A stretch of DNA of 64,000 nucleotides from Silanimonas sp. (GTDB lineage Bacteria > Pseudomonadota > Gammaproteobacteria > Xanthomonadales > Xanthomonadaceae): positions 1-64,000 of the forward strand of contig NZ_JAPZSC010000010.1 of NCBI RefSeq assembly GCF_027531545.1, in the 5' to 3' direction. A program made the position numbers and the translations under genes. Positions 1-64,000 of the stretch are shown here, in pieces. Within the stretch, counting starts at the first letter, position 1; each line of letters starts with the position of its first letter. The notes beneath the pieces were generated by a model, which did not search any database, had not been told where the DNA came from, and worked only from the letters and a program-made list of their open reading frames with translations.

Positions 1-23
1 CGTTTCGCCCGAGGGAGCCGCAC

Positions 24-51
24 ACTATACAGCAGTTTCGAAGTTCGTCAA
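24..51 (-). promoter_or_regulatory. Strong sigma70-like promoter reading off the left edge (proximal)
   Basis: On the minus strand TTGACG (46-51) and TATAGT (24-29) are separated by 16 bases, close to consensus. The stretch after the -10 is GC-rich (GTGCGGCTCC), a discriminator type often seen at stringently controlled rRNA, tRNA and translation genes. The gene it drives lies outside the window. Confidence 0.6.
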
Positions 52-129
52 CACCGTAAAGCGAAACTTTCTTCTCAACCCCCCTCCGCCGCGCCGCTCG
101 TTTCCGAGCCACCCTGCGAAGGGGCGCGA

Positions 130-159
130 ACTATAGGCAACTGGCATGGGGCATTGCAA
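130..159 (-). promoter_or_regulatory. Second leftward sigma70-like promoter (distal)
   Basis: Minus-strand TTGCAA (154-159), an 18-base spacer, then TATAGT (130-135), followed by GC-rich TCGCGCCCC. It shares its -10 with the promoter about 106 bases further left, so the two form a tandem pair in the same direction. Confidence 0.45.
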
Positions 160-166
160 GCCTCTT

Positions 167-204
167 GAATGAACGAACTCGCAGGCGCGGCGAATCGTTC
201 ATTC
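167..204. repeat. 10-bp inverted repeat upstream of the DUF192 gene
   Basis: GAATGAACGA (167-176) and TCGTTCATTC (195-204) are perfect inverted repeats with an 18-base spacer. They lie between the leftward promoters and the rightward lipoprotein gene. This could be an operator or an mRNA hairpin; no T-tract follows, so a terminator is unlikely. Confidence 0.4.
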
Positions 205-264
205 CTATCGGGCGAAACGGGGCGCCACCCTACAATCGACGGCTCCTATCGACCGGGACCACCC

Positions 265-732
265 ATGCGCCTGCGCCTCCTTACAAGCCTCTTCGCCCTG
301 GCCGCCGTCCTCGGCGCCACTGCATGCAGCGGCTCGGGCGGCCGACATTGGGTAGAAGTGGGCGGACAGCGCTTCGATGTCGAACTTGCCGACGATTTCG
401 ACGAGCGCGCGCGGGGCCTGATGTTCCGCGAATCGATGGCGGCCGATCACGGAATGCTCTTCGTCCACGAAAACGAGGCGCCGCTCGCTTATTGGATGAA
501 GAACACCAAGATCCCGCTCGACATCCTGTACTTCGATGCCGATCGGAAACTGGTGTCGATCCAGCGCGGCGTGCCGACCTGCACCGCGGGCGACCGCTGC
601 CCGAACTACCCGAGCCGCGGGCCGGCCAAGTACGTACTGGAGCTCAATGCCGGACGCTCCGATGCCCTAGGCCTCGAACGCGGCGATGTGATCACTTTCT
701 CGGAGGGCATTCCCGAGACGGGGCAGCCCTGA
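265..732 (+). CDS. DUF192 family lipoprotein
   Basis: A 155-residue protein of the DUF192 family, small secreted or lipid-anchored proteins of unclear biochemical role. The start at 265 is chosen because it places a signal sequence at the N terminus (MRLRLLTSLFALAAVLG), with a lipobox-like ATAC ending at Cys21. An in-frame start at 169 would bury this signal behind 32 residues. The DUF192 domain fills about residues 28-150, with the typical stretches RARGLMFRE, MLFVH and YWMKNTKIPLDILYFD. It is monocistronic, with rubredoxin convergent downstream. The family call is firm; function is unknown. Confidence 0.85.
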   Translation: MRLRLLTSLFALAAVLGATACSGSGGRHWVEVGGQRFDVELADDFDERARGLMFRESMAADHGMLFVHENEAPLAYWMKNTKIPLDILYFDADRKLVSIQRGVPTCTAGDRCPNYPSRGPAKYVLELNAGRSDALGLERGDVITFSEGIPETGQP

Positions 733-786
733 CCCGACGGACCGACCCGTCGAATGGCTTCGGCGTTCGGATACCCGAAGGAACGG

Positions 787-969
787 TCAGGCCTGGACCA
801 TCTCGAAGTCAGCCTTCGACACACCGCACTCCGGGCATTGCCAATCCTCCGGGATGTCGGCCCAACGCGTGCCAGGGGCGATGCCCTCCGAGGGCAGCCC
901 TTCGGCCTCGTCATAGATGAACCCGCAAACGACGCAGATCCAAGTGGTGTAGGCGGCAGAGGTGGCCAT
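787..969 (-). CDS. Rubredoxin
   Basis: A 60-residue one-iron electron carrier. The four iron ligands are visible as two CxxCG knuckles: Cys12/Cys15 (CVVCG) and Cys45/Cys48 (CPECG), with the usual aromatic core residues (W10, Y19, W36, W43, F55). The start at 969 gives a normal rubredoxin length; an upstream in-frame ATG at 1017 would add a non-conserved tail. It is divergent from thiE, about 70 bases away. The electron partner cannot be deduced from this sequence. Confidence 0.93.
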
Positions 970-1040
970 GGCTTCCGGACGATTCGTGGAATGCCGGAAG
1001 CCTGCCATGCCGCACACGTCCTGACGAGTACGATACGACC

Positions 1041-1697
1041 ATGACGCTGCGCGGCCTCTACCTCATCACGCCTGACGACGACGACAGCGATCGACTCTTG
1101 GAACGCGTCGCCGCCTTGCTGCCGGCCAAGCCGGCGCTGCTGCAGTACCGGAACAAGCGCGCGGACGCCATGCGGCGCTTCGACGAGGCGCGGGCACTGA
1201 AGGCCCTCTGCGATGCGGCGGGCGTGCCGCTGGTCATCAATGACGATTGGCGCTTGGCCCTGGACGTCGACGCGGCCGGCGCACATCTGGGCGAGGACGA
1301 TGGCGACGTGGCGGAAGCCCGCCGAGTGGCACCCCGGCTGCTGCTGGGCGCCTCCTGCTACGACGAACTCGCCCGCGCGGAGCGTGCGGTCGCGGCCGGC
1401 GCCGACTACATCGCTTTTGGCGCCTTCTTCCCCACGCAGACGAAGACGACCACCCGGCGTGCGACACCCGAACTGCTCAGCGCGGCGGCACCCTTGCGTT
1501 GCCCGCGAGTGGCCATCGGCGGCCTGACGCCGGACAATGCCGCGCCTCTCGTCGCCGCCGGCGCCGACCTGCTGGCCGTGGTTGGCGCGGTGTTCGATGC
1601 GCCCGAGCCTTTGACCGCGGCGCGCCGTTTCAACGCCTTGTTCGACGGCACCCCGGCCGTCGCCGGGCGAACGGCGAGCGCCACCTCCCTTTCCTGA
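1041..1697 (+). CDS. thiE: Thiamine phosphate synthase
   Basis: Joins hydroxymethylpyrimidine diphosphate and thiazole phosphate to make thiamine phosphate and PPi, in the cytosol. The 218-residue TIM-barrel shows the family landmarks: QYRNK near residue 33, [21 protein letters not shown] around 68-88, GASCY near 105, the phosphate-binding FFPTQTKT around 130-137 and a late [11 protein letters not shown]. hemL follows 4 bases after the stop, suggesting co-transcription. Confidence 0.92.
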
Positions 1698-1701
1698 ATC
1701 G

Positions 1702-3006
1702 ATGCAACGAATGAAGACCGACACCAGCCACGCCCTCTACACCCGCGCCCTCGACCTCATGCCCGGCGGCGTCAATTCGCCGGTACGCGCCTTCAAGTCC
1801 GTGGGCGGCGAACCGTTCTTCGCCAAGCGCGCCAAAGGCGCCTGGATCGAAGACGTGGACGGCAACCGCTATGTCGACTACATCGGCAGCTGGGGCCCGA
1901 TGATCGCCGGCCATGCCCGCGAGGAAGTGCTCGACGCCGTCCGCGAAGTGATGGTCGACGGCCTCTCCTTCGGCGTGCCGAACCCGCTCGAGGTGACGAT
2001 GGCCGAGGCGATCACCGCCATCGTGCCGAGCTGCGAGATGGTGCGCATGGTGAACTCGGGCACCGAAGCCACGCTCTCGGCGATCCGCCTCGCGCGCGGC
2101 GCCACGGGCCGCAACCGCATCGTCAAGTTCGAGGGCTGCTACCACGGCCACGGCGACAGCTTCCTCGTGAAGGCCGGCTCCGGCGCGCTGACCTTCGGCC
2201 TACCGAACTCGCCGGGCGTGCCGAAGGCGCTGGCCGACCTGACCCTCACCCTTCCGTTCAATGATTTCGCCGCGGCCACCGCGCTGTTCGACGAAGTGGG
2301 CACCGACATCGCCGGCGTGATCGTCGAGCCCGTGGTGGGCAACGCCAATTGCATCCCGCCGGAGCCGGGTTACCTCGAACACCTGCGCGCCCTCTGCACC
2401 AAACACGGCGCTCTGCTGATCTTCGACGAGGTGATGACCGGCTTCCGCGTGGCCCTCGGCGGTGCACAGCAGCTGTATGGCGTGCAGCCCGACATCAGCA
2501 CCTTCGGCAAGATCATCGGCGGCGGCATGCCCGTGGGCGCCTACGGCGGACGCGCCGAGCTGATGCGGCAGATCGCGCCGGCCGGCCCGATCTACCAGGC
2601 TGGCACGCTGAGCGGCAATCCGGTGGCAATGGCCGCGGGGCTCGCGACGCTGAAGATCATCCAGCAGCCGGGGTTCTACGAAGGGCTCGCGAAGACGACG
2701 GAGACGCTGGTGGCCGGCTTCCAGGCCGCCGCCGACGAGGCCAGCATCGCGTTCTCGACCCGCCATGTCTGCGCGATGTTCGGGCTGTACTTTACGGCAG
2801 AGCGCGTGACGAGCTTCGAACAGGCCAAGGCCGCCGACACCGCGCGCTTCAACCGTTTCTTCCACGCCATGCTGAAGCGCGGCGTCTACCTCGCGCCGTC
2901 GGCCTTCGAGGCCGGCTTCGTGTCGTCCGCGCACGGCGACGCCGAGATCGCGCACACGCTGGAGGCCGCGCGTGCGGCCTTCCGCGAGGTCGCCGCGGCC
3001 GCATGA
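1702..3006 (+). CDS. hemL: Glutamate-1-semialdehyde 2,1-aminomutase
   Basis: PLP enzyme of the C5 tetrapyrrole pathway that converts glutamate-1-semialdehyde to 5-aminolevulinate. The 434 residues are the normal length. Seen in the sequence: [12 protein letters not shown] near the N terminus, [15 protein letters not shown], the DEVMTGFR Asp motif and the PLP lysine in [18 protein letters not shown]. Two starts are close together (1702 and 1711); the first is kept. The stop overlaps the next start as ATGA at 3003-3006, so the HAD gene is probably translationally coupled. Confidence 0.96.
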
Positions 3007-3644
3007 CGCCAAGGCCGCGCCCGAAGCTGGTGGTGTTCGACCTCGACGACGTGCTCGTCGAGTACCAGCGCGAGCGCCGGGTCGATGCGCTGGCGCGCTC
3101 GGTGGGCGCAGCCCCCGCGACCGTGTTGGAGGCGCTGTTCAAGAGCGGTTTGGAGACGAAGAACGACCGCGGCGAACTCGGGCTCGAGGATTACCTCGAC
3201 GCCGTGCGGCGCCGCCATGGCCTCGACATCCCGATGGAGGCCTTCATCGATGCGCGCCGCCAAAGCATGCGCCTGCGGCGCGAGGTGCTGGGCTTGGCCG
3301 AACGCATCGCGCCGCAGACGACGCTGGCGCTGTTCACCAACAACGGCCAATGGCTTGGGCGGCAGTTGCCGAAACTCTTCCCCGAGCTGCGGCCCCTGTT
3401 CGGCACCCGGATGATCACCACCGGCCAGCTGGGCCTGACCAAACCCGACCCGCAGGCCTTCTACGCCTGCCTGTCGACGCTGGGTTTTTCCCCGGCGTCG
3501 GCGCTGATGATCGACGACCGTACGGAGAACGTGGGGGGCGCCCAGAGCGCCGGCCTCGACGCGATCCACTACACCTCGCCCCCGCAACTCGCCGGTGAAC
3601 TGCTGCGCCGGGGCTTCGACCTGGAACCCGTGCATGCGCCCTGA
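3003..3644 (+). CDS. HAD-superfamily hydrolase
   Basis: A 213-residue haloacid-dehalogenase-like phosphatase. Motif I is FDLDD near residues 11-15, motif II is LFTNN near 110, the motif III lysine is in LTKPDP near 140, and motif IV is MIDD near 165. The spacing fits a class I cap (small helical cap between motifs I and II). The start at 3003 overlaps the hemL stop. The substrate is unknown; by family it may be a sugar phosphate or damaged metabolite. Its 3' end overlaps the next gene by 11 bases. Confidence 0.85.
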
Positions 3645-4773
3645 GCTCCACCTTGCAACCCTCGCCGTCCACGCGGGCGGCGAAGCCGATGCCCACAACG
3701 GCGCCGTGGCTCCGCCGCTGCACCTGTCGACCACGTTCAAGCACGGCCCGGCCGCCGAACGACTGGCGGGCTACGAGTACCAGCGCGAAAGCAATCCGAC
3801 GCAGGATCGCCTGGAGACCGCGCTCGCCGCCCTCGACGGCGGCGAAGCGGCGCTCGCGTATGGCTCGGGCATGGCGGCGATGACGGCGGCGCTCGAATGC
3901 TTGCCGGCCGGCAGCGACGTGCTGATCCCCGAGGACTGCTACGCCGGCCTGCGCTCGCTGGGCGCGGAGTTCCTGCCCGAGCGCGGCGTGACGGTGCGTC
4001 GTGTCGACCAGTGCGACGCAGCCGCGGTGGCCGCGGCGATGACGCCGTCCGTCAAGATGATCTGGGCCGAGACGCCGTCGAACCCGCAGTTGCGGATCGC
4101 CGATCTCGCCGCACTCTCCGCGATCGCGAAGCAGCACGGGGCGCTGCTGGCGGTGGACAACACGTTCGCCACGCCGGCCCTGCAGCGGCCGATCGCGCTG
4201 GGCGCCGACCTCGTGATGCACTCCACCACCAAGTACATGGGCGGCCACAGCGACGTGATGGGCGGCGCCCTCGTGTTCGCGAGGCGCGACGACCTGTTCG
4301 ACAAAGCCGCCCATCGCCGGCACATCACGGGCAACATCCTCGCCCCGTTCTCGGCCTGGCTGACGCTTCGCGGCCTGCGCTCGCTGCCGGCGCGCATGGC
4401 CTGGCACTGCGCCAACGCCCGTCGCGTGGCCGAATTCCTCGCCGCGCAGCCGGCCGTCGAGACGGTCTACTGGCCCGGCCTTCCCGCCCACCGCAACCAC
4501 GCCATCGCGGCGCGGCAGATGTCGGATTTCGGCGGCATGGTGTCGGTCACCTTCAAGGGCGGCCGCGAGGCGGCGCTGGCCTTCGCCGGAGCCGTCGAAG
4601 TGTTCACCAACGCCACCTCGCTGGGCGGCGTGGAATCGCTGATCGAACACCGCGCCTCGGTCGAGGGGCCGAACCCGGTGTCGCCACCGGGGCTGCTTCG
4701 GCTGTCCGTGGGCCTCGAGCACGGTGACGATCTCGTCGACGACCTTCGGCGCGGGATCGACGCGCTGCGCTGA
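3634..4773 (+). CDS. Trans-sulfuration PLP enzyme (cystathionine gamma-synthase/lyase type)
   Basis: A 379-residue Cys/Met-metabolism PLP enzyme. Landmarks are YEYQRESNPT near residues 46-55, ALAYGSGMAAM (cofactor phosphate site), TPSNPQLRI, AVDNTFATP with the PLP-contacting Asp, and the Schiff-base lysine in HSTTKYMGGHSD. The C terminus has SLGGVESLIEHRAS and LLRLSVGLE. The family cannot be split reliably into synthase, gamma-lyase or O-acylhomoserine sulfhydrylase by eye. The start at 3634 lies inside the end of the HAD gene, so the two are probably co-expressed. Confidence 0.85.
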   Translation: MRPELHLATLAVHAGGEADAHNGAVAPPLHLSTTFKHGPAAERLAGYEYQRESNPTQDRLETALAALDGGEAALAYGSGMAAMTAALECLPAGSDVLIPEDCYAGLRSLGAEFLPERGVTVRRVDQCDAAAVAAAMTPSVKMIWAETPSNPQLRIADLAALSAIAKQHGALLAVDNTFATPALQRPIALGADLVMHSTTKYMGGHSDVMGGALVFARRDDLFDKAAHRRHITGNILAPFSAWLTLRGLRSLPARMAWHCANARRVAEFLAAQPAVETVYWPGLPAHRNHAIAARQMSDFGGMVSVTFKGGREAALAFAGAVEVFTNATSLGGVESLIEHRASVEGPNPVSPPGLLRLSVGLEHGDDLVDDLRRGIDALR

Positions 4774-5028
4774 GCGCACGGGTCGCGCGGCCCAGTCGTC
4801 GACCGTCCGCGTGCGGCGCCGCGCGCACAGGCGGCCGCGCATCCCCGGGTTCGCCCCGGCTTCACGCGCTAGGCGCCGCTGGTGCCAATGGCGACCGGCG
4901 CGCGTCGACCGCTGATGAGACCGCGCCACCGCTGATGCAGGACTTCACCGGCCCATCGCGAAGGCCGGAACCGCCGCAGCGACGATGCCTCCGTGCCCGA
5001 CGAACCGGGTGTCGACGGAGATCTCGCA
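4774..5028. other. 255-base gap with no supported gene
   Basis: Between the PLP enzyme and the DUF2878 gene. Reading frames here code arginine/proline-rich sequence with no recognisable family and look like shadows. I see no clear hairpin with a T-tract. A promoter for the downstream four-gene run is expected here, but I cannot place one with confidence. Confidence 0.4.
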
Positions 5029-5565
5029 ATGCAGTGGCTGGTGTTCAACGTCCTCGGCTTCCAAGCCGTCTGGTGGGCCTGCGTCATCGGCGCCGGCAAG
5101 GGCTGGCCATGGGCCGGACCCGTCGCCGCCGTGCTGTATGCCGCGGCCCATCTTCACTTCTCGCCGACCCGACGCCGGGACGTCCGCCTCCTCGCGAGCG
5201 CCCTCGTGGTCGGCCTGGTCCTCGATGGGTCGCTGGGGGCCAGCGGCCTGCTGACCTACGCGGCCGCCGGCGAAGTCCGGCTCATCGCTCCTCCCTGGAT
5301 CCTGGCCCTGTGGGCGGGCTTCGCGCTGACGCTGACGCACTCCATGGCCGCCTTGGCCTCCCGCCCTTGGGCGGCCGCGGCCCTCGGGGTCCTCGGCGGG
5401 CCGCTGGCCTACGCCAGCGCCGCGTCGGTCGCGGGTGCCGTGCGCTTCGACCACGGCATGGTGGAGGGCCTCGTCGCCATCGCGATCGGCTGGGGCGTGG
5501 CGATCCCGCTGCTGTACGGCATCGACAAGCACCTGGCGAAGAACGAGCGGGAGGCCATCGCATGA
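5029..5565 (+). CDS. DUF2878 family membrane protein
   Basis: A 178-residue inner-membrane protein with about five hydrophobic segments, beginning MQWLVFNVLGFQAVWWACVIG, the typical opening of DUF2878. The start at 5029 is preferred over an in-frame GTG at 4993 because the conserved hydrophobic opening begins here. The stop overlaps the next start as ATGA (5562-5565). In other proteobacteria DUF2878 genes sit with DUF1295, a DUF3833-like or periplasmic protein and lipocalin in lipid/oxidative-stress clusters. The same arrangement follows here. Confidence 0.75.
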   Translation: MQWLVFNVLGFQAVWWACVIGAGKGWPWAGPVAAVLYAAAHLHFSPTRRRDVRLLASALVVGLVLDGSLGASGLLTYAAAGEVRLIAPPWILALWAGFALTLTHSMAALASRPWAAAALGVLGGPLAYASAASVAGAVRFDHGMVEGLVAIAIGWGVAIPLLYGIDKHLAKNEREAIA

Positions 5566-6350
5566 GCACCCTCGGCATCGTGATGTTGATCTGGGGCCTG
5601 GCCGCGGCGGGGATGAGCCTTGCTTTCCTCTACGCAAGGCGGGAGAAGAACATGGGCTACGTCGACGTGTTCTGGGCGCTGGGCATGGCGGTCGCGGCGG
5701 TGATGGCCGGCCTGCTGGGCGAGGGCAGCCTGGCCTCCCGCGTCCTCGTGGCCCTCTTCGGCGGTTTCTGGGGCGTCCGCTTGTTCCGGTTCCTCTGGCA
5801 CCGCGTGCGCGGGGAGGCCGAGGACGGTCGCTACCAGACCATGAGGGCGGCGATCGGGGACGGCGCGCCGCGCTGGTTTGCCTTCTTCCAGCTTCAGGCC
5901 CTGGTGATCGCTTTGTTCTCCCTGCCCTTCGTTGCCGCCGCGGCTGGCGCGGGCAGCATCGACAGCGTCTGGATCTGGGCGGCGGCCGCGGTGTGGGCGA
6001 TTGCCGTCGCTGGCGAAACGCTGGCCGATCGTCAGCTCGCGGCGCATCGTCGCGACCCCGCTCAGAAAGGTCGCACGTGTCGCCGCGGCCTGTGGGCTTG
6101 GTCCAGGCACCCCAACTACTTCTTCGAGTGGGTCCACTGGTTCGCCTACGTCGCGCTGGCGGCGACGGGGCCCTTGGCCTGGCTGGCGCTGGTCGGCCCC
6201 CTCCTGATGTTCGCCTTCCTCTGGCGGGTGAGTGGCATTCCCTGGACGGAAGCGCAGGCCCTGCGCACCCGCGGCGACGACTATCGCCGTTACCAGCAGG
6301 AAGTCAGCGCCTTCTTCCCCCTTCCACCACGCACCCACCGCGCCTCCTGA
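5562..6350 (+). CDS. DUF1295 / steroid 5-alpha-reductase-like membrane protein
   Basis: A 262-residue multi-pass membrane protein of the DUF1295 (isoprenylcysteine methyltransferase / steroid reductase-like) fold. Visible signatures are MGYVDVFWALG near residue 28, RLFRFLWHRVRGEAEDGRY, and the C-terminal motif GLWAWSRHPNYFFEWVHWF followed by RGDDYRRYQQEVSAFFP. The RHPNYF block is the cofactor-binding signature of this superfamily. It is translationally coupled to DUF2878 upstream. The substrate is unknown, but a membrane lipid is likely from context. Confidence 0.82.
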   Translation: MSTLGIVMLIWGLAAAGMSLAFLYARREKNMGYVDVFWALGMAVAAVMAGLLGEGSLASRVLVALFGGFWGVRLFRFLWHRVRGEAEDGRYQTMRAAIGDGAPRWFAFFQLQALVIALFSLPFVAAAAGAGSIDSVWIWAAAAVWAIAVAGETLADRQLAAHRRDPAQKGRTCRRGLWAWSRHPNYFFEWVHWFAYVALAATGPLAWLALVGPLLMFAFLWRVSGIPWTEAQALRTRGDDYRRYQQEVSAFFPLPPRTHRAS

Positions 6351-6378
6351 TCCGGCGCCCCTCGTGGAGACACAGGTC

Positions 6379-7152
6379 ATGACCAGAACAACACGCGTCG
6401 CCTTCGCCATCCTCGCCCTGCTGCTGCCGGCCGCGGCGACCGCGACGATCCAGCAGGAAATCGCCACCGCTCGGGACCTGGAAAGCCGGGAGGTCCTGTT
6501 CCGCGAGCAGCACATCGTCCGTTTCGACAACGGAGAGCCGGCGGAGCGGCTCGTGATGTACCGCTGCCTCGACGGCCAGGCCTTCGCGCGGAAGTGGGTC
6601 CGCTATGCGGACACGCCCTCGGCACCGTCGTTCCAACTCGAGGACGCCCGCAGCGGCTATCGCGAGGGCGCGGAACGGACCGCTTCGGGCACCCGCGTGC
6701 GCTGGACGCCGCCCGGCGGGAGCGAAGCGTCGGGACTTCTGCCTTCGGGCCCCCTCGTGGCCGATGCTGGCTTCGACGAGTGGGTCCGCGGCTACTGGGA
6801 CCCCCTCACGCAGGGCAAGACCCTCGAGATGCGCTTCCTCGTCCCGTCCCGGCTTCGGGCCTATGAATTCGATGTGTCGCCGATCGATTCCGGATCGCCC
6901 GACCTCCAGGCCTTCCGCCTCCAGTTGGGCGGATGGTTTGGATGGCTGCTGCCGTCGATCCGGGTGGCCTATGACGGCCAGACCAAGCGATTGCGCTGGT
7001 TCGAAGGCCTGTCGAACCTTCGCGACGACGCAGGCGAGGCGCCGATGCAGGTGAGGATCGACTTCCCGCCCAAGCCGACGCCTGCCGACCAAACCACCCT
7101 CGACACGGCCGCCCGGGAAGCCCTCGTTGGCTGCACCGTCCAACCCGCATGA
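6379..7152 (+). CDS. Periplasmic protein of unknown function
   Basis: A 257-residue protein with a clear signal peptide (VAFAILALLLPAAATA) ending near residue 23 and no other membrane segment. It has no motif that I recognise. Acidic and aromatic residues are spread evenly, and a central region (GYREGAERTASGTRVRWTPP) suggests beta structure. It starts 28 bases after the DUF1295 gene and ends 31 bases before the lipocalin gene, so it belongs to the same run. The start at 6379 is set by the signal peptide. Confidence 0.72.
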   Translation: MTRTTRVAFAILALLLPAAATATIQQEIATARDLESREVLFREQHIVRFDNGEPAERLVMYRCLDGQAFARKWVRYADTPSAPSFQLEDARSGYREGAERTASGTRVRWTPPGGSEASGLLPSGPLVADAGFDEWVRGYWDPLTQGKTLEMRFLVPSRLRAYEFDVSPIDSGSPDLQAFRLQLGGWFGWLLPSIRVAYDGQTKRLRWFEGLSNLRDDAGEAPMQVRIDFPPKPTPADQTTLDTAAREALVGCTVQPA

Positions 7153-7183
7153 CCCCCCACAACCGAAAACGCAGGAACCCCTC

Positions 7184-7759
7184 ATGAACCATCCGCCGCG
7201 AGAAAAGACGCGCCTTTTCCGATGGATCGTGCTCGCCGCCGCCCTGCTGCTGGTTGCTTGCGCCGGCAAGGAGCCCCGCCCCATGCCCCCGCTGTCCCCC
7301 GCCCCCTCCGTGGACCTCCCGAGGTTCATGGGGACGTGGTACGTCATCGCGCACGTGCCGTACTTCTTCGAGGAGGGGAAGGTCGCCACGCGGGACGAAT
7401 ACCGCCTGCGGGCGGACGGCCGCATCGACAACGACTTCGTCTACAAGGACCGCTTCGGCGAAGACGACAAGCGGTGGCGAGGCATATCCACCGTGATCCC
7501 GGGCAGCGGCGGCGCCCGTTGGAAGGTGCAGTTCGTCTGGCCGTTCTCCACCGAGCTCGTGGTCGTGCATGTCGATGACGATTACCGGGGCGCCGCGCTG
7601 GTAACGCCGAACCGGAAGCTGGCATGGGTGTTCGGCCGCGAGCCCACCATGGAGCCCTCGCGTTACGAGGCCCTGCTGGATCGACTGGCCGCGCAGGGCG
7701 TCGACCGGAACGCCCTCCGCCCGGTTCCGCAAGTCCCTCCCACCGAGAACGGGGACTGA
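7184..7759 (+). CDS. Lipocalin-family lipoprotein (Blc-like)
   Basis: A 191-residue outer-membrane-type lipocalin that binds lipids or other hydrophobic ligands. The signal (RWIVLAAALLLVAC) ends in a lipobox with the lipidated Cys near residue 26. The lipocalin signature G-x-W appears in FMGTWYVIAHVPYF, with a later Blc-type block, KLAWVFGREPTMEPSRYEALLDRL. It is the last gene of the DUF2878/DUF1295 run. In related clusters a lipocalin probably handles modified fatty acids; that role is an inference here. Confidence 0.85.
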   Translation: MNHPPREKTRLFRWIVLAAALLLVACAGKEPRPMPPLSPAPSVDLPRFMGTWYVIAHVPYFFEEGKVATRDEYRLRADGRIDNDFVYKDRFGEDDKRWRGISTVIPGSGGARWKVQFVWPFSTELVVVHVDDDYRGAALVTPNRKLAWVFGREPTMEPSRYEALLDRLAAQGVDRNALRPVPQVPPTENGD

Positions 7760-7783
7760 CGCTCCGTCGGTTCCGATCACCGG

Positions 7784-7807
7784 GGCGTGCTGGATGACCG
7801 GCACGCC
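7784..7807. terminator. Possible bidirectional hairpin between convergent genes
   Basis: GGCGTGC (7784-7790) pairs with GCACGCC (7801-7807). The stem can be extended by a T-G wobble and two G-C pairs to leave an ATGA loop. It sits between the convergent lipocalin and PaiB genes. There is no real T-tract, so factor-independent termination is uncertain. Confidence 0.3.
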
Positions 7808-7844
7808 AACCACCCTTCGTTGGACCACGGAACGGAGAGGACCG

Positions 7845-8480
7845 TCAGCTGCGCGCCGGTCGCGCTCCGCGCATCGCCTCGGCCAAGGCGAGTTCGCCGC
7901 GCTGCTCGAGGGTTTCGACGACATTGCGGAAGTCGCGTTCGTCGCGGTTCTGGCTGAGCTTGCGCTTGCCTTCGATCCGCTCGATCGCGATCTCGATGGC
8001 GACGATGTGGGCGAGTTCCGACGCGAGGTAGTCGGCCGGCGCATCGCCCATCTTCCAGGGCACCGGCTCGCCCGCCTCGCTCTGGCGCGTGAGCTTCGCC
8101 ACCGTGCCGCGGACGGCGTTCGTGTCGTCGAGCACCCGGATGCGGCCATGCACGTGCACGACCTCGTAGTTCCAGGTCGGCACATGGCGGTGGTGCTCGT
8201 GCTTGCTCGGGTACCAGCTGGGCGAGATGTAGCCCTGGACGCCGCGGAACACGACCATCACCGCATCGCCCTCGCCCACCGCGCGCCAGACCGGATTGGC
8301 GCGTGCGACATGGGCCAGCAGGGTGCCGGTGGGGCCGCGCTCCGCTTCGAGCACGAAGGGCAGGTGCTCCGCTTCGAGCCCCGCCGCGGTCGCGGTGACC
8401 AGCATCCCCAGCGGGTGCTCGCGGATCAGGCGATGCCATTCCTCGGGCCGGTGTTCGGCGAACTGGGCGGGTTGGTACAT
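7845..8480 (-). CDS. FMN-binding negative transcriptional regulator (PaiB family)
   Basis: A 211-residue flavin-binding split-barrel protein of the PaiB family. The N-terminal MYQPAQFAE and the blocks GYISPSWYP, VPTWNYEVVHVHG and RDERDFRNVVETL are family hallmarks. PaiB members were first described as negative regulators of sporulation/protease genes, but most are uncharacterised FMN-binding proteins. It is followed 27 bases downstream of the SDR gene on the same strand, so the two may be co-transcribed. Confidence 0.85.
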   Translation of the reverse strand: MYQPAQFAEHRPEEWHRLIREHPLGMLVTATAAGLEAEHLPFVLEAERGPTGTLLAHVARANPVWRAVGEGDAVMVVFRGVQGYISPSWYPSKHEHHRHVPTWNYEVVHVHGRIRVLDDTNAVRGTVAKLTRQSEAGEPVPWKMGDAPADYLASELAHIVAIEIAIERIEGKRKLSQNRDERDFRNVVETLEQRGELALAEAMRGARPARS

Positions 8481-8507
8481 GGGCGGATCCGGTTCCCGAG
8501 CGTGCTG

Positions 8508-9323
8508 TCAGAGGAAGAGATCGGGCGACAGCGGCTTCGACGGATCGACGGCATAGCGCGCGAAGTCGGTCTCGCCGGCCTCGCGCAGCACGTCCTCGTC
8601 GATCAGGAACCGGCCGTGGAATCCGCGCGCCTCGCGGCACAGTGCCGCGTGCGCGGCGTCGGCGACGATCGCTGGCGTTCGGCAGCCGGAGACATCGATG
8701 CCCGGGATCATGTTCAGCGCATCCGTGGCGATGACGGTCTTCGGCCACAGCGCGTTGACCGCCACGCCCTGCGGGCCGAACTCCGCAGCGAGTCCGAGCG
8801 TGACGAAGCTCATGCCCATCTTCGCCAGCGTGTAGCCGGTGTGCGGGCCCCACCACTTCGGGTCGAGAGTGGGCGGCGGCGCGAGGGTGAGGATGTGCGG
8901 GTTCGACGCCTTCAGCAGATGTGGCAGGGCTTTCTGGGCGCAGAGGAAACTGCCGCGGCTGTTGACTTGGCTCATCAGGTCGAAGCGCTTCATCGGGGTC
9001 TCGAGCGCGCCCTTCAGCCAGATCGCGCTGGCGTTGTTGACAAGGATGTCGAGCCCGCCGAAGCGCTCGACCGTCGCGGCGACGGCGGCCTCGACGTCGG
9101 CTTCCTCGCGGATGTCGCACTTGATGGCCAGGCCGCGGCCACCGGCCTCGTCGACCGCGGCGGCGGCGCTGTGGATGGTGCCGGGCAGCTTCGGGTTCGG
9201 CACCGCGGACTTGGCGGCGATGGCCACGTTCGCGCCGTCGCGGGCAGCACGCAGGGCGATCGCGAGGCCGATGCCGCGGGAGGCGCCGGTGATGAGCAGG
9301 GTCTTGCCGGAGAGGCTGGGCAT
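8508..9323 (-). CDS. Short-chain dehydrogenase/reductase
   Basis: A 271-residue SDR enzyme. The Rossmann motif GASRGIGLA lies at about residues 13-21, NNAS at about 97, the catalytic Tyr and Lys in YTLAK near 162-166, and a substrate-loop NALWPKT follows. The sequence resembles hydroxysteroid-dehydrogenase-like (HSDL2-type) SDRs, including EFGPQGVAVNALWP. The substrate is unknown. It is upstream of the PaiB-like gene on the minus strand and divergent from the DedA-PAP2 gene. Confidence 0.87.
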   Translation of the reverse strand: MPSLSGKTLLITGASRGIGLAIALRAARDGANVAIAAKSAVPNPKLPGTIHSAAAAVDEAGGRGLAIKCDIREEADVEAAVAATVERFGGLDILVNNASAIWLKGALETPMKRFDLMSQVNSRGSFLCAQKALPHLLKASNPHILTLAPPPTLDPKWWGPHTGYTLAKMGMSFVTLGLAAEFGPQGVAVNALWPKTVIATDALNMIPGIDVSGCRTPAIVADAAHAALCREARGFHGRFLIDEDVLREAGETDFARYAVDPSKPLSPDLFL

Positions 9324-9445
9324 GTGCGCGGTCGGCCGAAGGGAGAGCGCTAAAGAGTAGCGAGTCCCGCGGGCGGAGAGGATTGGGCGTGACGCGTCGC
9401 AGCAGCGTCATCCGGACGCCTTGCCCCGACACCTATAATCGGCGG

Positions 9446-11440
9446 ATGGACTCCATCCGCTGGGACGCCCTTCTCGACTGGATCTCCCGCCACCCGCTCG
9501 CGGCGGGCGTGGTGATCTTCCTGATCGCGTTTGGCGATGCGCTGCTGATCATCGGCGTGGCCATCCCGGCGACGCCGCTGCTTTTCGCGGTCGGCACGCT
9601 GGTGGGGCTCGGCCATATCGACGGCACGTATGCGGTGGTCTGCGCCGCACTCGGCGCCTTCTGCGGCGACGGCGTGAGCTACCTCGCGGGGCGCCGCTAT
9701 GGTGATTCGCTGAAGACCCGTTGGCCGTTCGCCCAGAACCCGCAGTGGCTGGCGCGCGGCGACATCGCGTTCCGCCGGCACGGCATGAAGAGCCTCGTGA
9801 TCGGGCGCTTCGTCGGCGCCATCCGGCCCTTCATCCCGGCCATCGCCGGCATGGTGCGGATGCCGGCACCGAAGTACGGCTTCGCCACGGGCGTCGCGGC
9901 CCTGCTGTGGGCCCTCGTCTTTCTGGCGCCAGGCTGGCTGTTCGGCGCCTCGCTGGACCTGGTGGCCGCGGTGGCGGGGCGCCTCGCGATCGTCATCGGC
10001 CTGGTGCTGGTGCTCGTCGCCGCCCAGTGGGCCGTGGTGCTGTATTCGTGGCGCTGGCTGGCGCCGCGCGCGCACGGCCTGCTGGTGCGATTGCTCGACT
10101 GGTCGCACCGCCATCCGGTGATGGGCCGCTATTCCGAAGCCCTGATCGATCCGAACCGGCGCGAATCGCCCTCCCTGCTGGTGTTCGCCGTCGTGCTGCT
10201 GTTCGGCGCCTGGGCCTTCTTCCAGCTGCTGATTTCGGTGGGTGGCGGCGAGGCCCCCTCGCGCTTCGACCTCGTGGTCCACCAGACGATGTTTGGGCTG
10301 AGGCACCCGCTGGCCGACCCGGTGATGGGTTTCCTCGCCACCTTGGGCGACCCGATCGTGCTGGGCCCAGCGGTGGCTGCGGTCGCCGCTTGGCTGTTCT
10401 GGCGCAAGCGCCGCATCGCCGCCTGGCACTGGATCGCGGCACCGAGCTTCGCGATCGCGTTCGCCTGGGCCCTGGGCTGGCTGATCGACCTGCCGAAGCC
10501 GCCAGCGGCCACGGCGGTCAGCGGATTCTCCTTCCCCTCGCAATCCGTGCTGCTGGCGACGACGGTGTACGGCTTCTTCGCGGTGCTGGTGGCGCGCGAG
10601 ATGCCGGGCCGGCGCCGCGTGTGGCCGTATGTGGTCGCCGCGCTGCTCGTGGGCCTGCTCGGGTTCTCGCGCCTGTATCTCGGCGCGCATTGGCTCTCCG
10701 ACGTGCTCGCCGGCGCCAGCCTTGGGTTGCTGTGGATCACCGCGCTGGGCATCGCCTACCGGCGACGCGTGGTGCGCTCGTTCTGGGTGCGCCCGGTCGC
10801 GGCGATCTTCTTCGGCATGGTGCTGCTGGTGGGCGGTTGGCACGCCGCACGATCGGCGGACGACCTCGTCGCCGCCTTCGATCCGCCGATCGAGCGCCGG
10901 GCGATCGACGCCGAACGCTGGATCCGGGGCGACGCCGACCTCGACCTGCCCTCCCGCCGCAACGAGCTGCGCAGTCGCGACGCTTGGCTCCTCAACGTGC
11001 AATACGCCGGCCACCTGCCGCCTCTGGTCGAACAGCTCCGCGCGGCAGGATGGACGCCCTTGCCCCAGGCCGACTGGCGCGGGCTGCTGATGATGCTGGA
11101 CGACGACGCCACGGCGACGACGCTGCCGATCATGCCGGCAACGCACGAAGGCCACTCCGAAGCCCTGCTGATGGTGCGGACCGGGGCGTCTCCGGAAGAA
11201 CGCGAGGTACTGCGCCTGTGGCCGGCGCCCTATTCCCTCGGCCGCGGCGACGAACCGCTATGGCTGGGCACGGCCCAGACGCTGCGCTTCGCCCTTCGCG
11301 GGGACGGATTCCTGAGGTACTGGGCGGCACAGGACGACCAGAGCGTCGCCTTCGCCCGGGTGGCCGCGGACACCGCTTCGCTGCGCGTGGGCGACAACGG
11401 CCAGGTGCTGCGCCTGCGCACGCCGCGCCCGGTCAACTGA
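9446..11440 (+). CDS. DedA-PAP2-LssY_C fusion membrane protein
   Basis: A 664-residue three-part protein. Residues ~1-200 are a DedA (VTT) domain (GDALLIIGVAIPATPLLFAVG, then GRFVGAIRPFIPAIAGM). Residues ~215-450 are a PAP2-type phosphatase domain with several membrane spans. Residues ~470-660 are an LssY C-terminal-like soluble domain. The third PAP2 motif is intact (SRLYLGAHWLSD), but the second reads FPSQS at residues 363-367 instead of the usual PSGH, losing the catalytic His. The first motif is K-P rather than R-P. The start at 9446 follows the DedA N terminus. The probable role is undecaprenyl- or phospholipid-phosphate handling, possibly non-catalytic. Confidence 0.85.
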   Translation: MDSIRWDALLDWISRHPLAAGVVIFLIAFGDALLIIGVAIPATPLLFAVGTLVGLGHIDGTYAVVCAALGAFCGDGVSYLAGRRYGDSLKTRWPFAQNPQWLARGDIAFRRHGMKSLVIGRFVGAIRPFIPAIAGMVRMPAPKYGFATGVAALLWALVFLAPGWLFGASLDLVAAVAGRLAIVIGLVLVLVAAQWAVVLYSWRWLAPRAHGLLVRLLDWSHRHPVMGRYSEALIDPNRRESPSLLVFAVVLLFGAWAFFQLLISVGGGEAPSRFDLVVHQTMFGLRHPLADPVMGFLATLGDPIVLGPAVAAVAAWLFWRKRRIAAWHWIAAPSFAIAFAWALGWLIDLPKPPAATAVSGFSFPSQSVLLATTVYGFFAVLVAREMPGRRRVWPYVVAALLVGLLGFSRLYLGAHWLSDVLAGASLGLLWITALGIAYRRRVVRSFWVRPVAAIFFGMVLLVGGWHAARSADDLVAAFDPPIERRAIDAERWIRGDADLDLPSRRNELRSRDAWLLNVQYAGHLPPLVEQLRAAGWTPLPQADWRGLLMMLDDDATATTLPIMPATHEGHSEALLMVRTGASPEEREVLRLWPAPYSLGRGDEPLWLGTAQTLRFALRGDGFLRYWAAQDDQSVAFARVAADTASLRVGDNGQVLRLRTPRPVN

Positions 11441-11444
11441 CCCT

Positions 11445-12044
11445 TCAGGCGAGCTGCGGCAGCCAGCGCAGCAAGGCGTCGAGGCGCAGCGAGGGGTCGT
11501 CTTCCTCGAGCAGGTGGAGGCGCTGGTCGGTATCCAGTGGCAGCAGTTCCGCGAGTCGGCATGACACCCAGCCGGCATCATCGAAGCAGGCGTTGTCCGC
11601 GAAGGCATGCGGGCCGCCGGCGCGCTCCAGCATCCGCTTGAGCAGGTCAACGAGGAAACCGTGCTGCGGCTCGACCACGACGCGAGGCGTGGGCGGCAGC
11701 CAGCGCACTTCGGCCACCACGAGGCCGTCGGCCTGGGCGGCCGTGCTGGCGACGGCGAACCGGCGCTCGCCCTCCACGGCGATGCCGAGCACGCCGCCGG
11801 GCTGCACGTGGAAATCGACGATCCGCGCCTCGGTGCCGATCTCGGCAGGGTGCGCCGGGCCGCCGACTTCCGGACCGTCCACGATCAGGGCGATGCCGAA
11901 GCTTTCACCCTTGCGCGCGCAGCGCTTGACCATGTCGAGGTAGCGCGGTTCGAAAACGCGCAGGGCCATCACGCCACCGGGCATCAGCACGGCCTTGAGG
12001 GGAAACAGCGGGAGGGAGTGCGTGGCGGCAGAGTGGTGGGCCAT
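11445..12044 (-). CDS. Lon substrate-binding (LON N-terminal) domain protein
   Basis: A 199-residue stand-alone LON N-terminal domain (PUA-like) without ATPase or protease parts. Typical blocks are LPLFPLKAVLMPGGVMALRVFEPRYLDMV near residues 12-40 and GVLGIAVEGERRF. The start at 12044 (MAHHSA) fits the family; an earlier ATG at 12134 would add an Arg/Pro-rich tail. Such proteins are widespread, have no established enzymatic role and may bind unfolded substrates. It is convergent with the DedA-PAP2 gene, with 4 bases between stops. Confidence 0.82.
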   Translation of the reverse strand: MAHHSAATHSLPLFPLKAVLMPGGVMALRVFEPRYLDMVKRCARKGESFGIALIVDGPEVGGPAHPAEIGTEARIVDFHVQPGGVLGIAVEGERRFAVASTAAQADGLVVAEVRWLPPTPRVVVEPQHGFLVDLLKRMLERAGGPHAFADNACFDDAGWVSCRLAELLPLDTDQRLHLLEEDDPSLRLDALLRWLPQLA

Positions 12045-12257
12045 GGCGGACCGGTCGGGGCGGGGCGTGAGGGCGACGCAAGGATGGTGGCGGCGCGGCC
12101 CGCAAGGTCGTGACACAGGGCTCAACCCGCGCATGTCGGGATTCGGAATGCGAAATCTGCGGTGAGGCCGTCAGTTCTTTTGGCAACCAAGACCTTTTCC
12201 CATCAATGACTTGGCATCGAGTTTTCACTCGAATGAGGTCCACATCACGACAAAGTG

Positions 12258-12286
12258 TTGACAGCGTGGAAAAGCCCGTGGTCTTG
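12258..12286 (+). promoter_or_regulatory. Candidate promoter of the ilv-leu superoperon
   Basis: A perfect -35 hexamer TTGACA at 12258-12263 is followed by a 17-base spacer and a poor -10 (GTCTTG, 12281-12286). Transcription would begin close to 12293, within a few bases of the leader peptide ATG at 12295. The leader mRNA would then be nearly leaderless. The weak -10 keeps confidence moderate. Confidence 0.45.
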
Positions 12287-12294
12287 TCGGGTCC

Positions 12295-12450
12295 ATGAAC
12301 TTCAACACCCCGACCCTCACTGCGCGCACCGCCTCGGCCCTCCCGGCCGCGGTCCGTGACGTCGTGCTTGTCGCGGTTGTCCCCGCACTTATTGCGGTTG
12401 TTGTCGTCGTCCTTCTTATTAGCCCCTTCACCGGAGCGGGATCGACGTGA
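12295..12450 (+). CDS. ilv operon leader peptide
   Basis: A 51-codon peptide. Residues 23-42 hold 16 branched-chain residues out of 20: ten Val, four Leu and two Ile, with five consecutive Val followed by Leu-Leu-Ile. All four Leu in that block are CTT and both Ile are ATT, although this GC-rich window otherwise favours CTG and ATC; slow codons make a more sensitive sensor. The stop at 12448-12450 lies just past the antiterminator strand. There is no strong Shine-Dalgarno sequence upstream. The composition and position are those of attenuation leaders that sense charged tRNA-Val, -Leu and -Ile. Confidence 0.85.
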   Translation: MNFNTPTLTARTASALPAAVRDVVLVAVVPALIAVVVVVLLISPFTGAGST

Positions 12451-12514
12451 CCTAGCAACAACGCAACAACAAGGTCCGAAACGAAAACCCCGCTCCGGCA
12501 ACGGAGCGGGGTTT
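12431..12514 (+). promoter_or_regulatory. Attenuator with mutually exclusive antiterminator and terminator
   Basis: The terminator is a perfect 13-bp stem (12485-12497 with 12502-12514) around a GCAA loop, rich in GC, with T residues at its 3' side. The antiterminator forms when CCGGAGCGGG (12431-12440), inside the leader cistron, pairs over 10 bases with CCCGCTCCGG (12489-12498), which includes most of the terminator's left arm. A ribosome stalled in the Val/Leu/Ile run leaves 12431-12440 free, favouring read-through. A ribosome at the stop codon covers it, favouring termination. Confidence 0.85.
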
Positions 12515-12566
12515 CGCGTTTCAGGCCTTCGAAAACTCCCCGAAGCCTCGAAGCCGCCATCGCCCC

Positions 12567-14222
12567 GTGAATTCCGACCAGATCAAATCCGGCCCCTCCC
12601 GCGCCCCGGCCCGCGCGATGCTCCGCGCCACCGGCCTCAACGATGCCGATATCGCCAAGCCGCTGGTCGGCGTGGTGCACACGTGGTCGGACATCTCGCC
12701 CTGCAACCTGACGCTGCGCGAACTGGCGCAATCGGCGCGCGAGGGCATCAAAGCCGCGGGCGGCACGCCGATCGAGTTCAACACCATCGCCGTCACCGAC
12801 GGCATCGCGATGGGCACCACCGGCATGCGCGCCTCGCTGCCCTCGCGCGAGGTGATCGCCGATTCGATCGAACTGGCCGTGACCGGCCACTGCCTCGACG
12901 CGGTGGTGGTGCTGGTGGGCTGCGACAAGACCATCCCGGCCGCGGCGATGGCGCTGGGCCGCATGGACCTCCCCGGCGTGGTGCTCTACGGCGGCACGAT
13001 CCAGCCGGGCGTGTGCAAGGCGAAGAAGATCACCGTGCAGGAGGTCTTCGAAGCGGTCGGCGCGCACGCCGCCGGGCGCATCGACGACGCCGAACTGGGC
13101 GAGATCGAGCGCCGCGCCTGCCCGGGCGCCGGCGCCTGCGGCGGCCAGTTCACCGCCAACACCATGGCCATGGTGCTGACCACGCTGGGCCTGTCGCCGA
13201 TGGGCCTCAATGACATCCCGGCCACCGACCCGGCGAAGAAGGACGCCGCGTTCCGCTGCGGCGCGTTCGCGATGGACGCCTGGCGCGCCGGTCGTCGGCC
13301 GCGCGAGGCGATCACCGCGGAAGCGCTGCGCAATGCCGCGATCACCGTGGCCGCGACGGCCGGCTCGACCAATGCCGTGCTGCACCTTCTGGCCATCGCC
13401 CACGAAGCCGGCGTGCCCTTCCCGCTGGAGGAATTCGAAGCGGCATCGCGCACGCCGGTGATCGCCGACCTGAAGCCCGGCGGCCGCTTCACCGCGGTCG
13501 AACTGCATGCCGCGGGCGGCACGGCGCGCGTGCTGGACGAGTTGCGCGCCGCCGGGCGCATCTCCGACACGGCGACCATGACCGGCCAGACCCTGTTCGC
13601 GGCCGTGGATGCGGCGATGGCGAACCCTCCGGCTGCTGGTGACATCACGCCGACCGAGGTGGTGCCGGGCTTCGCCTCGCCGCTGAAGCCGCACGGCGGC
13701 TACTCGGTGCTGTACGGCAACCTCGCGCCGGAAGGCTGCATCTGCAAGCTGCCGGCCAAGCACCGTCGCCACGAGGGCCCGGCGCGCGTGTTCGATTCCG
13801 AGGACGCCGCCTTCGCCGCCGTGCAGGCGCGCGCCATCCAGCCGGGCGACGTCGTCGTCATCCGCTTCGAAGGCCCGGCCGGCGGCCCCGGCATGCGCGA
13901 GATGCTGGCCGTCACCGCCGCGCTGGTGGGCCAGGGCCTCGGCAACGACGTCGCACTGATCACCGACGGCCGTTTCAGCGGCGCGACGCACGGCTTCATG
14001 GTCGGCCACATCAGCCCCGAGGCCGCGCGTGGCGGCCCGCTCGCGCAGCTGCGCGACGGCGACCGCGTGGTGATCGACGTCGACGCCCGCGAGATCCGCA
14101 CCGACGCCGACCTCGCTTCGCGCGAGCCCGCCCGCATCGAACCGCGCGTGCGCCACGGCGCGCTGGCCAAGTACGCCCGCAGCGTCGCCTCCGCCAGCCG
14201 CGGAGCGATCACGACCGGATAG
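12567..14222 (+). CDS. ilvD: Dihydroxy-acid dehydratase
   Basis: Dehydrates 2,3-dihydroxy acids to 2-keto acids in valine, leucine and isoleucine synthesis; Fe-S dependent. The 551-residue protein starts at a GTG (12567), 53 bases after the attenuator. The cluster cysteines are seen in [11 protein letters not shown] and [16 protein letters not shown], with a third in [12 protein letters not shown]-terminal landmarks are [15 protein letters not shown] and [13 protein letters not shown]. It is the first structural gene of the superoperon, which differs from enterobacterial ilvGMEDA, where ilvD is fourth. Confidence 0.96.
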
Positions 14223-14297
14223 ACCGTTAGAAACCGTAGCGCCTCCCACTCGTTCCTCTCTCCTCGCTCTTCCACTCGCTTCCCAAAGGACACCGCC

Positions 14298-15347
14298 ATG
14301 ACCACCGCCATCACCACGCCCGCCGCCCTGGAACACCGCACCGTCGCCGTCATCGGCTACGGCAGCCAGGGCACCGCCCACGCCAAGAACCTGCGCGACT
14401 CCGGCGTCCGCGTCATCGTCGGCCTGCGCGCCGGCGGCCCCACCGAAGCCAAGGCCAAGGCCGACGGCTTCGAAGTGCGCGAACCCGCCGATGCCGTGCG
14501 CGCCGCCGATGTCGTCGCCGTGCTGACGCCCGACATGGTCCAGCCGCAGCTTTACCAGCAGCACATCGCGCCGAACCTGAAGGCCGGCGCCTGCCTGCTG
14601 TTCGCCCACGGCTTCAACGTGCACTACGGCCAGATCAACCCGCGCCACGACATCGACGTCGTGCTGGTGGCGCCGAAGGGCCCGGGCGCGCTGGTGCGCC
14701 GCGAATTCGAGATCGGCCGCGGCGTGCCGAGCGTTTACGCCGTGCACCAGGACCAGAGCGGCTCGGCCGAGACGATCGCGCTGGCGTATTGCTCGGGGAT
14801 CGGCGGCGGTCGCGCGCAGCCGATCAAGACCACCTTCAAGGAAGAGACCGAGACCGACCTGTTCGGCGAGCAGGCCGTGCTGTGCGGCGGCGCCACCAAG
14901 CTGGTGATGGCCGGCTGGGAGACGCTGGTCGAAGCCGGCTACCAGCCCGAGATCGCCTACTACGAGTGCCTGCACGAGCTGAAGCTGATCGTCGACCTGC
15001 TGTACGAAGGCGGGGTCACGCAGATGCACCGCTTCATCAGCGAGACCGCCCAGTACGGCGACCTGACGCGCGGCCCGTACGTGGTGGACGAGCACACCCG
15101 CACGCAGATGAAGCGCGTGCTGGCCGAGATCCAGGACGGCCGCTTCGCCCGCGAGTGGATCGCCGAGTACCGCGCCGGCAACCCGAACTACCGCGCGCTG
15201 AAGCAGGCCGACCTGGAGCATCCGATCGAGGCCGTGGGCCGCAAGCTGCGCGCCGCGATGCCGTGGCTGCAGCCGCGTGGCGAAGCACCGGCCAATCCGT
15301 CGACGACGGCCACCCCGCAGGCGACCCCCGCCGAGGCCGGTGCATGA
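14298..15347 (+). CDS. ilvC: Ketol-acid reductoisomerase
   Basis: Converts acetolactate or acetohydroxybutyrate to the dihydroxy acid using NADPH and Mg2+. The 349 residues are a short (class I) form. [17 protein letters not shown] near residue 18 is the nucleotide site, followed by [19 protein letters not shown]. The metal-binding acidic block is [19 protein letters not shown] near 178-196, with [19 protein letters not shown] ~20-residue Pro/Thr/Ala tail follows the conserved end. It lies 75 bases after ilvD and overlaps ilvG by ATGA. Confidence 0.96.
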
Positions 15348-17035
15348 ACGGAGCCGAGTGGCTGGTGAAGGCGCTCGAGGCCGAAGGGGTCGACACCCTC
15401 TTCGGCTACCCGGGCGGCTGCATCATGCCCTTCTACGACGCCCTGCTCGGCAGCACGATGCACCATGTGCTGGTGCGCCATGAGCAGGCCGCCGCGCTGG
15501 CCGCGAACGGCTACGCGCGCCACAGCGGCCGCGTCGGCGTCTGCGTCGCCACTTCCGGCCCCGGTGCGTCGAACCTCGTCACCGGCATCGCCGACGCGCT
15601 GCTGGATTCGGTGCCGATGGTCTGCATCACCGGGCAGGTGCCGACGCACCTGATGGGCACCGACGCGTTCCAGGAGCTGGACGTGTTCGGCATGACCCTG
15701 CCGATCGTGAAGCACAGCTACCTGCCGCGTTCCGTCGATGAGTTGCCGGCGGTGCTGCACGAGGCCTTCCACCTGGCGCGCAGCGGTCGCCCCGGCCCGG
15801 TGCTGATCGACCTGCCGAAGGACGTACAGCTGGCGAAGGCCGACCACCTGCCGGCGCCCGCGCCGCTGATCAGCCCGCCGGTGGTGAATGCCGTGCCGGT
15901 GGGGCTGGTGGAGGCGCTGGCCCTGATCGCGCGCTCGAAGAAGCCGGTGGTCTACGGCGGCGGTGGCATCGCCATCGCCGATGCGACGAAGGCTTTCCGC
16001 CGCTTCATCGCGGCCACGAAGATGCCCACGGTGCTGACCCTGCGCGGCCTGGGCGCCCTGCCCTTCGACCACCCGCAGTTCCTCGGCATGCTGGGCATGC
16101 ACGGCTCGCGCGCCGCGAACCTGGCCGTGCAGGAGAGCGATTTGCTGATCGTCGTGGGCGCACGTTTCGACGACCGCGCCACCGGCAAGCTGGCCGAGTT
16201 CGCCCCGCACGCGAAGGTGATCCACCTCGACGCCGACCTGGGCGAGATCAACAAGCTGCGGCGCGCGGATGTCTCGGTGCATGGCCGCATCGACAACAGC
16301 CTGAACGCGCTGTGCGCCGCCATCAGCCGCTGCGACGACTGGCGCGCCCTGTGCGCCGAGCGGGCCCACAAGCACGCTGCCCGCTACGACGCGCCCGGCA
16401 CCGACATCTACGCCCCGGCCCTGCTGAAGCGGCTCTCGGAGCTGGCGCCGGACGCGATCGTCGCCTGCGACGTGGGCCAGCACCAGATGTGGGTGGCGCA
16501 GCACTGGGGCTTCAAGGACCCGACGCATCATCTGAGCAGCGCAGGCCTCGGCACGATGGGCTTCGGCCTGCCGGCGGCGATCGGCGCGCAGCTGTCGAAC
16601 CCCGGCGCCACCGTCGTGTGCGTCAGCGGCGACGGCAGCATCCAGATGAACATCCAGGAGCTGGCCACCGTCGCGCGCGAGCGCCTGCCGATCAAGATCG
16701 TGCTGCTCGACAACCAGGCCCTCGGCATGGTCCGGCAGTGGCAGGAGCTGTTCTTCCAGGAGCGCTATTCGGCGGTCGACCTGTCGGACAACCCCGATTT
16801 CGGGCTGATCGCGCAGGCCTACCGCATCCCGGCGATGCGCCTGGACGCCCGTGCCGACCAAGAAGCCACGCTCGCGGAATTCCTCGCCATCGAGGGCCCG
16901 GCCTTCCTGCATGTCGCCATCGACCAGAAGGCCAACGTGTGGCCGCTGGTGCCGCCCAACAAATCCAACACCGAGATGCTCGACGCCCCCGCGGCGGACG
17001 AGGCCAAGGAGTTCGTCCATGCACTACCAACTTGA
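15344..17035 (+). CDS. ilvG: Acetolactate synthase large subunit
   Basis: ThDP-, FAD- and Mg2+-dependent enzyme making acetolactate or acetohydroxybutyrate from pyruvate. The 563 residues show [15 protein letters not shown] near 20, the catalytic Glu in [31 protein letters not shown], and the ThDP motif [15 protein letters not shown] ending in the Asn of [14 protein letters not shown]. The start at 15344 overlaps the ilvC stop. A small ACT subunit follows immediately, so this is the ilvGM-type isozyme; the symbol (ilvG versus ilvB) is by context. Confidence 0.94.
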
Positions 17036-17255
17036 CGTCCAGCTGCGCCAGAGCGAAGGCGCGCTGGCCCGCGTGCTGGGCACCGCACAGCGCCGCGGCT
17101 ACTGGCCGCTGTCCATGCAGGCCGAGACCGACCCGCGCTCATCAGCGTGGACGCTGTCGATGAAGGTCGAGAGCGAGCGCTCGGCGCACGGCCTGAAGTC
17201 GCAGCTCGACAAGCTGCACGACTGCCTCGCGGTGGAGGTGGCGCCATGTCGCTGA
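17019..17255 (+). CDS. ilvM: Acetolactate synthase small regulatory subunit (IlvM-like)
   Basis: A 78-residue single ACT domain ([20 protein letters not shown] at the start, then a beta-rich half ending [12 protein letters not shown]). It would bind the large subunit and tune activity and feedback. It is about half the length of IlvH/IlvN proteins and matches IlvM. It overlaps the end of ilvG by 17 bases and the start of ilvE by 10, so translation is tightly coupled. Identification rests on size, ACT-like pattern and position. Confidence 0.85.
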
Positions 17256-18109
17256 TGCAGTTCTGCGACGGCGAGATCGCCGAGGCCGAAGCCTTCAGCG
17301 TTCCGCTGACCAGCCACGCGCTGCACTACGGCACGGGCGTCTTCGAGGGCATCCGCAGCTACGCCACCGACGACGGCGGTGCGGCGGTGTTCCGCCTTCC
17401 CGAGCATCTGGAGCGCATGCGCAAGGGCGCCGAGGCGCTCGGCATGAAGTTCGACGTCGCGCAGGCCACCGACGCCGTGCTGGCCACGCTGCGCGCCAAC
17501 GGCCACCGCGACGCCTACATCCGCCCGCTGCTGTGGTTCAACGCGGGCGGGCTGGGCCTCGACGTCGACAAGCTCAGCGAGCGCCTGATGGTCGCCACCC
17601 TGCCGTGGACCTCTCATCTGGGCACGCACCGCGTGCGCCTGACCGTCTCGCCCTTCCGCCGCAACCCGGCCAAGGCACTACCGCCGCTGAAGCTCTGCGG
17701 CAACTACGTGAACTCGATCCTGGCCAAGCGCGAAGCCACGCAGCGCGGCTTCGGCGAGGCGCTGTTCGTCGACGATGGCGGCTTCGTCGTGGAGTGCACC
17801 GGCGAGAACGTGTTCATGGTGAAGGACGGTCGCGTCACCGCCGTCGAGCACGGCGACGCCCTGCCCGGCATCACCCGCGACACCGTGATCCAGCTCACCG
17901 GCGCCGAATCGCGCCCGGTGCGGATCGAGGAACTGAAGGCCGCGGACGAAGTGTTCCTGACCGGCACCTCGGCCGAGATCGCGCGGGTCGAGGCCATCGA
18001 CGAGCGCGTGTTCGCCGCCTCGCCCTTCGGCGATGCGCTGTCCGCCCGCTATGCCGACATCGTCCGTGGCCGCAGTGAAGCAGCCCGTCACTGGCTGACG
18101 AGGGTCTGA
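17246..18109 (+). CDS. ilvE: Branched-chain amino acid aminotransferase
   Basis: PLP class IV aminotransferase making Val, Leu and Ile from their keto acids with glutamate. The 287 residues include SHALHYGTGVFEGIRSY near 26-42, IRPLLWFNAGGLGLD, the PLP lysine at about residue 149 in LKLCGNYVNSILAKREA, and VVECTGENVFMVKDG with the conserved Glu. A late LTGTSAEIARVEAIDERVF completes the fold. The start at 17246 overlaps ilvM and the stop overlaps the ilvA start as TGATG. Confidence 0.94.
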   Translation: MSLMQFCDGEIAEAEAFSVPLTSHALHYGTGVFEGIRSYATDDGGAAVFRLPEHLERMRKGAEALGMKFDVAQATDAVLATLRANGHRDAYIRPLLWFNAGGLGLDVDKLSERLMVATLPWTSHLGTHRVRLTVSPFRRNPAKALPPLKLCGNYVNSILAKREATQRGFGEALFVDDGGFVVECTGENVFMVKDGRVTAVEHGDALPGITRDTVIQLTGAESRPVRIEELKAADEVFLTGTSAEIARVEAIDERVFAASPFGDALSARYADIVRGRSEAARHWLTRV

Positions 18110-19247
18110 TGCCGCTGGACGCCGCCCGCGCCGACGTGACCGCCAGCGACGTGCTGGCGGCCAGCGCGCGCCTGCGGCGCTACCTGCCGCCGACGCCGCT
18201 GCATTACGCCGAGCGCTTCGGCTGCTGGCTGAAGCTGGAGAACCTGCAGCGGACCGGCGCCTACAAAGTGCGCGGCGCGTTGAACGCGCTGCTGGCGGCC
18301 CGCGAACGCGGCGACCGCCGCACGGTCATCACCGCCTCGGCCGGCAACCACGCGATGGGCCTCGCCTGGGCGGCGCGCGAGCTGAAGGTCCCGGTCATCA
18401 CGGTGATGCCAGTGACCGCGCCCGTCGTGAAGGCGCAGGGCGTGGCCTTCCTCGGTGCCACCGTGCGCCAGAACGGCCAGACCTACGACGAAGCCAAGGC
18501 CCACGCGCTGCAGCTGGCCGAGCAGCACGGCTTCCGTTACCTCTCCGCCTTCGATGATCCGGACGTCATCGCCGGCCAGGGCACGCTGGGCATCGAACTC
18601 ACCGCGCACGCGCCCGAAGCGGTGCTGGTGCCGATTGGCGGCGGCGGCCTTGCGGCCGGCGTGGCGCTGGCGCTGAAGTCTCAAGGGGTACGCATCATCG
18701 GCGCGCAGGTGGAGGGCGTGGATGCCATGGCCCGAGCCTTGAAGGGCGATGCCTCGCCGATCGCACCGAAAGCCACGCTCGCCGACGGCACGCGCGTCGC
18801 CGAAGCCGGAACGCTGACCCGCGAAATCCTCTCGCGCTTGCTGGACGACCTCATCATCGTCCGCGAGGCCGAGCTGCGCGAGACGCTGGCCCGGTTGATG
18901 CTGGAAGAACACATCGTCGCCGAAGGCGCCGGCGCGCTGGCGCTGGCCGCCGGACGTCGCGTGGCCAGCCGCCGCAAGGTGGCCGTTGTCTCCGGCGGCA
19001 ACATCGACGCGGCGGTGTTCGCGCAACTGCTTCTCGACACCCGGCCGCGCCCGCCGCGGCCACCTCGGCGCCGCGCCGCCGACCCGTTCACTGCCGAGGC
19101 GCCCGCCTCGCGCCCCGCCATTTCGCCGGTCGCACCGACGACCGGCACCGCTTTCGCCAACGCCACCCCTGGTCGTTCGGCGACGGCGGCGGTGCCCCTC
19201 CCCGGCATCGCCGCCACTTTCTCCAAGACCCCTGAAGGATCCCTGCC

Positions 19248-19251
<4 letters not shown>
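18109..19251 (+). CDS. ilvA: Threonine dehydratase, catalytic domain only
   Basis: PLP enzyme deaminating threonine to 2-oxobutyrate for isoleucine synthesis. The PLP lysine is in [11 protein letters not shown] near residue 57, [12 protein letters not shown] follows, and the glycine loop is [10 protein letters not shown]. The 380 residues contain a catalytic domain of about 315 residues and then a ~65-residue Pro/Ala/Arg-rich tail with no fold visible. The C-terminal ACT-like regulatory domains of biosynthetic IlvA (about 510 residues) are absent, so isoleucine feedback at this enzyme is doubtful. Operon position supports a biosynthetic rather than catabolic (TdcB) role. The stop overlaps leuA as ATGA. 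Confidence 0.9.
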
Positions 19252-20818
<1,567 letters not shown>

Positions 20819-20822
<4 letters not shown>

Positions 20823-22249
20823 GCACGCCGCGCACCCTGTTCGAAAAGCTGTGGGACGCGCATTGCGTCCGCGAGGAAAGCGAGCGCGCGCCGGCCATCC
20901 TCTACATCGACCTGCACCTGCTGCATGAGGTGACCAGCCCCCAGGCCTTCACCGAACTCGCGGCCCGCGGCCTGAAGGTGCGCCGCCCGGAACGCCACAA
21001 GGCCACGCTGGACCACAGCACGCCGACGACGGCGGCCGATGCCTCGGGCCGCCTCGCCTACATCACGCCGCAGGCCGAAGCGCAGGTGGAGGCCTTGCGC
21101 GCGAACTGCCAAGCGCAAGGCATCGAGCTGTTCGACTGGGACAGCGGCAAGCGCGGCATCGTGCACGTGGTCGGCCCTGAGCTGGGCCTGACCCAACCGG
21201 GCATGACCATCGTCTGCGGCGACAGCCACACCGCAACGCACGGCGCCTTTGGTTCGCTGGCCTTCGGCATCGGCAGCAGCGAAGTCGGCCACGTGATGGC
21301 CACGCAGTGCCTGCTGCAGCGCAAGCCGAAGACGCTTGCGATCACCGTGGACGGCCGCCTGCCGGCCGGATGCAGCGCGAAGGACCTGATCCTCCACATC
21401 ATCGGTCGCATCGGCGTCGCCGGCGGCACCGGGCAGGTCATCGAGTACCGCGGCACGGCCATCGAAGCGCTGTCGATGGAGGAGCGCATGACGGTGTGCA
21501 ACATGAGCATCGAAGCCGGCGCCCGCGCCGGCCTGATCGCCGTCGACGACACCACGATCGATTGGCTGCGCGGCCGTGAACGCGTGCCGCAGGGCGAAGG
21601 CTTCGACACCGTGGCCAGGGCCTGGCGCCAGTGGCGCAGCGACGAGGGCGCGCGCTTCGATGCCGAGGTCCGCATCGACGCCGGCGACGTGCGCCCCACG
21701 CTCACCTGGGGCACCCATCCCGGACAGGTGGTCGCGGTGGACGCTACCCTGCCCAAGGCCGCGCCGGAGACGGTCGGCGCGCTGTCCTACATGGGCTTCG
21801 AAGGCGGCGCGCCGCTGGCCGGCCAGCCGGTGGACGTGGTGTTCGTCGGCAGCTGCACGAACGGCCGACTCTCCGACCTTCGCGAGATGGCCGCCGTACT
21901 GCGCGGCCGTCGCGTGCATCCGCGCGTTCGCATGCTCGTGGTGCCGGGCTCCGATGCAGTGAAGCGCGAGGCCGAGGCCGAGGGCATCGATCGCCTTGTC
22001 CGCGAGGCCGGTGCGGAATGGCGCGAGCCGGGCTGCTCGATGTGCATCGCCATGAACGGCGACACGGTGAAGCCGGGACAGCTCGCGGTGAGCACCAGCA
22101 ACCGCAACTTCGAAGGACGCCAGGGCAAGGGCGCGCGCACCGTGCTCGCCTCGCCGGCCAGCGCCGCCGCCGCCGCGATCGCCGGCTGCATCGCCGATCC
22201 GCGCGCCTACGCCACCCCGCCGGCCATGGCCGAGGAGGCCACCGCATGA
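20819..22249 (+). CDS. leuC: 3-isopropylmalate dehydratase large subunit
   Basis: Aconitase-family subunit carrying the 4Fe-4S cluster; isomerises 2- to 3-isopropylmalate with LeuD. The 476 residues begin [12 protein letters not shown] and contain [13 protein letters not shown] near 140, the first cluster Cys in [15 protein letters not shown] near 345, and the other two in [11 protein letters not shown] near 405. The C-terminal [28 protein letters not shown] is typical. It is coupled at both ends through ATGA overlaps. Confidence 0.96.
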
Positions 22250-22827
22250 ACCCGTTCCGCACCCTCGAATCGCCGATCGTCGGCCTGCCGCGCGCCAACA
22301 TCGATACCGACCAGATCATCCCCGCGCGCTTCCTGACCACCACGACGCGCGAAGGCCTCGGCCGCCACGCCTTCCACGACTGGCGCTACGACGAGCAGGG
22401 CGCGCCGCGCGCCGACTTCGTGCTGAACCGCCCGGAGCACCGCGACGCGCGCATCCTCGTGGCGGGCCGCAACTTCGGCTGCGGCAGCTCGCGCGAGCAC
22501 GCACCCTGGGCCCTGCTGGACGCCGGCATCCGCGTGGTCATCAGCAGCGAGATCGCCGACATCTTCCGCAACAACGCGCTGAAGAACGGCCTGCTGCCCG
22601 TGGTTCTGCCGGAAGCGGTGGTCGACACGCTGCTGGCCCAGCCCGGCCTGCGCCTGCAGGTGGATGTCGCCAAGCGGCGCGTCTACTGGCCGGACGGCGA
22701 GCACGTGACGTTCCCCATCGACGCCTTCGCCCAGACCTGCCTGCTCGAAGGCGTCGACGAGCTGGGCTACCTGCGGGCCCAGGACGCCGCCATCACCGCC
22801 TTCGAGGAGCGCCGCCATGCCGCGTGA
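22246..22827 (+). CDS. leuD: 3-isopropylmalate dehydratase small subunit
   Basis: The swivelling subunit partner of LeuC, 193 residues, normal length. Conserved blocks are [17 protein letters not shown] near 14-30, the active-site loop [15 protein letters not shown] near 76-90 and [20 protein letters not shown]. The start at 22246 overlaps the leuC stop and the 3' end overlaps leuB by 11 bases. Confidence 0.95.
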
Positions 22828-23947
22828 GATCCGCATCACCGTGCTGCCCGGCGACGGCATCGGCCCAGAGGTCACCGCGGCAGCCGTGGCCGTCCTGCAG
22901 GCCGTCGGGCAGCGATTCGGCCAGACCTTCCGCATCGAGGAAGCGCTGATCGGTGGTGCCGCCATCGATGCCACCGGCCAAGCCCTGCCGCCGGCAACGG
23001 CCGAGGCCTGCGACCGCGCCGACGCCGTGCTGCTCGGCGCCGTCGGCGGGCCGAAGTGGAGTGATCCGAAAGCGCCGGTGCGGCCCGAGCAGGGCCTGCT
23101 GGCCCTGCGCAAGCAGCTCAACGTGTACGCCAACCTGCGCCCGGTGAAGCCGCATCCGGCGACGCTGAAGCATTCCGCCATCAAGGCCGAGGTGCTGCAG
23201 GGCGTCGATCTGGTGGTCGTGCGCGAGCTCACCGGCGGCAGCTACTTCGGCCGCAAGGAACGCCACGCCGATCGCGCTGTCGATGTGTGCGAATACACCG
23301 TCGAGGAAATCGAGCGCGTGGCCCGCCATGCCTTCCGGCTGGCGCGCACCCGCCGCGGCAAGGTCACCTCGGTCGACAAGGCGAACGTGCTCGAGACCTC
23401 GCGGCTGTGGCGCGAGACCGTCACCCGCGTGCACCGCGCGGAGTTCCCCGACGTGGTGCTCGAGCACCAGCTGGTCGATTCGATGGCGATGCACCTGATC
23501 TCACGGCCGCGCGACTACGACGTGGTGGTCACCGAGAACCTGTTCGGCGACATCCTCACCGACGAGGCCGCGATGCTGGCGGGCTCGATGGGCCTGCTGC
23601 CCTCGGCCGCGCTCGGCGACGGCCCGCGCGGGCTGTACGAACCCATCCACGGCAGCGCGCCGGACATCGCGGGCCAGGGCATCGCCAACCCCATCGCCGC
23701 CATTCTGAGCGTCGCGATGCTACTGCGGCATTCGCTGTCCCTGCATCGCGAAGCCGACGCCGTCGAGTCGGCCGTCGGTGCCGTCCTCGACGCGGGTGAA
23801 GGCAACGTTGCCCTGCGCGCGCGCGATCTCGGCGGCACGGCGAACACCGCAGCCCTGACTTCGGCGGTGCTGTCCGCACTCGCGGCAGACGCTCCACAGG
23901 CGAACGCAGCCGAACACGCCTTTCCCGCTGTCGAACTGCGCGACTGA
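22817..23947 (+). CDS. leuB: 3-isopropylmalate dehydrogenase
   Basis: NAD+- and Mg2+-dependent oxidative decarboxylase, the last leucine-specific step before transamination. The 376 residues show [14 protein letters not shown] near 10, [10 protein letters not shown] near 73, [10 protein letters not shown], the catalytic Lys in [16 protein letters not shown], the Asp-bearing LVDSMAMHL and [41 protein letters not shown] binds the nucleotide. It is the last gene of the ten-gene superoperon. Confidence 0.96.
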
Positions 23948-24071
23948 GGGGCGACAGTTCCGATCCCGTTCGGCCGTTGCTGCACCGCGTCATTCAATGC
24001 GAATTGCTTTGACGCGCCGCAGCATGAAAAGGCAGAGAAAGTCATCGCCTTGAGGCGAGGTGCTTGCGCGC

Positions 24072-24089
24072 CTAGCGACCATACGCTAG
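24072..24089 (+). terminator. Weak hairpin downstream of the leu genes
   Basis: CTAGCG (24072-24077) and CGCTAG (24084-24089) form a 6-bp stem with an ACCATA loop, 125 bases after leuB. A short GTTT follows but no true T-tract. A second stem, GAAACCGG (24143-24150) with CCGGTTTC (24154-24161), lies closer to the SGNH gene. Either could end the superoperon or structure the next 5' UTR. The rest of the 270-base gap shows nothing I can name. Confidence 0.3.
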
Positions 24090-24217
24090 CGTCCGTTTCG
24101 CGATGCACCGGGTGCCCCAGGGGATGACAGCGCCCGCATCGTGAAACCGGCCTCCGGTTTCCGTCGGACGCAGCGGGGAACACCCCGCGGCGATCACCAC
24201 GCCACAGGGGAAAATCG

Positions 24218-25306
24218 ATGAACCATCTCGCTCGCCGCACCACGCGGCGGTGTGCCGCCGCGCTCGCGCTCGTCGCGATCGCCGCGCCCACCCTCGCCAG
24301 CACGCTGAACCAGAACGTCTCGTGGACCGTCGACCGCGCCGGCACCACGGCCAAGTACCGCGTCGTCGCCTACGGCGATTCGATCTACGCCGGCTACAAC
24401 GGCTCCGTCTCCAACGCCGCGCGCTGGGCCGCGCCGACCGTGGATTCCGAGTACCTCTCGGCGCGCTGGAACGCCGACATCGAGAGCATCCGCCGCACCA
24501 AGTCCGGCGCCGTGGCCCGGGATGTCTACGAGAACAAGATCGTCGCCGAGCGCTCCTGGATGCAGGCGGCCTCGACGCGCGTGGTCACGTTCGAAATGTG
24601 CGGCAACGATGGCCTGCAGGCGCGCACCGCCTTCAAGAACCAGAGCGGCACCTGCAATTACGCCGTGCTCGACAACGCGGTCAACAGCTGCAAGACCTAC
24701 GTCGCCGCGTCGATGGACTACATCAACGCCAACGCCAGCCCGAACACCCGGCTGAAGGTCATCTCGAATCTCTACTACCCGGGCTACAACGCCGACAACG
24801 TGCAGAGCACGTGTCGCGACGCCACCACCGGGCAGACGGTGAACCTGCGCGACCGCTTCCTGCCGGCCATCACCCGCATGAACTACTGGATGTGCGAGTA
24901 CGCCCGCCAGAAGGGCTTCCAGTGCGCCGACAGCTTCGCCCAGTACATGGGCGCGGACTTCGACAGCAACGGCGACGGCCAGGTCGATTCCGACGCGCTC
25001 CGCTACGTGCCGGGCGACACCGAGGCGGCCTACCTGCAGCGCATCACCGTGGCGCTGCGCGGCACGCTCCGCGACGCCAACACGCACTTCGTCTCCTCGA
25101 CGACCAGTGCCGACTACATCCAGTCCGACGACGTGCATCCGACCTACAGCGGCCCGACGGTCAGCGCCGGCCTCTGGGGCGGCAGCACCGGCACCGGTGC
25201 ACCGCGCTACCCGACCATCACGAACGGCCGCAATCCGATCTGGAACACCTTCGGCCATGAGCGGATGGGTTGGGCGCTGTCGGTCTACAACCCGGCCAGC
25301 CCCTGA
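24218..25306 (+). CDS. Secreted SGNH/GDSL-type hydrolase
   Basis: A 362-residue protein with a signal peptide (AALALVAIAAPTLAS). The SGNH blocks are present: block I GDS at residues 53-55 with the nucleophile Ser55, block III GND in EMCGNDG near 128-130, and block V in DDVHP near 305 (DxxH). A calcium-loop-like DSNGDGQVDSDAL lies near 250, and several paired Cys suggest extracellular disulfides. A GGGG Shine-Dalgarno-like run precedes the start. It is probably an esterase or lipase; the substrate is unknown. It is not in an operon with leuB (270-base gap). Confidence 0.8.
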   Translation: MNHLARRTTRRCAAALALVAIAAPTLASTLNQNVSWTVDRAGTTAKYRVVAYGDSIYAGYNGSVSNAARWAAPTVDSEYLSARWNADIESIRRTKSGAVARDVYENKIVAERSWMQAASTRVVTFEMCGNDGLQARTAFKNQSGTCNYAVLDNAVNSCKTYVAASMDYINANASPNTRLKVISNLYYPGYNADNVQSTCRDATTGQTVNLRDRFLPAITRMNYWMCEYARQKGFQCADSFAQYMGADFDSNGDGQVDSDALRYVPGDTEAAYLQRITVALRGTLRDANTHFVSSTTSADYIQSDDVHPTYSGPTVSAGLWGGSTGTGAPRYPTITNGRNPIWNTFGHERMGWALSVYNPASP

Positions 25307-25323
25307 CGCACGCCGAACGCCCC

Positions 25324-26022
25324 GTGGCCCTGTCGCCGCCCGGCCGCCACGCCCCGTCGTCCTCCGCGGACGACGAGGGCGTGCGCATTCTTCGCAAAAC
25401 CGGCTCACGCTTCGGAATCGAGGCCCGTGGGGCCGCCGGCATCGCGCTCATCGTCGCCGTGGCGGTGGCAGTGTCGCTCTGGACCTCGCGAAGCGATGAG
25501 CCATCGGGCGATGCCGTCGTGGATGCAAGCACCCGTGCGCCGTCGCCCACCGCCACGCCTGCGATGGTGCCGGCTCGCCCTGAAGTGGTCGGCGCCGAAC
25601 ACCGTCTGGAGATCCCGCCCACCGCCGCAGACGTCGCAGCGCGCGTGCCCAGCGGCGACCCCGACGATCTCGCGAGCTATTTCCGCCCCGGCGATCCCGT
25701 GCCTTCCACCGCGAACCTGATCAAGGCGATGAACGAGGCCGGCATCCGCACCGGCATCGCGGCCTTCAACCCGCCGGGCACCAGCCCGCCGCTCGAAGGT
25801 CTCGCCGTGCCCGCGGATTTCGAACTGCCGCCCGGTTACGTGCGCCACCACCAAGCCACCGATGAAGGCGAAACCATCGAGCCGATCCTGATGTTCTCGC
25901 CGGACCTCGTGCTGCGCGATGCGCAAGGACGCCCGATCGCCCTGCCGGCGAACCGCGTCGTGCCGCCGGAGTTCGCGCCGCCGGGCCTGCCACTGCGCTG
26001 GGTCCGCCCCGGCAAGTCTTGA
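25324..26022 (+). CDS. Single-pass membrane protein of unknown function
   Basis: About 232 residues. There is a short basic N terminus, one transmembrane segment (AAGIALIVAVAVAVSLW) and an exported Pro-rich region of about 160 residues without a family I recognise. The start is uncertain: in-frame candidates are 25270 (inside the SGNH gene), GTG 25324 and GTG 25381. The stop overlaps the next start as TGATG (26020-26024), so it is coupled to the Lnt-like gene. Late motifs such as LPPGYVRHHQ and VLRDAQGRPIALPAN suggest a compact periplasmic domain. Confidence 0.6.
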   Translation: MALSPPGRHAPSSSADDEGVRILRKTGSRFGIEARGAAGIALIVAVAVAVSLWTSRSDEPSGDAVVDASTRAPSPTATPAMVPARPEVVGAEHRLEIPPTAADVAARVPSGDPDDLASYFRPGDPVPSTANLIKAMNEAGIRTGIAAFNPPGTSPPLEGLAVPADFELPPGYVRHHQATDEGETIEPILMFSPDLVLRDAQGRPIALPANRVVPPEFAPPGLPLRWVRPGKS

Positions 26023-28454
26023 TGCCGGCCACGAACGCCAGCGCACGCTGGCCGATCCCCGCGAGCCTCCTCGCCACCGCCGCGCTGGTCGCGCTCTTCG
26101 CCGCGATCGAGCCCGCGTGGCCGCTCGCCGCGGTGCTTCTCGTGCCTTGGCTGTGGGCGCTCGATCGCGCGCGGTCCTGGCGCGGCGTCGCGGCGCAGGG
26201 CCTCGCGATGACCGTCCTGTTCACCGCCGCGGTGCTCTGGTGGTTCGCCGTGGGCGTGGGCGAATTCACCGGCGTCGGCACCGGGCTCGCCGCCGCTGTC
26301 CTGCTGCTCGGCGCGCCCCTGCTGCAGCCGCAGATCCTCGTCTTCGCGCTGGTGCGACACGCGGTCGGCCGCGCACACGGACCGCTGCTGCGCGCACTCG
26401 CAGGCGCCGCCGCCTGGGTGGCCACGGAGGCGCTGTGGCCGAAACTGCTTGGCGACACGCTTGGCCACGGCCTGCAGCCGGCCGATGCGCTGCGGCAGGC
26501 CGCGGACCTCGGCGGCGCCACCGGCCTCACCGTCGTGGTGCTGCTCACCAACGAAGCGATCGCGCAGGCCATCGCGCGACGCCGCGACGGCCTTCGGGCC
26601 TGGGGCCTGCCAATCGCCTTCGGCACGGCGATGCTGGCCGCGGTGGCAGGCTACGGCGCGTGGCGGCTGGCGGCATTGCGCGTGCCGCCCGCAGCGGATA
26701 CCGCCGTGCTGCGCGTCGCGATGGTGCAGGCCAGCCTCACCGACTACGAAGCGCGGCGCCGCGAGCAAGGCGCGTATGCCGTAGTGCGCGAGGTGCTCGA
26801 CACGCATTTCGGCCTGTCGGCTTCGGCCCTGCGCGACCATGGCGCCGACGTGCTGCTGTGGTCGGAAACGGTCTACCCCACCACCTTCGGGCAACCGCGC
26901 AGCGAGGACGGCGCCGCCTTCGACGCCGAGATCCAGGGCTTCGTCGATGCGATGGGCGTGCCGCTCGTGTTCGGCACCTACGAACAGGACGTGCTGGGCG
27001 AGTACAACGCCGCCGTGGTCCTCGAACCCGGCCGCGGCCGGCTCGGCAGCTACCGCAAGACCCACCCGTTCCCGCTCACGGAGCACGTGCCCGAATGGCT
27101 CGATGGCCCCGCGCTCCGCTCGGCCCTGCCGTGGACCGGCGGCTGGCGCGCGGGCGATGGCGCACGCGTGCTGCCGCTGCGCAGCGGCGACGGTCGCGAA
27201 GTGAACGTGATGCCGCTGATCTGCCTCGACGACGTGCACTCGCAGCTGGCCATCGACGGCGCGCGGCTCGGCGCCCAAGCCATTCTCGGGATGTCCAACG
27301 ATTCATGGTTCACCGAGGCCCCGCTCGGGGCCCGCCTGCACTTGGCGGTAGCGGCCTTCCGCAGCGCAGAAACCGGCCTGCCGCAGCTCCGCGTCACCAC
27401 CAACGGCTTCAGCGCAGTCATCGACGAGACGGGCGAGGTGCTGGTGCATACCGCGATGGGGCAGCAGGCGGTGCTCACCGGCTTCCTGCTCGCGCGCGAT
27501 CCCGCACCGACCCTGATGGTGCGCTGGGGCGACTGGGTGGGGCGTGCCGGCCTCGCGTTCCTGTTCGCATTGGCCTTGTGGCGAGGGCTGGCAGCCCTCG
27601 GCGCACGCGCACTGCGACCGTCGGCGGCCCCCACGGTGTTCGCGGTCGTGCTGATGCCGCCACCGATGCGGCTCGCGGTGATCGCGCTTCGCGCCATGGC
27701 GTTGATGGGACTCCTGGCCTTGGCCTACGACATGGCCACGCGCATCGGCTGGCAGGTGGCGTCCATGGCCCAGCTCCGCGGCTACGGCCTGTTCGTCGTG
27801 CTGCCGCTGCTGCTGGCTTGGGGCCTGCGTCGTTGGGGGCGCGGCGAACTGCGCTTCGAATCGGCGCAGGTCGTCATCGACCGCCCGAACGAACGCATCG
27901 AGATTCCGCACGGCGCGATCGCCGCCCTGCGCGCCTGGCGCCTGCCCCTGCCGTCGCCGGGGCTCGATCTGGTGCTTGGCTCGGGCCGCCGATGGTCGAT
28001 GGCGCTGGCCTCGCCCTCGGCGGCCGGCGATGCGTGGCGCGGCGCACTCGCGACGGGACGCCTCGCTGCACTTGCCGAGCAGCGCGCGCGAGCCCACCGC
28101 CCGCGCTGGGACCATGCGCTGCTGAAGTTCGGCCTGTTCCCGCTGCTTCCCGCCCTGATCGCCTTCCGCCTGCACCAGGTGATCGCGTTCGGTGGCTTCT
28201 TCGGCGAGTGGCTCACCTACGGACCGGCGGCGTGGTTCACCGGCCTCGCGATCTGGTGGGTGGCCTGGTCCTTGGGCCTGATGCTGTTCGCCGCCGTGCT
28301 GCGGATCGGCCTTGAAGTGATCGGCTTCGTGGCGTCCTGGTTCACCGCGCCCACGCAGCAGACGATGCTCCGCGAGGCCGGCGAATGGCTGCTGCGCGGG
28401 CTCTACTACATCGGTGCGCCGTCGGCGCTGGTGTTCCGGCTGCTGGCGGGTTGA
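26022..28454 (+). CDS. Apolipoprotein N-acyltransferase-like protein with extra C-terminal membrane/PH-like region
   Basis: Lnt N-acylates the lipidated Cys of lipoproteins in the inner membrane. This protein has several N-terminal membrane spans and then a nitrilase-like domain. Its presumed triad is Glu282 (WSETVYP), Lys346 (SYRKTHPFPLTEHVPEW) and Cys401 (PLICLDDVH), matching the E-K-C spacing of Lnt. It is 810 residues where Lnt is usually about 510. After residue ~510 come further hydrophobic spans, a beta-rich PH-like stretch (around 615-665, RFESAQVVIDRPNERIEIP) and more spans. The residues after the Cys (LDD) differ from the usual YE. It may be a second acyltransferase with a different substrate rather than the housekeeping Lnt. 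Confidence 0.75.
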   Translation: MPATNASARWPIPASLLATAALVALFAAIEPAWPLAAVLLVPWLWALDRARSWRGVAAQGLAMTVLFTAAVLWWFAVGVGEFTGVGTGLAAAVLLLGAPLLQPQILVFALVRHAVGRAHGPLLRALAGAAAWVATEALWPKLLGDTLGHGLQPADALRQAADLGGATGLTVVVLLTNEAIAQAIARRRDGLRAWGLPIAFGTAMLAAVAGYGAWRLAALRVPPAADTAVLRVAMVQASLTDYEARRREQGAYAVVREVLDTHFGLSASALRDHGADVLLWSETVYPTTFGQPRSEDGAAFDAEIQGFVDAMGVPLVFGTYEQDVLGEYNAAVVLEPGRGRLGSYRKTHPFPLTEHVPEWLDGPALRSALPWTGGWRAGDGARVLPLRSGDGREVNVMPLICLDDVHSQLAIDGARLGAQAILGMSNDSWFTEAPLGARLHLAVAAFRSAETGLPQLRVTTNGFSAVIDETGEVLVHTAMGQQAVLTGFLLARDPAPTLMVRWGDWVGRAGLAFLFALALWRGLAALGARALRPSAAPTVFAVVLMPPPMRLAVIALRAMALMGLLALAYDMATRIGWQVASMAQLRGYGLFVVLPLLLAWGLRRWGRGELRFESAQVVIDRPNERIEIPHGAIAALRAWRLPLPSPGLDLVLGSGRRWSMALASPSAAGDAWRGALATGRLAALAEQRARAHRPRWDHALLKFGLFPLLPALIAFRLHQVIAFGGFFGEWLTYGPAAWFTGLAIWWVAWSLGLMLFAAVLRIGLEVIGFVASWFTAPTQQTMLREAGEWLLRGLYYIGAPSALVFRLLAG

Positions 28455-29852
28455 TCAGCCGCGAAGCGCGGCGAGGAAGCGTCGCGGCGCGTCCTCGAAG
28501 CCGCCGTTCGACATGAACACCACGTGGTCGCCATCCTTCGCCTCAGCGGCGAGGCTGGCGATCATCGTGTCGACATCCGGCACGGTGCGCGCGGCACCGC
28601 GCACGGCGCCAACGACCTTCGCGGCATCCCACGGAAGGTTCGGGCGGTGCAGGAACACCGTGGCGTCGGCCGGATCGAGCGAGGGCGCCAGCGCATCGGC
28701 ATGCGCGCCGAGGCGCATCGAATTGCTGCGCGGCTCCAGCGCGGCGATCACGCGCGCGCTGCCGACCTTCGCGCGCAGCCCGTCGAGCGTCGTGCGGATC
28801 GCGGTCGGGTGGTGGGCGAAATCGTCGTAGACGGTCACGCCGCGCGCCGTGCCGATCACCTCGAGGCGACGCTTGGCGCTGGCGAAACCGGCGAACGCGG
28901 GCAGTAGCGCCTGGGCATCGCAACCCACCGCCGCAGCGGCGGCCAGCGCGGCCAGCGCGTTCATCACGTTGTGGCGGCCGAGCAGCGGCCATTCGATGGT
29001 GCCGAGTTCAATGCCGCGATGCGCGACGACGAAGCGCGAACCATCGGCAGCCAGAAGGCGCGCCGTCCAGTCGAGCGTCGCGCCACCCGGCGTCGCCACC
29101 TCGGGATGGCCTTGGGCATCGACGATCCCGAAGCGCTCCACCGGCGTCCAGCAGCCCATCGCCAGCACCTCGGCCAGCGCGGCGTCCTCGCCGTTGACGA
29201 CCAGCCGCCCACGCCCCGGCACGATGCGCACGAGGTGGTGGAACTGGCGTTGGATCGCGGCGAGGTCCGGGAAGATGTCGGCGTGGTCGTACTCGAGGTT
29301 GTTCAGCACCGCCACCGTCGGCCGGTAGTGCACGAACTTGCTGCGCTTGTCGAAGAAGGCGGTGTCGTACTCGTCGGCTTCGACGACGAACTCAGCGCCC
29401 GAGCCGAGACGCGCAGACACGCCGAAGTTCTCTGGCACGCCGCCGACGAGGAAGCCGGGATCGCGGCCGGCGGATTCAAGCAGCCAGGCCAGCAGCGAGG
29501 TGGTGGTGGTCTTGCCGTGCGTGCCGGCGACGGCCAGCGTCTCGCGGCCGCGCAGCACGTGCTCGGACAGCCACTGCGCGCCCGACGCGTAGCGCATCCC
29601 GGCGTCGAGCACGTGTTCGACGGCGGGGTTGCCGCGAGACAGCGCATTGCCGACGACGATTTCGTCGACGCCGGCGCTGATGTGGGACGGCGTGTAGCCC
29701 GAGGCCAGCGTGATGCCCAGCTGCTCGAGCTGGGTGCTCATGGGCGGGTAGACGTTCTGGTCGCTGCCCTCGACCGCATGGCCGAGGTCGCGCGCCAGGG
29801 CGGCGATGCCGCCCATGAAGGTGCCGCAGATGCCGAGGATGTGGAGCTTCAT
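28455..29852 (-). CDS. mpl: UDP-N-acetylmuramate:L-Ala-gamma-D-Glu-meso-DAP ligase
   Basis: Murein tripeptide recycling ligase that attaches recovered tripeptide to UDP-MurNAc using ATP. At 465 residues it has the Mpl opening HILGICGTFMGGIAALARDLGH, the Mur-ligase P-loop GTHGKTTTTSLLAW near 113-126, EADEYDTAFFDKRSKFVHY, NNLEYDHADIFPDL and a late DDFAHHPTAI. The FFDKRSKF stretch is characteristic of Mpl over MurC. It is last of a minus-strand group with adk and a membrane protein (4-base gap). Confidence 0.93.
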   Translation of the reverse strand: MKLHILGICGTFMGGIAALARDLGHAVEGSDQNVYPPMSTQLEQLGITLASGYTPSHISAGVDEIVVGNALSRGNPAVEHVLDAGMRYASGAQWLSEHVLRGRETLAVAGTHGKTTTTSLLAWLLESAGRDPGFLVGGVPENFGVSARLGSGAEFVVEADEYDTAFFDKRSKFVHYRPTVAVLNNLEYDHADIFPDLAAIQRQFHHLVRIVPGRGRLVVNGEDAALAEVLAMGCWTPVERFGIVDAQGHPEVATPGGATLDWTARLLAADGSRFVVAHRGIELGTIEWPLLGRHNVMNALAALAAAAAVGCDAQALLPAFAGFASAKRRLEVIGTARGVTVYDDFAHHPTAIRTTLDGLRAKVGSARVIAALEPRSNSMRLGAHADALAPSLDPADATVFLHRPNLPWDAAKVVGAVRGAARTVPDVDTMIASLAAEAKDGDHVVFMSNGGFEDAPRRFLAALRG

Positions 29853-29856
29853 GGGA

Positions 29857-30471
29857 TCAGTTGAACAGGTTTGAGGCTTCGACGAAGCCGATCAATAGGA
29901 TTACGGGGACGACCCACATGGCGACGTTCATCAGGAGGGTCATCAACAGGCCGACGGCGTAACCGCGATCGAGCGCACGCGCCCAGACGTGGGACATCGC
30001 CAACCCGTACCAGAGGGTCACCGCGAGAGGGAGCAACGCGGACAACCAAGCCACGGCGACGAGCCATCCCTGTTCGACCGGGTCCGGCCCCATGAGCTTC
30101 ACGCGCACCAGCACGCTGCCGAACATCACCAGCATGGTGAGCCCGTGCACGAGGCTCAATGCAAGTGCGAACTGGTTGAAGCGCGAGGCCCGGTCGAAGG
30201 CGCGGAGCACGAGCGCGCACGCGCCGATCAGGCAGGCAACCGGCCCAAGCGCCCAAGCGAGGAGCAGCCCACCGGTCGGCGGCACCGATCCCGGTGGCGT
30301 CTCCGAGAGGACGATCATCCAAGCCGGATAAGTCGAAGCCATCAATGCGATGGCAATCCACGTGAGTGCCGGGGAATACGGCAGGTCTTCGGGGCCGGAC
30401 CGCAGGACAAGCAGGCGGGCGCCGAACCAAGCCAGCAGCGGGAGATCGTCACGAATCCGCGAATCGCCCAC
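29857..30471 (-). CDS. Polytopic membrane protein, Yip1-like
   Basis: A 204-residue hydrophobic protein with about five membrane segments. The layout resembles small bacterial Yip1-domain proteins: a basic/aromatic N terminus, then evenly spaced helices ending VVPVILLIGFVEASNLFN. A GTG start at 30471 is chosen because it lies 25 bases after the adk stop; earlier in-frame starts run into adk. It sits between adk and mpl with short gaps, so it is probably co-transcribed. No function can be assigned. Confidence 0.62.
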   Translation of the reverse strand: MGDSRIRDDLPLLAWFGARLLVLRSGPEDLPYSPALTWIAIALMASTYPAWMIVLSETPPGSVPPTGGLLLAWALGPVACLIGACALVLRAFDRASRFNQFALALSLVHGLTMLVMFGSVLVRVKLMGPDPVEQGWLVAVAWLSALLPLAVTLWYGLAMSHVWARALDRGYAVGLLMTLLMNVAMWVVPVILLIGFVEASNLFN

Positions 30472-30496
30472 AGCGCTGCGTCGCGGTGACGCGGGA

Positions 30497-31063
30497 TCAG
30501 CGCTGCGGCAGGGCCGACACGATGCGCTGGAACACGTCGTCGACCGGGCCCACGCCATCGACGACGGCCAAGCGGCCGCGCGACTGGTAGAAGCCCGCGA
30601 CCGGCGCGGTCTGCTGGGCGTAGACGTCGAGGCGCTTGCGGACGGTTTCCGGATGGTCGTCGGCGCGGCCCTCGGCGGCGTAGCGGATCTCGCAGCGGCC
30701 GACGATCACTTCGTTCGGCACTTCGAACTTCACGACGGCGTCGAGCGGCTGGCCGATGCGGCCGAGCAGCGAGTCGAGCGCGTCCGCCTGGACGAGGTTG
30801 CGCGGGTAGCCGTCGAGGATGAAGCCCTTGGCGGTGTCCGGCTTGGCGAGGCGCTCTTCGAGCATGCCCAGCACGAGGTCGTCGGAGACCAGCTGGCCGG
30901 CGTCCATCACGGCCTTGGCTTGCAGGCCGAGCGGCGTGCCTTCCTTGACGGCGGCGCGAAGCAGGTCACCGGTCGAGATGTGGGCGATGTTGAAGTGCTC
31001 GCGCAGGCGGGTGGCCTGCGTGCCCTTGCCCGAACCCGGGGCGCCGAGGAAGACGAGTCGCAT
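30497..31063 (-). CDS. adk: Adenylate kinase (short-LID form)
   Basis: Converts AMP + ATP to 2 ADP. The 188 residues start with the P-loop LGAPGSGKGTQATRL at 6-20, then ISTGDLLRAAV, FILDGYPRN near 82-90 and a short LID (RADDHPETVRKRLDVY). The longer, sometimes zinc-binding LID of 214-residue Adk is missing, as in some other bacterial groups. The start at 31063 puts the P-loop at the usual place. A promoter-like site lies about 90 bases upstream. Confidence 0.95.
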   Translation of the reverse strand: MRLVFLGAPGSGKGTQATRLREHFNIAHISTGDLLRAAVKEGTPLGLQAKAVMDAGQLVSDDLVLGMLEERLAKPDTAKGFILDGYPRNLVQADALDSLLGRIGQPLDAVVKFEVPNEVIVGRCEIRYAAEGRADDHPETVRKRLDVYAQQTAPVAGFYQSRGRLAVVDGVGPVDDVFQRIVSALPQR

Positions 31064-31151
31064 GAAGAGGCTCCATAAACGATGACGCACGGCACCGTCT
31101 TCACCCCCAACGCGATACGGAGGGCCGCCGACAGGCCGTGCGGACGAGGTC

Positions 31152-31180
31152 ACGCTAGCGGCCCCGGGTGGTGAAGTCAA
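31152..31180 (-). promoter_or_regulatory. Candidate adk promoter
   Basis: On the minus strand TTGACT (31175-31180), a 17-base spacer and TAGCGT (31152-31157) match sigma70 geometry and point at adk. It lies in the 182-base divergent region shared with the phosphofructokinase gene. Confidence 0.45.
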
Positions 31181-31245
31181 ACAGGAAACGCTTCAATGGC
31201 AGGCCCGGGCCGCAGCACGCGCGCCCCGCCCCATGGAGTGCCCCC

Positions 31246-32499
31246 ATGCCGAAAGGCCACCTGCTCTACGCCCAGTCGGGCGGCGTCACCGCCGTCATCA
31301 ATGCCACGGCCAGTGCCGTCCTCGCCACCGCCCGCGCCCACAAGGTTCCGGCGTTGTGGGCCAAGAACGGCATCCTCGGCGCCCTGCGCGAGGAGCTCTA
31401 CGACACCCGCAAGCTCAAGGCCGCCGAGATCAAGGCCTTGGCCCACACCCCGGGCGGCGCCTTCGGCAGCTGCCGCTTCAAGCTGAAATCCATCGAGCAG
31501 GACCGCGCGCAGTACGAGCGCCTGATCGACGTCTTCCGCGCCCACGACATCCGCTGGTTCCTCTACAACGGCGGCAACGACTCGGCCGACACGGCGCTGA
31601 AGCTCTCGAAGGTCGCATCGGAACTCGGCTATCCCCTCACCTGCATCGGCGTGCCGAAGACGGTCGACAACGACCTCGTGGTGACCGACTGCTGCCCGGG
31701 CTTCGGCTCGGCGGCGAAGTACACGGCCGTCTCGGTGGCCGAAGCCGCGCTCGACGTGGCCGCCATGGCCGACACCTCGACCAAAGTCTTCGTCTACGAA
31801 GTGATGGGCCGCCACGCCGGCTGGCTGGCCGCTGCCGCGGGCCTTGCGGGCCGCGGCGAGGGCCAGGCGCCGCACCTGATCCTCTTCCCCGAGAACGCCT
31901 TCGACGAGGCCGCCTTCCTGGCCAAGGTGCAGGCCGTGGTGAAGAAGGTCGGCTACTGCGTCGTGGTGGTGTCGGAAGGCATCCGCCATGCCGACGGCCG
32001 CTTCGTGGCGGAAGCCGGCGGCAAGGACGCGTTCGGGCATTCGCAGCTCGGCGGCGTCGGCCCGATGCTGGCCGCGCTGTGCAAGGACAAGCTGGGCGTG
32101 AAGGTGCACTGGACCGTGCCCGACTACCTGCAGCGCTCGGCGCGCCACCTCGCCAGCAAGACCGATCTGCAGCAGGCGCTGGCGGTCGGCAAGGCCGCGG
32201 TCGAACTGGCGTTGGCCGGCAAGAACGGCGTGATGCCCACCATCCAGCGCACCAGCGACAAGCCCTACCGCTGGAAGATCGTGCCGCACCCGCTGTCGGA
32301 GATCGCGAACCACGAGAAGACCATGCCGAAGGCCTTCATCCGCAAGGACGGCTTCGGCATCACCGAGGCCTGCCGCACCTACCTCGAACCGCTGATCCGC
32401 GGCGAAGCACCGCCGCCCTACGGCAAGGACGGCCTGCCGGCCTTCGTTCGCCCCACGCTGCCGCAGCTGCCGAAAACGCTGCCGGCTTGGTCAAAGTGA
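31246..32499 (+). CDS. 6-phosphofructokinase, PPi-dependent type
   Basis: Phosphorylates fructose-6-phosphate, probably with pyrophosphate and reversibly. The 417-residue PFKA-superfamily protein has GGVTAVINA near 12-20, GGNDSADTALKL near 107-118, PKTVDNDLVVTDCCPGFGSA near 137-156 and EVMGRHAGWLAAAAG near 184-198. Asp in GGND (where ATP enzymes have Gly) and Lys in PKTVDND (where ATP enzymes have Gly) are the recognised PPi-type signatures. A membrane pyrophosphatase lies 3.7 kb downstream. The start at 31246 gives the canonical N terminus. Confidence 0.92.
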   Translation: MPKGHLLYAQSGGVTAVINATASAVLATARAHKVPALWAKNGILGALREELYDTRKLKAAEIKALAHTPGGAFGSCRFKLKSIEQDRAQYERLIDVFRAHDIRWFLYNGGNDSADTALKLSKVASELGYPLTCIGVPKTVDNDLVVTDCCPGFGSAAKYTAVSVAEAALDVAAMADTSTKVFVYEVMGRHAGWLAAAAGLAGRGEGQAPHLILFPENAFDEAAFLAKVQAVVKKVGYCVVVVSEGIRHADGRFVAEAGGKDAFGHSQLGGVGPMLAALCKDKLGVKVHWTVPDYLQRSARHLASKTDLQQALAVGKAAVELALAGKNGVMPTIQRTSDKPYRWKIVPHPLSEIANHEKTMPKAFIRKDGFGITEACRTYLEPLIRGEAPPPYGKDGLPAFVRPTLPQLPKTLPAWSK

Positions 32500-32579
32500 G
32501 TTGACGGGCACGCCCGGGCGCTGGACAGGGCCCCGGACGTGGCTATCCTCAGGCCATTGTTGTTGGAGCATGCACCCGC

Positions 32580-34703
32580 ATGGCGGCTTCCCCGCAGCGC
32601 GACCCAGGCATCACCGCGCGCCTCCGCGCCTCGCTCACCGGCATCGGTGGCCGGCTGCTGGCGTCGATGGTGGTGGCCAGCACGCTGATCAGCACCGCGG
32701 TCGCCGGCGTCGAGGTCTGGGCCGGCTACCAGGACGACCTGCGCGAGCTCGAGGCCGACATCGAGCGCATCAGCCGCGCCAGCCTCGATCCGATCGCGCT
32801 CTCGCTGTGGAACTACGACGACGCCCAGCTGCGGCTGCAGCTCGACGGCATCCGCCAGCGCCCCTACGTCGCCGCGGTGGAAGTCCGTGAACGAGGCATG
32901 GGCGGCGAGGACGGCGCCCTGCGGGCGCGCGTGGGCGAAGAAGCGAGCGGCGAGGGCCGGATCGAGCGCCTGCCGCTGTCCTACCGGCGCGACGGCGAAA
33001 ACGCCGACCTCGGCACGCTCATCGTCGAACTCGATATCGGCGCGGTCCAGCGCAGCGCCCTCGAACGCGCCGTCAGCATCCTCGTCACCCAGGGCGGCAT
33101 CACCCTGCTGATCAGCCTTGCGCTGCTCCTGCTGGTGCGACAGATCGTCACCCGCCACCTGTCCGCTTTGGCGCACGCGGCGCAGCGCTTCGACCTGCGC
33201 GACGAGACCGCGAGCTTCCGCGTGCGGCCGCGCGGCTCGGGCCCCGGCGACGAGATCGACCGCGTGATCGACGCGCTGGAAACCATGCGCAGCAGCCTTC
33301 ACGGCGCCTACCGCGACTTGGCAGACACCAATGCCGAACTGCAGTCCGACATCGCCGCCCGCCTGCGCGCGGAGGCGGCGGCCGACCACCTCGCCAACCA
33401 CGACGCCCTCACCAACCTGCCGAACCGGCGCCTGCTGTTCCAGCGCCTCGCGCACGAGCTGGCGGTGGCGGAGCGCAGCGGTACGCAGGGCGCGATGATG
33501 TTCATCGACCTCGACCACTTCAAGACGCTGAACGATGCGCGCGGGCACAGCATCGGCGATGCGGTGCTGATCGAGGTGGCGCGTCGGCTGCGGACGCACC
33601 TGCGCGAGATCGACCTGGTGGCGCGCCTCGGCGGCGACGAGTTCGTCGCCGTGCTGCCGATGCTCGGCGAGTTGCGCGAGCGCGCTGCGCAGAACGCACA
33701 GACCGCGGCGGAGAAGCTGCGCGCGGCGCTGGCCGAGCCCATCGTCGTGCGCGACGAAGTGTTCCGGCTGTCGGCGAGCATCGGCGTGGCGCTGTTCCCC
33801 GACGACGGCGGCAGCCCGGAGAACCTGATCAAGCACGCCGACACGGCGATGTACCAGGCCAAGACCGAAGGCCGGAACACCATCCACTTCTTCCAACGCG
33901 ACCTGCTCGCCGCGATGGAGGAGCGCCATGCGCTCGAAACCGACCTTCGCCGCGCGCTGGTGGAAGGCGGCCTCGACGTCGCCTACCAGCCCCTCGTCGA
34001 TGCGCACGGCGGCGTGCGCGGTGCGGAGGCGCTGGTGCGCTGGACGCACCCGACGCGCGGCCCAGTGTCGCCGGCGCAGTTCATCCCGCTGTGCGAGGAG
34101 AGCGGGCTGATCATCAACCTCGGTGACTGGGTGCTGCGCGCGGTGCTCAAGCAGGTGCAGTCGTGGCGCCGGGAAAGCCTGCTCGGGCCGCAGCAGTACA
34201 TCAGCGTCAACATCAGCCCGCGCCAGTTCCGCCAGCAGGGCTTCGAGGACCGGCTGCTCGCCGCGCTGCACGAATTCGAAGTGCCGCCTTCCATGCTGGT
34301 GCTCGAGATCACCGAGGGCGTGGTGCTCGGCGACATCGATAGCGCCATCCAACGCATGAACACGCTGCGCGCGCGCGGCATCCGGTTCTACATCGACGAC
34401 TTCGGCACCGGCTATTCCTCGATGGCCTACCTGAAGCGCCTGCCGGCAGACGGCCTGAAGATCGACAAGGGCTTCGTGCGCGACCTCGGCACCGACGCCA
34501 ACGATGCCGCGATCGTCGACGCGATCCTGGCGATGGGCCGCCACTTCGGCCTGACGGTGGTGGCGGAAGGCGTGGAAACGGAATCGCAGGCGCAGTACCT
34601 GATCCAGCGCGATTGCGCGCTGCTGCAGGGCTACCACCTCGGCCGCCCGGCGGATGCGACGCGCTTCGCCGAGTCCTTCCTGCGCCGACGCACGCTGGTG
34701 TAA
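32580..34703 (+). CDS. Membrane GGDEF/EAL cyclic-di-GMP protein
   Basis: A 707-residue signalling protein. One transmembrane helix near 22-42 and another near 162-185 flank a ~120-residue periplasmic sensor. A HAMP-like linker follows, then GGDEF (intact RLGGDEF, residues 351-355) and EAL (EALVRW, 483-485; later DDFGTGYSS, LKIDKGF, VVAEGVE, QGYHLGRP). Both catalytic motifs look complete, so it could make and degrade c-di-GMP. Its TAA stop (34701-34703) lies inside the -35 element of the ECF sigma promoter. Confidence 0.93.
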   Translation: MAASPQRDPGITARLRASLTGIGGRLLASMVVASTLISTAVAGVEVWAGYQDDLRELEADIERISRASLDPIALSLWNYDDAQLRLQLDGIRQRPYVAAVEVRERGMGGEDGALRARVGEEASGEGRIERLPLSYRRDGENADLGTLIVELDIGAVQRSALERAVSILVTQGGITLLISLALLLLVRQIVTRHLSALAHAAQRFDLRDETASFRVRPRGSGPGDEIDRVIDALETMRSSLHGAYRDLADTNAELQSDIAARLRAEAAADHLANHDALTNLPNRRLLFQRLAHELAVAERSGTQGAMMFIDLDHFKTLNDARGHSIGDAVLIEVARRLRTHLREIDLVARLGGDEFVAVLPMLGELRERAAQNAQTAAEKLRAALAEPIVVRDEVFRLSASIGVALFPDDGGSPENLIKHADTAMYQAKTEGRNTIHFFQRDLLAAMEERHALETDLRRALVEGGLDVAYQPLVDAHGGVRGAEALVRWTHPTRGPVSPAQFIPLCEESGLIINLGDWVLRAVLKQVQSWRRESLLGPQQYISVNISPRQFRQQGFEDRLLAALHEFEVPPSMLVLEITEGVVLGDIDSAIQRMNTLRARGIRFYIDDFGTGYSSMAYLKRLPADGLKIDKGFVRDLGTDANDAAIVDAILAMGRHFGLTVVAEGVETESQAQYLIQRDCALLQGYHLGRPADATRFAESFLRRRTLV

Positions 34704-34725
34704 CCGCGCGCCATCCCGGGCCGTA
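34700..34725 (+). promoter_or_regulatory. ECF-type promoter upstream of the sigma factor gene
   Basis: GTAACC (34700-34705), a 16-base spacer, then CGTA (34722-34725). The same motif with identical spacing precedes the bufferin operon at 40045. GTAACC-N16-CGAA-type sites are known for SigF-class ECF factors paired with DUF1109 (NrsF) anti-sigmas, the pair encoded here. Autoregulation is therefore likely. Confidence 0.65.
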
Positions 34726-34783
34726 CCGGGGGCATGCCCCGCCCTCCAGCGCCCCCGTGACCGCCCTGGCCCTGCCCTTCGCG

Positions 34784-35362
34784 ATGACGCCCCCACCATC
34801 GACCGCCACCGCCCTCGGCGTGCTGTTCTGCGCGGGCCGCGGAGGCGACGAAGCCCGCTACGCGCAAGCGCTTCGGGAGTGCGCGGTGCTGCTGCGGCGC
34901 TTCACCGCGGCCAAGCTGCAGCGGATGGCGCCGGGCATGCTCGCCGACACCGAGGACGTGGTGCAGGAATGCCTGATCGCGCTGCACCTGAAGTCGCACA
35001 CCTACGACCCCGCCCAGCCCTTCGAGCCTTGGCTGTACGCGGTGGCCCGCTACAAGCTGATCGACCTGCTGCGGCGTCGCCAGCCCGGCCGGGAACTCAG
35101 CCTCGACCTGCTCGCGGAGACGCATGAATTCGCCGATGCGAGCGAATCGACCGAGCCGCAGGCCGGGGCCGATCTCGCCGTGCTGCTGGCGCAACTCCCC
35201 GACAAGCAGCGCCGGCCGATCGAGCTGGTGAAACTCGAGGGACGCTCCGTGGCCGAAGCCGCGGCGACGACGGGGCTCTCCATTTCCGCCGTGAAAGTCG
35301 GCATCCATCGCGGCTTGAAGGCGCTGGCCAAGCGCCTCGCCGCGGAAGGCGACACCCCATGA
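34784..35362 (+). CDS. ECF RNA polymerase sigma factor (SigF-type)
   Basis: About 192 residues. Region 2 includes ADTEDVVQECLIALHLKSHTYDP and FEPWLYAVARYKLIDLLRRR, and region 4 has LPDKQRRPIELVKLEGRSVAEAAATTGLSISAVKVGIHRGLKALAKRL. The start is uncertain: ATG 34784 is used and GTG 34757 is possible. The gene overlaps the DUF1109 anti-sigma gene by ATGA (35359-35362). Sigma factors in this pairing answer heavy-metal or related stress in Caulobacter (SigF-NrsF) and control bufferin genes there. A bufferin operon lies 4.8 kb downstream here. Confidence 0.88.
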   Translation: MTPPPSTATALGVLFCAGRGGDEARYAQALRECAVLLRRFTAAKLQRMAPGMLADTEDVVQECLIALHLKSHTYDPAQPFEPWLYAVARYKLIDLLRRRQPGRELSLDLLAETHEFADASESTEPQAGADLAVLLAQLPDKQRRPIELVKLEGRSVAEAAATTGLSISAVKVGIHRGLKALAKRLAAEGDTP

Positions 35363-36000
35363 AGACCGACGAGCTCATCACCCTGTTGGCCCGCCAGCCG
35401 GATGCCCTGCCGAAAACCCAGCCCCTGCGCGACACGGCACTGGCCTTGGTCGCCGGAGTCGTCGCGGCGTTCCTGCTGATGGCGCTCGTGCTGGGCCCGC
35501 GGACGGACCTCGCCGAAGCCGTCGCCTCCGCGCTGTTCTGGCAGAAGATCGGCGCCCTGGCCCTGCTGGCGGTGATCGCAGGCGTCGCCGCCTATCGCTC
35601 GGGGCTTCCCGGGCGTTCGCTGCGGTCCACCGAGCGCCTGCGTTGGGCCGCGCTGCTTTGGCTGGCGGTCGCGACCGTGGTGACGGTCGTCTCGGCGCCC
35701 GCCGGCGAGCGCCTGGCGCTGTTCCATTCGCCGACGATCCTCGTCTGCCTGACGATGGTGCCGCTGCTCTCCGTGCCACCGGCCGCGGCCATGCTGTGGG
35801 CCCTGCGTCGCGCCGCACCGACCGAGCCGGCCCGCGCGGCTCGCGCCGTCGGCTGGGCGGCCGGTGCCATCGGGGCCTTCGCCTACGCCTTCCATTGCCA
35901 AGCCGACCAACCGGGGTACGTCCTGGTCTGGTACGGACTGGCGCTGGTCGCCACCGTCACGCTGACCCGAGCCACCGCCACGCGGTGGCTTCGCTGGTGA
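35359..36000 (+). CDS. DUF1109 / NrsF-like membrane anti-sigma factor
   Basis: A 213-residue inner-membrane protein with six hydrophobic segments and the DUF1109 opening MKTDELITLLARQPD. In Caulobacter, NrsF of this family holds SigF inactive and senses metal through Cys residues. This protein has two Cys, at about residues 131 (ILVCLTMVP) and 176 (FHCQADQPG). The start overlaps the sigma factor stop, the usual arrangement for sigma/anti-sigma pairs. Confidence 0.85.
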   Translation: MKTDELITLLARQPDALPKTQPLRDTALALVAGVVAAFLLMALVLGPRTDLAEAVASALFWQKIGALALLAVIAGVAAYRSGLPGRSLRSTERLRWAALLWLAVATVVTVVSAPAGERLALFHSPTILVCLTMVPLLSVPPAAAMLWALRRAAPTEPARAARAVGWAAGAIGAFAYAFHCQADQPGYVLVWYGLALVATVTLTRATATRWLRW

Positions 36001-36104
36001 TGCGGCAGCGCAGCATGAAAGCCTCGCTGCCGTGCGGCGTCGCCGCACGATGGACACCCCCGGCGGCATAGCGCCCCGCTCCCCCATCGGCAATACTCGA
36101 CCCA

Positions 36105-36124
36105 AGGCGGCCGTCCGGCCGCCT
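36105..36124 (+). other. GC-rich hairpin upstream of hppA
   Basis: AGGCGGCC and GGCCGCCT form a perfect 8-bp stem with a four-base loop, 42 bases before the hppA start. There is no T-tract. It could be a 5' UTR structure or the end of the sigma/anti-sigma transcript. Confidence 0.3.
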
Positions 36125-36165
36125 CATCGTGTCTGGGTTCAAGTCCGAAGTCTGGGGAGGTCAGG

Positions 36166-38199
<2,034 letters not shown>

Positions 38200-38228
38200 C
38201 GATCCATTGAACGCGCGGGTGCGACACC

Positions 38229-38258
38229 GAAGCCCCACCGCAAGGTGGGGCTTCTTCG
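38229..38258 (+). terminator. Rho-independent terminator after hppA
   Basis: GAAGCCCCACC (38229-38239), GCAA loop, GGTGGGGCTTC (38244-38254): a perfect 11-bp stem followed by TTCGTTT. It lies between the convergent hppA and FAD oxidoreductase stops and may serve both directions. The GCAA-loop design matches that of the ilv attenuator. Confidence 0.8.
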
Positions 38259-38260
38259 TT

Positions 38261-39925
38261 TCAGGTCGGCAGCGCGGTGCCGGTTTCGATCATCGCCTCG
38301 GCCACCCATTCCGCCGCGCGGATGCCATCGACGCCGGCCGAAAGAATGCCGCCGGCATAGCCCGCGCCTTCGCCCGCAGTGAACAGGCCGCGCGTGTTGA
38401 GGCTCTGGCCGTCGTCGCCGCGCGTGAGGCGGACCGGCGATGAGGTGCGGGTTTCGACACCGGTGAGCAGCGCATCGGACATGTCGAAGCCCTTGATCTG
38501 CCTGCCGAAGGCCGGCAGCGCTTCGCGGATGGCCTCGATGGCGTAGCGCGGCAGGGCCGTGGAGAGATCGCCCAAGCGGACGCCCGGCGTGTACGAGTTC
38601 ACCACTGCGCCGAGTGTTTCCGACGGCGTGCCGGCGAGGAAGTCGCCGACCTTCTGCGCCGGCGCTTCGTAGGTTTCGCCGCCGAGCTTGAACGCCACTT
38701 CCTCCCAGTGGCGCTGCAGCGCGATGCCGCCCAGCGGGCTGCCGCTGGGGTCGAACTCGGCGTAATCCTCGGGCGTGATGCCCACCACGATCGCGGCGTT
38801 GGCATTGCGCTCGTTGCGCGAGTACTGGCTCATGCCGTTGGTGACCACGCGCCCGGGCTCGCTGGCGGCGGCCACCACGGTGCCACCGGGGCACATGCAG
38901 AAGCTGTAGACCGAGCGCCCGTTCTTGCAGTGGTGCACCAGTTTGTAGTCGGCCGCGCCGAGGATGGGGTGGCCGGCCTGCGGACCGAAGCGCGCCTGGT
39001 CGATCACCGACTGCGGGTGCTCGATGCGGAAGCCGATCGAGAAGGGCTTGGCTTCCATGAAGACGCCGCGCGCGTGCAGCATCGCGAAGGTGTCGCGGGC
39101 ACTGTGGCCCAGCGCCATCACGACGTGATCGGCGCGCAGGGTTTCGCCACTCGCCAGCACCACGCCGCGCAGGTGGCGCACGCCATCGGCGTCCACGTCG
39201 ATCAGCAGGTCATCCACGCGCTGCGAGAAACGGATTTCGCCGCCCAGGCCTTCGATGACGCCCCGCATGTGCTCCACCATCGACACCAGGCGGAAGGTGC
39301 CGATGTGCGGCTTGCTGACGTAGAGGATCTCGTCGGGCGCACCGGCCTTCACGAATTCGTCCAGCACCTTGCGGCCCAAGTGGCGCTTGTCGCTGATCTG
39401 GCTGTAGAGCTTGCCGTCGGAAAACGTGCCCGCGCCGCCCTCGCCGTACTGCACGTTCGACTCGGGGTTCAGCACTTTCTTGCGCCAGAGGCCGAAGGTG
39501 TCCACGGTGCGCTCGCGCACCTGCTTGCCGCGCTCCAGCACGATGGGCTTGAGACCCATCTGTGCGAGCACCAAGGCCGCGAACAAACCACAGGGGCCCA
39601 TGCCGACGACGATCGGGCGCAGCGGCTGGTTCGGCGCCGGCTTGGCGATGAAGCGGTAGGTCGTGTCGGGCGTCGGGGTCACCTTGACGCGGTTCGGCTC
39701 CGTCTCCGCCGCCATGCGCTTCAGCACCGCCGCCTCATCGGCGACGTCGACATCCACCGAGTAGATCAACTGGATCTGGCCGCGCTTGCGGGCGTCGTAG
39801 CTGCGCTTGGCCACGGTCAGCGAACGCAGCGCGCCGGGCTTCAGCTTCAGACGCGCCAGCACCGCGTCGTTGATCGCGGTGTCGGCGTGGTCCAGCGGCA
39901 GCGTGATGTCGGTGAGTCGAAGCAT
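38261..39925 (-). CDS. NAD(P)/FAD-dependent oxidoreductase
   Basis: A 554-residue flavoprotein of the large uncharacterised dehydrogenase family related to YhiN/GidA-like FAD enzymes. Residues 1-80 form a small N-terminal domain (RLTDITLPLDHADTAI, then AKRSYDARK). The FAD motif is VVGMGPCGLFAALVLA near 102, followed by VLERGKQVRERTVDTFGLW, VQYGEGGAGTFSDGKL, VVMALGHSARD and MCPGGTVVAA. The C terminus holds TRGLFTAGEGAGYAGGI. The start at 39925 matches the family N terminus. No substrate can be named. It is divergent from the bufferin operon. Confidence 0.85.
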   Translation of the reverse strand: MLRLTDITLPLDHADTAINDAVLARLKLKPGALRSLTVAKRSYDARKRGQIQLIYSVDVDVADEAAVLKRMAAETEPNRVKVTPTPDTTYRFIAKPAPNQPLRPIVVGMGPCGLFAALVLAQMGLKPIVLERGKQVRERTVDTFGLWRKKVLNPESNVQYGEGGAGTFSDGKLYSQISDKRHLGRKVLDEFVKAGAPDEILYVSKPHIGTFRLVSMVEHMRGVIEGLGGEIRFSQRVDDLLIDVDADGVRHLRGVVLASGETLRADHVVMALGHSARDTFAMLHARGVFMEAKPFSIGFRIEHPQSVIDQARFGPQAGHPILGAADYKLVHHCKNGRSVYSFCMCPGGTVVAAASEPGRVVTNGMSQYSRNERNANAAIVVGITPEDYAEFDPSGSPLGGIALQRHWEEVAFKLGGETYEAPAQKVGDFLAGTPSETLGAVVNSYTPGVRLGDLSTALPRYAIEAIREALPAFGRQIKGFDMSDALLTGVETRTSSPVRLTRGDDGQSLNTRGLFTAGEGAGYAGGILSAGVDGIRAAEWVAEAMIETGTALPT

Positions 39926-40044
39926 GGGGCGCGGAGCGGTGGGGCCGTGGAGGGCCGCCATGATCCCACGGCGGGCGGGGCGTCACTGCGCCGTCGTCCA
40001 TCTCGTCCCCGCCGTCGCTCATCGCGTCTGTTTCGTCCAGCCGT

Positions 40045-40070
40045 GTAACCGGGGTTGCCGTGTGGACGTA
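40045..40070 (+). promoter_or_regulatory. ECF (SigF-type) promoter of the bufferin operon
   Basis: GTAACC (40045-40050), 16 bases, CGTA (40067-40070), about 127 bases before bufA2. It matches in sequence and spacing the site before the ECF sigma gene at 34700. Together with the gene content this points to control by that sigma factor. Confidence 0.7.
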
Positions 40071-40196
40071 GGGTGAATTCGTGAGGTGATCGACCACGCC
40101 GTCCTTTCGGGATCGCGCCACGAGCCTCGCCACTGGGGAGCGCCCTTGCTGGGCCAGCCCCTTCCACTCCCTCCGCTTGCCCAAAGGACGTTTCCG

Positions 40197-40475
40197 ATGA
40201 AGACCTCGCTCTCGCTCGCCGCTTTCGCCGCCGCCTTCGCCACCTCCTTCGCCGCCCTCGCCGCCGATGCTCCGCAGGGCAGCAGCGGCGCCGCTGTCGC
40301 CGCCGGCGACACCATCCACTGTTACGGCATCACCGCCTGCAAGGGCCAGAACGACTGCAAGACCACCGAGCACGCTTGCAAGGGCAATGCGGAGTGCGCC
40401 GGCCACGGCTTCAAGGCCACCACGGCCAAGGAGTGCCTGGACAAGGACGGCACGATCGGCGACATCGCCGCCTGA
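40197..40475 (+). CDS. bufA2: Bufferin-type periplasmic metallophore precursor, BufA2 family
   Basis: A 92-residue exported peptide. Signal peptide [23 protein letters not shown] is followed by a Cys-rich core with Cys42, 48, 54, 61, 67 and 80 in repeats such as [16 protein letters not shown] and KECLDKDG. In bufferins, the MNIO partner oxidises core cysteines to make a copper-binding RiPP exported to the periplasm. bufB follows 56 bases downstream. The start at 40197 has AAAGGA upstream and gives a normal signal peptide. Confidence 0.88.
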
Positions 40476-40531
40476 GGCCCCTGCGGCGCGACTGGCCTTC
40501 GGGCCGGTCGCGGCCGCGACGGGTCACGACG

Positions 40532-41389
40532 ATGAGCACGCCTCGCCACGCGAACCTCCTGCAGCCTTCCCCGGGTTACGGCCTGGGCCTGCGCCCGCAG
40601 CACTACGCCGACTTCGCCGCATCGAAGCGCGACGTCGACTGGCTCGAAATCATCTCCGAGAACTTCATGGTCGACGGCGGAAAGCCCCTTCAGTGGCTGG
40701 ACCGGATCCGCGCCGACTACCCAATGGCGATGCACGGGGTGACGCTCTCGATCGGCGGCACCGACCCGCTCGACCTCGATTACCTGAAGCGCCTGAAAGC
40801 GCTGGCAGCGCGCGTCGACCCGCTGTGGGTCTCCGACCATGTCTGCTGGGGCGGCCATGGCGGCATCCACGCTCACGACCTGCTGCCCTTGCCTTACACC
40901 GCGGAGGCCGTGCGCCACGTCGCCCCTCGAGTGCGGCAGGTGCAGGACATGCTTGGCCGGCGCCTCGTGCTGGAGAACGTCTCCAGCTACGTCGTGTTCC
41001 GAGACGACGAGATGCCCGAATGGGCCTTCCTCGACGCGCTCTGCGAAGAGGCCGATTGCCTCTTGCTGCTCGACCTCAACAACATCCACGTCAGCGCGGT
41101 GAACCATGGCTTCGACGCGCTCGACTTCCTCGGCGGGGTACCGCTCGATCGCGTGCAGCAGGTGCACCTGGCCGGCCATACCGTCCGCGACGACTACCTG
41201 ATCGACACCCACGATGCGGCGGTCGCCGACCCGCTGTGGGCGCTGTACCGCGAGTTCGTCGCGCGCACCGGCGGCCGCGCCACGATGATCGAACGCGACG
41301 ACCACATCCCGCCGCTGGAGGATCTCGAAGCCGAACTGGGCATCGCGCGCCGCATCGGGGCCGATGCCCTCAAGGCGCTTGCCGCGTGA
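40532..41389 (+). CDS. bufB: Multinuclear non-heme iron oxygenase (DUF692), bufferin maturase
   Basis: A 285-residue MNIO enzyme (DUF692, TIM barrel) that modifies Cys residues of BufA. It opens [14 protein letters not shown], then [16 protein letters not shown]. Metal ligands are in [17 protein letters not shown]-type [36 protein letters not shown] and [19 protein letters not shown]. The stop overlaps bufC as GTGA (41386-41389), so the maturase and its partner are coupled. Confidence 0.92.
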
Positions 41390-42153
41390 GCGCACTCGTG
41401 GCCGTGCAGCAACGCTTCCTAGACGCCCTGCTTGATGGCGGGTCGCAGGCGGCGGGCGACATCCGCGGCACGCCGCATTTCGCGATCGAGCGGCGGCTCG
41501 CGGTCTATGCCAACGCCTATCGGCGACGGCTGGCCGAGGCCTTGGCGTCGGTGTTCGAGCGCTGCGCGCAGATGCTGGGCGAAGACGCCTTCGACGCCCT
41601 GGCCCTCGCTTACGTCGAAGCCCATCCACCGCGCGATCGCTCGCTGGGCCGCTATGGCGTCGATTTTCCCGAGTGGCTTCGGGCTCGCAACCCTGAACTG
41701 GCCACCGCCGCCGGGGTGGCGACCATCGACGCCGGGCTCCGCCGCGCCTTCGACGCTGCCGATGCCGAACCGGTCGATCGGACAGCCTTGCTCGCGCTCC
41801 CCGTGGCCGCTTGGGCCGGCCTTCGCTTCGCGTGGGTGCCGGCGCTCGCCACTGGACAGGTCGACGCCGCGGCCATCGAACGCTGGCGCGAACCGGAGCA
41901 GCGCGGCGTGGAGGGCACCGACGCGTCGATCACCGCCATCGCCTTCTGGCGCCGCGACGGCCAAACCTTTTTCCGCAGCATGGCGTCCAGCGAAGCCCTG
42001 CTGCTCGAGCGCCTCCGGGGCGGCGCCACGCTGGCGGAAGCCTGCGCCGGCGAGGGCTTGCCGATCCCGCTCGAGGTCGCCGCCCCGGCACTCTTGTCGT
42101 GGATCGACGAGGGCTGGGTGGCGCGGCTCGCCGTCGATACCGACCCCATGTGA
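41386..42153 (+). CDS. bufC: DUF2063 putative DNA-binding-like protein, bufferin maturation partner
   Basis: A 255-residue protein from a GTG start. The N-terminal DUF2063 domain includes [16 protein letters not shown] and [47 protein letters not shown]. BufC-type proteins bind the precursor leader and bring it to the MNIO enzyme. The second half (residues ~100-250) is a helical/beta domain typical for the family. The stop overlaps the start of a degenerate EAL fragment as GTGA. Confidence 0.88.
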
Positions 42154-42512
42154 GCACGACGACGCCCAGCGAACCGCTGCGTCATTCGCCCGGCCACGCC
42201 TCGATGGCCCAGCTCAAGCGGCTGCCGGTCGACGAGCTGGAGATCGACCGCTCCTTCGTGAAGAACCTCACGTCGGACGCCGAGGACGAGGCCATCGTGT
42301 CGGCGACGATCGCGCTAGCGCACCGGCTTGGTCTTCCCGTGGTGGCTGAAGGCGTCGAGGACGCGGCGACCGCCGAGCGACTCGCGGCCCTCGGCTGCGA
42401 CGAGATCCAGGGCTACGGCGTGGCCCGCCCGATGCCGGTCGCCGAACTGGTGGAATGGGTGGCGCGCCATCGCTCGGCGGTGCGCGCCTTCGTCAGTGGA
42501 CTTGCCGCATGA
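42150..42512 (+). pseudogene. EAL-domain fragment (C-terminal half only)
   Basis: Encodes about 120 residues if read from GTG 42150. From residue ~18 it matches the second half of an EAL phosphodiesterase domain: MAQLKRLPVDELEIDRSFV, IVSATIALAHRLGLPVVAEGVED and IQGYGVARPMPV. The first half, with the EAL motif and DDFGTGYSS, is missing, so it cannot hydrolyse c-di-GMP. It overlaps the bufC stop by 4 bases and the next gene start by 4 bases (ATGA at 42509), which could allow translation by coupling. Most likely it is the relic of a deleted GGDEF/EAL gene. Confidence 0.75.
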
Positions 42513-43572
42513 ACCGCTCGCGCGCGGTCAGGGTTCGTGCGTTCGTCCTCAATACCAGCCTCTCGCTCGCCTCCATCAGCGGCGCATCGACGGCACTAGC
42601 CGACCTGCCGTACTCGGGGCGCATCGACCTTCGCGCTGTCTCGGCCAGCGGCGGCGAGCCCTGGGCCGAAGGCGGCCCGTCCACGCAGCGCTACGCCTCC
42701 GGGCGCGACCTCCGGTTGGCGCACAGCGTGCTGGTGGTCGATTGGCAATCCGAAGCGAAGCCGCTCGACGCGCGGCTGGTGCTTCACGCCGCCGATGATC
42801 GCCCCGGCGTGGTCGACGCGACGGAGCTTCTCCTGCGCTGGAAACCGCTGCCCGACGGGCCCTGGCGAAGCAGCGTGCGCACTGGCGCGTTCTTCCCCGA
42901 GATCTCGCGAGAGAGCGGCGGCCTTGGCTGGACCCCGACGCGGGGGCTCTCGACCTCGGCCGGCAACGCCTGGATCGGCGAGGAGCTGCGCACGATTGGC
43001 GTCGAGGCGACCTGGAGCCGTGGACGAACCCGTTCCGCGAGATCGACGGCCGCGCCGGGGCCTGCGTGTTGCTCGGCCACGAGCACGCCGAGGGCTGGCG
43101 CAGCCGGCTGTGGCTGTACGACAACTTCGCCGATCCGAGCGTGCTGAAATCCGGGCAGTACGCATGGCATACGCGCTTCGCGCAAGGCCGGATCGAACGC
43201 CGCTGGGCAGGCGGCACCACGCTGGCGCTGCAGGCGATGGCCGGCACAACCGCGATGGGCCCACGCCGCCAGCTCGTCGTCGACAACGGCTACCGCGCGA
43301 TGAGCCTGCACCTCGACCGTGCGGCCGGCACCTGGCGCTGGGGTGTGCGGCTGGAGTGGTTCGACGTCTCCGACCGCGATGCCACGGCGGATGACCCGAA
43401 TGCCGAATCCGGTCGAGCCGCAGTGCTTCACCTCACGCGCCCTTTGGGCGCGTGGGAATCGGTGTTCGAAGCCAGCCGGGTCGACAGTTCGCGTGAGGCG
43501 AGGACACTCCTAGACCGCGCCCGCCGCAGGATCGACGGCAGCGTGTCGATCGCGCTGCGACGCGACTTCTGA
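42509..43572 (+). pseudogene. Frameshifted porin-like outer-membrane protein gene
   Basis: Reading starts at 42509 with a signal-like N terminus and ADLPYSGRIDLRAVS after it. The frame holds to about 43015 (RTIGVEATWSR), then drifts into Arg/Cys/Thr-rich nonsense and stops at 43147. The continuation is in another frame from about 43021 (WTNPFREIDGRAGACVLLGHEHAEGW) to 43572, ending in a typical barrel C terminus (SIALRRDF). The two pieces join naturally with a one- or two-base indel near 43010-43025. Either the gene is broken or the assembly has an error in this GC-rich spot. The family is not certain. Confidence 0.7.
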
Positions 43573-43580
43573 ACGCGACG

Positions 43581-44414
43581 TCAGTCGCCGGCACCACCCC
43601 GCAGCAGTTCGCCTGGCGCGACGCCCATCCGCGTCCGGAACACCCGCGCCAGGGCCGACGCGCTGCCGTAACCAACCTCGGCCGCGACCTGCTTGACCGG
43701 CCGGCCGCGGCGCAACGCCGCCTCGGCCAGCGCCAGCCGATAGCCGGCGAGGTAATCGCCCGGCGTCTGCCCGACCACGGCATGGAAATGCGCTGCAAAG
43801 CGTGCGCGCGACATGCCAGCCACCTCGGCCATCCGCTCCAGGGTCCATGGCTCGGCGGGCCGCGCATGCAGGGCCACCAGCACTTTCGACAGCTGCGCGT
43901 CGCCGAGCCCGGAGAAGGCGCCGCGCTCAACCAGGCCGGCGTCGAGCACATGCCGCAGTACGTGGATCAGCAGCAGCTCGGCCAGGCGATCGAGCGCCTG
44001 CTGGCGCCCGCAGTGGCCGCCTAAGGCTTCGTCGAACAGCAGGCGCGCGATGCCGTGCAGGGCCGGTGCGGCGGCGAGGTCGATCACCAGAGGCGAGGGC
44101 AATGAGCGCGACACCGGGTCGCCCGCGCCACCGCCGAAGCGCACCGTCGCGCACAGCAAAGTGGCCTCGCGGTCCTCGGGCACGAACAGGCGATGGGTCG
44201 TCGGCTTCGGGAACAGCACCAAGGCCGGACGCGGCAGCGGCTCGAACTCACCGCCCGCGCGCGGCGCGAGGAAGGCCTCTCCATCACTCACCAAATGGAG
44301 GTGCCCTACGCCATCGGCCTCGTCGAAGCCGGCCAGCCCGCACAGCGCGCCGGTGTGGAACACCGAGGCGGAGAGACGGAAGCGCTCGAGCAACGGGGCA
44401 AGACGGTCGGCCAT
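43581..44414 (-). CDS. AraC-family transcriptional regulator (cupin sensor)
   Basis: A 277-residue regulator. Residues ~5-170 form a cupin-like sensor domain (AraC_binding_2 type; LPRPALVLFPKPTTHRLF). The last ~100 residues hold two helix-turn-helix units: WTLERMAEVAGMSRARFAAHFHAVVGQTPGDYLAGYRLALA and VKQVAAEVGYGSASALARVFR. The start at 44414 (MADRLAPLLERFRLSASVFHTG) matches the usual opening; ATG 44432 is an alternative. It is divergent from a carboxymuconolactone-decarboxylase gene it probably controls. Confidence 0.88.
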   Translation of the reverse strand: MADRLAPLLERFRLSASVFHTGALCGLAGFDEADGVGHLHLVSDGEAFLAPRAGGEFEPLPRPALVLFPKPTTHRLFVPEDREATLLCATVRFGGGAGDPVSRSLPSPLVIDLAAAPALHGIARLLFDEALGGHCGRQQALDRLAELLLIHVLRHVLDAGLVERGAFSGLGDAQLSKVLVALHARPAEPWTLERMAEVAGMSRARFAAHFHAVVGQTPGDYLAGYRLALAEAALRRGRPVKQVAAEVGYGSASALARVFRTRMGVAPGELLRGGAGD

Positions 44415-44438
44415 GAGACTCTTGGTATGCATCAGTAG

Positions 44439-44457
44439 ACGATTAGGCGCCAATCGT
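44439..44457. promoter_or_regulatory. Palindromic operator between AraC regulator and CMD gene
   Basis: ACGATT (44439-44444) and AATCGT (44452-44457) are inverted repeats around AGGCGCC. The site lies in the ~100-base divergent gap, a natural operator for the AraC-type regulator. It is inferred from symmetry only. Confidence 0.45.
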
Positions 44458-44518
44458 ATCAGTGGCCTCGGCACAGTGGCGTCCGTGGACTCCCCCACGC
44501 CTTTCCGAGAGACCCGCC

Positions 44519-45064
44519 ATGACCCGCATCGCTCCCCTGAACCCCGCCGACGCCTCGCCCGCCATCGCCGAAACCCTGGCCGGCGTCAAAGCCAAGCTCG
44601 GCATGCTGCCGAACCTGATCACCACTTTCGCCCACTCGCCGGGCGCGCTGAACGGCTACCTCGCCCTGTCCGGCGCACTGGCCGACAGCCTGCTGGAGCC
44701 GCGCCAGCGCGAGATCGTCGCGCTCGCCGTCGGCCAGGCCAACGAGTGCGGTTACTGCCTCGCCGCGCACACCGCCATCGGCAAGGGTGCCGGGCTCAAC
44801 GGTGAGGCCATCGCCGCCGCGCGCCGCGGTGAAGGCACCAGCCCCGCCGACGCCGCCCTCGCCCGCTTCGCACGAGTGCTCACCGAGACCCGCGGCAACG
44901 CGACCGATGTCGATTACCAAGCCTTCCTCGCCGGCGGCTTCAGCCCGGCGCAGGCGCTCGACGTGGTGGCGCTGGTCGCGCTGAACACCCTGACCAACTA
45001 CACCAACCACTTGGCCGGCACCGTGGTCGATTTCCCGGCCGTGCCGCTTCAGCAGGCGGCCTGA
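44519..45064 (+). CDS. Carboxymuconolactone decarboxylase / AhpD-like family protein
   Basis: A 181-residue AhpD-core protein with the redox motif ECGYCLAAH (Cys77, Cys80, His84). Such proteins reduce peroxides or detoxify reactive species; a true decarboxylase is less likely with the CxxC present. MLPNLITTFAHSPGALNGYL near 29-48 is characteristic. A thioredoxin gene begins two bases after the stop and could supply electrons. It is expected to be controlled by the divergent AraC regulator. Confidence 0.88.
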   Translation: MTRIAPLNPADASPAIAETLAGVKAKLGMLPNLITTFAHSPGALNGYLALSGALADSLLEPRQREIVALAVGQANECGYCLAAHTAIGKGAGLNGEAIAAARRGEGTSPADAALARFARVLTETRGNATDVDYQAFLAGGFSPAQALDVVALVALNTLTNYTNHLAGTVVDFPAVPLQQAA

Positions 45065-45066
45065 CC

Positions 45067-45414
45067 ATGGGCGCGATCCGACACCTCGACGATCGCGACC
45101 TGCCCGCGGCCTTGGCGGAAAGCCGAGGCCCGGTGCTGGTCGACTTCCATGCCACGTGGTGCGGCCCCTGCCGCTCGCTGGCGCCCAGCCTCGACGCGCT
45201 GGCCAGCGAAACCGGCGAGCAGCTCGCGGTGATCAAGGTCGATATCGACCAAGCGCCTGCCGCTGCGAACGCCTTCGGCGTCCGAAGCGTGCCGACCCTC
45301 GTGCTGCTCGACGGCGGGTCGGTACGCGATGTACGCGTCGGCCTGCAGTCGCTGGCCCAGCTGCGCAGTTGGGTCGGCTGCGTGCTGCCGCCGTCCGCGA
45401 TGGCCCGCGCCTGA
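45067..45414 (+). CDS. Thioredoxin
   Basis: A 115-residue cytosolic thioredoxin with the active site WCGPC at 31-35 (Cys32, Cys35), preceded by VLVDFHAT, and the cis-Pro in VRSVPTLVLLDGG. No signal peptide. It is coupled to the AhpD-like gene (2-base gap), suggesting it reduces its CxxC centre. The C terminus adds a short Cys-containing tail (VGCVLPP). Confidence 0.9.
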   Translation: MGAIRHLDDRDLPAALAESRGPVLVDFHATWCGPCRSLAPSLDALASETGEQLAVIKVDIDQAPAAANAFGVRSVPTLVLLDGGSVRDVRVGLQSLAQLRSWVGCVLPPSAMARA

Positions 45415-45472
45415 GTCACCTTCTGACGAATCCACTGCTTTCCCTTCGCAACGAACCCAAGGAACACGAACG

Positions 45473-45961
45473 ATGAACCGCTTCCTCAAGACCTCCCTGC
45501 TCGCCACTGCGCTGGCCCTCGGCGCCGGCTTCGCCGCCGCCCCGGCTTTCGCCTACGACGAAGCATCCCCGGCCGCCATCAATGTCGATGCGGGCGTGAT
45601 CCTGCATGGCCATGACGCCGTGGCCTATCAGACCGAGAACCGCCCGGTGAAGGGCAACGCCGCCTTCAGCGCCACGCATGAGGGCGCGACGTACCACTTC
45701 GTCAGCGCCGCCAATCGCGATGCGTTCCTCGCCGACCCGGCGCGCTACGCTCCGGCCTATGGTGGCTTCTGCGCCATGGGTGCCGCGCTCGAGAAAAAGC
45801 TCGACATCGATCCGACGCAGTTCAAGGTCGTCGACGGCCGCCTGTACCTCAACGTCAATGCCGACGTGTTCACGGCTTGGGAGAAAGACATCCCGACCAA
45901 CATCAAGAACGCGAACCAGAATTGGCCGGGCATCAAGGACACGGCGCCGAACGCGCTCTGA
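45473..45961 (+). CDS. Exported YHS-domain protein
   Basis: A 162-residue periplasmic protein. The signal peptide (LLATALALGAGFAAAPAFA) is followed by a YHS domain: HGHDAVAYQTE, then GATYHFVSAANRDAFLADPARYAPAYGGFCAMGAA. YHS domains are thought to bind metals through Cys/His; here FCAMG has the one conserved Cys. It follows the thioredoxin gene by 58 bases, with GGAA upstream of the start. Function unknown; a redox or metal role is suggested by its neighbours. Confidence 0.82.
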   Translation: MNRFLKTSLLATALALGAGFAAAPAFAYDEASPAAINVDAGVILHGHDAVAYQTENRPVKGNAAFSATHEGATYHFVSAANRDAFLADPARYAPAYGGFCAMGAALEKKLDIDPTQFKVVDGRLYLNVNADVFTAWEKDIPTNIKNANQNWPGIKDTAPNAL

Positions 45962-45994
45962 TCCGCACACGTCCTGAAACCGGCGCGGCGTCCG

Positions 45995-46909
45995 TCACTC
46001 GAGTGGCAGCGCCGCGTCGGCGGCCCACTCCCACATCGAACCGTCGTAGTTGCGGGCGTCGATGCCGTGCTCGCGCAGCAGCTCGGTGACGAAGGCCGAG
46101 CGCACGCCGCCGGTGCAGTAGACGATGGCGGGCTGGCCCCCGGGTACGCCCGCCTCGTTCATTCGCGAACGCAGCGCCTCGCCGCGCAGCACGCTGCCGT
46201 CGGCATCGGAGAGGGTGCGCCAGTCCAGATGCACGGCGCGCGGCAAATGCCCACCGCGCGCTTCGCCGTAGGGCGTCGCGCCGTCGAATTCATCGCGGGC
46301 GCGCACGTCGATGAGAGTGATGTTCGGGTCGGCGAGCGCCCGTCGCACGTCAGCTTTCGTCGCCCGCGCGTGGAACTGCGGCCGCGCGGTGAACCCGCCC
46401 GAGCGTGCGGCGAAGTCCGGCCCGACCGACCATGCGTGCCCGGCCTCGCGCCAGGCAGCGCAGCCGCCGTCGAGCAAGTGCACTTTGTTCTTGCCGAGCA
46501 CGTCGAGCGTCCACGCCACCCGCGCTTCTTCGCCCCAGCGCTGGCCGCCGTCGCCGCAGACCAGCACGGGCCGCGCGTCGTCGACGCCCGCTTCGGCGAA
46601 ACGCCGTGCGAGGGCGTCGAGATCGGTGGGAAGACGCCCACCGGTCGCCGCGCCCTCCCGCGTGTCGTACCAGTCGAAGCGCGCGGCGCCGTCGATGTGG
46701 CCGCGGGCGAAGGCGATGAGGCCGCGGGTGTCGAGCACGGTCGCGGCGTTCTCCTCCACCAGAACGCGGGCGGTTTCGACGTCGACAAAACGCGAGGGCG
46801 CTGCGGCCGCATCGACCGCCACGGCAAGCGCGAGCACGCAGCCCGCGAACGCGAGCGCGTATGCTCGATCGCGGGCCGCTGGGGTCCTACACGCTTCGGG
46901 GTTGGGCAT
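45995..46909 (-). CDS. Exported two-domain sulfurtransferase (rhodanese)
   Basis: A 304-residue protein with a signal-like N terminus (AYALAFAGCVLALAVAVDAAAA) and two rhodanese domains. The first (about 38-150) has VLDTRGLIAFARGHIDGA; the second (about 165-300) has LIDVRARDEFDG, HLPRAVHLDWRTL and the active-site loop VYCTGGVRSA with the catalytic Cys. It moves sulfane sulfur, e.g. thiosulfate to cyanide, in the periplasm. The ATG at 46909 overlaps the ATG of the gene on the other strand, so the true start of one may lie further in. Confidence 0.85.
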   Translation of the reverse strand: MPNPEACRTPAARDRAYALAFAGCVLALAVAVDAAAAPSRFVDVETARVLVEENAATVLDTRGLIAFARGHIDGAARFDWYDTREGAATGGRLPTDLDALARRFAEAGVDDARPVLVCGDGGQRWGEEARVAWTLDVLGKNKVHLLDGGCAAWREAGHAWSVGPDFAARSGGFTARPQFHARATKADVRRALADPNITLIDVRARDEFDGATPYGEARGGHLPRAVHLDWRTLSDADGSVLRGEALRSRMNEAGVPGGQPAIVYCTGGVRSAFVTELLREHGIDARNYDGSMWEWAADAALPLE

Positions 46910-47318
46910 GCGCATCGTCAAGTGGTTCATCGCCGGCTTCATCGCCACGCTCATCTTCCACCAGGGCCTGCTCGGCCTGCTGTACCTGGCCGGCATCAGC
47001 CCGCGCGCGCCGTTCAATCTGGCGGCCACGTCACCGCTGGGCATCCCGGAAGTGCTGTCGCTGGCGTTCTGGGGCGGCGTGTGGGCCGTCGCGCTGGCGC
47101 CGCTGCTGGCAAAGCTCACCGCCTCGCGCTGGGGGCTGGGCTGGATGGTCGCCGGTGCCATCGGCCCGAGCGCGGTCGCACTGTTCATCGTTTTCCCGCT
47201 CAAGGGCATGCCGATGGCCGGCGGCTGGGACCCGAAGCTGATCATCGGCGCGCTGCTGCTCAACGGCGCGTGGGGTCTGGGCTGCGCGGTGGCGCTGCGG
47301 CTGATGCGCTCGCGCTGA
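46908..47318 (+). CDS. Small polytopic membrane protein
   Basis: A 136-residue protein with four hydrophobic segments (MRIVKWFIAGFIATLIFHQGLLGLL at the start), typical of short uncharacterised membrane proteins of proteobacteria. No active-site motif is visible. It overlaps the rhodanese start codon on the opposite strand and the last 59 bases of the glycosyltransferase gene. The coding call rests on the consistent TM pattern and codon use. Confidence 0.65.
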   Translation: MRIVKWFIAGFIATLIFHQGLLGLLYLAGISPRAPFNLAATSPLGIPEVLSLAFWGGVWAVALAPLLAKLTASRWGLGWMVAGAIGPSAVALFIVFPLKGMPMAGGWDPKLIIGALLLNGAWGLGCAVALRLMRSR

Positions 47319-48600
47319 CGCGCGCGCCCGCGGCCCACGACAGCGCGAGGCCGACCGCCACCAGCGCCCACTGCGCCGCGAGGGCCCACGGCGCGATGGC
47401 GAAGGCGGCCATGTCGTCGCGTGCGAGGTTCAAGCCGGTGGCGTAGCTGAAAAGCACGCCGAGCGCGGCCCACCACGGCCACGCGTGGCGAGTGAGCGCG
47501 GCGAACGGCAGGAACCACAGCAGGTACCACGGGTTGATCACCGGCGAGACGATCAGCAGCAGGCCGAACACCGGCACCCAGCTCTCCGGCGCGCCGTCGC
47601 CGACGCGCCGATAGATCCAAAGCATCAGCGCGGTGGCGAGCACGGCCATGCACAGCTTCGCTGCGGGCCAGCCGAGCAGCGGCGCGACCAGCGCAACGAG
47701 GCCCGGATTGAACTGCCAATACTCGGCGAACACGCGCAGGCCGGCGAGGTCGCTGCCGCCGTCGCTGCCCACGAGGAAGGGTGCGTACATCGCCGCCAGC
47801 AGCGCGGTCACGGCCAGCAAGCCGCGCCACTGCCGCACCAGCAGCCACGCGCCGAGCGCGGGCAGCGCGCTGGATTTCACCGCCAGCGCCACCGCGTAGG
47901 CCGCCGCGCTCGCCCACGGCGACGCCACCGCGCGCCACTGCCAGGCCAGCAGCAGCGCCAGCGCGACGAGCGCATCCGGGTGGCCGGTGAGCGCGACTTC
48001 CTTGAAGACCAGCGGCTGCGCCACGTACAGCAGCACGCGCGCCGGCCGCGCGTCGGCGAGCAGGCGCCACACGAGCAGCAGGTGCAGGGCCGCAACCAGC
48101 AGGCGCAGCGGAAGCTCATTCGCGCCGCCAAGCACATGGGCGGCAAAGAACAGCGCCTGCAGCGCCGGGCCGTAGATGGTCGGCACGTCTGCGTGGTTCA
48201 CCGAGCTCAAGACCGCGGCCATCTGCGGCGGCAGCGTCGCGTCGCCGTAGAACGCCGCAGGCGCCACGCCGTACGGCGAGCCCGACACCGCGGTGCGGTA
48301 GCCGTCCCACAGGTAGCGGAAATGGTCGTCCTCGTAGAGCGGCAGGCCGAACGCCCCGAGCGCGTGCGCGGCCAGCGCGAACAGCATCACCGCCGGGGCC
48401 GACCACGCGACGCAGCGCGACAGCGCCCACGCAGCCGTGCTTCCCACCATCACCAGCCCGAGAAACACGACCACGCTGCCGCTCAACGCGCCGCGCGACA
48501 GCGCCACCATCGCGACGGCGCTCAGCCACCACGCCAGCAGCGCCGCGGTGGGCGCGACGCGAGCGATCAAAGACCGGTGGTCCATCGGTCGTCCCGGCAT
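47260..48600 (-). CDS. Polytopic membrane glycosyltransferase (GT87/mannosyltransferase-like)
   Basis: A 446-residue protein with about ten membrane segments. An early acidic/aromatic block, LYEDDHFRYLWDGYR near 89-103, and ANELPLRLL / FKEVALTGHPDALV are those of polyprenol-phosphate-sugar-using C-type glycosyltransferases. Two starts are possible (48600, 48585). It sits 22 bases after a GT2 enzyme that could make its polyprenol-sugar donor. Product unknown. Confidence 0.78.
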   Translation of the reverse strand: MPGRPMDHRSLIARVAPTAALLAWWLSAVAMVALSRGALSGSVVVFLGLVMVGSTAAWALSRCVAWSAPAVMLFALAAHALGAFGLPLYEDDHFRYLWDGYRTAVSGSPYGVAPAAFYGDATLPPQMAAVLSSVNHADVPTIYGPALQALFFAAHVLGGANELPLRLLVAALHLLLVWRLLADARPARVLLYVAQPLVFKEVALTGHPDALVALALLLAWQWRAVASPWASAAAYAVALAVKSSALPALGAWLLVRQWRGLLAVTALLAAMYAPFLVGSDGGSDLAGLRVFAEYWQFNPGLVALVAPLLGWPAAKLCMAVLATALMLWIYRRVGDGAPESWVPVFGLLLIVSPVINPWYLLWFLPFAALTRHAWPWWAALGVLFSYATGLNLARDDMAAFAIAPWALAAQWALVAVGLALSWAAGARVSASASAAAPPRSPDPTRR

Positions 48601-48622
48601 CGTTCGACTCCGATGGGTGCGC

Positions 48623-49390
48623 TCATCCGCGCGGCAGCGCGCGCGGCGCTTTCACCGTCGTGAGCGTTGACCCCGCGCGGCGTTCCTCCCACCAGCAGCG
48701 CGCGACCATGCCGAGGATGCCGACGCCCGCGCCGATCACGCCGCGCACGGTGCCGCTGATTTTCGAACGCCCCAAGCGCACGCGCGTGTCCACCGCCACC
48801 TCGCGCACCGCCATCCGGCGCTGGGCGGCTTTCACCTGCATCTCAACCGTCCAGCCGAAGGCGACGTCGCGCATCGCCAGCCGGCGATACGCGTCCATGC
48901 GGATGGCGCGGAACGGCCCGAGGTCGGTGTAGCGCACGCCCCAGATTCCGCGGATCAAGGCCACCGCGAGACGATTGCCGAAACGCTGGGGCAGGGTCAG
49001 CGCGCCGGTTTCGGCGTGGCCCAACGTGCGCGAACCGATCACCAGATCGGCACCGGCCTCGATTTCAGCAATCAAGGCGCGCGCCTGGGCTTCCACCACC
49101 GAGCCGTCGGCATCCACAAACACCAGCACGTCGACCTCGCCGAGGGCCTGCACCGCGCGCTGGCAGGCGATGCCGTAGCCCGCCTGCTCCTCGCGCACGA
49201 CGATGGCGCCGGCACGGCGCGCGAGTGCACCGGTGTCGTCGCTCGAGCCGTTGTCGCAGACCGCGATCGCCGAAAACAGCGGCCGTCCCGCGGCGTCACG
49301 GCAGCGGGCCAAGCCCTCGACCACGCCGGTGATGGCGAGTGCTTCGTCGCGGGCCGGCAGCACCGCCCCGATGCGCAGCGGTGCGTCCAC
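48623..49390 (-). CDS. GT2 glycosyltransferase (polyprenol-phosphate sugar synthase-like)
   Basis: A 255-residue GT-A enzyme. The nucleotide-sugar site is LPARDEALAI near 9-18, then CDNGSSDDTG, FVDADGS (the DxD metal site) and LVIGSRTLG. TDLGPFRAIRMDAYRRL near 165 is typical of dolichyl/undecaprenyl-phosphate glucosyl- or mannosyltransferase-like proteins. A GTG start at 49390 is used; it comes 4 bases after the upstream stop. It probably feeds the adjacent polytopic glycosyltransferase. Confidence 0.82.
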   Translation of the reverse strand: MDAPLRIGAVLPARDEALAITGVVEGLARCRDAAGRPLFSAIAVCDNGSSDDTGALARRAGAIVVREEQAGYGIACQRAVQALGEVDVLVFVDADGSVVEAQARALIAEIEAGADLVIGSRTLGHAETGALTLPQRFGNRLAVALIRGIWGVRYTDLGPFRAIRMDAYRRLAMRDVAFGWTVEMQVKAAQRRMAVREVAVDTRVRLGRSKISGTVRGVIGAGVGILGMVARCWWEERRAGSTLTTVKAPRALPRG

Positions 49391-49394
49391 CGGC

Positions 49395-50234
49395 TCAGTA
49401 CCGGTAGCCGAGCTGCACCGACCAGAAGCGGCTCCTCGCCGTATTCCTGCCCTCGAACTTCGCGCCACCGCCTACCGACAGCGACCACGATTCCGCGAGC
49501 TGGAAGGCCAACCCAGCTTGGCCGAGGTCGTACTCCTCCTGCACCTCCGGGAAGCGCGCCGGGCTGAACCCCGGGCCGCCGATCTGCAGATCGCCATCGG
49601 AGCGCACCGACTGCAAACCCGCATAGCCCGACATGAAGTCCGTGAACGCATACGACGCCGAGAGGTCGGCGAACCACTCGTCCGGGATGTCGTTGCCGCG
49701 CGCGCGATAGCCCGCGCCACCGGCGATGGCGAAGCCGTTGTCGAAGCTGTAGCCGGCCAGGCCTTCGAGCTCGAAGCCGCTGCCGCCATCGCCAATCGCC
49801 GTGATCGCACCGGTCTCGTAGTCGCCCTCGATGATCGCCGCGACGCGCAGCGTCACCGCGGCGGGACCGTCGCGCCACGCCGCCCAACGCAGGCCGAGGC
49901 GGGTGTCGTTCAAGCCCGACAAACCGCCCTGCGGCGCGAGGCCGGGGTCGACGAGGAAATCGCTGCTGCCGTAGCTGGTTTGCAGGTCGAGCGTGAGGCG
50001 ATCAGTGAGGCCGTACGACCACGACAGGGCCGTGGTATCGAGGTCGAGGTCGGTGGGCAGGTCGAGCTCGGTGTCACCGGCGTAGAAACGGTCGGCGGTC
50101 TGGCTGCCGACGCCGAGCGTGAGTTCGCCGGAGCCCTCGGGCAGCGTCCACGGGTTCGCGGCCTGTGCACCAACGGGCGCCATCACCAGCAGGGCGAGCG
50201 CGAGGCGGTTCAATCGGGGGGTATGGCGGATCAT
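49395..50234 (-). CDS. Outer-membrane beta-barrel protein, DUF3187-like or transporter-like
   Basis: A 279-residue protein: signal peptide (LALALLVMAPVGAQA), then alternating amphipathic strands (GELTLGVGSQTADRFY, DRLTLDLQTSYGSS, LGLRWAAWRDG, FAIAGGAGYRARG) ending in FWSVQLGYRY, a C-terminal aromatic strand that suits the BAM insertion signal. Around 12 strands can be read. Substrate unknown. It lies in the middle of the minus-strand array, 11 bases after the small CxxC gene. Confidence 0.75.
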   Translation of the reverse strand: MIRHTPRLNRLALALLVMAPVGAQAANPWTLPEGSGELTLGVGSQTADRFYAGDTELDLPTDLDLDTTALSWSYGLTDRLTLDLQTSYGSSDFLVDPGLAPQGGLSGLNDTRLGLRWAAWRDGPAAVTLRVAAIIEGDYETGAITAIGDGGSGFELEGLAGYSFDNGFAIAGGAGYRARGNDIPDEWFADLSASYAFTDFMSGYAGLQSVRSDGDLQIGGPGFSPARFPEVQEEYDLGQAGLAFQLAESWSLSVGGGAKFEGRNTARSRFWSVQLGYRY

Positions 50235-50245
50235 GGTCGGCCCCT

Positions 50246-50545
50246 TCACAGCGCGAAGCGCTGGTTGAGGAAGGCCTTGATGCGCCGGCGCTCGCCGCGC
50301 GACAGCTCGAACTCGCCGCCGTCGATGCGCATCACCAGCTGCTTCGCCGTCGCGGCGTCGGTGGCGCCGCCGGGCACGGGGCAATCGCTGCAGGCGAGCT
50401 TGCGCGTGTACTCGGCGCGGCCGCGCTCGTGGCTGTCCTGCGCCGGCGTCGCGCGCGGGATCGAGGGTTGGGACACCGTGCCGGAGGCGAGCACGGGGCC
50501 CGCAAACGCGGCGAGGACAAGGGGAAAAAAGAACAGTCGAGTCAT
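50246..50545 (-). CDS. Small exported CxxC protein (degenerate cytochrome-c-like)
   Basis: A 99-residue protein with a signal peptide (LFFFPLVLAAFAGPVLAS). The mature part has YTRKLACSDCPVPGG, which looks like a cytochrome c CxxCH site with Pro in place of the haem-ligating His. The rest (AKQLVMRIDGGEFELSRGERRRIKAFLNQRF) is helical, like the end of a class I cytochrome. It may bind metal or be redox-active without haem. The start overlaps the DEP-gene stop by 4 bases. Confidence 0.65.
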   Translation of the reverse strand: MTRLFFFPLVLAAFAGPVLASGTVSQPSIPRATPAQDSHERGRAEYTRKLACSDCPVPGGATDAATAKQLVMRIDGGEFELSRGERRRIKAFLNQRFAL

Positions 50546-51690
50546 GGCGCAACACTCCTGGAGAAGGCCGGTTCGGCCGAGGGGGTGGGGATCGGGTTCG
50601 CGTGATGGCGATCCGAGGTGAAGCGATAGAACAGCGGCTTCGCCGCGAAGCCGTGCTCGTCGACGACGTGGCGGAACAGGTGCGTGTCCAGCAGCTGCTG
50701 TCCCAGTGCCTGCGCACCGGCCGCGCTCAGGCCGTAGAAGCGCATCAGCCACGCATGCGCCTCGCTGCCGAGGAATACCGCCGGGTAGGCCTGCGCACGC
50801 CACAGGCGATCGCGCACGTCAAAACCGCCGTTCCGGCACTCCTTCGCCACCAGGTCGAGCTCGATCGCGTCGAGCTCGGGGTGCTCGGCGGTGAAGCGGT
50901 AGAACTTGCCCTCGTCGAGAAAGCCGTGGTCGAGCGCCACGTGCTCGAACGCGCCGTGCCGTCGCAGCAGTTCGCCCACGTCGACCGCCTGCGCGCGGCT
51001 GACGCCGAGCTGCGCGGCCAGCCAAGCCACGGCTTCGTCGCCGCGGAAGCACTGCGGGTAGGTCTTCAAGCGGTAGGTGCGGTCGGCGATGTCGACGCCG
51101 CCGCGCGATTGCATGTGGCGCGCCAGCGAGCGCGGCTCGATGCCCGACTGTTCGAGGTGACGCCAGATGGCGTGCACCGCCGCGCTGCCGCGCGCATCGA
51201 CGCGCGCATCGGCCCGGAATTCCGCGGGTGCCAGCGTGCGCAGCATGTCCTGCGCGCGTTCGACGTCGAGCACCTGAAGGCCACACGCGGTGAGCAGGGC
51301 CTGGATCGGCTCGAGGCCCGCGTGCAGGCGCTGCACCGAGATCGCTCCCATCAGGTCGTGGGCGCCGTGCTTCCGCGCCCACTGCCGCAGGCGGAAGCCG
51401 GGCTGGAGCTGGCCGGCGTCGGTGAGCAGCACCACCGCCGAAGGCAGGCGCGCACGCAGCGCGGTCGCGAAGGTTGGCCACCACAGGCCGTCCTCGGCCA
51501 GCCGCCCGAAATCGGCGATCAGCACCAGCCGGCCACGCAGGCCGGGGGCCAGCTGGTCGAGCTGCGTCAGCACCGAAGCGTCGCCGCGCAGGCGCCGCAC
51601 GCCGAACGGACCGGCGCGCAGCACGCTGCTGAGCACGTGCTCCTGCGCAGCGTCGCGCTGCGCGATGACGACGGTGGCGTCGATCGACAT
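50542..51690 (-). CDS. Tandem DEP-domain protein with receiver-like N terminus
   Basis: A 382-residue cytosolic protein. Residues ~1-130 resemble a degenerate receiver/Rossmann domain (ATVVIAQRDAAQ, LVLIADFG, AVVLLTDAG). Two DEP domains follow, at about 198-266 and 288-358, recognisable as parallel blocks (DIADRTYRLKTYPQCFRGDEAVAWL and DVRDRLWRAQAYPAVFLGSEAHAWL; each ends in KFYRF or LFYRF). DEP domains bind membranes or signalling partners and are rare in bacteria. Its start lies 3 bases after the DUF547 stop. Confidence 0.78.
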   Translation of the reverse strand: MSIDATVVIAQRDAAQEHVLSSVLRAGPFGVRRLRGDASVLTQLDQLAPGLRGRLVLIADFGRLAEDGLWWPTFATALRARLPSAVVLLTDAGQLQPGFRLRQWARKHGAHDLMGAISVQRLHAGLEPIQALLTACGLQVLDVERAQDMLRTLAPAEFRADARVDARGSAAVHAIWRHLEQSGIEPRSLARHMQSRGGVDIADRTYRLKTYPQCFRGDEAVAWLAAQLGVSRAQAVDVGELLRRHGAFEHVALDHGFLDEGKFYRFTAEHPELDAIELDLVAKECRNGGFDVRDRLWRAQAYPAVFLGSEAHAWLMRFYGLSAAGAQALGQQLLDTHLFRHVVDEHGFAAKPLFYRFTSDRHHANPIPTPSAEPAFSRSVAP

Positions 51691-51693
51691 GGG

Positions 51694-52530
51694 TCACTCC
51701 ACGCCGTTGAGGCGCCAGTCGTAGTCGGTGTAGTCGAGGTCGACATCGCCTTCGCGGAGCGCCTTCGCCACCCGCGCGTCGAGGCCGAGGTCGGCGACGT
51801 ACAGCACAAGGAAGGCCTCGACCGAATCAGCGCCGAGGAAGCCCTTCTCGAAGTCGCCGCTGTACCAGTCGAAGATCGACGAGACTTCGAGCACTTCGTC
51901 GTCGGCGTTCCAGCGGTTGCGGCTGCGGTCGCGCAGGAATCGCCGGGTCTGGTCCTGCAGCTGGGCCTCGAGCTTTGCGGCGGTGAACGCCTCGGGCCGC
52001 AGCGCCGGGCAGCCGATCGAGGCGCAGTTCACCGCGAAGTGGATGCGCGGCTCGTCGAAATCGGGCGCGCCGCGCAGCAGGCCGTGCTCGATGTCGTCGA
52101 GGCTGCGGGTCTGGCCCAGCAGTGGAAACGCCGCTTTTTTCCACGGCGACTGCAGCAGGCTGCCGAGGTCCTTGATCGACTCGAGGTCGGCCGGCGCGTC
52201 GGTAATCAGGGCCACGGTGTAGGCGTTGTAGGCGTTGATCAGGAAGGCGTAACGCTCGCGCTTGTTCCAGCGCGCATACGTGGCTTCCGGCACGCGGGCC
52301 AGCGACGCGGTGTAGCGCTGCAGCGCCGCGCGGTCGCGACGGAAGCCGGCGTAGTCGACCACCGTGCCCACGCCCGCCGGGCCCGCCGGCACCCAGCGCA
52401 CGTGCTTGGCAAGCAGGGCCGTCCACGGCGCGTGGTCGACGGTGGCGGCGGGTGTAACCGCGGGCTGCCCGAGTGCGAACGGGGCAAAGACGGCGGCAAC
52501 CACCGCCAGCAGGATCACACGCAAGGTCAT
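51694..52530 (-). CDS. DUF547 domain exported protein
   Basis: A 278-residue protein with a signal peptide (RVILLAVVAAVFAPFALG). The DUF547 domain shows VDYAGFRRDRAALQRY, FLINAYNAYTVALI, LDDIEHGLLR, IHFAVNCASIGCPALRPEAF and a late FDWYSGDFE. The NCASIGCP block carries two conserved Cys. DUF547 proteins are widespread, with no settled function. It is the first gene of a six-gene minus-strand array and divergent from an AraC regulator, with 77 bases between the starts. Confidence 0.85.
   Translation of the reverse strand: MTLRVILLAVVAAVFAPFALGQPAVTPAATVDHAPWTALLAKHVRWVPAGPAGVGTVVDYAGFRRDRAALQRYTASLARVPEATYARWNKRERYAFLINAYNAYTVALITDAPADLESIKDLGSLLQSPWKKAAFPLLGQTRSLDDIEHGLLRGAPDFDEPRIHFAVNCASIGCPALRPEAFTAAKLEAQLQDQTRRFLRDRSRNRWNADDEVLEVSSIFDWYSGDFEKGFLGADSVEAFLVLYVADLGLDARVAKALREGDVDLDYTDYDWRLNGVE
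52454..52479 (+). promoter_or_regulatory. Third GTAACC-N16-CGAA-type ECF promoter candidate
   Basis: GTAACC (52454-52459), 16 bases, CGAA (52476-52479) on the plus strand, about 130 bases before the AraC gene at 52608. It lies inside the start of the DUF547 gene on the other strand. The spacing is the same as at 34700 and 40045. Its location inside a coding sequence lowers confidence. Confidence 0.4.
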
Positions 52531-52607
52531 GGACGAGGCCTCGACGGACGAGGCGCTCAGGTTCCGCCCCTCGCCCCCCGTGAACGCACACCGGAAGTCC
52601 AGCACCC

Positions 52608-53495
52608 ATGTCCGAAAGTCCGCCGATCGACTTGCTCTCCGACCTGCTCGGGGCCTACCAGCTCTCCGCCAAGGTGTTCGCCCAACCGCTGGTCTGCGGC
52701 GGCTGGCGCATCGACACCAATGGCGTGGCCACCACGCAGTTCCACCTGCTGGTGCGCGGCACTTGCTTCCTCCAGATGGCCCACCTGCCGCGCCCGCTGC
52801 CGATGCGGCCCGGTGATCTGGTGATGGTGCCGAACGGCGACTGGCACATCCTCAGCGCCGACCCGCTGGCCGCGGCCGACGCGCATCCCGCCAGCGGCGC
52901 CAATGCCGCCCTGCTCTGCGGTGCGCTGTCGGTGCCCGAGGCCGGGCGCAAGGCGCTCTTCAGCCTGCTGCCGCCGGCGCTGATCGTGCGCGCCAGCGAA
53001 GCCAACGAGCGCTTCAGCCATCTGGTGCGGCTGATCGTCGACGAAGCCAACGCCGCCGAAGCCGGCTCGCGCCTGCTGCTCGACGGCCTGTCGAACGTGC
53101 TGGTGACGATGACCCTGCGCGAGCACTTCCGCCACGCCCCCGTCACCGAGACCCGCGGCGTGCTGGCCGCGGCGCACGACAAGCGCCTGGGTGCGCTGAT
53201 CTCGGCCCTCCATCGCGAGCCGGGGCGCGCATGGAGCGTTGAATCAATGCTCGAGCTCGCGCCGGTGTCGCGCAGCGCGCTGATGGAGCGATTCAGGCAG
53301 CTGGTAGGCGACAGCCCGATGGGCTACGTGATGCAACTGCGGATGATCCGCGCGCAGCAGCTGCTGGCCGACCCGGCCGTCGCGCGCACGGCCGTGCCTG
53401 GGCTGGTGGGCTACCGGAACGAAGCGGCCTTCCGCCGCGCGCTGCGACGCTTTGCCGACGGGTCGGACGCGACCGCCGTGGACGATCGGTGCTGA
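52608..53495 (+). CDS. AraC-family transcriptional regulator
   Basis: A 295-residue regulator. An N-terminal cupin-like domain (about 10-170; PLPMRPGDLVMVPNGDWHIL) is followed by the double HTH: WSVESMLELAPVSRSALMERFRQLVGDSPMGYVMQLRM, then a second unit with VARTAVPGLVGYRNEAAFRRALRRF. It lies directly upstream (106 bases) of the flavoprotein/arsenosugar-type gene run in the same direction and is a natural candidate regulator. Confidence 0.87.
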   Translation: MSESPPIDLLSDLLGAYQLSAKVFAQPLVCGGWRIDTNGVATTQFHLLVRGTCFLQMAHLPRPLPMRPGDLVMVPNGDWHILSADPLAAADAHPASGANAALLCGALSVPEAGRKALFSLLPPALIVRASEANERFSHLVRLIVDEANAAEAGSRLLLDGLSNVLVTMTLREHFRHAPVTETRGVLAAAHDKRLGALISALHREPGRAWSVESMLELAPVSRSALMERFRQLVGDSPMGYVMQLRMIRAQQLLADPAVARTAVPGLVGYRNEAAFRRALRRFADGSDATAVDDRC

Positions 53496-53601
53496 ATTGC
53501 GGACGGCGCGTGGTGCATGATCAGGGCCCTGATGCGGACAGTGACGACTGTGCGGGTCGCCGCGTGACGCTCGCCCGCCTCCCCTTTCGAAAGGCCCCTG
53601 C

Positions 53602-55755
53602 ATGACCGCGCCTGCCCACCGCCGCCCGCTGATCGCCCTCGCCGTCGTCGCCCTGATCGTCCTCGGCGTTTGGTGGAGTGGCGCGCACCAGTTCCTCACC
53701 CTCGATGCCCTGAAGACGCAGTCCGACGCGCTGGGCGCGGCGGTGGCCGCGAACCCGTGGCAGGCGGCGGGGCTGTTCTTTTTGGCCTACGTACTGGTGG
53801 CCGCGCTGTCGATCCCCGGTGCGGCAGTCATGACGCTGGCGTCCGGCGCACTGTTCGGGCTGATCGAAGGCACCGTGCTGGTGTCCTTCGCGAGTTCGAT
53901 CGGCGCGACGCTGGCCTTCCTCGTCGCGCGTTTCGGCTTCCGCGACGCGCTGCGGGCGCGCTTTGGCGAGCGGCTGCGCGACATCGACGCCGGCATCGCC
54001 CGCGACGGTGCCTTCTACCTGCTCACCCTGCGCCTCGTGCCGGCCTTCCCGTTCTTTTTGGTGAACCTGCTTTCGGGCCTCACCTCGCTGCCCACGCGCA
54101 CGTTCTACTGGGTGAGCCAACTCGGCATGCTTCCGGCGACCATCGTCTACGTGCTCGCGGGCACTCAGCTGGCCCAGATCCGCTCGCTCGGCGACGTCCT
54201 CTCGCCCGGCCTGCTGGGCGCACTGGTGGCGCTCGGTGCGCTGCCGCTGCTGCTGAAGGCGGTTCTGGGCTGGCTCAAAGCCCGCCGCGTCTACGCCGGC
54301 CACCGCAAGCCGAAATCCTTCGACTACAACCTGATCGCCATCGGCGCCGGTTCGGCCGGGCTCGTCACCACCTACATCGGTGCGGCGGTGAAGGCCAAGG
54401 TCGCGCTGATCGAAAAGCACAAGATGGGTGGAGACTGCCTCAACACCGGCTGCGTGCCATCGAAGGCGCTGATCCGCTCGGCGCGGCTGCTGGCCGAAGC
54501 GCGCGAGGCCGAGAAGTACGGGCTGAACTCGCTCACCGCCGACTTCGATTTCGCCAAGGTGATGGAGCGCGTGCAGCGCGTGGTTTCCAAGGTGGAACCG
54601 CACGATTCCGTCGAACGCTACACCGGCTTGGGCGTGGACGTGATCGAAGGCGAGGCCAAGCTCGTCAGCCCGTGGGAAGTGGAAGTCAACGGCCGACGCA
54701 TCAGCGCCCGCAGCATCGTCATCGCCACGGGCGCACGGCCGCTGGTGCCGAAACTCCTCGGCCTCGACGGCATCGAGGCGCTGACCAGCGACAGCGTCTG
54801 GTCCTTGCACGAACTGCCGAAGCGCCTGCTGGTGCTGGGCGGTGGGCCGATCGGCTGCGAGCTGGCGCAAAGCTTCGCCCGCTTTGGGGCGGCGGTGAGC
54901 GTGGTCGAGATGGCGCCGACCTTGCTGCCGCGCGAGGACGCCGAGGTCGGCGCGCTGTTGGCCGAGCGCCTCGCGCACGAGGGCCTTCACGTCGCCACCG
55001 GCCACAAAGCCCTGCGCATCGAGCCCGCGGCCGACGGCAAGGGCGGCGTGCTGGTGGCCGAAGCCGACGGTGCCGAAGTGCGCCTCGCCTTCGACCGCCT
55101 GCTGTTGGCCCTGGGCCGCGCGCCGAACACGCAGGGCTTCGGCCTGCAAGACCTCGGCGTGGAACTCGGCCCCCGCGGCCACGTCGCCGTCGATGGCCTG
55201 ATGCGCACCAATTTCCCGAACATTCTCGTGGCCGGCGACGTCGCCGGGCCCTACCAGTTCACCCACATGGCGGCGCACCAGGCCTGGTACGCCGCGGTCA
55301 ATGGCCTGCTCGCGCCGTTCTGGTCGTTCAAGGTCGACTACCGCGTGGCGCCCTGGGTCACGTTTACCGACCCGGAAGTGGCGCGCGTCGGACTGTCGGA
55401 AGATGAGGCGAAGGCGCAGGGCATCGCCGTCGAGGTGACGCGCTACGGCATCGACGATCTCGACCGCGCCATCGCCGACAGCCACGACGAGGGCTTCGTC
55501 AAGGTGCTCACGCCGCCCGGCAGCGACCGCATCCTCGGCGCCTGCATCGTTGGCGCGCATGCCGGCGAACTGCTGCCGGAGTTCGTGCTGGCGATGAAGC
55601 ACGGCCTCGGCTTGAACAAGCTGCTTGGCACCATCCACGCCTACCCGACGATGAACGAGGCCAACAAGTACGCCGCCGGCGTGTGGAAGCGGGCGAATGC
55701 CCCGCAGGGCGCGCTGCGCTGGGCCGAGCGCTTCTTCGCGTGGCGACGCGGCTGA
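53602..55755 (+). CDS. VTT (DedA/TVP38)-pyridine nucleotide-disulfide oxidoreductase fusion
   Basis: A 717-residue two-part protein. Residues ~1-225 form a TVP38/VTT membrane domain (LFFLAYVLVAALSIPGAAVMTLASGALFG, then FPFFLVNLLSGLTSLP). Residues ~235-717 form a flavin disulfide reductase like mercuric or lipoamide reductase: IAIGAGSAGLVTTY, the redox pair in GGDCLNTGCVPSKAL, LGGGPIGCELAQ, and NILVAGDVAGPYQFTHMA. The C-terminal HAYPTMNEANKYAAG has the active-site His region. It would be tethered to the inner membrane. It heads the run of arsenic-related genes; its disulfide substrate is unknown. Confidence 0.9.
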   Translation: MTAPAHRRPLIALAVVALIVLGVWWSGAHQFLTLDALKTQSDALGAAVAANPWQAAGLFFLAYVLVAALSIPGAAVMTLASGALFGLIEGTVLVSFASSIGATLAFLVARFGFRDALRARFGERLRDIDAGIARDGAFYLLTLRLVPAFPFFLVNLLSGLTSLPTRTFYWVSQLGMLPATIVYVLAGTQLAQIRSLGDVLSPGLLGALVALGALPLLLKAVLGWLKARRVYAGHRKPKSFDYNLIAIGAGSAGLVTTYIGAAVKAKVALIEKHKMGGDCLNTGCVPSKALIRSARLLAEAREAEKYGLNSLTADFDFAKVMERVQRVVSKVEPHDSVERYTGLGVDVIEGEAKLVSPWEVEVNGRRISARSIVIATGARPLVPKLLGLDGIEALTSDSVWSLHELPKRLLVLGGGPIGCELAQSFARFGAAVSVVEMAPTLLPREDAEVGALLAERLAHEGLHVATGHKALRIEPAADGKGGVLVAEADGAEVRLAFDRLLLALGRAPNTQGFGLQDLGVELGPRGHVAVDGLMRTNFPNILVAGDVAGPYQFTHMAAHQAWYAAVNGLLAPFWSFKVDYRVAPWVTFTDPEVARVGLSEDEAKAQGIAVEVTRYGIDDLDRAIADSHDEGFVKVLTPPGSDRILGACIVGAHAGELLPEFVLAMKHGLGLNKLLGTIHAYPTMNEANKYAAGVWKRANAPQGALRWAERFFAWRRG

Positions 55756-55782
55756 TCCCTCACGGCAACGACCTAGACTTGC

Positions 55783-56799
55783 ATGACCCTGACGATCCTG
55801 CTTCTTCTCACGACCCTCGCGCTCGCCGCCATCAATGGCGCCAACGACAACAGCAAGGGCGCTGCAACACTCATCGGGTCGGGGCTGATGTCCACGCGGG
55901 GCGCCATCTGGATGGCCACCCTCGCGACGGCGGCCGGCGGGCTGGCCTCGATCCTCCTCGCGCAGGGCCTGCTCGCTGCTTTCAGCGGGAAAGGCATTGT
56001 GCCGGATTCGCTTACCGTGTCTGTCCCCTTCCTGATCGCGGTGGCCGGCGCGGCCACGGCGACAGTCGGCCTCGCCACGATGGCGAGCCTGCCCATCTCC
56101 ACGACCCATGCCCTGTTCGGCGGCCTGTTCGGCGCGGGGCTCGTCCACGACGCGGGCGGTGTCCAGTTCGCGAAGGCCGCGGCGATCATCGTCGTTCCGC
56201 TTCTGCTCTCGCCCTTGATGGCCGCCGTTCTCGCCCTCGTCGTCGCCCCCCTGCTTCGCCGTACGGCCCATGCACCCGCTGCATCGCGCGTCGACCGAAG
56301 CGATGGCCCCATCGAATCGCTGGCGACTCCCCCGCTGCGCTCCTTGCGCGGCATTGACCTGTTGCACGTTCTCAGTGCCGCCGTCGTGGGCTTCGCCCGG
56401 GGCCTGAACGACACACCGAAAATCGCCGCTTTGCTCGTCGCCGCGGGCTTGGGCGGCGTCGCCGGCGCTTCGAGCAGTGTCGTCATCGCGATGGCCATCG
56501 GCGGCTGGTTGGGCGCGCATCGGGTCGCGAAAACGCTGGCCTGGCGCGTCACCGCGATGGATCCGCGCGAGGGCCTTGCCGGGAACCTGGTGACCTCGAC
56601 CTTGGTGATCGCCGCTTCGCGCTTTGGCCTTCCGGTTTCGACGACGCATGTCAGCACCGGCGCCCTCTTCGGCATCGGGCTGTCGAACGGAAAAGCGAAC
56701 TTCCGCATCATCGCGATGATTCTCCTTGCGTGGGGGGTAACCTTGCCCACATCGGCCATGATCGCCGCGCTCCTTCACTTCCTCCTTCCCTCCGTTTGA
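55783..56799 (+). CDS. Inorganic phosphate transporter (PiT family)
   Basis: A 338-residue inner-membrane H+-coupled phosphate transporter. Both signature repeats are visible: INGANDNSKGAATLIGSG near 20-37 and FARGLNDTPKIAALLVAAG near 204-222, with STTHALFG and STTHVSTGALFG loops. PiT carriers also admit arsenate. Within an arsenic gene run it may move phosphate, or an arsenical; only the family is certain. 27 bases after the oxidoreductase stop. Confidence 0.9.
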   Translation: MTLTILLLLTTLALAAINGANDNSKGAATLIGSGLMSTRGAIWMATLATAAGGLASILLAQGLLAAFSGKGIVPDSLTVSVPFLIAVAGAATATVGLATMASLPISTTHALFGGLFGAGLVHDAGGVQFAKAAAIIVVPLLLSPLMAAVLALVVAPLLRRTAHAPAASRVDRSDGPIESLATPPLRSLRGIDLLHVLSAAVVGFARGLNDTPKIAALLVAAGLGGVAGASSSVVIAMAIGGWLGAHRVAKTLAWRVTAMDPREGLAGNLVTSTLVIAASRFGLPVSTTHVSTGALFGIGLSNGKANFRIIAMILLAWGVTLPTSAMIAALLHFLLPSV

Positions 56800-56809
56800 C
56801 CGGGACACC

Positions 56810-57862
56810 ATGAACACGATGTCCGAACCTGCCCACGCCGACGTCCGCACGTATTACGGCGAGGTGCTGCAATCGAGCGCCGACCTCAAGACCGGCGCCT
56901 GCTGCCCCGCCGAGGCCATGCCTCTCGCCCTGCGCCGGATGCTTGGCGACATCCACCCCGAAATCCTCGCGCGCTTCTACGGCTGCGGCTCGCCGCTGCC
57001 GCCGGCGCTCGAGGGCCGCACCGTGCTCGACCTCGGCTGCGGCACCGGGCGTGATGCCTACCTGCTCTCGCGCCTCGTCGGCCCGACGGGACGCGTCGTC
57101 GGCGTCGACATGACGCCGGAACAGCTCGCTGTGGCTAACCGCCATCGCGATTGGCACGCCGAGCGCTACGGCTTTGCGGCGAGCAACGTCGATTTCCATG
57201 AAGGCCTGATCGAAGACCTCGGTGCCATCGGCATCGCCGACGCCAGCATCGACGTGGTGGTGTCGAACTGCGTGCTGAACCTCGCGCCCGACAAGGCGCG
57301 TGTGTTCGCCGAAATCTTCCGCGTGCTCAAGCCCGGGGGCGAGCTGTACTTCTCCGACGTGTTCGCCGACCGCCGCATCCCGGAGGCGCTGCGACGCGAC
57401 CCCGTGCTGTTGGGCGAGTGCCTCGGCGGCGCCCTGTACACCGAGGACTTCCGCCGCCTGATGCAGCAGGTGGGCTGCGCCGACGCCCGCACCGTCAGCC
57501 GCGCGCCGATCCCTCTGCTCGACCCGGCCATCGAGGCCGCCATCGGCTTCGTGAATTTCGAATCGATCACGGTGCGGGCGTTCAAGCTCGCGCTGGAAGA
57601 CCGTTGCGAGGACTTCGGCCAGGTCGCGACGTATCGCGGCACGATGCCCGATGCGCCGCACGCCTTCGTGCTCGACGACCACCACACCTTCGAGACCGGC
57701 CGTCCGCTGCGCGTCTGCGGTAACACCTTCGACATGCTGGCGGCCACGCGCTTCGCGCCGCACTTCGAATTGAGTGGCAACAAGGACCGCCACTTCGGCC
57801 TCTTCGACTGCGCCCCGGCCTCGCCCACCGCCGCGCCGAAGGCTGCCGGCGCCTGCTGCTGA
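56810..57862 (+). CDS. arsM: Arsenite S-adenosylmethionine methyltransferase
   Basis: A 350-residue SAM methyltransferase that methylates As(III) to mono-, di- and trimethyl species. The SAM motif is VLDLGCGTGRDAYLLS near 72-87. Arsenic-binding Cys of the family are seen: the pair in KTGACCPAEA (residues 31-32), Cys in VVSNCVLNLAP near 149, and Cys in LLGECLGGALY near 203. A C-terminal GACC pair is typical. The start at 56810 is used; 56819 is also possible. 10 bases after the PiT gene. Confidence 0.92.
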   Translation: MNTMSEPAHADVRTYYGEVLQSSADLKTGACCPAEAMPLALRRMLGDIHPEILARFYGCGSPLPPALEGRTVLDLGCGTGRDAYLLSRLVGPTGRVVGVDMTPEQLAVANRHRDWHAERYGFAASNVDFHEGLIEDLGAIGIADASIDVVVSNCVLNLAPDKARVFAEIFRVLKPGGELYFSDVFADRRIPEALRRDPVLLGECLGGALYTEDFRRLMQQVGCADARTVSRAPIPLLDPAIEAAIGFVNFESITVRAFKLALEDRCEDFGQVATYRGTMPDAPHAFVLDDHHTFETGRPLRVCGNTFDMLAATRFAPHFELSGNKDRHFGLFDCAPASPTAAPKAAGACC

Positions 57863-57873
57863 CGTCTCCGCCC

Positions 57874-58548
57874 GTGGAGGCTCCCGTGCTCAGCATCGTC
57901 ATCCCGGCCGGCCCCGGCGACCGCGACTGGGCGGCGTTGCTGGACGACCTGCCGTTGGGCGACGACATCGAGCGCGTGCTGGTGCTGGCCGAAGGTGACG
58001 CGCTCCGGGGCACTCCGCCGAGTACGCGCGCGCTCACCGCTCCGACCGGCCGGGCGCGGCAGATCAATGCCGGGCTGGCGGCGGCCCACGGCGCGACGGT
58101 GTGGGTGCTGCATGCCGATTCCCGCGTCGATGCGGAAACGCTCGCCGCCGCACGGCAGGCCGCGGCGGGCTTCGCGCGCGGCGACGCCCCAGCGCTGTGC
58201 TGGTTCGACCTCGCATTCCACAACGGCCCGGCGGCGATGGCGATCAACGCCTTCGGCGCCAACCTCCGCAGCCGCTGGTTCGGCATGCCGTTCGGCGACC
58301 AAGGCTTCCTGGCACCGCGAACCGTGTTCGAATCACTCGGCGGTTTCGATCCGTCGGTCGGCCGCGGTGAAGACCATGCCTTCGTCCATGCCGCGCGTCG
58401 CGCCGGTCTGCCGCTGCGACGCCTGCGCGGCCGGGTGGCAACCAGCGCACGGCGCTACGTCGATCACGGCTGGTGGCGGACGACGCGCGAGCACCTCGTG
58501 CTGACCTGGCGGCAACGTCGCGCCTTCGCGCGCGGGGCCACGGCATGA
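57874..58548 (+). CDS. Small GT2-like glycosyltransferase (TIGR04283 family)
   Basis: A 224-residue GT-A protein: LSIVIPAGPGDRDW at the start, TGRARQINAGLAAAHGATVWVLHADSRV near 51-75 and FGMPFGDQGFLAPRTVFESLGGF near 130-152. This is the short TIGR04283-type enzyme that accompanies ArsM/ArsS clusters. It probably transfers a sugar onto an organoarsenical or a related acceptor. The stop overlaps the next start as ATGA (58545-58548). Confidence 0.85.
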   Translation: MEAPVLSIVIPAGPGDRDWAALLDDLPLGDDIERVLVLAEGDALRGTPPSTRALTAPTGRARQINAGLAAAHGATVWVLHADSRVDAETLAAARQAAAGFARGDAPALCWFDLAFHNGPAAMAINAFGANLRSRWFGMPFGDQGFLAPRTVFESLGGFDPSVGRGEDHAFVHAARRAGLPLRRLRGRVATSARRYVDHGWWRTTREHLVLTWRQRRAFARGATA

Positions 58549-59249
58549 GCCCCGGTCTCGCGCTGTTCGTGAAGACACCGGGCCGCTCGCCGGTGAAGTC
58601 GCGGCTCTGGCCGGCCATCGGTCGCGAGGCGGCGGAAGCGCTCTACCTCGACTGCGCCACCGCCGTTGGCGAGACCGCGATCGCCCTGCAGCGCGACGGA
58701 CGGCTCCACGCCTACTGGGCGGTGGCCGAAGCCGAGCGCGATGGGGACGCCGACGTTTCCAACGCACTCCACCCGTGGCAGGCCCTCCCGGTGGTCGCGC
58801 AGGGCGACGGTGGGCTCGGTGAGCGCATGGCCCATGTCTACGCCACGCTGCGCGCTCGCCATGGCGCCGCGCTGCTGATCGGTACCGACTTGCCGCAGCT
58901 GTCGTTACCGGCCCTGTCCGATGCCGTGGATGCCCTCGTCCACGCCAAGGCCGATCTCGTGCTCGGGCCGAGCGAGGACGGCGGCTTCTGGCTGGTGGGT
59001 GGTCGCGTCGATCTGCCGCTCGCCGCATGGACGGCGCCGCGCTACAGCACGCCCGACGCGCGCAGCGACTTCCTCGCCGCGCTCCCGCAGGGCCTGCGCG
59101 TCCACCGGCTCGACACCGCGCACGATCTCGATGAACCCGAGGACCTCGCCGCCGTCGCCGCGGCGCTGGCCGCCCTCCCGCGTCGCACCGAAGCGCAGGA
59201 ACGCGTGTCGCGCCGCCTCGACGCCCTGCTGGCCACGATGGCGCGATGA
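58545..59249 (+). CDS. Arsenosugar-cluster nucleotidyl/glycosyltransferase (TIGR04282 family)
   Basis: A 234-residue protein: LALFVKTPGRSPVKSRLWPAIG near 6-27 is the nucleotide-binding opening, with LLIGTDLPQLSLPALSDA near 108-125, DLVLGPSEDGGFWLVGGR near 137-154 and the C-terminal HDLDEPEDL. It matches the TIGR04282 family often found beside ArsS. It overlaps its neighbours by 4 bases on both sides. The exact substrate is not known from sequence. Confidence 0.87.
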   Translation: MSPGLALFVKTPGRSPVKSRLWPAIGREAAEALYLDCATAVGETAIALQRDGRLHAYWAVAEAERDGDADVSNALHPWQALPVVAQGDGGLGERMAHVYATLRARHGAALLIGTDLPQLSLPALSDAVDALVHAKADLVLGPSEDGGFWLVGGRVDLPLAAWTAPRYSTPDARSDFLAALPQGLRVHRLDTAHDLDEPEDLAAVAAALAALPRRTEAQERVSRRLDALLATMAR

Positions 59250-60061
59250 ACGCCGACCTGCTCCGCCTCGCCGCCGTGCTCGGCCTGCTGGCCCTGCTGC
59301 TGGCGCTGCAGTGGCGCTTCGGCTTCCGCCACGACATGCGTGGCCGCACGATGTTCGACAACCTGGTCGTCGCCGTGACGGGCAGCGGGCTGCTGCGCCT
59401 GCTGGTGCCGGTCGGCACGGTCGGCGCCGCGCTGTGGGCACAATCGCAGGGGCTGGGCTTGTTCCCAGCGATCGGCCTCGACGGCATCGGCGCGATCGCT
59501 GCGACCGTCGTGCTGATGGACCTCGCGATCTGGGCACAGCATGTCGCCTCGCACCGCTGGCCCTGGCTGTGGCGCCTGCACCGCGTGCACCACGTGGCCA
59601 CGCGCTTCGAGGCCACGCTGGGCCTGCGTTTCCATCCCCTCGAAATCCTCGTCTCGCTGGGCTGGAAGCTGCTGCTGGTCGTGGCCCTCGGCCTTCCCGC
59701 TGCCGGCATCGCGCTGTACGAGACCCTGCTTGCGCTGGCCGCGCTGTGGACGCACGCCGACCTCGCCCTGCCGCCGCGCCTCGAACGCGCCGTCAGCGCG
59801 GTGCTGGTCACGCCCACGTGGCACCGCGTGCACCACTCGCCCGAGCGCGCCTGTACCGACAGCCACTACGGCAACCTGCTCGCTGTTTGGGACCGGCTCT
59901 TCCGCACCCGCCCGGCGATGCCGCCCAGCGACCAACGCGCCATGGCCATCGGCCTCAAGGGCTGGCGCAACGACGCCGACCAACGCTGGACCGCCCTGCT
60001 GCTGAACCCTTTCCGGCGCGCTCAGCGCCCCGCCCCCACCGAGACCACCCCGCATGCGTGA
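59246..60061 (+). CDS. Sterol desaturase / fatty acid hydroxylase superfamily protein
   Basis: A 271-residue membrane di-iron protein. The His boxes are visible: WAQHVASHRWPWLWRLHRVHH near 93-113 (HxxxH...HxxHH), a middle TH near 169 in LWTHADLALP, and WHRVHHSPERACTDSHYGN near 190-210. Around four to five membrane helices. These enzymes hydroxylate or desaturate lipids using O2. It is set inside the arsenosugar-type run with 4- to 8-base overlaps. Its presence could mean a lipid-linked arsenical; that is an inference. Confidence 0.87.
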   Translation: MNADLLRLAAVLGLLALLLALQWRFGFRHDMRGRTMFDNLVVAVTGSGLLRLLVPVGTVGAALWAQSQGLGLFPAIGLDGIGAIAATVVLMDLAIWAQHVASHRWPWLWRLHRVHHVATRFEATLGLRFHPLEILVSLGWKLLLVVALGLPAAGIALYETLLALAALWTHADLALPPRLERAVSAVLVTPTWHRVHHSPERACTDSHYGNLLAVWDRLFRTRPAMPPSDQRAMAIGLKGWRNDADQRWTALLLNPFRRAQRPAPTETTPHA

Positions 60062-61010
60062 CACCTGGCCCCTGCTGAAGGACATCCCGTTCCCGGCCCT
60101 CACCCGCGGCGCGTTCACAACGCTGCAGCTCAACCTCGGCTACCGCTGCAACCTGAGCTGCGTGCACTGCCACGTGGCCGCCGGCCCGCGTCGCACCGAA
60201 ACGATGTCGAAGGCGACGATGGCCACCGCGCTCGCCGTCGCCGAGCGCTTCGGTGTGACCACGCTCGACCTCACCGGCGGCTCGCCCGAAATGAACCCCG
60301 AGTTCCGCTGGCTGGTCACCGAAGCCCGCGCGCGCGGGCTGCACGTGATGGACCGGCTGAACCCCACGATCATGGAAGAGCCGGGCTACGACTGGGTCGG
60401 CCCCTTCCTCGCCGAGCACCGCGTCGAGGCCGTGGCCTCCCTGCCCTGCTACAGCCAGGCCAACGTCGACGAACAGCGCGGCGACGGCGTGTTCGAAGCC
60501 TCCATCCGCGCCCTGCAGTCGCTCAACGCGCTGGGCTACGGCCAACCCGGCAGCGGCCTGATGCTCAACCTCGTCTACAACCCGAACGGCGCCTTCCTGC
60601 CGCCGCAGCAGGAAAAACTCGAGGCCGACTACAAGCGCCTGCTCCGCGACAACTTCGGCATCGTGTTCAACCACCTGTACGCGTTGGCCAACATGCCGAT
60701 CCAGCGCTTCGGCTCGTGGCTGCAGTCGAAGGGCCAGTTCGAGGCCTACATGGGCACGCTCCGCGCCGCGCACCGCGACGACAACCTCGGAGCGGTGATG
60801 TGCCGTTCGCTCGTCAGCGTCGATTACAACGGCGAGCTGTTCGACTGCGACTTCAACCAGATGCTGAAGATGCCGCTAGGCGGCGGCAGCGCCCCGCGCC
60901 ACCTCGATGAACTGCTGGCCGGGACCCTGCCCGAGCGCATCGCCGTCGCCGGGCACTGCTACGGCTGCACCGCCGGGCAGGGCTCGAGCTGCGGCGGCGC
61001 GCTGGCCTGA
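60054..61010 (+). CDS. arsS: Radical SAM arsenosugar biosynthesis protein ArsS
   Basis: A 318-residue radical SAM enzyme. The cluster motif CxxxCxxC is at Cys32, 36 and 39 (CNLSCVHC), followed by DLTGGSPEMNPEFRWLV and LVYNPNGAFLPPQQEKLE. A Cys-rich C terminus (GHCYGCTAGQGSSCGGAL) is typical of ArsS, which adds a 5'-deoxyadenosyl group to dimethylarsenite, giving the arsenosugar skeleton. All positions read as Cys, with no in-frame UGA here (some homologues are selenoproteins). It is the last gene of the run. Confidence 0.92.
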   Translation: MRDTWPLLKDIPFPALTRGAFTTLQLNLGYRCNLSCVHCHVAAGPRRTETMSKATMATALAVAERFGVTTLDLTGGSPEMNPEFRWLVTEARARGLHVMDRLNPTIMEEPGYDWVGPFLAEHRVEAVASLPCYSQANVDEQRGDGVFEASIRALQSLNALGYGQPGSGLMLNLVYNPNGAFLPPQQEKLEADYKRLLRDNFGIVFNHLYALANMPIQRFGSWLQSKGQFEAYMGTLRAAHRDDNLGAVMCRSLVSVDYNGELFDCDFNQMLKMPLGGGSAPRHLDELLAGTLPERIAVAGHCYGCTAGQGSSCGGALA

Positions 61011-61107
61011 GGTCGTTCACCGGAAGGCTACGGGTCGGTCGGCGAGGACAGTGAAGAAATCCGCCGCTCGCGTGTAGAAGGGAAGACATCCCCACGCGAG
61101 CACACCC

Positions 61108-61806
61108 GTGTCCTACCCTGTTCCCGCACCCCGCTGCGCCAGCGCTCTCCTCGCCCTCGCACTGTCCGCCACGCTGCTGGCCGGCTGCCAGCCGGCCGCC
61201 GAGGCGCCAACACTGAGTACGCATGCCGTGCCGCCGGCGCGCGCGCAGGCGATCGTCGAGGCCATCAACAAGACGCTGATGCAGGGCGACGCGCCCCCGC
61301 TCGGCCGCGCCGAAGTGGCTGCACCCGGCACCCTCGTGGTGCGCGCGCCGTCCGGGATGCAGGCCTCGATCGCCTCGACCATCTCAGCGCTGCAGGGCGT
61401 CGAGGCTGCCGAGCCTGTGCAAGTGCAGGTCGAGGCGTGGTGGATCGGCAAGACCCCGGAGGCCGCTCCGTTGCCCGCCGAGCTCGCCGACGTGGCCAAG
61501 GCTCTGGGCGGCAATGCGAGCACCCTGCGCGTCCGCGACCATGTCCGACTCGGCGTCGCGGCCAGCGGGCGGTTGGCCAACGCGAACGGCGACGCGATGC
61601 TGATGAGCGTTCGAGCGGCGCCGGAGGGAGACACCTTCGTGCTTGGGCTGCGGATTGCCCAAGCGCGTGCGGATGTCGCACGCGTCGGAGGACCGCTGCA
61701 CTACGACGGCGAGGTGCGCGTGGTCCCCGGCGAATTCACCGTGCTGACCTCGCGACCGGACGGCAGCGACGGCAGCGAATCGCTCGTGCTTCGACTCACC
61801 AACTGA
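61108..61806 (+). CDS. Putative lipoprotein of unknown function
   Basis: A 232-residue protein from a GTG start. Signal sequence ALLALALSATLLAGC ends in a clear lipobox (LAGC, Cys27). The rest is soluble, with an ISTISALQGVEAAEPVQVQVEAWW region and beta-rich C terminus (VRVVPGEFTVLTSRP) that recalls secretin-like N-domain folds but not clearly. No promoter or operon link is obvious to the arsS gene. The following sigma factor gene begins 7 bases after its stop, so they may be one unit. Confidence 0.7.
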   Translation: MSYPVPAPRCASALLALALSATLLAGCQPAAEAPTLSTHAVPPARAQAIVEAINKTLMQGDAPPLGRAEVAAPGTLVVRAPSGMQASIASTISALQGVEAAEPVQVQVEAWWIGKTPEAAPLPAELADVAKALGGNASTLRVRDHVRLGVAASGRLANANGDAMLMSVRAAPEGDTFVLGLRIAQARADVARVGGPLHYDGEVRVVPGEFTVLTSRPDGSDGSESLVLRLTN

Positions 61807-61813
61807 GCCTCGG

Positions 61814-62326
61814 ATGGCGCTCGATGATGCGCAGCTTGCCGCCTGCTACCGGCGTCTGGAACGGCCGCTGTACAACACGCTGTACCGGCTGCTTTGGGAT
61901 CCGCAGGCCTGCATGGACGTGATGCACGACGCCTGTCTCGCGGTGTGGGCGAAGCGCGCAACGGTCGATGCGGCGCGCGTCGATGCGCTGGTCACCGCGG
62001 CGGCGCTGAATCTGGCGCGCAACGAGCGACGCTGGCAGTCGCTGCGGCACTGGCTGCCGTGGCGCGACGAATCCTTACCGGAACCGCTCGGCGAGGACAG
62101 CGCTCTGTCGAAAGCCGAAGCCACCGAACTGCGTGCCGCCCTCGCCGCCCTGCCCGAGCGCGAGCGCGAAGTGCTGGTGCTGGCCGAGTTCATGGGCCTT
62201 TCCACCGCGGAGATCGCAGAAGCGCTGGGTATCCCGCCCGGCACGGTCGGCTCGCGTCGCCACCATGCCGTGAAGAAGCTGGCGCAGCGCTACGCACCTG
62301 CCATCGGAGCCGCCCGAGATGCATGA
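61814..62326 (+). CDS. ECF RNA polymerase sigma factor
   Basis: A 170-residue sigma factor. Region 2: [30 protein letters not shown] near 20-50. Region 4: [48 protein letters not shown] near 112-160. The sequence between them is short. The stop overlaps the next start as 62319-62326 (8 bases), so the small membrane protein is translationally coupled and could be its regulator. Target genes are unknown. Confidence 0.88.
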
Positions 62327-62690
62327 CTCGCCGACGCCCCTGCCCGCGCTACGATCGACGCTTCGCCGCAGTCTCGTTCCGCCGCCCGGCGGCAGCGCGC
62401 GGCTGGCCCAAGCCCTCGCCGCGGCAACGAACGGACCACGCGCTTCTCGCCTCCGTCCTGCTCTGGCGGCCGCCGCAGCGCTCGCGATGGTCGCGGTCAC
62501 GACCCTGCCGCTGCGCACCGCCGTCGAGCGCCACGAAGCCCGGCAGCAGATGGAGGTGCGCCTCGTCGCCGCCGTCGCCGAGGCCGGCCGCCTCGGCCCC
62601 GAGGTCCGCATCCACGGCGCAAGCGTGCAGCGGCTGCCCAGCAGGGTGCCGGGCGTCCGGGTCTACCGCGTCGAGCCGCAAAGTCCCTGA
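62319..62690 (+). CDS. Small membrane protein, possible anti-sigma partner
   Basis: A 123-residue protein with a short N-terminal part (about 45 residues), one transmembrane segment ([17 protein letters not shown], near 48-64) and a basic periplasmic tail ending in VYRVEPQSP. No zinc-binding HxxxCxxC anti-sigma motif. The position after a sigma factor with an overlap suggests an anti-sigma or accessory role; this is from context only. Confidence 0.6.
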
Positions 62691-62766
62691 GAGCGGCCCC
62701 GAGCCCGGATTCAGCGCCCGTGGGGTATCCTCCGCGGCCTCTTTCCGACCCCTCCCGAGAACCGCC

Positions 62767-63321
62767 ATGGGCCTGAGCCTCGTCCCGACCGGCCGCGACG
62801 TGCCGAACGAAATCAACGTCATCATCGAGATCCCGAAGGACGCCGAGCCGGTGAAGTACGAGGTCGACAAGGAGACCGGCGCGATCTTCGTCGACCGCAT
62901 CCTCTCGACCCCGATGCGCTACCCGTGCAACTACGGCTATGTGCCGCACACCCTGTGCGGCGACGGCGACCCGGTCGACGTGCTGGTGATCCTGCCGCTG
63001 GCCCTGGTGCCGGGCTCGGTGATCCGCTGCCGCCCGGTCGGCATGCTGAAGATGACCGACGAGGCCGGTGAGGACACCAAGCTGGTCGCCGTGCCGGTGC
63101 CGAAGGTGTTCAAGGGCTACGAGCACATCACCGACATCGCCCAGGTCTCGCAGCACTGGCTGGAGCGCATCGGCCACTTCTTCGAGCACTACAAGGACCT
63201 CGAGAAGGGCAAGTGGGTCAAGCTCGAGGGCTGGGAGGGCAAGGACGCGGCCATCAAGGAAATCGTCGACGGCATCGCGCGCTTCAACGCCGTTCCGGAC
63301 GACGAGAAGCCGGCTTTCTGA
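62767..63321 (+). CDS. ppa: Soluble inorganic pyrophosphatase
   Basis: Hydrolyses PPi to phosphate in the cytosol. The 184-residue family I enzyme includes [21 protein letters not shown] near 19-39, [24 protein letters not shown] near 51-74 (the DGDPVD metal site) and [12 protein letters not shown] near 114. The start at 62767 is preceded by GAGAACC. The presence of soluble and membrane pyrophosphatases in one genome is common. A hairpin terminator follows. Confidence 0.96.
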
Positions 63322-63350
63322 TCGGCCGACCGCCTTCGCTCCCTCCCCGG

Positions 63351-63380
63351 ACCCCGGCCCCGTGCCGGGGTTCGCGTTTT
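63351..63380 (+). terminator. Rho-independent terminator after ppa
   Basis: ACCCCGGC (63351-63358), a CCCGT loop, GCCGGGGT (63364-63371), then TCGCGTTTT: an 8-bp GC-rich stem with a short T-run, 30 bases after the ppa stop. Confidence 0.65.
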
Positions 63381-63475
63381 GTGGCCGAGCGCAGCGACGC
63401 CGGGGGCGGCCGGGCGTATCCTCCATCGCATCAGGCCCGCGCCGTCGCGGGCCGCATCCCGGAAGGAGCCCGTCC

Positions 63476-64000
63476 ATGTTCGTCCTGATCGTCGGCCATG
63501 ATCTCGAGCGCAGCGCGGACCTTTCCGCCACGCTGACGGCCCTCGGCCTCGACTGGACCGTGAAGTGGGTGGGCGAAGCCGCCGAGGCGCAGGCCCTGCT
63601 GGAAGGCCGCGGCGTCGACGTCTTGGCCGTCGATGGCGGTGAAGCCCGCGGCATCGACGTGCTGCGCCGCGCCCGCGAGAAGAACCCCACGGCCGTGCGG
63701 CTGCTGCTGCTGCCGCCGGGCGCCGAACCCAGCGCCGCCGCCATCGACATCGCGCACCGCCATCTGGGCCTACCGCTGCAGGCGAACGCGATGGTCGATG
63801 CCGTCGAGGGCATCGGCGAACTGTTCGAGGTGCTCGACAACCCCGACCTGAAGTCGAAGGTCGGCGCCATCGCGCAGCTGCCGCCGTCGCCGGAAAGCTA
63901 CCTCGCCATCTCGAAGGCGCTGGCCGACCCGAATGTCGGTGCCGCGCAGGTGGTGTCGATGCTGACCAAGGACCCGGCGCTGGTCGCCAAGGTGCTGCGC
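63476..64000 (+). CDS. Receiver-HDOD domain protein (3' truncated by window end)
   Basis: The first 175 residues of a signalling protein. Residues ~1-120 look like a degenerate receiver domain (FVLIVGHDLERSADLSATL, then VLAVDGGEARGIDVLRRARE). The usual acidic pair after the first strand is reduced to one Asp, though an Asp sits at the phospho-acceptor place (AVDGG). From ~135 an HDOD domain begins: QLPPSPESYLAISKALADPNVGAAQVVSMLTKDPALVAKVLR. GGAAGGAG precedes the start. The 3' end lies beyond the window. Confidence 0.8.
   Translation, partial: MFVLIVGHDLERSADLSATLTALGLDWTVKWVGEAAEAQALLEGRGVDVLAVDGGEARGIDVLRRAREKNPTAVRLLLLPPGAEPSAAAIDIAHRHLGLPLQANAMVDAVEGIGELFEVLDNPDLKSKVGAIAQLPPSPESYLAISKALADPNVGAAQVVSMLTKDPALVAKVLR

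Follow-up and report, generated by a model that had tools for sequence, protein, structure and literature searches.

Why should the gene for a membrane di-iron hydroxylase-like protein sit between the sugar enzymes and the radical SAM enzyme of what is, judged by its sequence, an arsenosugar-type operon? The question is raised by a run of seven genes (53602-61010, + strand) in a 64,000-nucleotide stretch of Silanimonas sp. DNA, which as a whole is referred to here as the window. The protein, called FAH below, belongs to a family whose label, 'sterol desaturase', is a family name only and says no more about it, and none of the papers searched links that label with the arsenic terms that we used.

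Composition of the seven-gene run

The initial annotation described seven genes in one direction with spacings mostly of 4 to 27 bases, and all seven are indeed on the + strand (Table 1). The spacing is right for the first three junctions, which are gaps of 27, 10 and 11 bases, while the last three are overlaps. The start of the TIGR04282-like gene overlaps the stop of the TIGR04283-like gene by 4 bases, FAH overlaps the TIGR04282-like gene by another 4 and ArsS overlaps FAH by 8, which makes translational coupling among the last four genes likely. A promoter scan of positions 51500-62400 found none, and the same interval contains three terminator-like sites, two of them inside MerA-VTT, which is below the count in shuffled sequence. 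The AraC-type protein with a Cupin_6 domain encoded upstream is a possible regulator of the run, and an AraC relative is also found near the ArsS-free MerA-VTT/GT/GT/FAH runs L033-L037. The divergent DUF547 gene is a repeat member of such loci, being present in the run of L018, L019 and L031 and also in L017, this genome's other ArsS cluster.

Table 1. Features of the run and its upstream flank (window positions; scores in bits)
Feature	Coordinates	Strand	Family evidence and remarks
DUF547 protein gene	51694..52605	-	PF04784 96.6 bits; upstream of run, divergent
AraC-type regulator with Cupin_6 domain	52608..53495	+	PF12852, PF12833; 106 bases upstream of run
MerA-VTT (VTT fused to MerA/lipoamide-dehydrogenase-like disulfide oxidoreductase)	53602..55755	+	PF09335, PF07992, PF02852
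PiT-family (PHO4) transporter	55783..56799	+	PF01384 168.3 bits
ArsM-like arsenite methyltransferase	56810..57862	+	NF008823 183.5 bits, below cut-off 263
TIGR04283-like glycosyltransferase	57874..58548	+	146.9 bits, cut-off 182
TIGR04282-like (DUF2064, CofC-like) transferase	58545..59249 (ATG)	+	127 bits, cut-off 134; PF09837
FAH, membrane di-iron hydroxylase-like, 271 aa	59246..60061	+	PF04116 89.4 bits, gathering cut-off 31
ArsS, radical SAM enzyme of arsenosugar synthesis	60054..61010	+	TIGR04167 434.1 bits, cut-off 300

ArsS exceeds its curated cut-off and carries CX3CX2C at residue 32 and, close to the C-terminus, SCGG, the place which we take to be occupied by selenocysteine in some relatives of the ArsS family. 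Together with the ArsM-like and the two glycosyltransferase-like (GT-like) genes, it bears out the description of the locus as arsenosugar-type. Of the gene names first proposed, that of ArsS stands; the ArsM-like protein, whose sole match in its own genome in a search at E 1e-12 is itself, also scores 111.3 bits against NF038099 (AsSugarArsM, cut-off 400), and TIGR04283 and TIGR04282 are the best or sole families of the two GT-like proteins, both below the curated cut-offs. The names of these three genes are therefore used here by similarity. MerA-VTT joins a VTT domain (VTT_dom, 81.6 bits) to a Pyr_redox_2 domain (197.7 bits) with the redox motif GGDCLNTGC; at 370.8 bits against TIGR02053, below the cut-off of 454.45, it does not classify as a mercuric reductase.

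FAH contains the histidine boxes HX3H, HX2HH and HX2HH. Residues H99, H103, H112, H115, H116, H130, H170, H193, H196 and H197 are invariant in a 20-row alignment of relatives and, by analogy with the PF04116 family, the histidines would serve as iron ligands. The sole NCBIfam match of FAH, as of all 20 FAH rows, is the ornithine lipid hydroxylase OlsE (NF052566). The matched stretch, residues 84-258, includes the histidine boxes, but at 61.3 bits FAH falls far short of the cut-off of 475, which rules out this identity. The run has no recognised ornithine-lipid gene. An AlphaFold2 model (alignment A1, 7 rows) was weak, with a pLDDT of 62.8, and had no Foldseek match in the PDB at E 0.001, so we draw no inference from the structure; by sequence, the PDB returned a chance-level match only (E 0.95). 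Between FAH and the FAH of L010, dN is 0.053 and dS 0.252 (loci L009-L011 were equated with genomes G536, G451 and G459 by matching coordinates or identity). Some FAH matches contain an in-frame TGA or TAG; in the inspected cases the match overruns an ordinary stop near the C-terminus, and we infer no recoding.

Association of FAH with ArsS

Among 247 genomes of the window's bacterial family, a FAH relative is found in all 27 that have ArsS (in one of these, G438, ArsS is broken) and in 6 of the 220 that do not. Three genomes of the window's own genus have both genes and five have neither, among the matches listed. A class-wide sample of 369 genomes, with presence called at E 1e-60 for ArsS and E 1e-40 for FAH here and in the phylum sample, divides into 148 with both, 31 with FAH only, 35 with ArsS only and 155 with neither. 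A set with one genome per family (149 genomes, the families being not fully independent of each other) gives an odds ratio of 38 (p 9e-20). In these same 149 genomes TIGR04283 over its cut-off reaches an odds ratio of 192 with ArsS, and PF00487, a single negative control of lower prevalence (50/151), stays at 1.3 (p 0.48). The association is also seen in 214 genomes of the phylum (74 both, 22 ArsS only, 25 FAH only, 93 neither; odds ratio 12.5).

The two genes are also physically close. FAH is on the same stretch in 25 of the 31 ArsS loci of the family, and measured by match ends the distance is 62 bases or less in 20 of these and 1.4-3.7 kb in the other five. Proximity in the class was counted among the matches listed, which comprise 150 places for FAH and 151 for ArsS, counting the one in the window: 36 of the 150 FAH places, in 26 families, are within 15 kb of ArsS. 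Of these FAH places, 111 are in genomes for which an ArsS is also listed, 36 of them within that distance of it and 75 beyond; by position alone about one of the 111 would be expected within it, assuming a chance linkage of 1% (30 kb of a genome of about 3 Mb). On the FAH tree the ArsS-linked label needs at least 11 changes. The initial annotation had proposed a search for the gene trio in other genomes. The MerA-VTT/GT/GT/FAH/ArsS run recurs in other Lysobacteraceae, where a TIGR04282-like gene lies within 6 kb of FAH at 31 of 33 loci and VTT at 22. Within the same distance VTT accompanies FAH in 17 of 20 ArsS-linked class picks, 5 of 20 unlinked class picks and 3 of 20 phylum picks; loci L073-L092 were picked for FAH-ArsS linkage, and neighbour counts there are not prevalences. 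Automatic clustering of neighbouring ORFs was left unused because spurious ORFs of the GC-rich DNA dominated it.

The presence of FAH at most ArsS loci of the family, its proximity to ArsS in many families of the class and its tracking of ArsS in genome content uphold the early claim that the lipid-oxidising enzyme belongs to the locus. Because the coupling with ArsS extends across many families, FAH is probably a working partner of the arsenosugar system, and we are confident of a functional coupling between it and the arsenosugar/GT module.

FAH outside arsenosugar loci

FAH had further been placed outside the basic pathway, which agrees with its absence from L017 (19 kb read) and from 35 of the 183 ArsS genomes of the class at E 1e-40. 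Conversely, FAH also occurs away from arsenosugar loci. A MerA-VTT/GT/GT/FAH run is present in five genomes in which neither ArsS nor, by a single query at E 1e-12, ArsM was found. In addition, 37 plasmid records matched FAH, and the ten stretches inspected all hold the same subfamily; a search confined to these stretches found no ArsS. In alignment A2, ArsS shares a stretch with FAH at the loci behind 17 of the 20 FAH rows, which biases its profile towards the ArsS-linked kind; nine of the plasmid proteins, with no ArsS nearby, still receive 318-345 bits from it, and the tenth, a fragment, has 274. Since the subfamily occurs with GT/GT/MerA-VTT in ArsM/ArsS-free genomes and in ArsS-free plasmid regions, its substrate need not contain arsenic, and the step first taken from the presence of FAH to a hydroxylated or lipid-linked organoarsenical does not hold as it was worded. 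With the ArsM/ArsS-free runs one could examine whether the machinery for the sugar lipid predates the use of arsenic.

These same observations lend substance to a different explanation: FAH would be a hydroxylase of membrane lipids with a general role in metal, metalloid or sulfur stress, in many cases controlled by ArsR/SmtB-type (rhodanese-fused) regulators and accompanied by VTT proteins. It would be found in arsenosugar loci through shared regulation and would touch no arsenical. The annotated plasmid neighbours of FAH are ArsR/SmtB regulators, CDF and DUF411 genes, a multicopper oxidase or a mer run with merB, and six plasmid FAHs share 60-64% identity with that of the ArsS-linked locus L080. 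ArsR-rhodanese relatives are within 6 kb of FAH in 12 of the 20 ArsS-linked class picks (4 of 20 unlinked, 4 of 20 in the phylum). However, stress alone does not predict how strongly FAH is coupled to ArsS in the family and in the one-per-family set, nor the overlaps of FAH with ArsS and a GT-like gene in the window. We regard this explanation as a serious possibility but not a probable one; if it were true, a poorly described hydroxylase would be tied to metal regulons.

FAH might instead oxidise a small organoarsenical directly at the membrane face, at a side-chain carbon of the arsenosugar or at trivalent arsenic. The short distance to ArsS at most FAH-bearing loci of the family would suit such a role, as would the plasmid region that pairs FAH with the organometal gene merB; yet the substrates known for this superfamily are lipophilic and the ArsM/ArsS-free clusters would require another substrate, which makes direct oxidation improbable. 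That FAH and ArsS are merely both common in aerobic Pseudomonadota and meet in the window by chance is very improbable: the incomplete independence of the families and the single, less prevalent control leave it some room, but we rejected chance or hitchhiking on the family, class and phylum counts with the unassociated PF00487. Linkage in the listed matches and this control largely refute it, and the all-or-none pattern in the genus also speaks against it.

A possible lipid-modifying step

In the reading that we prefer, tentatively and with somewhat less than even confidence, the arsenosugar-type operon has in FAH a conserved partner outside its core: a membrane di-iron monooxygenase acting with VTT-MerA and the GT-like pair on a lipid or lipid-linked product. 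We lean slightly towards a lipid as its substrate; that this substrate carries arsenic seems to us rather doubtful. As established for their families, ArsM would yield dimethylated arsenic, to which ArsS would add the 5'-deoxyadenosyl group. The base might then be lost and the GT-like enzymes could assemble the glycoside; this, or the aglycone, may be joined to a membrane lipid. FAH would add a hydroxyl group to the lipid or to the headgroup, and movement of the lipid product between leaflets could fall to the VTT protein.

In its widest form the proposal makes this widespread di-iron oxygenase subfamily an unrecognised arsenosugar tailoring partner in Pseudomonadota which, with the lipid-mover-like VTT and the GT-like pair, leads to a hydroxylated, lipid-linked arsenosugar, the module being arsenic-free in ArsM/ArsS-free relatives. 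We think it unlikely that all of this is correct. If the same lipid module does work free of arsenic in those relatives, arsenosugar lipids would represent an older lipid pathway adapted to arsenic.

The arsenosugar pathway of Synechocystis sp. PCC 6803 consists of ArsM and ArsS (Xue et al. 2019, Cheng et al. 2021, both as cited in PMC8552651 and PMC12159101), and the excerpted text of these two sources mentions no hydroxylase for it. The run in the window likewise pairs an ArsM-like gene with an ArsS that has CX3CX2C and passes the TIGR04167 cut-off; what it has beyond that pathway is VTT-MerA, PiT, a pair of GT-like genes and the membrane di-iron hydroxylase. The arsinothricin cluster arsQML, as excerpted in PMC8552651, similarly combines ArsM with a C-As bond-forming radical SAM enzyme and a membrane protein. 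There, however, the radical SAM enzyme is ArsL rather than ArsS, the membrane protein ArsQ is a transporter and the excerpt names neither a hydroxylase nor a GT-like gene.

Arsenosugar phospholipids exist in nature (PMC7345539), and those of algae and cyanobacteria belong to the product class predicted here, a lipid-linked arsenosugar. For the bacterial route to such lipids the excerpted sources name no steps other than ArsM and ArsS, and FAH, which tracks ArsS through genomes and often adjoins it, is a specific candidate for a membrane-bound step further along. No lipid-attachment gene was identified in the window's run, which has no CDP-alcohol or acyl transferase gene, so that attachment to the lipid has no gene there. 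CDP-alcohol phosphatidyltransferase-like genes do lie near FAH at two Idiomarinaceae loci and on one Sinorhizobium plasmid.

The gene run in the window

All seven same-direction genes proposed in the initial annotation are present. The mostly 4- to 27-base spacing that it gave holds for the first three gaps (27, 10 and 11 bases), while the last three junctions are overlaps: the TIGR04282-like gene starts in a 4-base overlap with the stop of the preceding gene, the gene for the PF04116 membrane di-iron hydroxylase-like protein (FAH) overlaps it by 4 bases, and that for the radical SAM enzyme ArsS overlaps FAH by 8. ArsS lies above its curated NCBIfam cut-off (434.1 against 300 bits) and FAH above the Pfam score (89.4 against 31); the ArsM-like (183.5 against 263, NCBIfam), TIGR04283-like (146.9 against 182) and TIGR04282-like (127 against 134) proteins fall below theirs.

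Coordinates of the gene run and of individual loci
Feature	Location	Coordinates	Strand	Basis
VTT domain fused to disulfide oxidoreductase (MerA-VTT), PiT, ArsM-like, TIGR04283-like, TIGR04282-like, FAH, ArsS, in this order	window	53602-61010	+	Pfam, NCBIfam
AraC-type regulator gene	window	106 bases upstream of run
DUF547 gene	window	beyond AraC-type regulator gene, directed away from run
Second own-genome cluster (L017)	G000:C14	4290-23613
ArsS of second cluster	L017	9956-10912
Broken cluster (L048)	G438:C1	221000-240500
ArsR-family rhodanese-fused regulator, divergent to FAH, and VTT protein with rhodanese domain	L057	4121-6705
ArsR-family rhodanese-fused regulator, divergent to FAH	L063	10553-11218
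One-direction FAH run	L121 (G780)	9455-19470
FAH	L135 (Methylophaga thalassica plasmid)	5875-6678
FAH and CDP-alcohol phosphatidyltransferase-like match	L143 (Sinorhizobium sp. K101 plasmid)	4839-9772

The genome holds five PF04116 matches and, among the candidates scored, FAH is the only one to reach E 1e-40 against our FAH profile A2. Of its four paralogues, two gave 91.5 and 97.4 bits and a third about 0, the fourth being unreported. Ten histidines are invariant among 20 relatives, with one HX3H and two HX2HH boxes, and the sole NCBIfam match across the 20 rows of the profile is OlsE, at a score far below cut-off. A Silanimonas MAG protein shares 90% identity with FAH, and the dN of 0.053 and dS of 0.252 against a Silanimonas relative (L010) fit purifying selection. 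The GC content of the gene (0.721) is inside the range of its neighbours (0.677-0.733). A sequence search of solved structures gave no match beyond chance, and the AlphaFold2 model of FAH was too weak for use.

Association of FAH with ArsS

Among 247 Lysobacteraceae genomes (thresholds E 1e-60 for ArsS, E 1e-20 for a FAH relative), ArsS occurs in 27 and a FAH relative in 33, FAH being present in 27 of 27 ArsS genomes against six of 220 ArsS-free ones; one of these six (G402) is a weak outlier placed beside a paralogue in the tree. Within the window's own genus, three of the genomes listed have both genes and five neither. FAH is on the same stretch in 25 of the 31 ArsS loci of the family, window included, at a distance between match ends of at most 62 bases in 20 and of 1.4-3.7 kb in five. 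Most commonly it lies inside the run, ahead of ArsS; it is the first gene of the run in L028, and in L044-L046 it stands at the far end in reverse orientation, with a more distant ArsS (~52% identical). The loci lacking FAH on the stretch are the own genome's second cluster (L017), one whose contig starts just upstream (L041, G375), a broken cluster (L048, G438), and L049, L050 and L051, which all lie where a contig ends. Within 6 kb of FAH, a TIGR04282-like gene is found in 31, a TIGR04283-like gene in 28 and ArsS in 24 of 33 Lysobacteraceae loci, so the tie of FAH to these two glycosyltransferase (GT)-like genes is no looser than that to ArsS.

The second cluster also carries MerA-VTT, DUF547, TIGR04283 and TIGR04282; neither FAH nor ArsM was found on its stretch, and the window's ArsM is the sole own-genome match to itself at E 1e-12. 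In L048, ArsS, ArsM and PiT are each in pieces, which may reflect decay or an assembly error, and the FAH of that genome lies elsewhere, at L020.

In the class (369 genomes), ArsS occurs in 183 and FAH in 179, with both in 148, FAH only in 31, ArsS only in 35 and neither in 155; with one genome for each of 157 families the corresponding counts are 71, 9, 13 and 64. On 149 one-per-family genomes the odds ratio with ArsS was 38 for FAH. TIGR04283 over cut-off, as a true partner in the pathway, gave 192, and the control PF00487, another membrane di-iron family, gave 1.3 (p 0.48). A phylum sample of 214 genomes, many of whose matches come from a single family (f197), gave both in 74, ArsS only in 22, FAH only in 25 and neither in 93. 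Of the 150 FAH places listed, 36, spanning 26 families, have a listed ArsS place no more than 15 kb away. About one such pair would be expected among the 111 whose genome has a listed ArsS; 75 of the 111 are not that close to it. The FAH tree requires 15 changes of the ArsS-linked label, at least 11 on well-supported branches, and linkage to ArsS has therefore repeatedly been gained or lost.

Three loci (L080, L081, L086) have an ArsR-rhodanese relative divergent to FAH, and there VTT comes after FAH, with ArsS and the two GT-like genes further on. Pfam, applied to two such regulators (L057, L063) and one VTT protein (L057), found HTH_5 plus Rhodanese and VTT plus Rhodanese, respectively, a hint of chemistry on sulfur or persulfide. 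Near FAH, VTT and ArsR-rhodanese genes occur in five and four of 20 ArsS-unlinked class picks and in three and four of 20 phylum picks, so that many FAH genes are without any recognised neighbouring partner.

FAH loci outside the ArsS setting

MerA-VTT, both GT-like genes and FAH stand in a row in five genomes (G372, G422, G449 and G475, of one genus, and G415), in which neither an ArsM-like match at E 1e-12 nor an ArsS over cut-off was found. ABC-transporter-like genes follow FAH on the opposite strand in four of the five, and the L033 solute-binding protein was confirmed by Pfam. In Idiomarina and Pseudidiomarina, where ArsS is absent on the stretch, the neighbours of FAH are MerA-VTT, ABC-transporter-like genes and a CDP-alcohol phosphatidyltransferase; in L014 Pfam confirmed the phosphatidyltransferase and gave no match for the permease. 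L121, in a genome with no ArsS match, encodes FAH, an unmatched 181-aa ORF, MerA-VTT, DUF547, a TonB-dependent receptor and ABC solute-binding and permease-like proteins; this may be a form of the module that serves uptake.

The ten plasmid FAHs examined, from 37 plasmid records with a match, belong to the same subfamily (nine at 318-345 bits, a fragment at 274). Six share 60-64% identity with the FAH from L080, an ArsS-linked locus; no ArsS match was found on any of the ten stretches. FAH lies beside an ArsR/SmtB regulator (Sulfitobacter dubius, Limimaricola, Thioclava), within a VTT/CDF/DUF411 run (two Phaeobacter plasmids, Dinoroseobacter) or a CDF/DUF411 run (Sulfitobacter mediterraneus), next to a multicopper oxidase (Loktanella), or several genes downstream of merB in a Methylophaga mer region. 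The last of these (L135) has FAH after merP, merF, merA, merB and merE, and a Tn3 transposase just downstream. On an unannotated Sinorhizobium stretch a CDP-alcohol phosphatidyltransferase-like match (46% over 193 residues) lies 3.6 kb from FAH, a pairing that resembles the Idiomarinaceae loci L013 and L014.

Possible function of FAH

The strength and closeness of the coupling to ArsS exceed what chance would give, and we therefore regard FAH as a working partner of the arsenosugar/GT module. VTT proteins are regarded as lipid movers; together with the lipid-hydroxylase family of FAH and the CDP-alcohol transferase near it in ArsS-free loci, the VTT partner indicates that the substrate is a lipid or is linked to one. 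Arsenosugar phospholipids are known natural products (PMC7345539). FAH may nevertheless serve without arsenic, as the versions in ArsM/ArsS-free loci and in metal islands suggest, and there are accordingly two best readings. In one, FAH would be a tailoring enzyme for a lipid-linked arsenosugar; in the other, it would be a metal-stress lipid hydroxylase that was recruited to arsenosugar loci. Full-text searches in a library of open-licence papers yielded none joining 'sterol desaturase' with arsenosugar biosynthesis, arsenic and arsM, arsenic resistance or the mer operon.

In the ArsS region of Burkholderia glumae plasmid p79s4p (L133), TIGR04283 adjoins a gene annotated as S-methyl-5'-thioadenosine phosphorylase. 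Removal of adenine after ArsS is a missing step for which this enzyme is a candidate.
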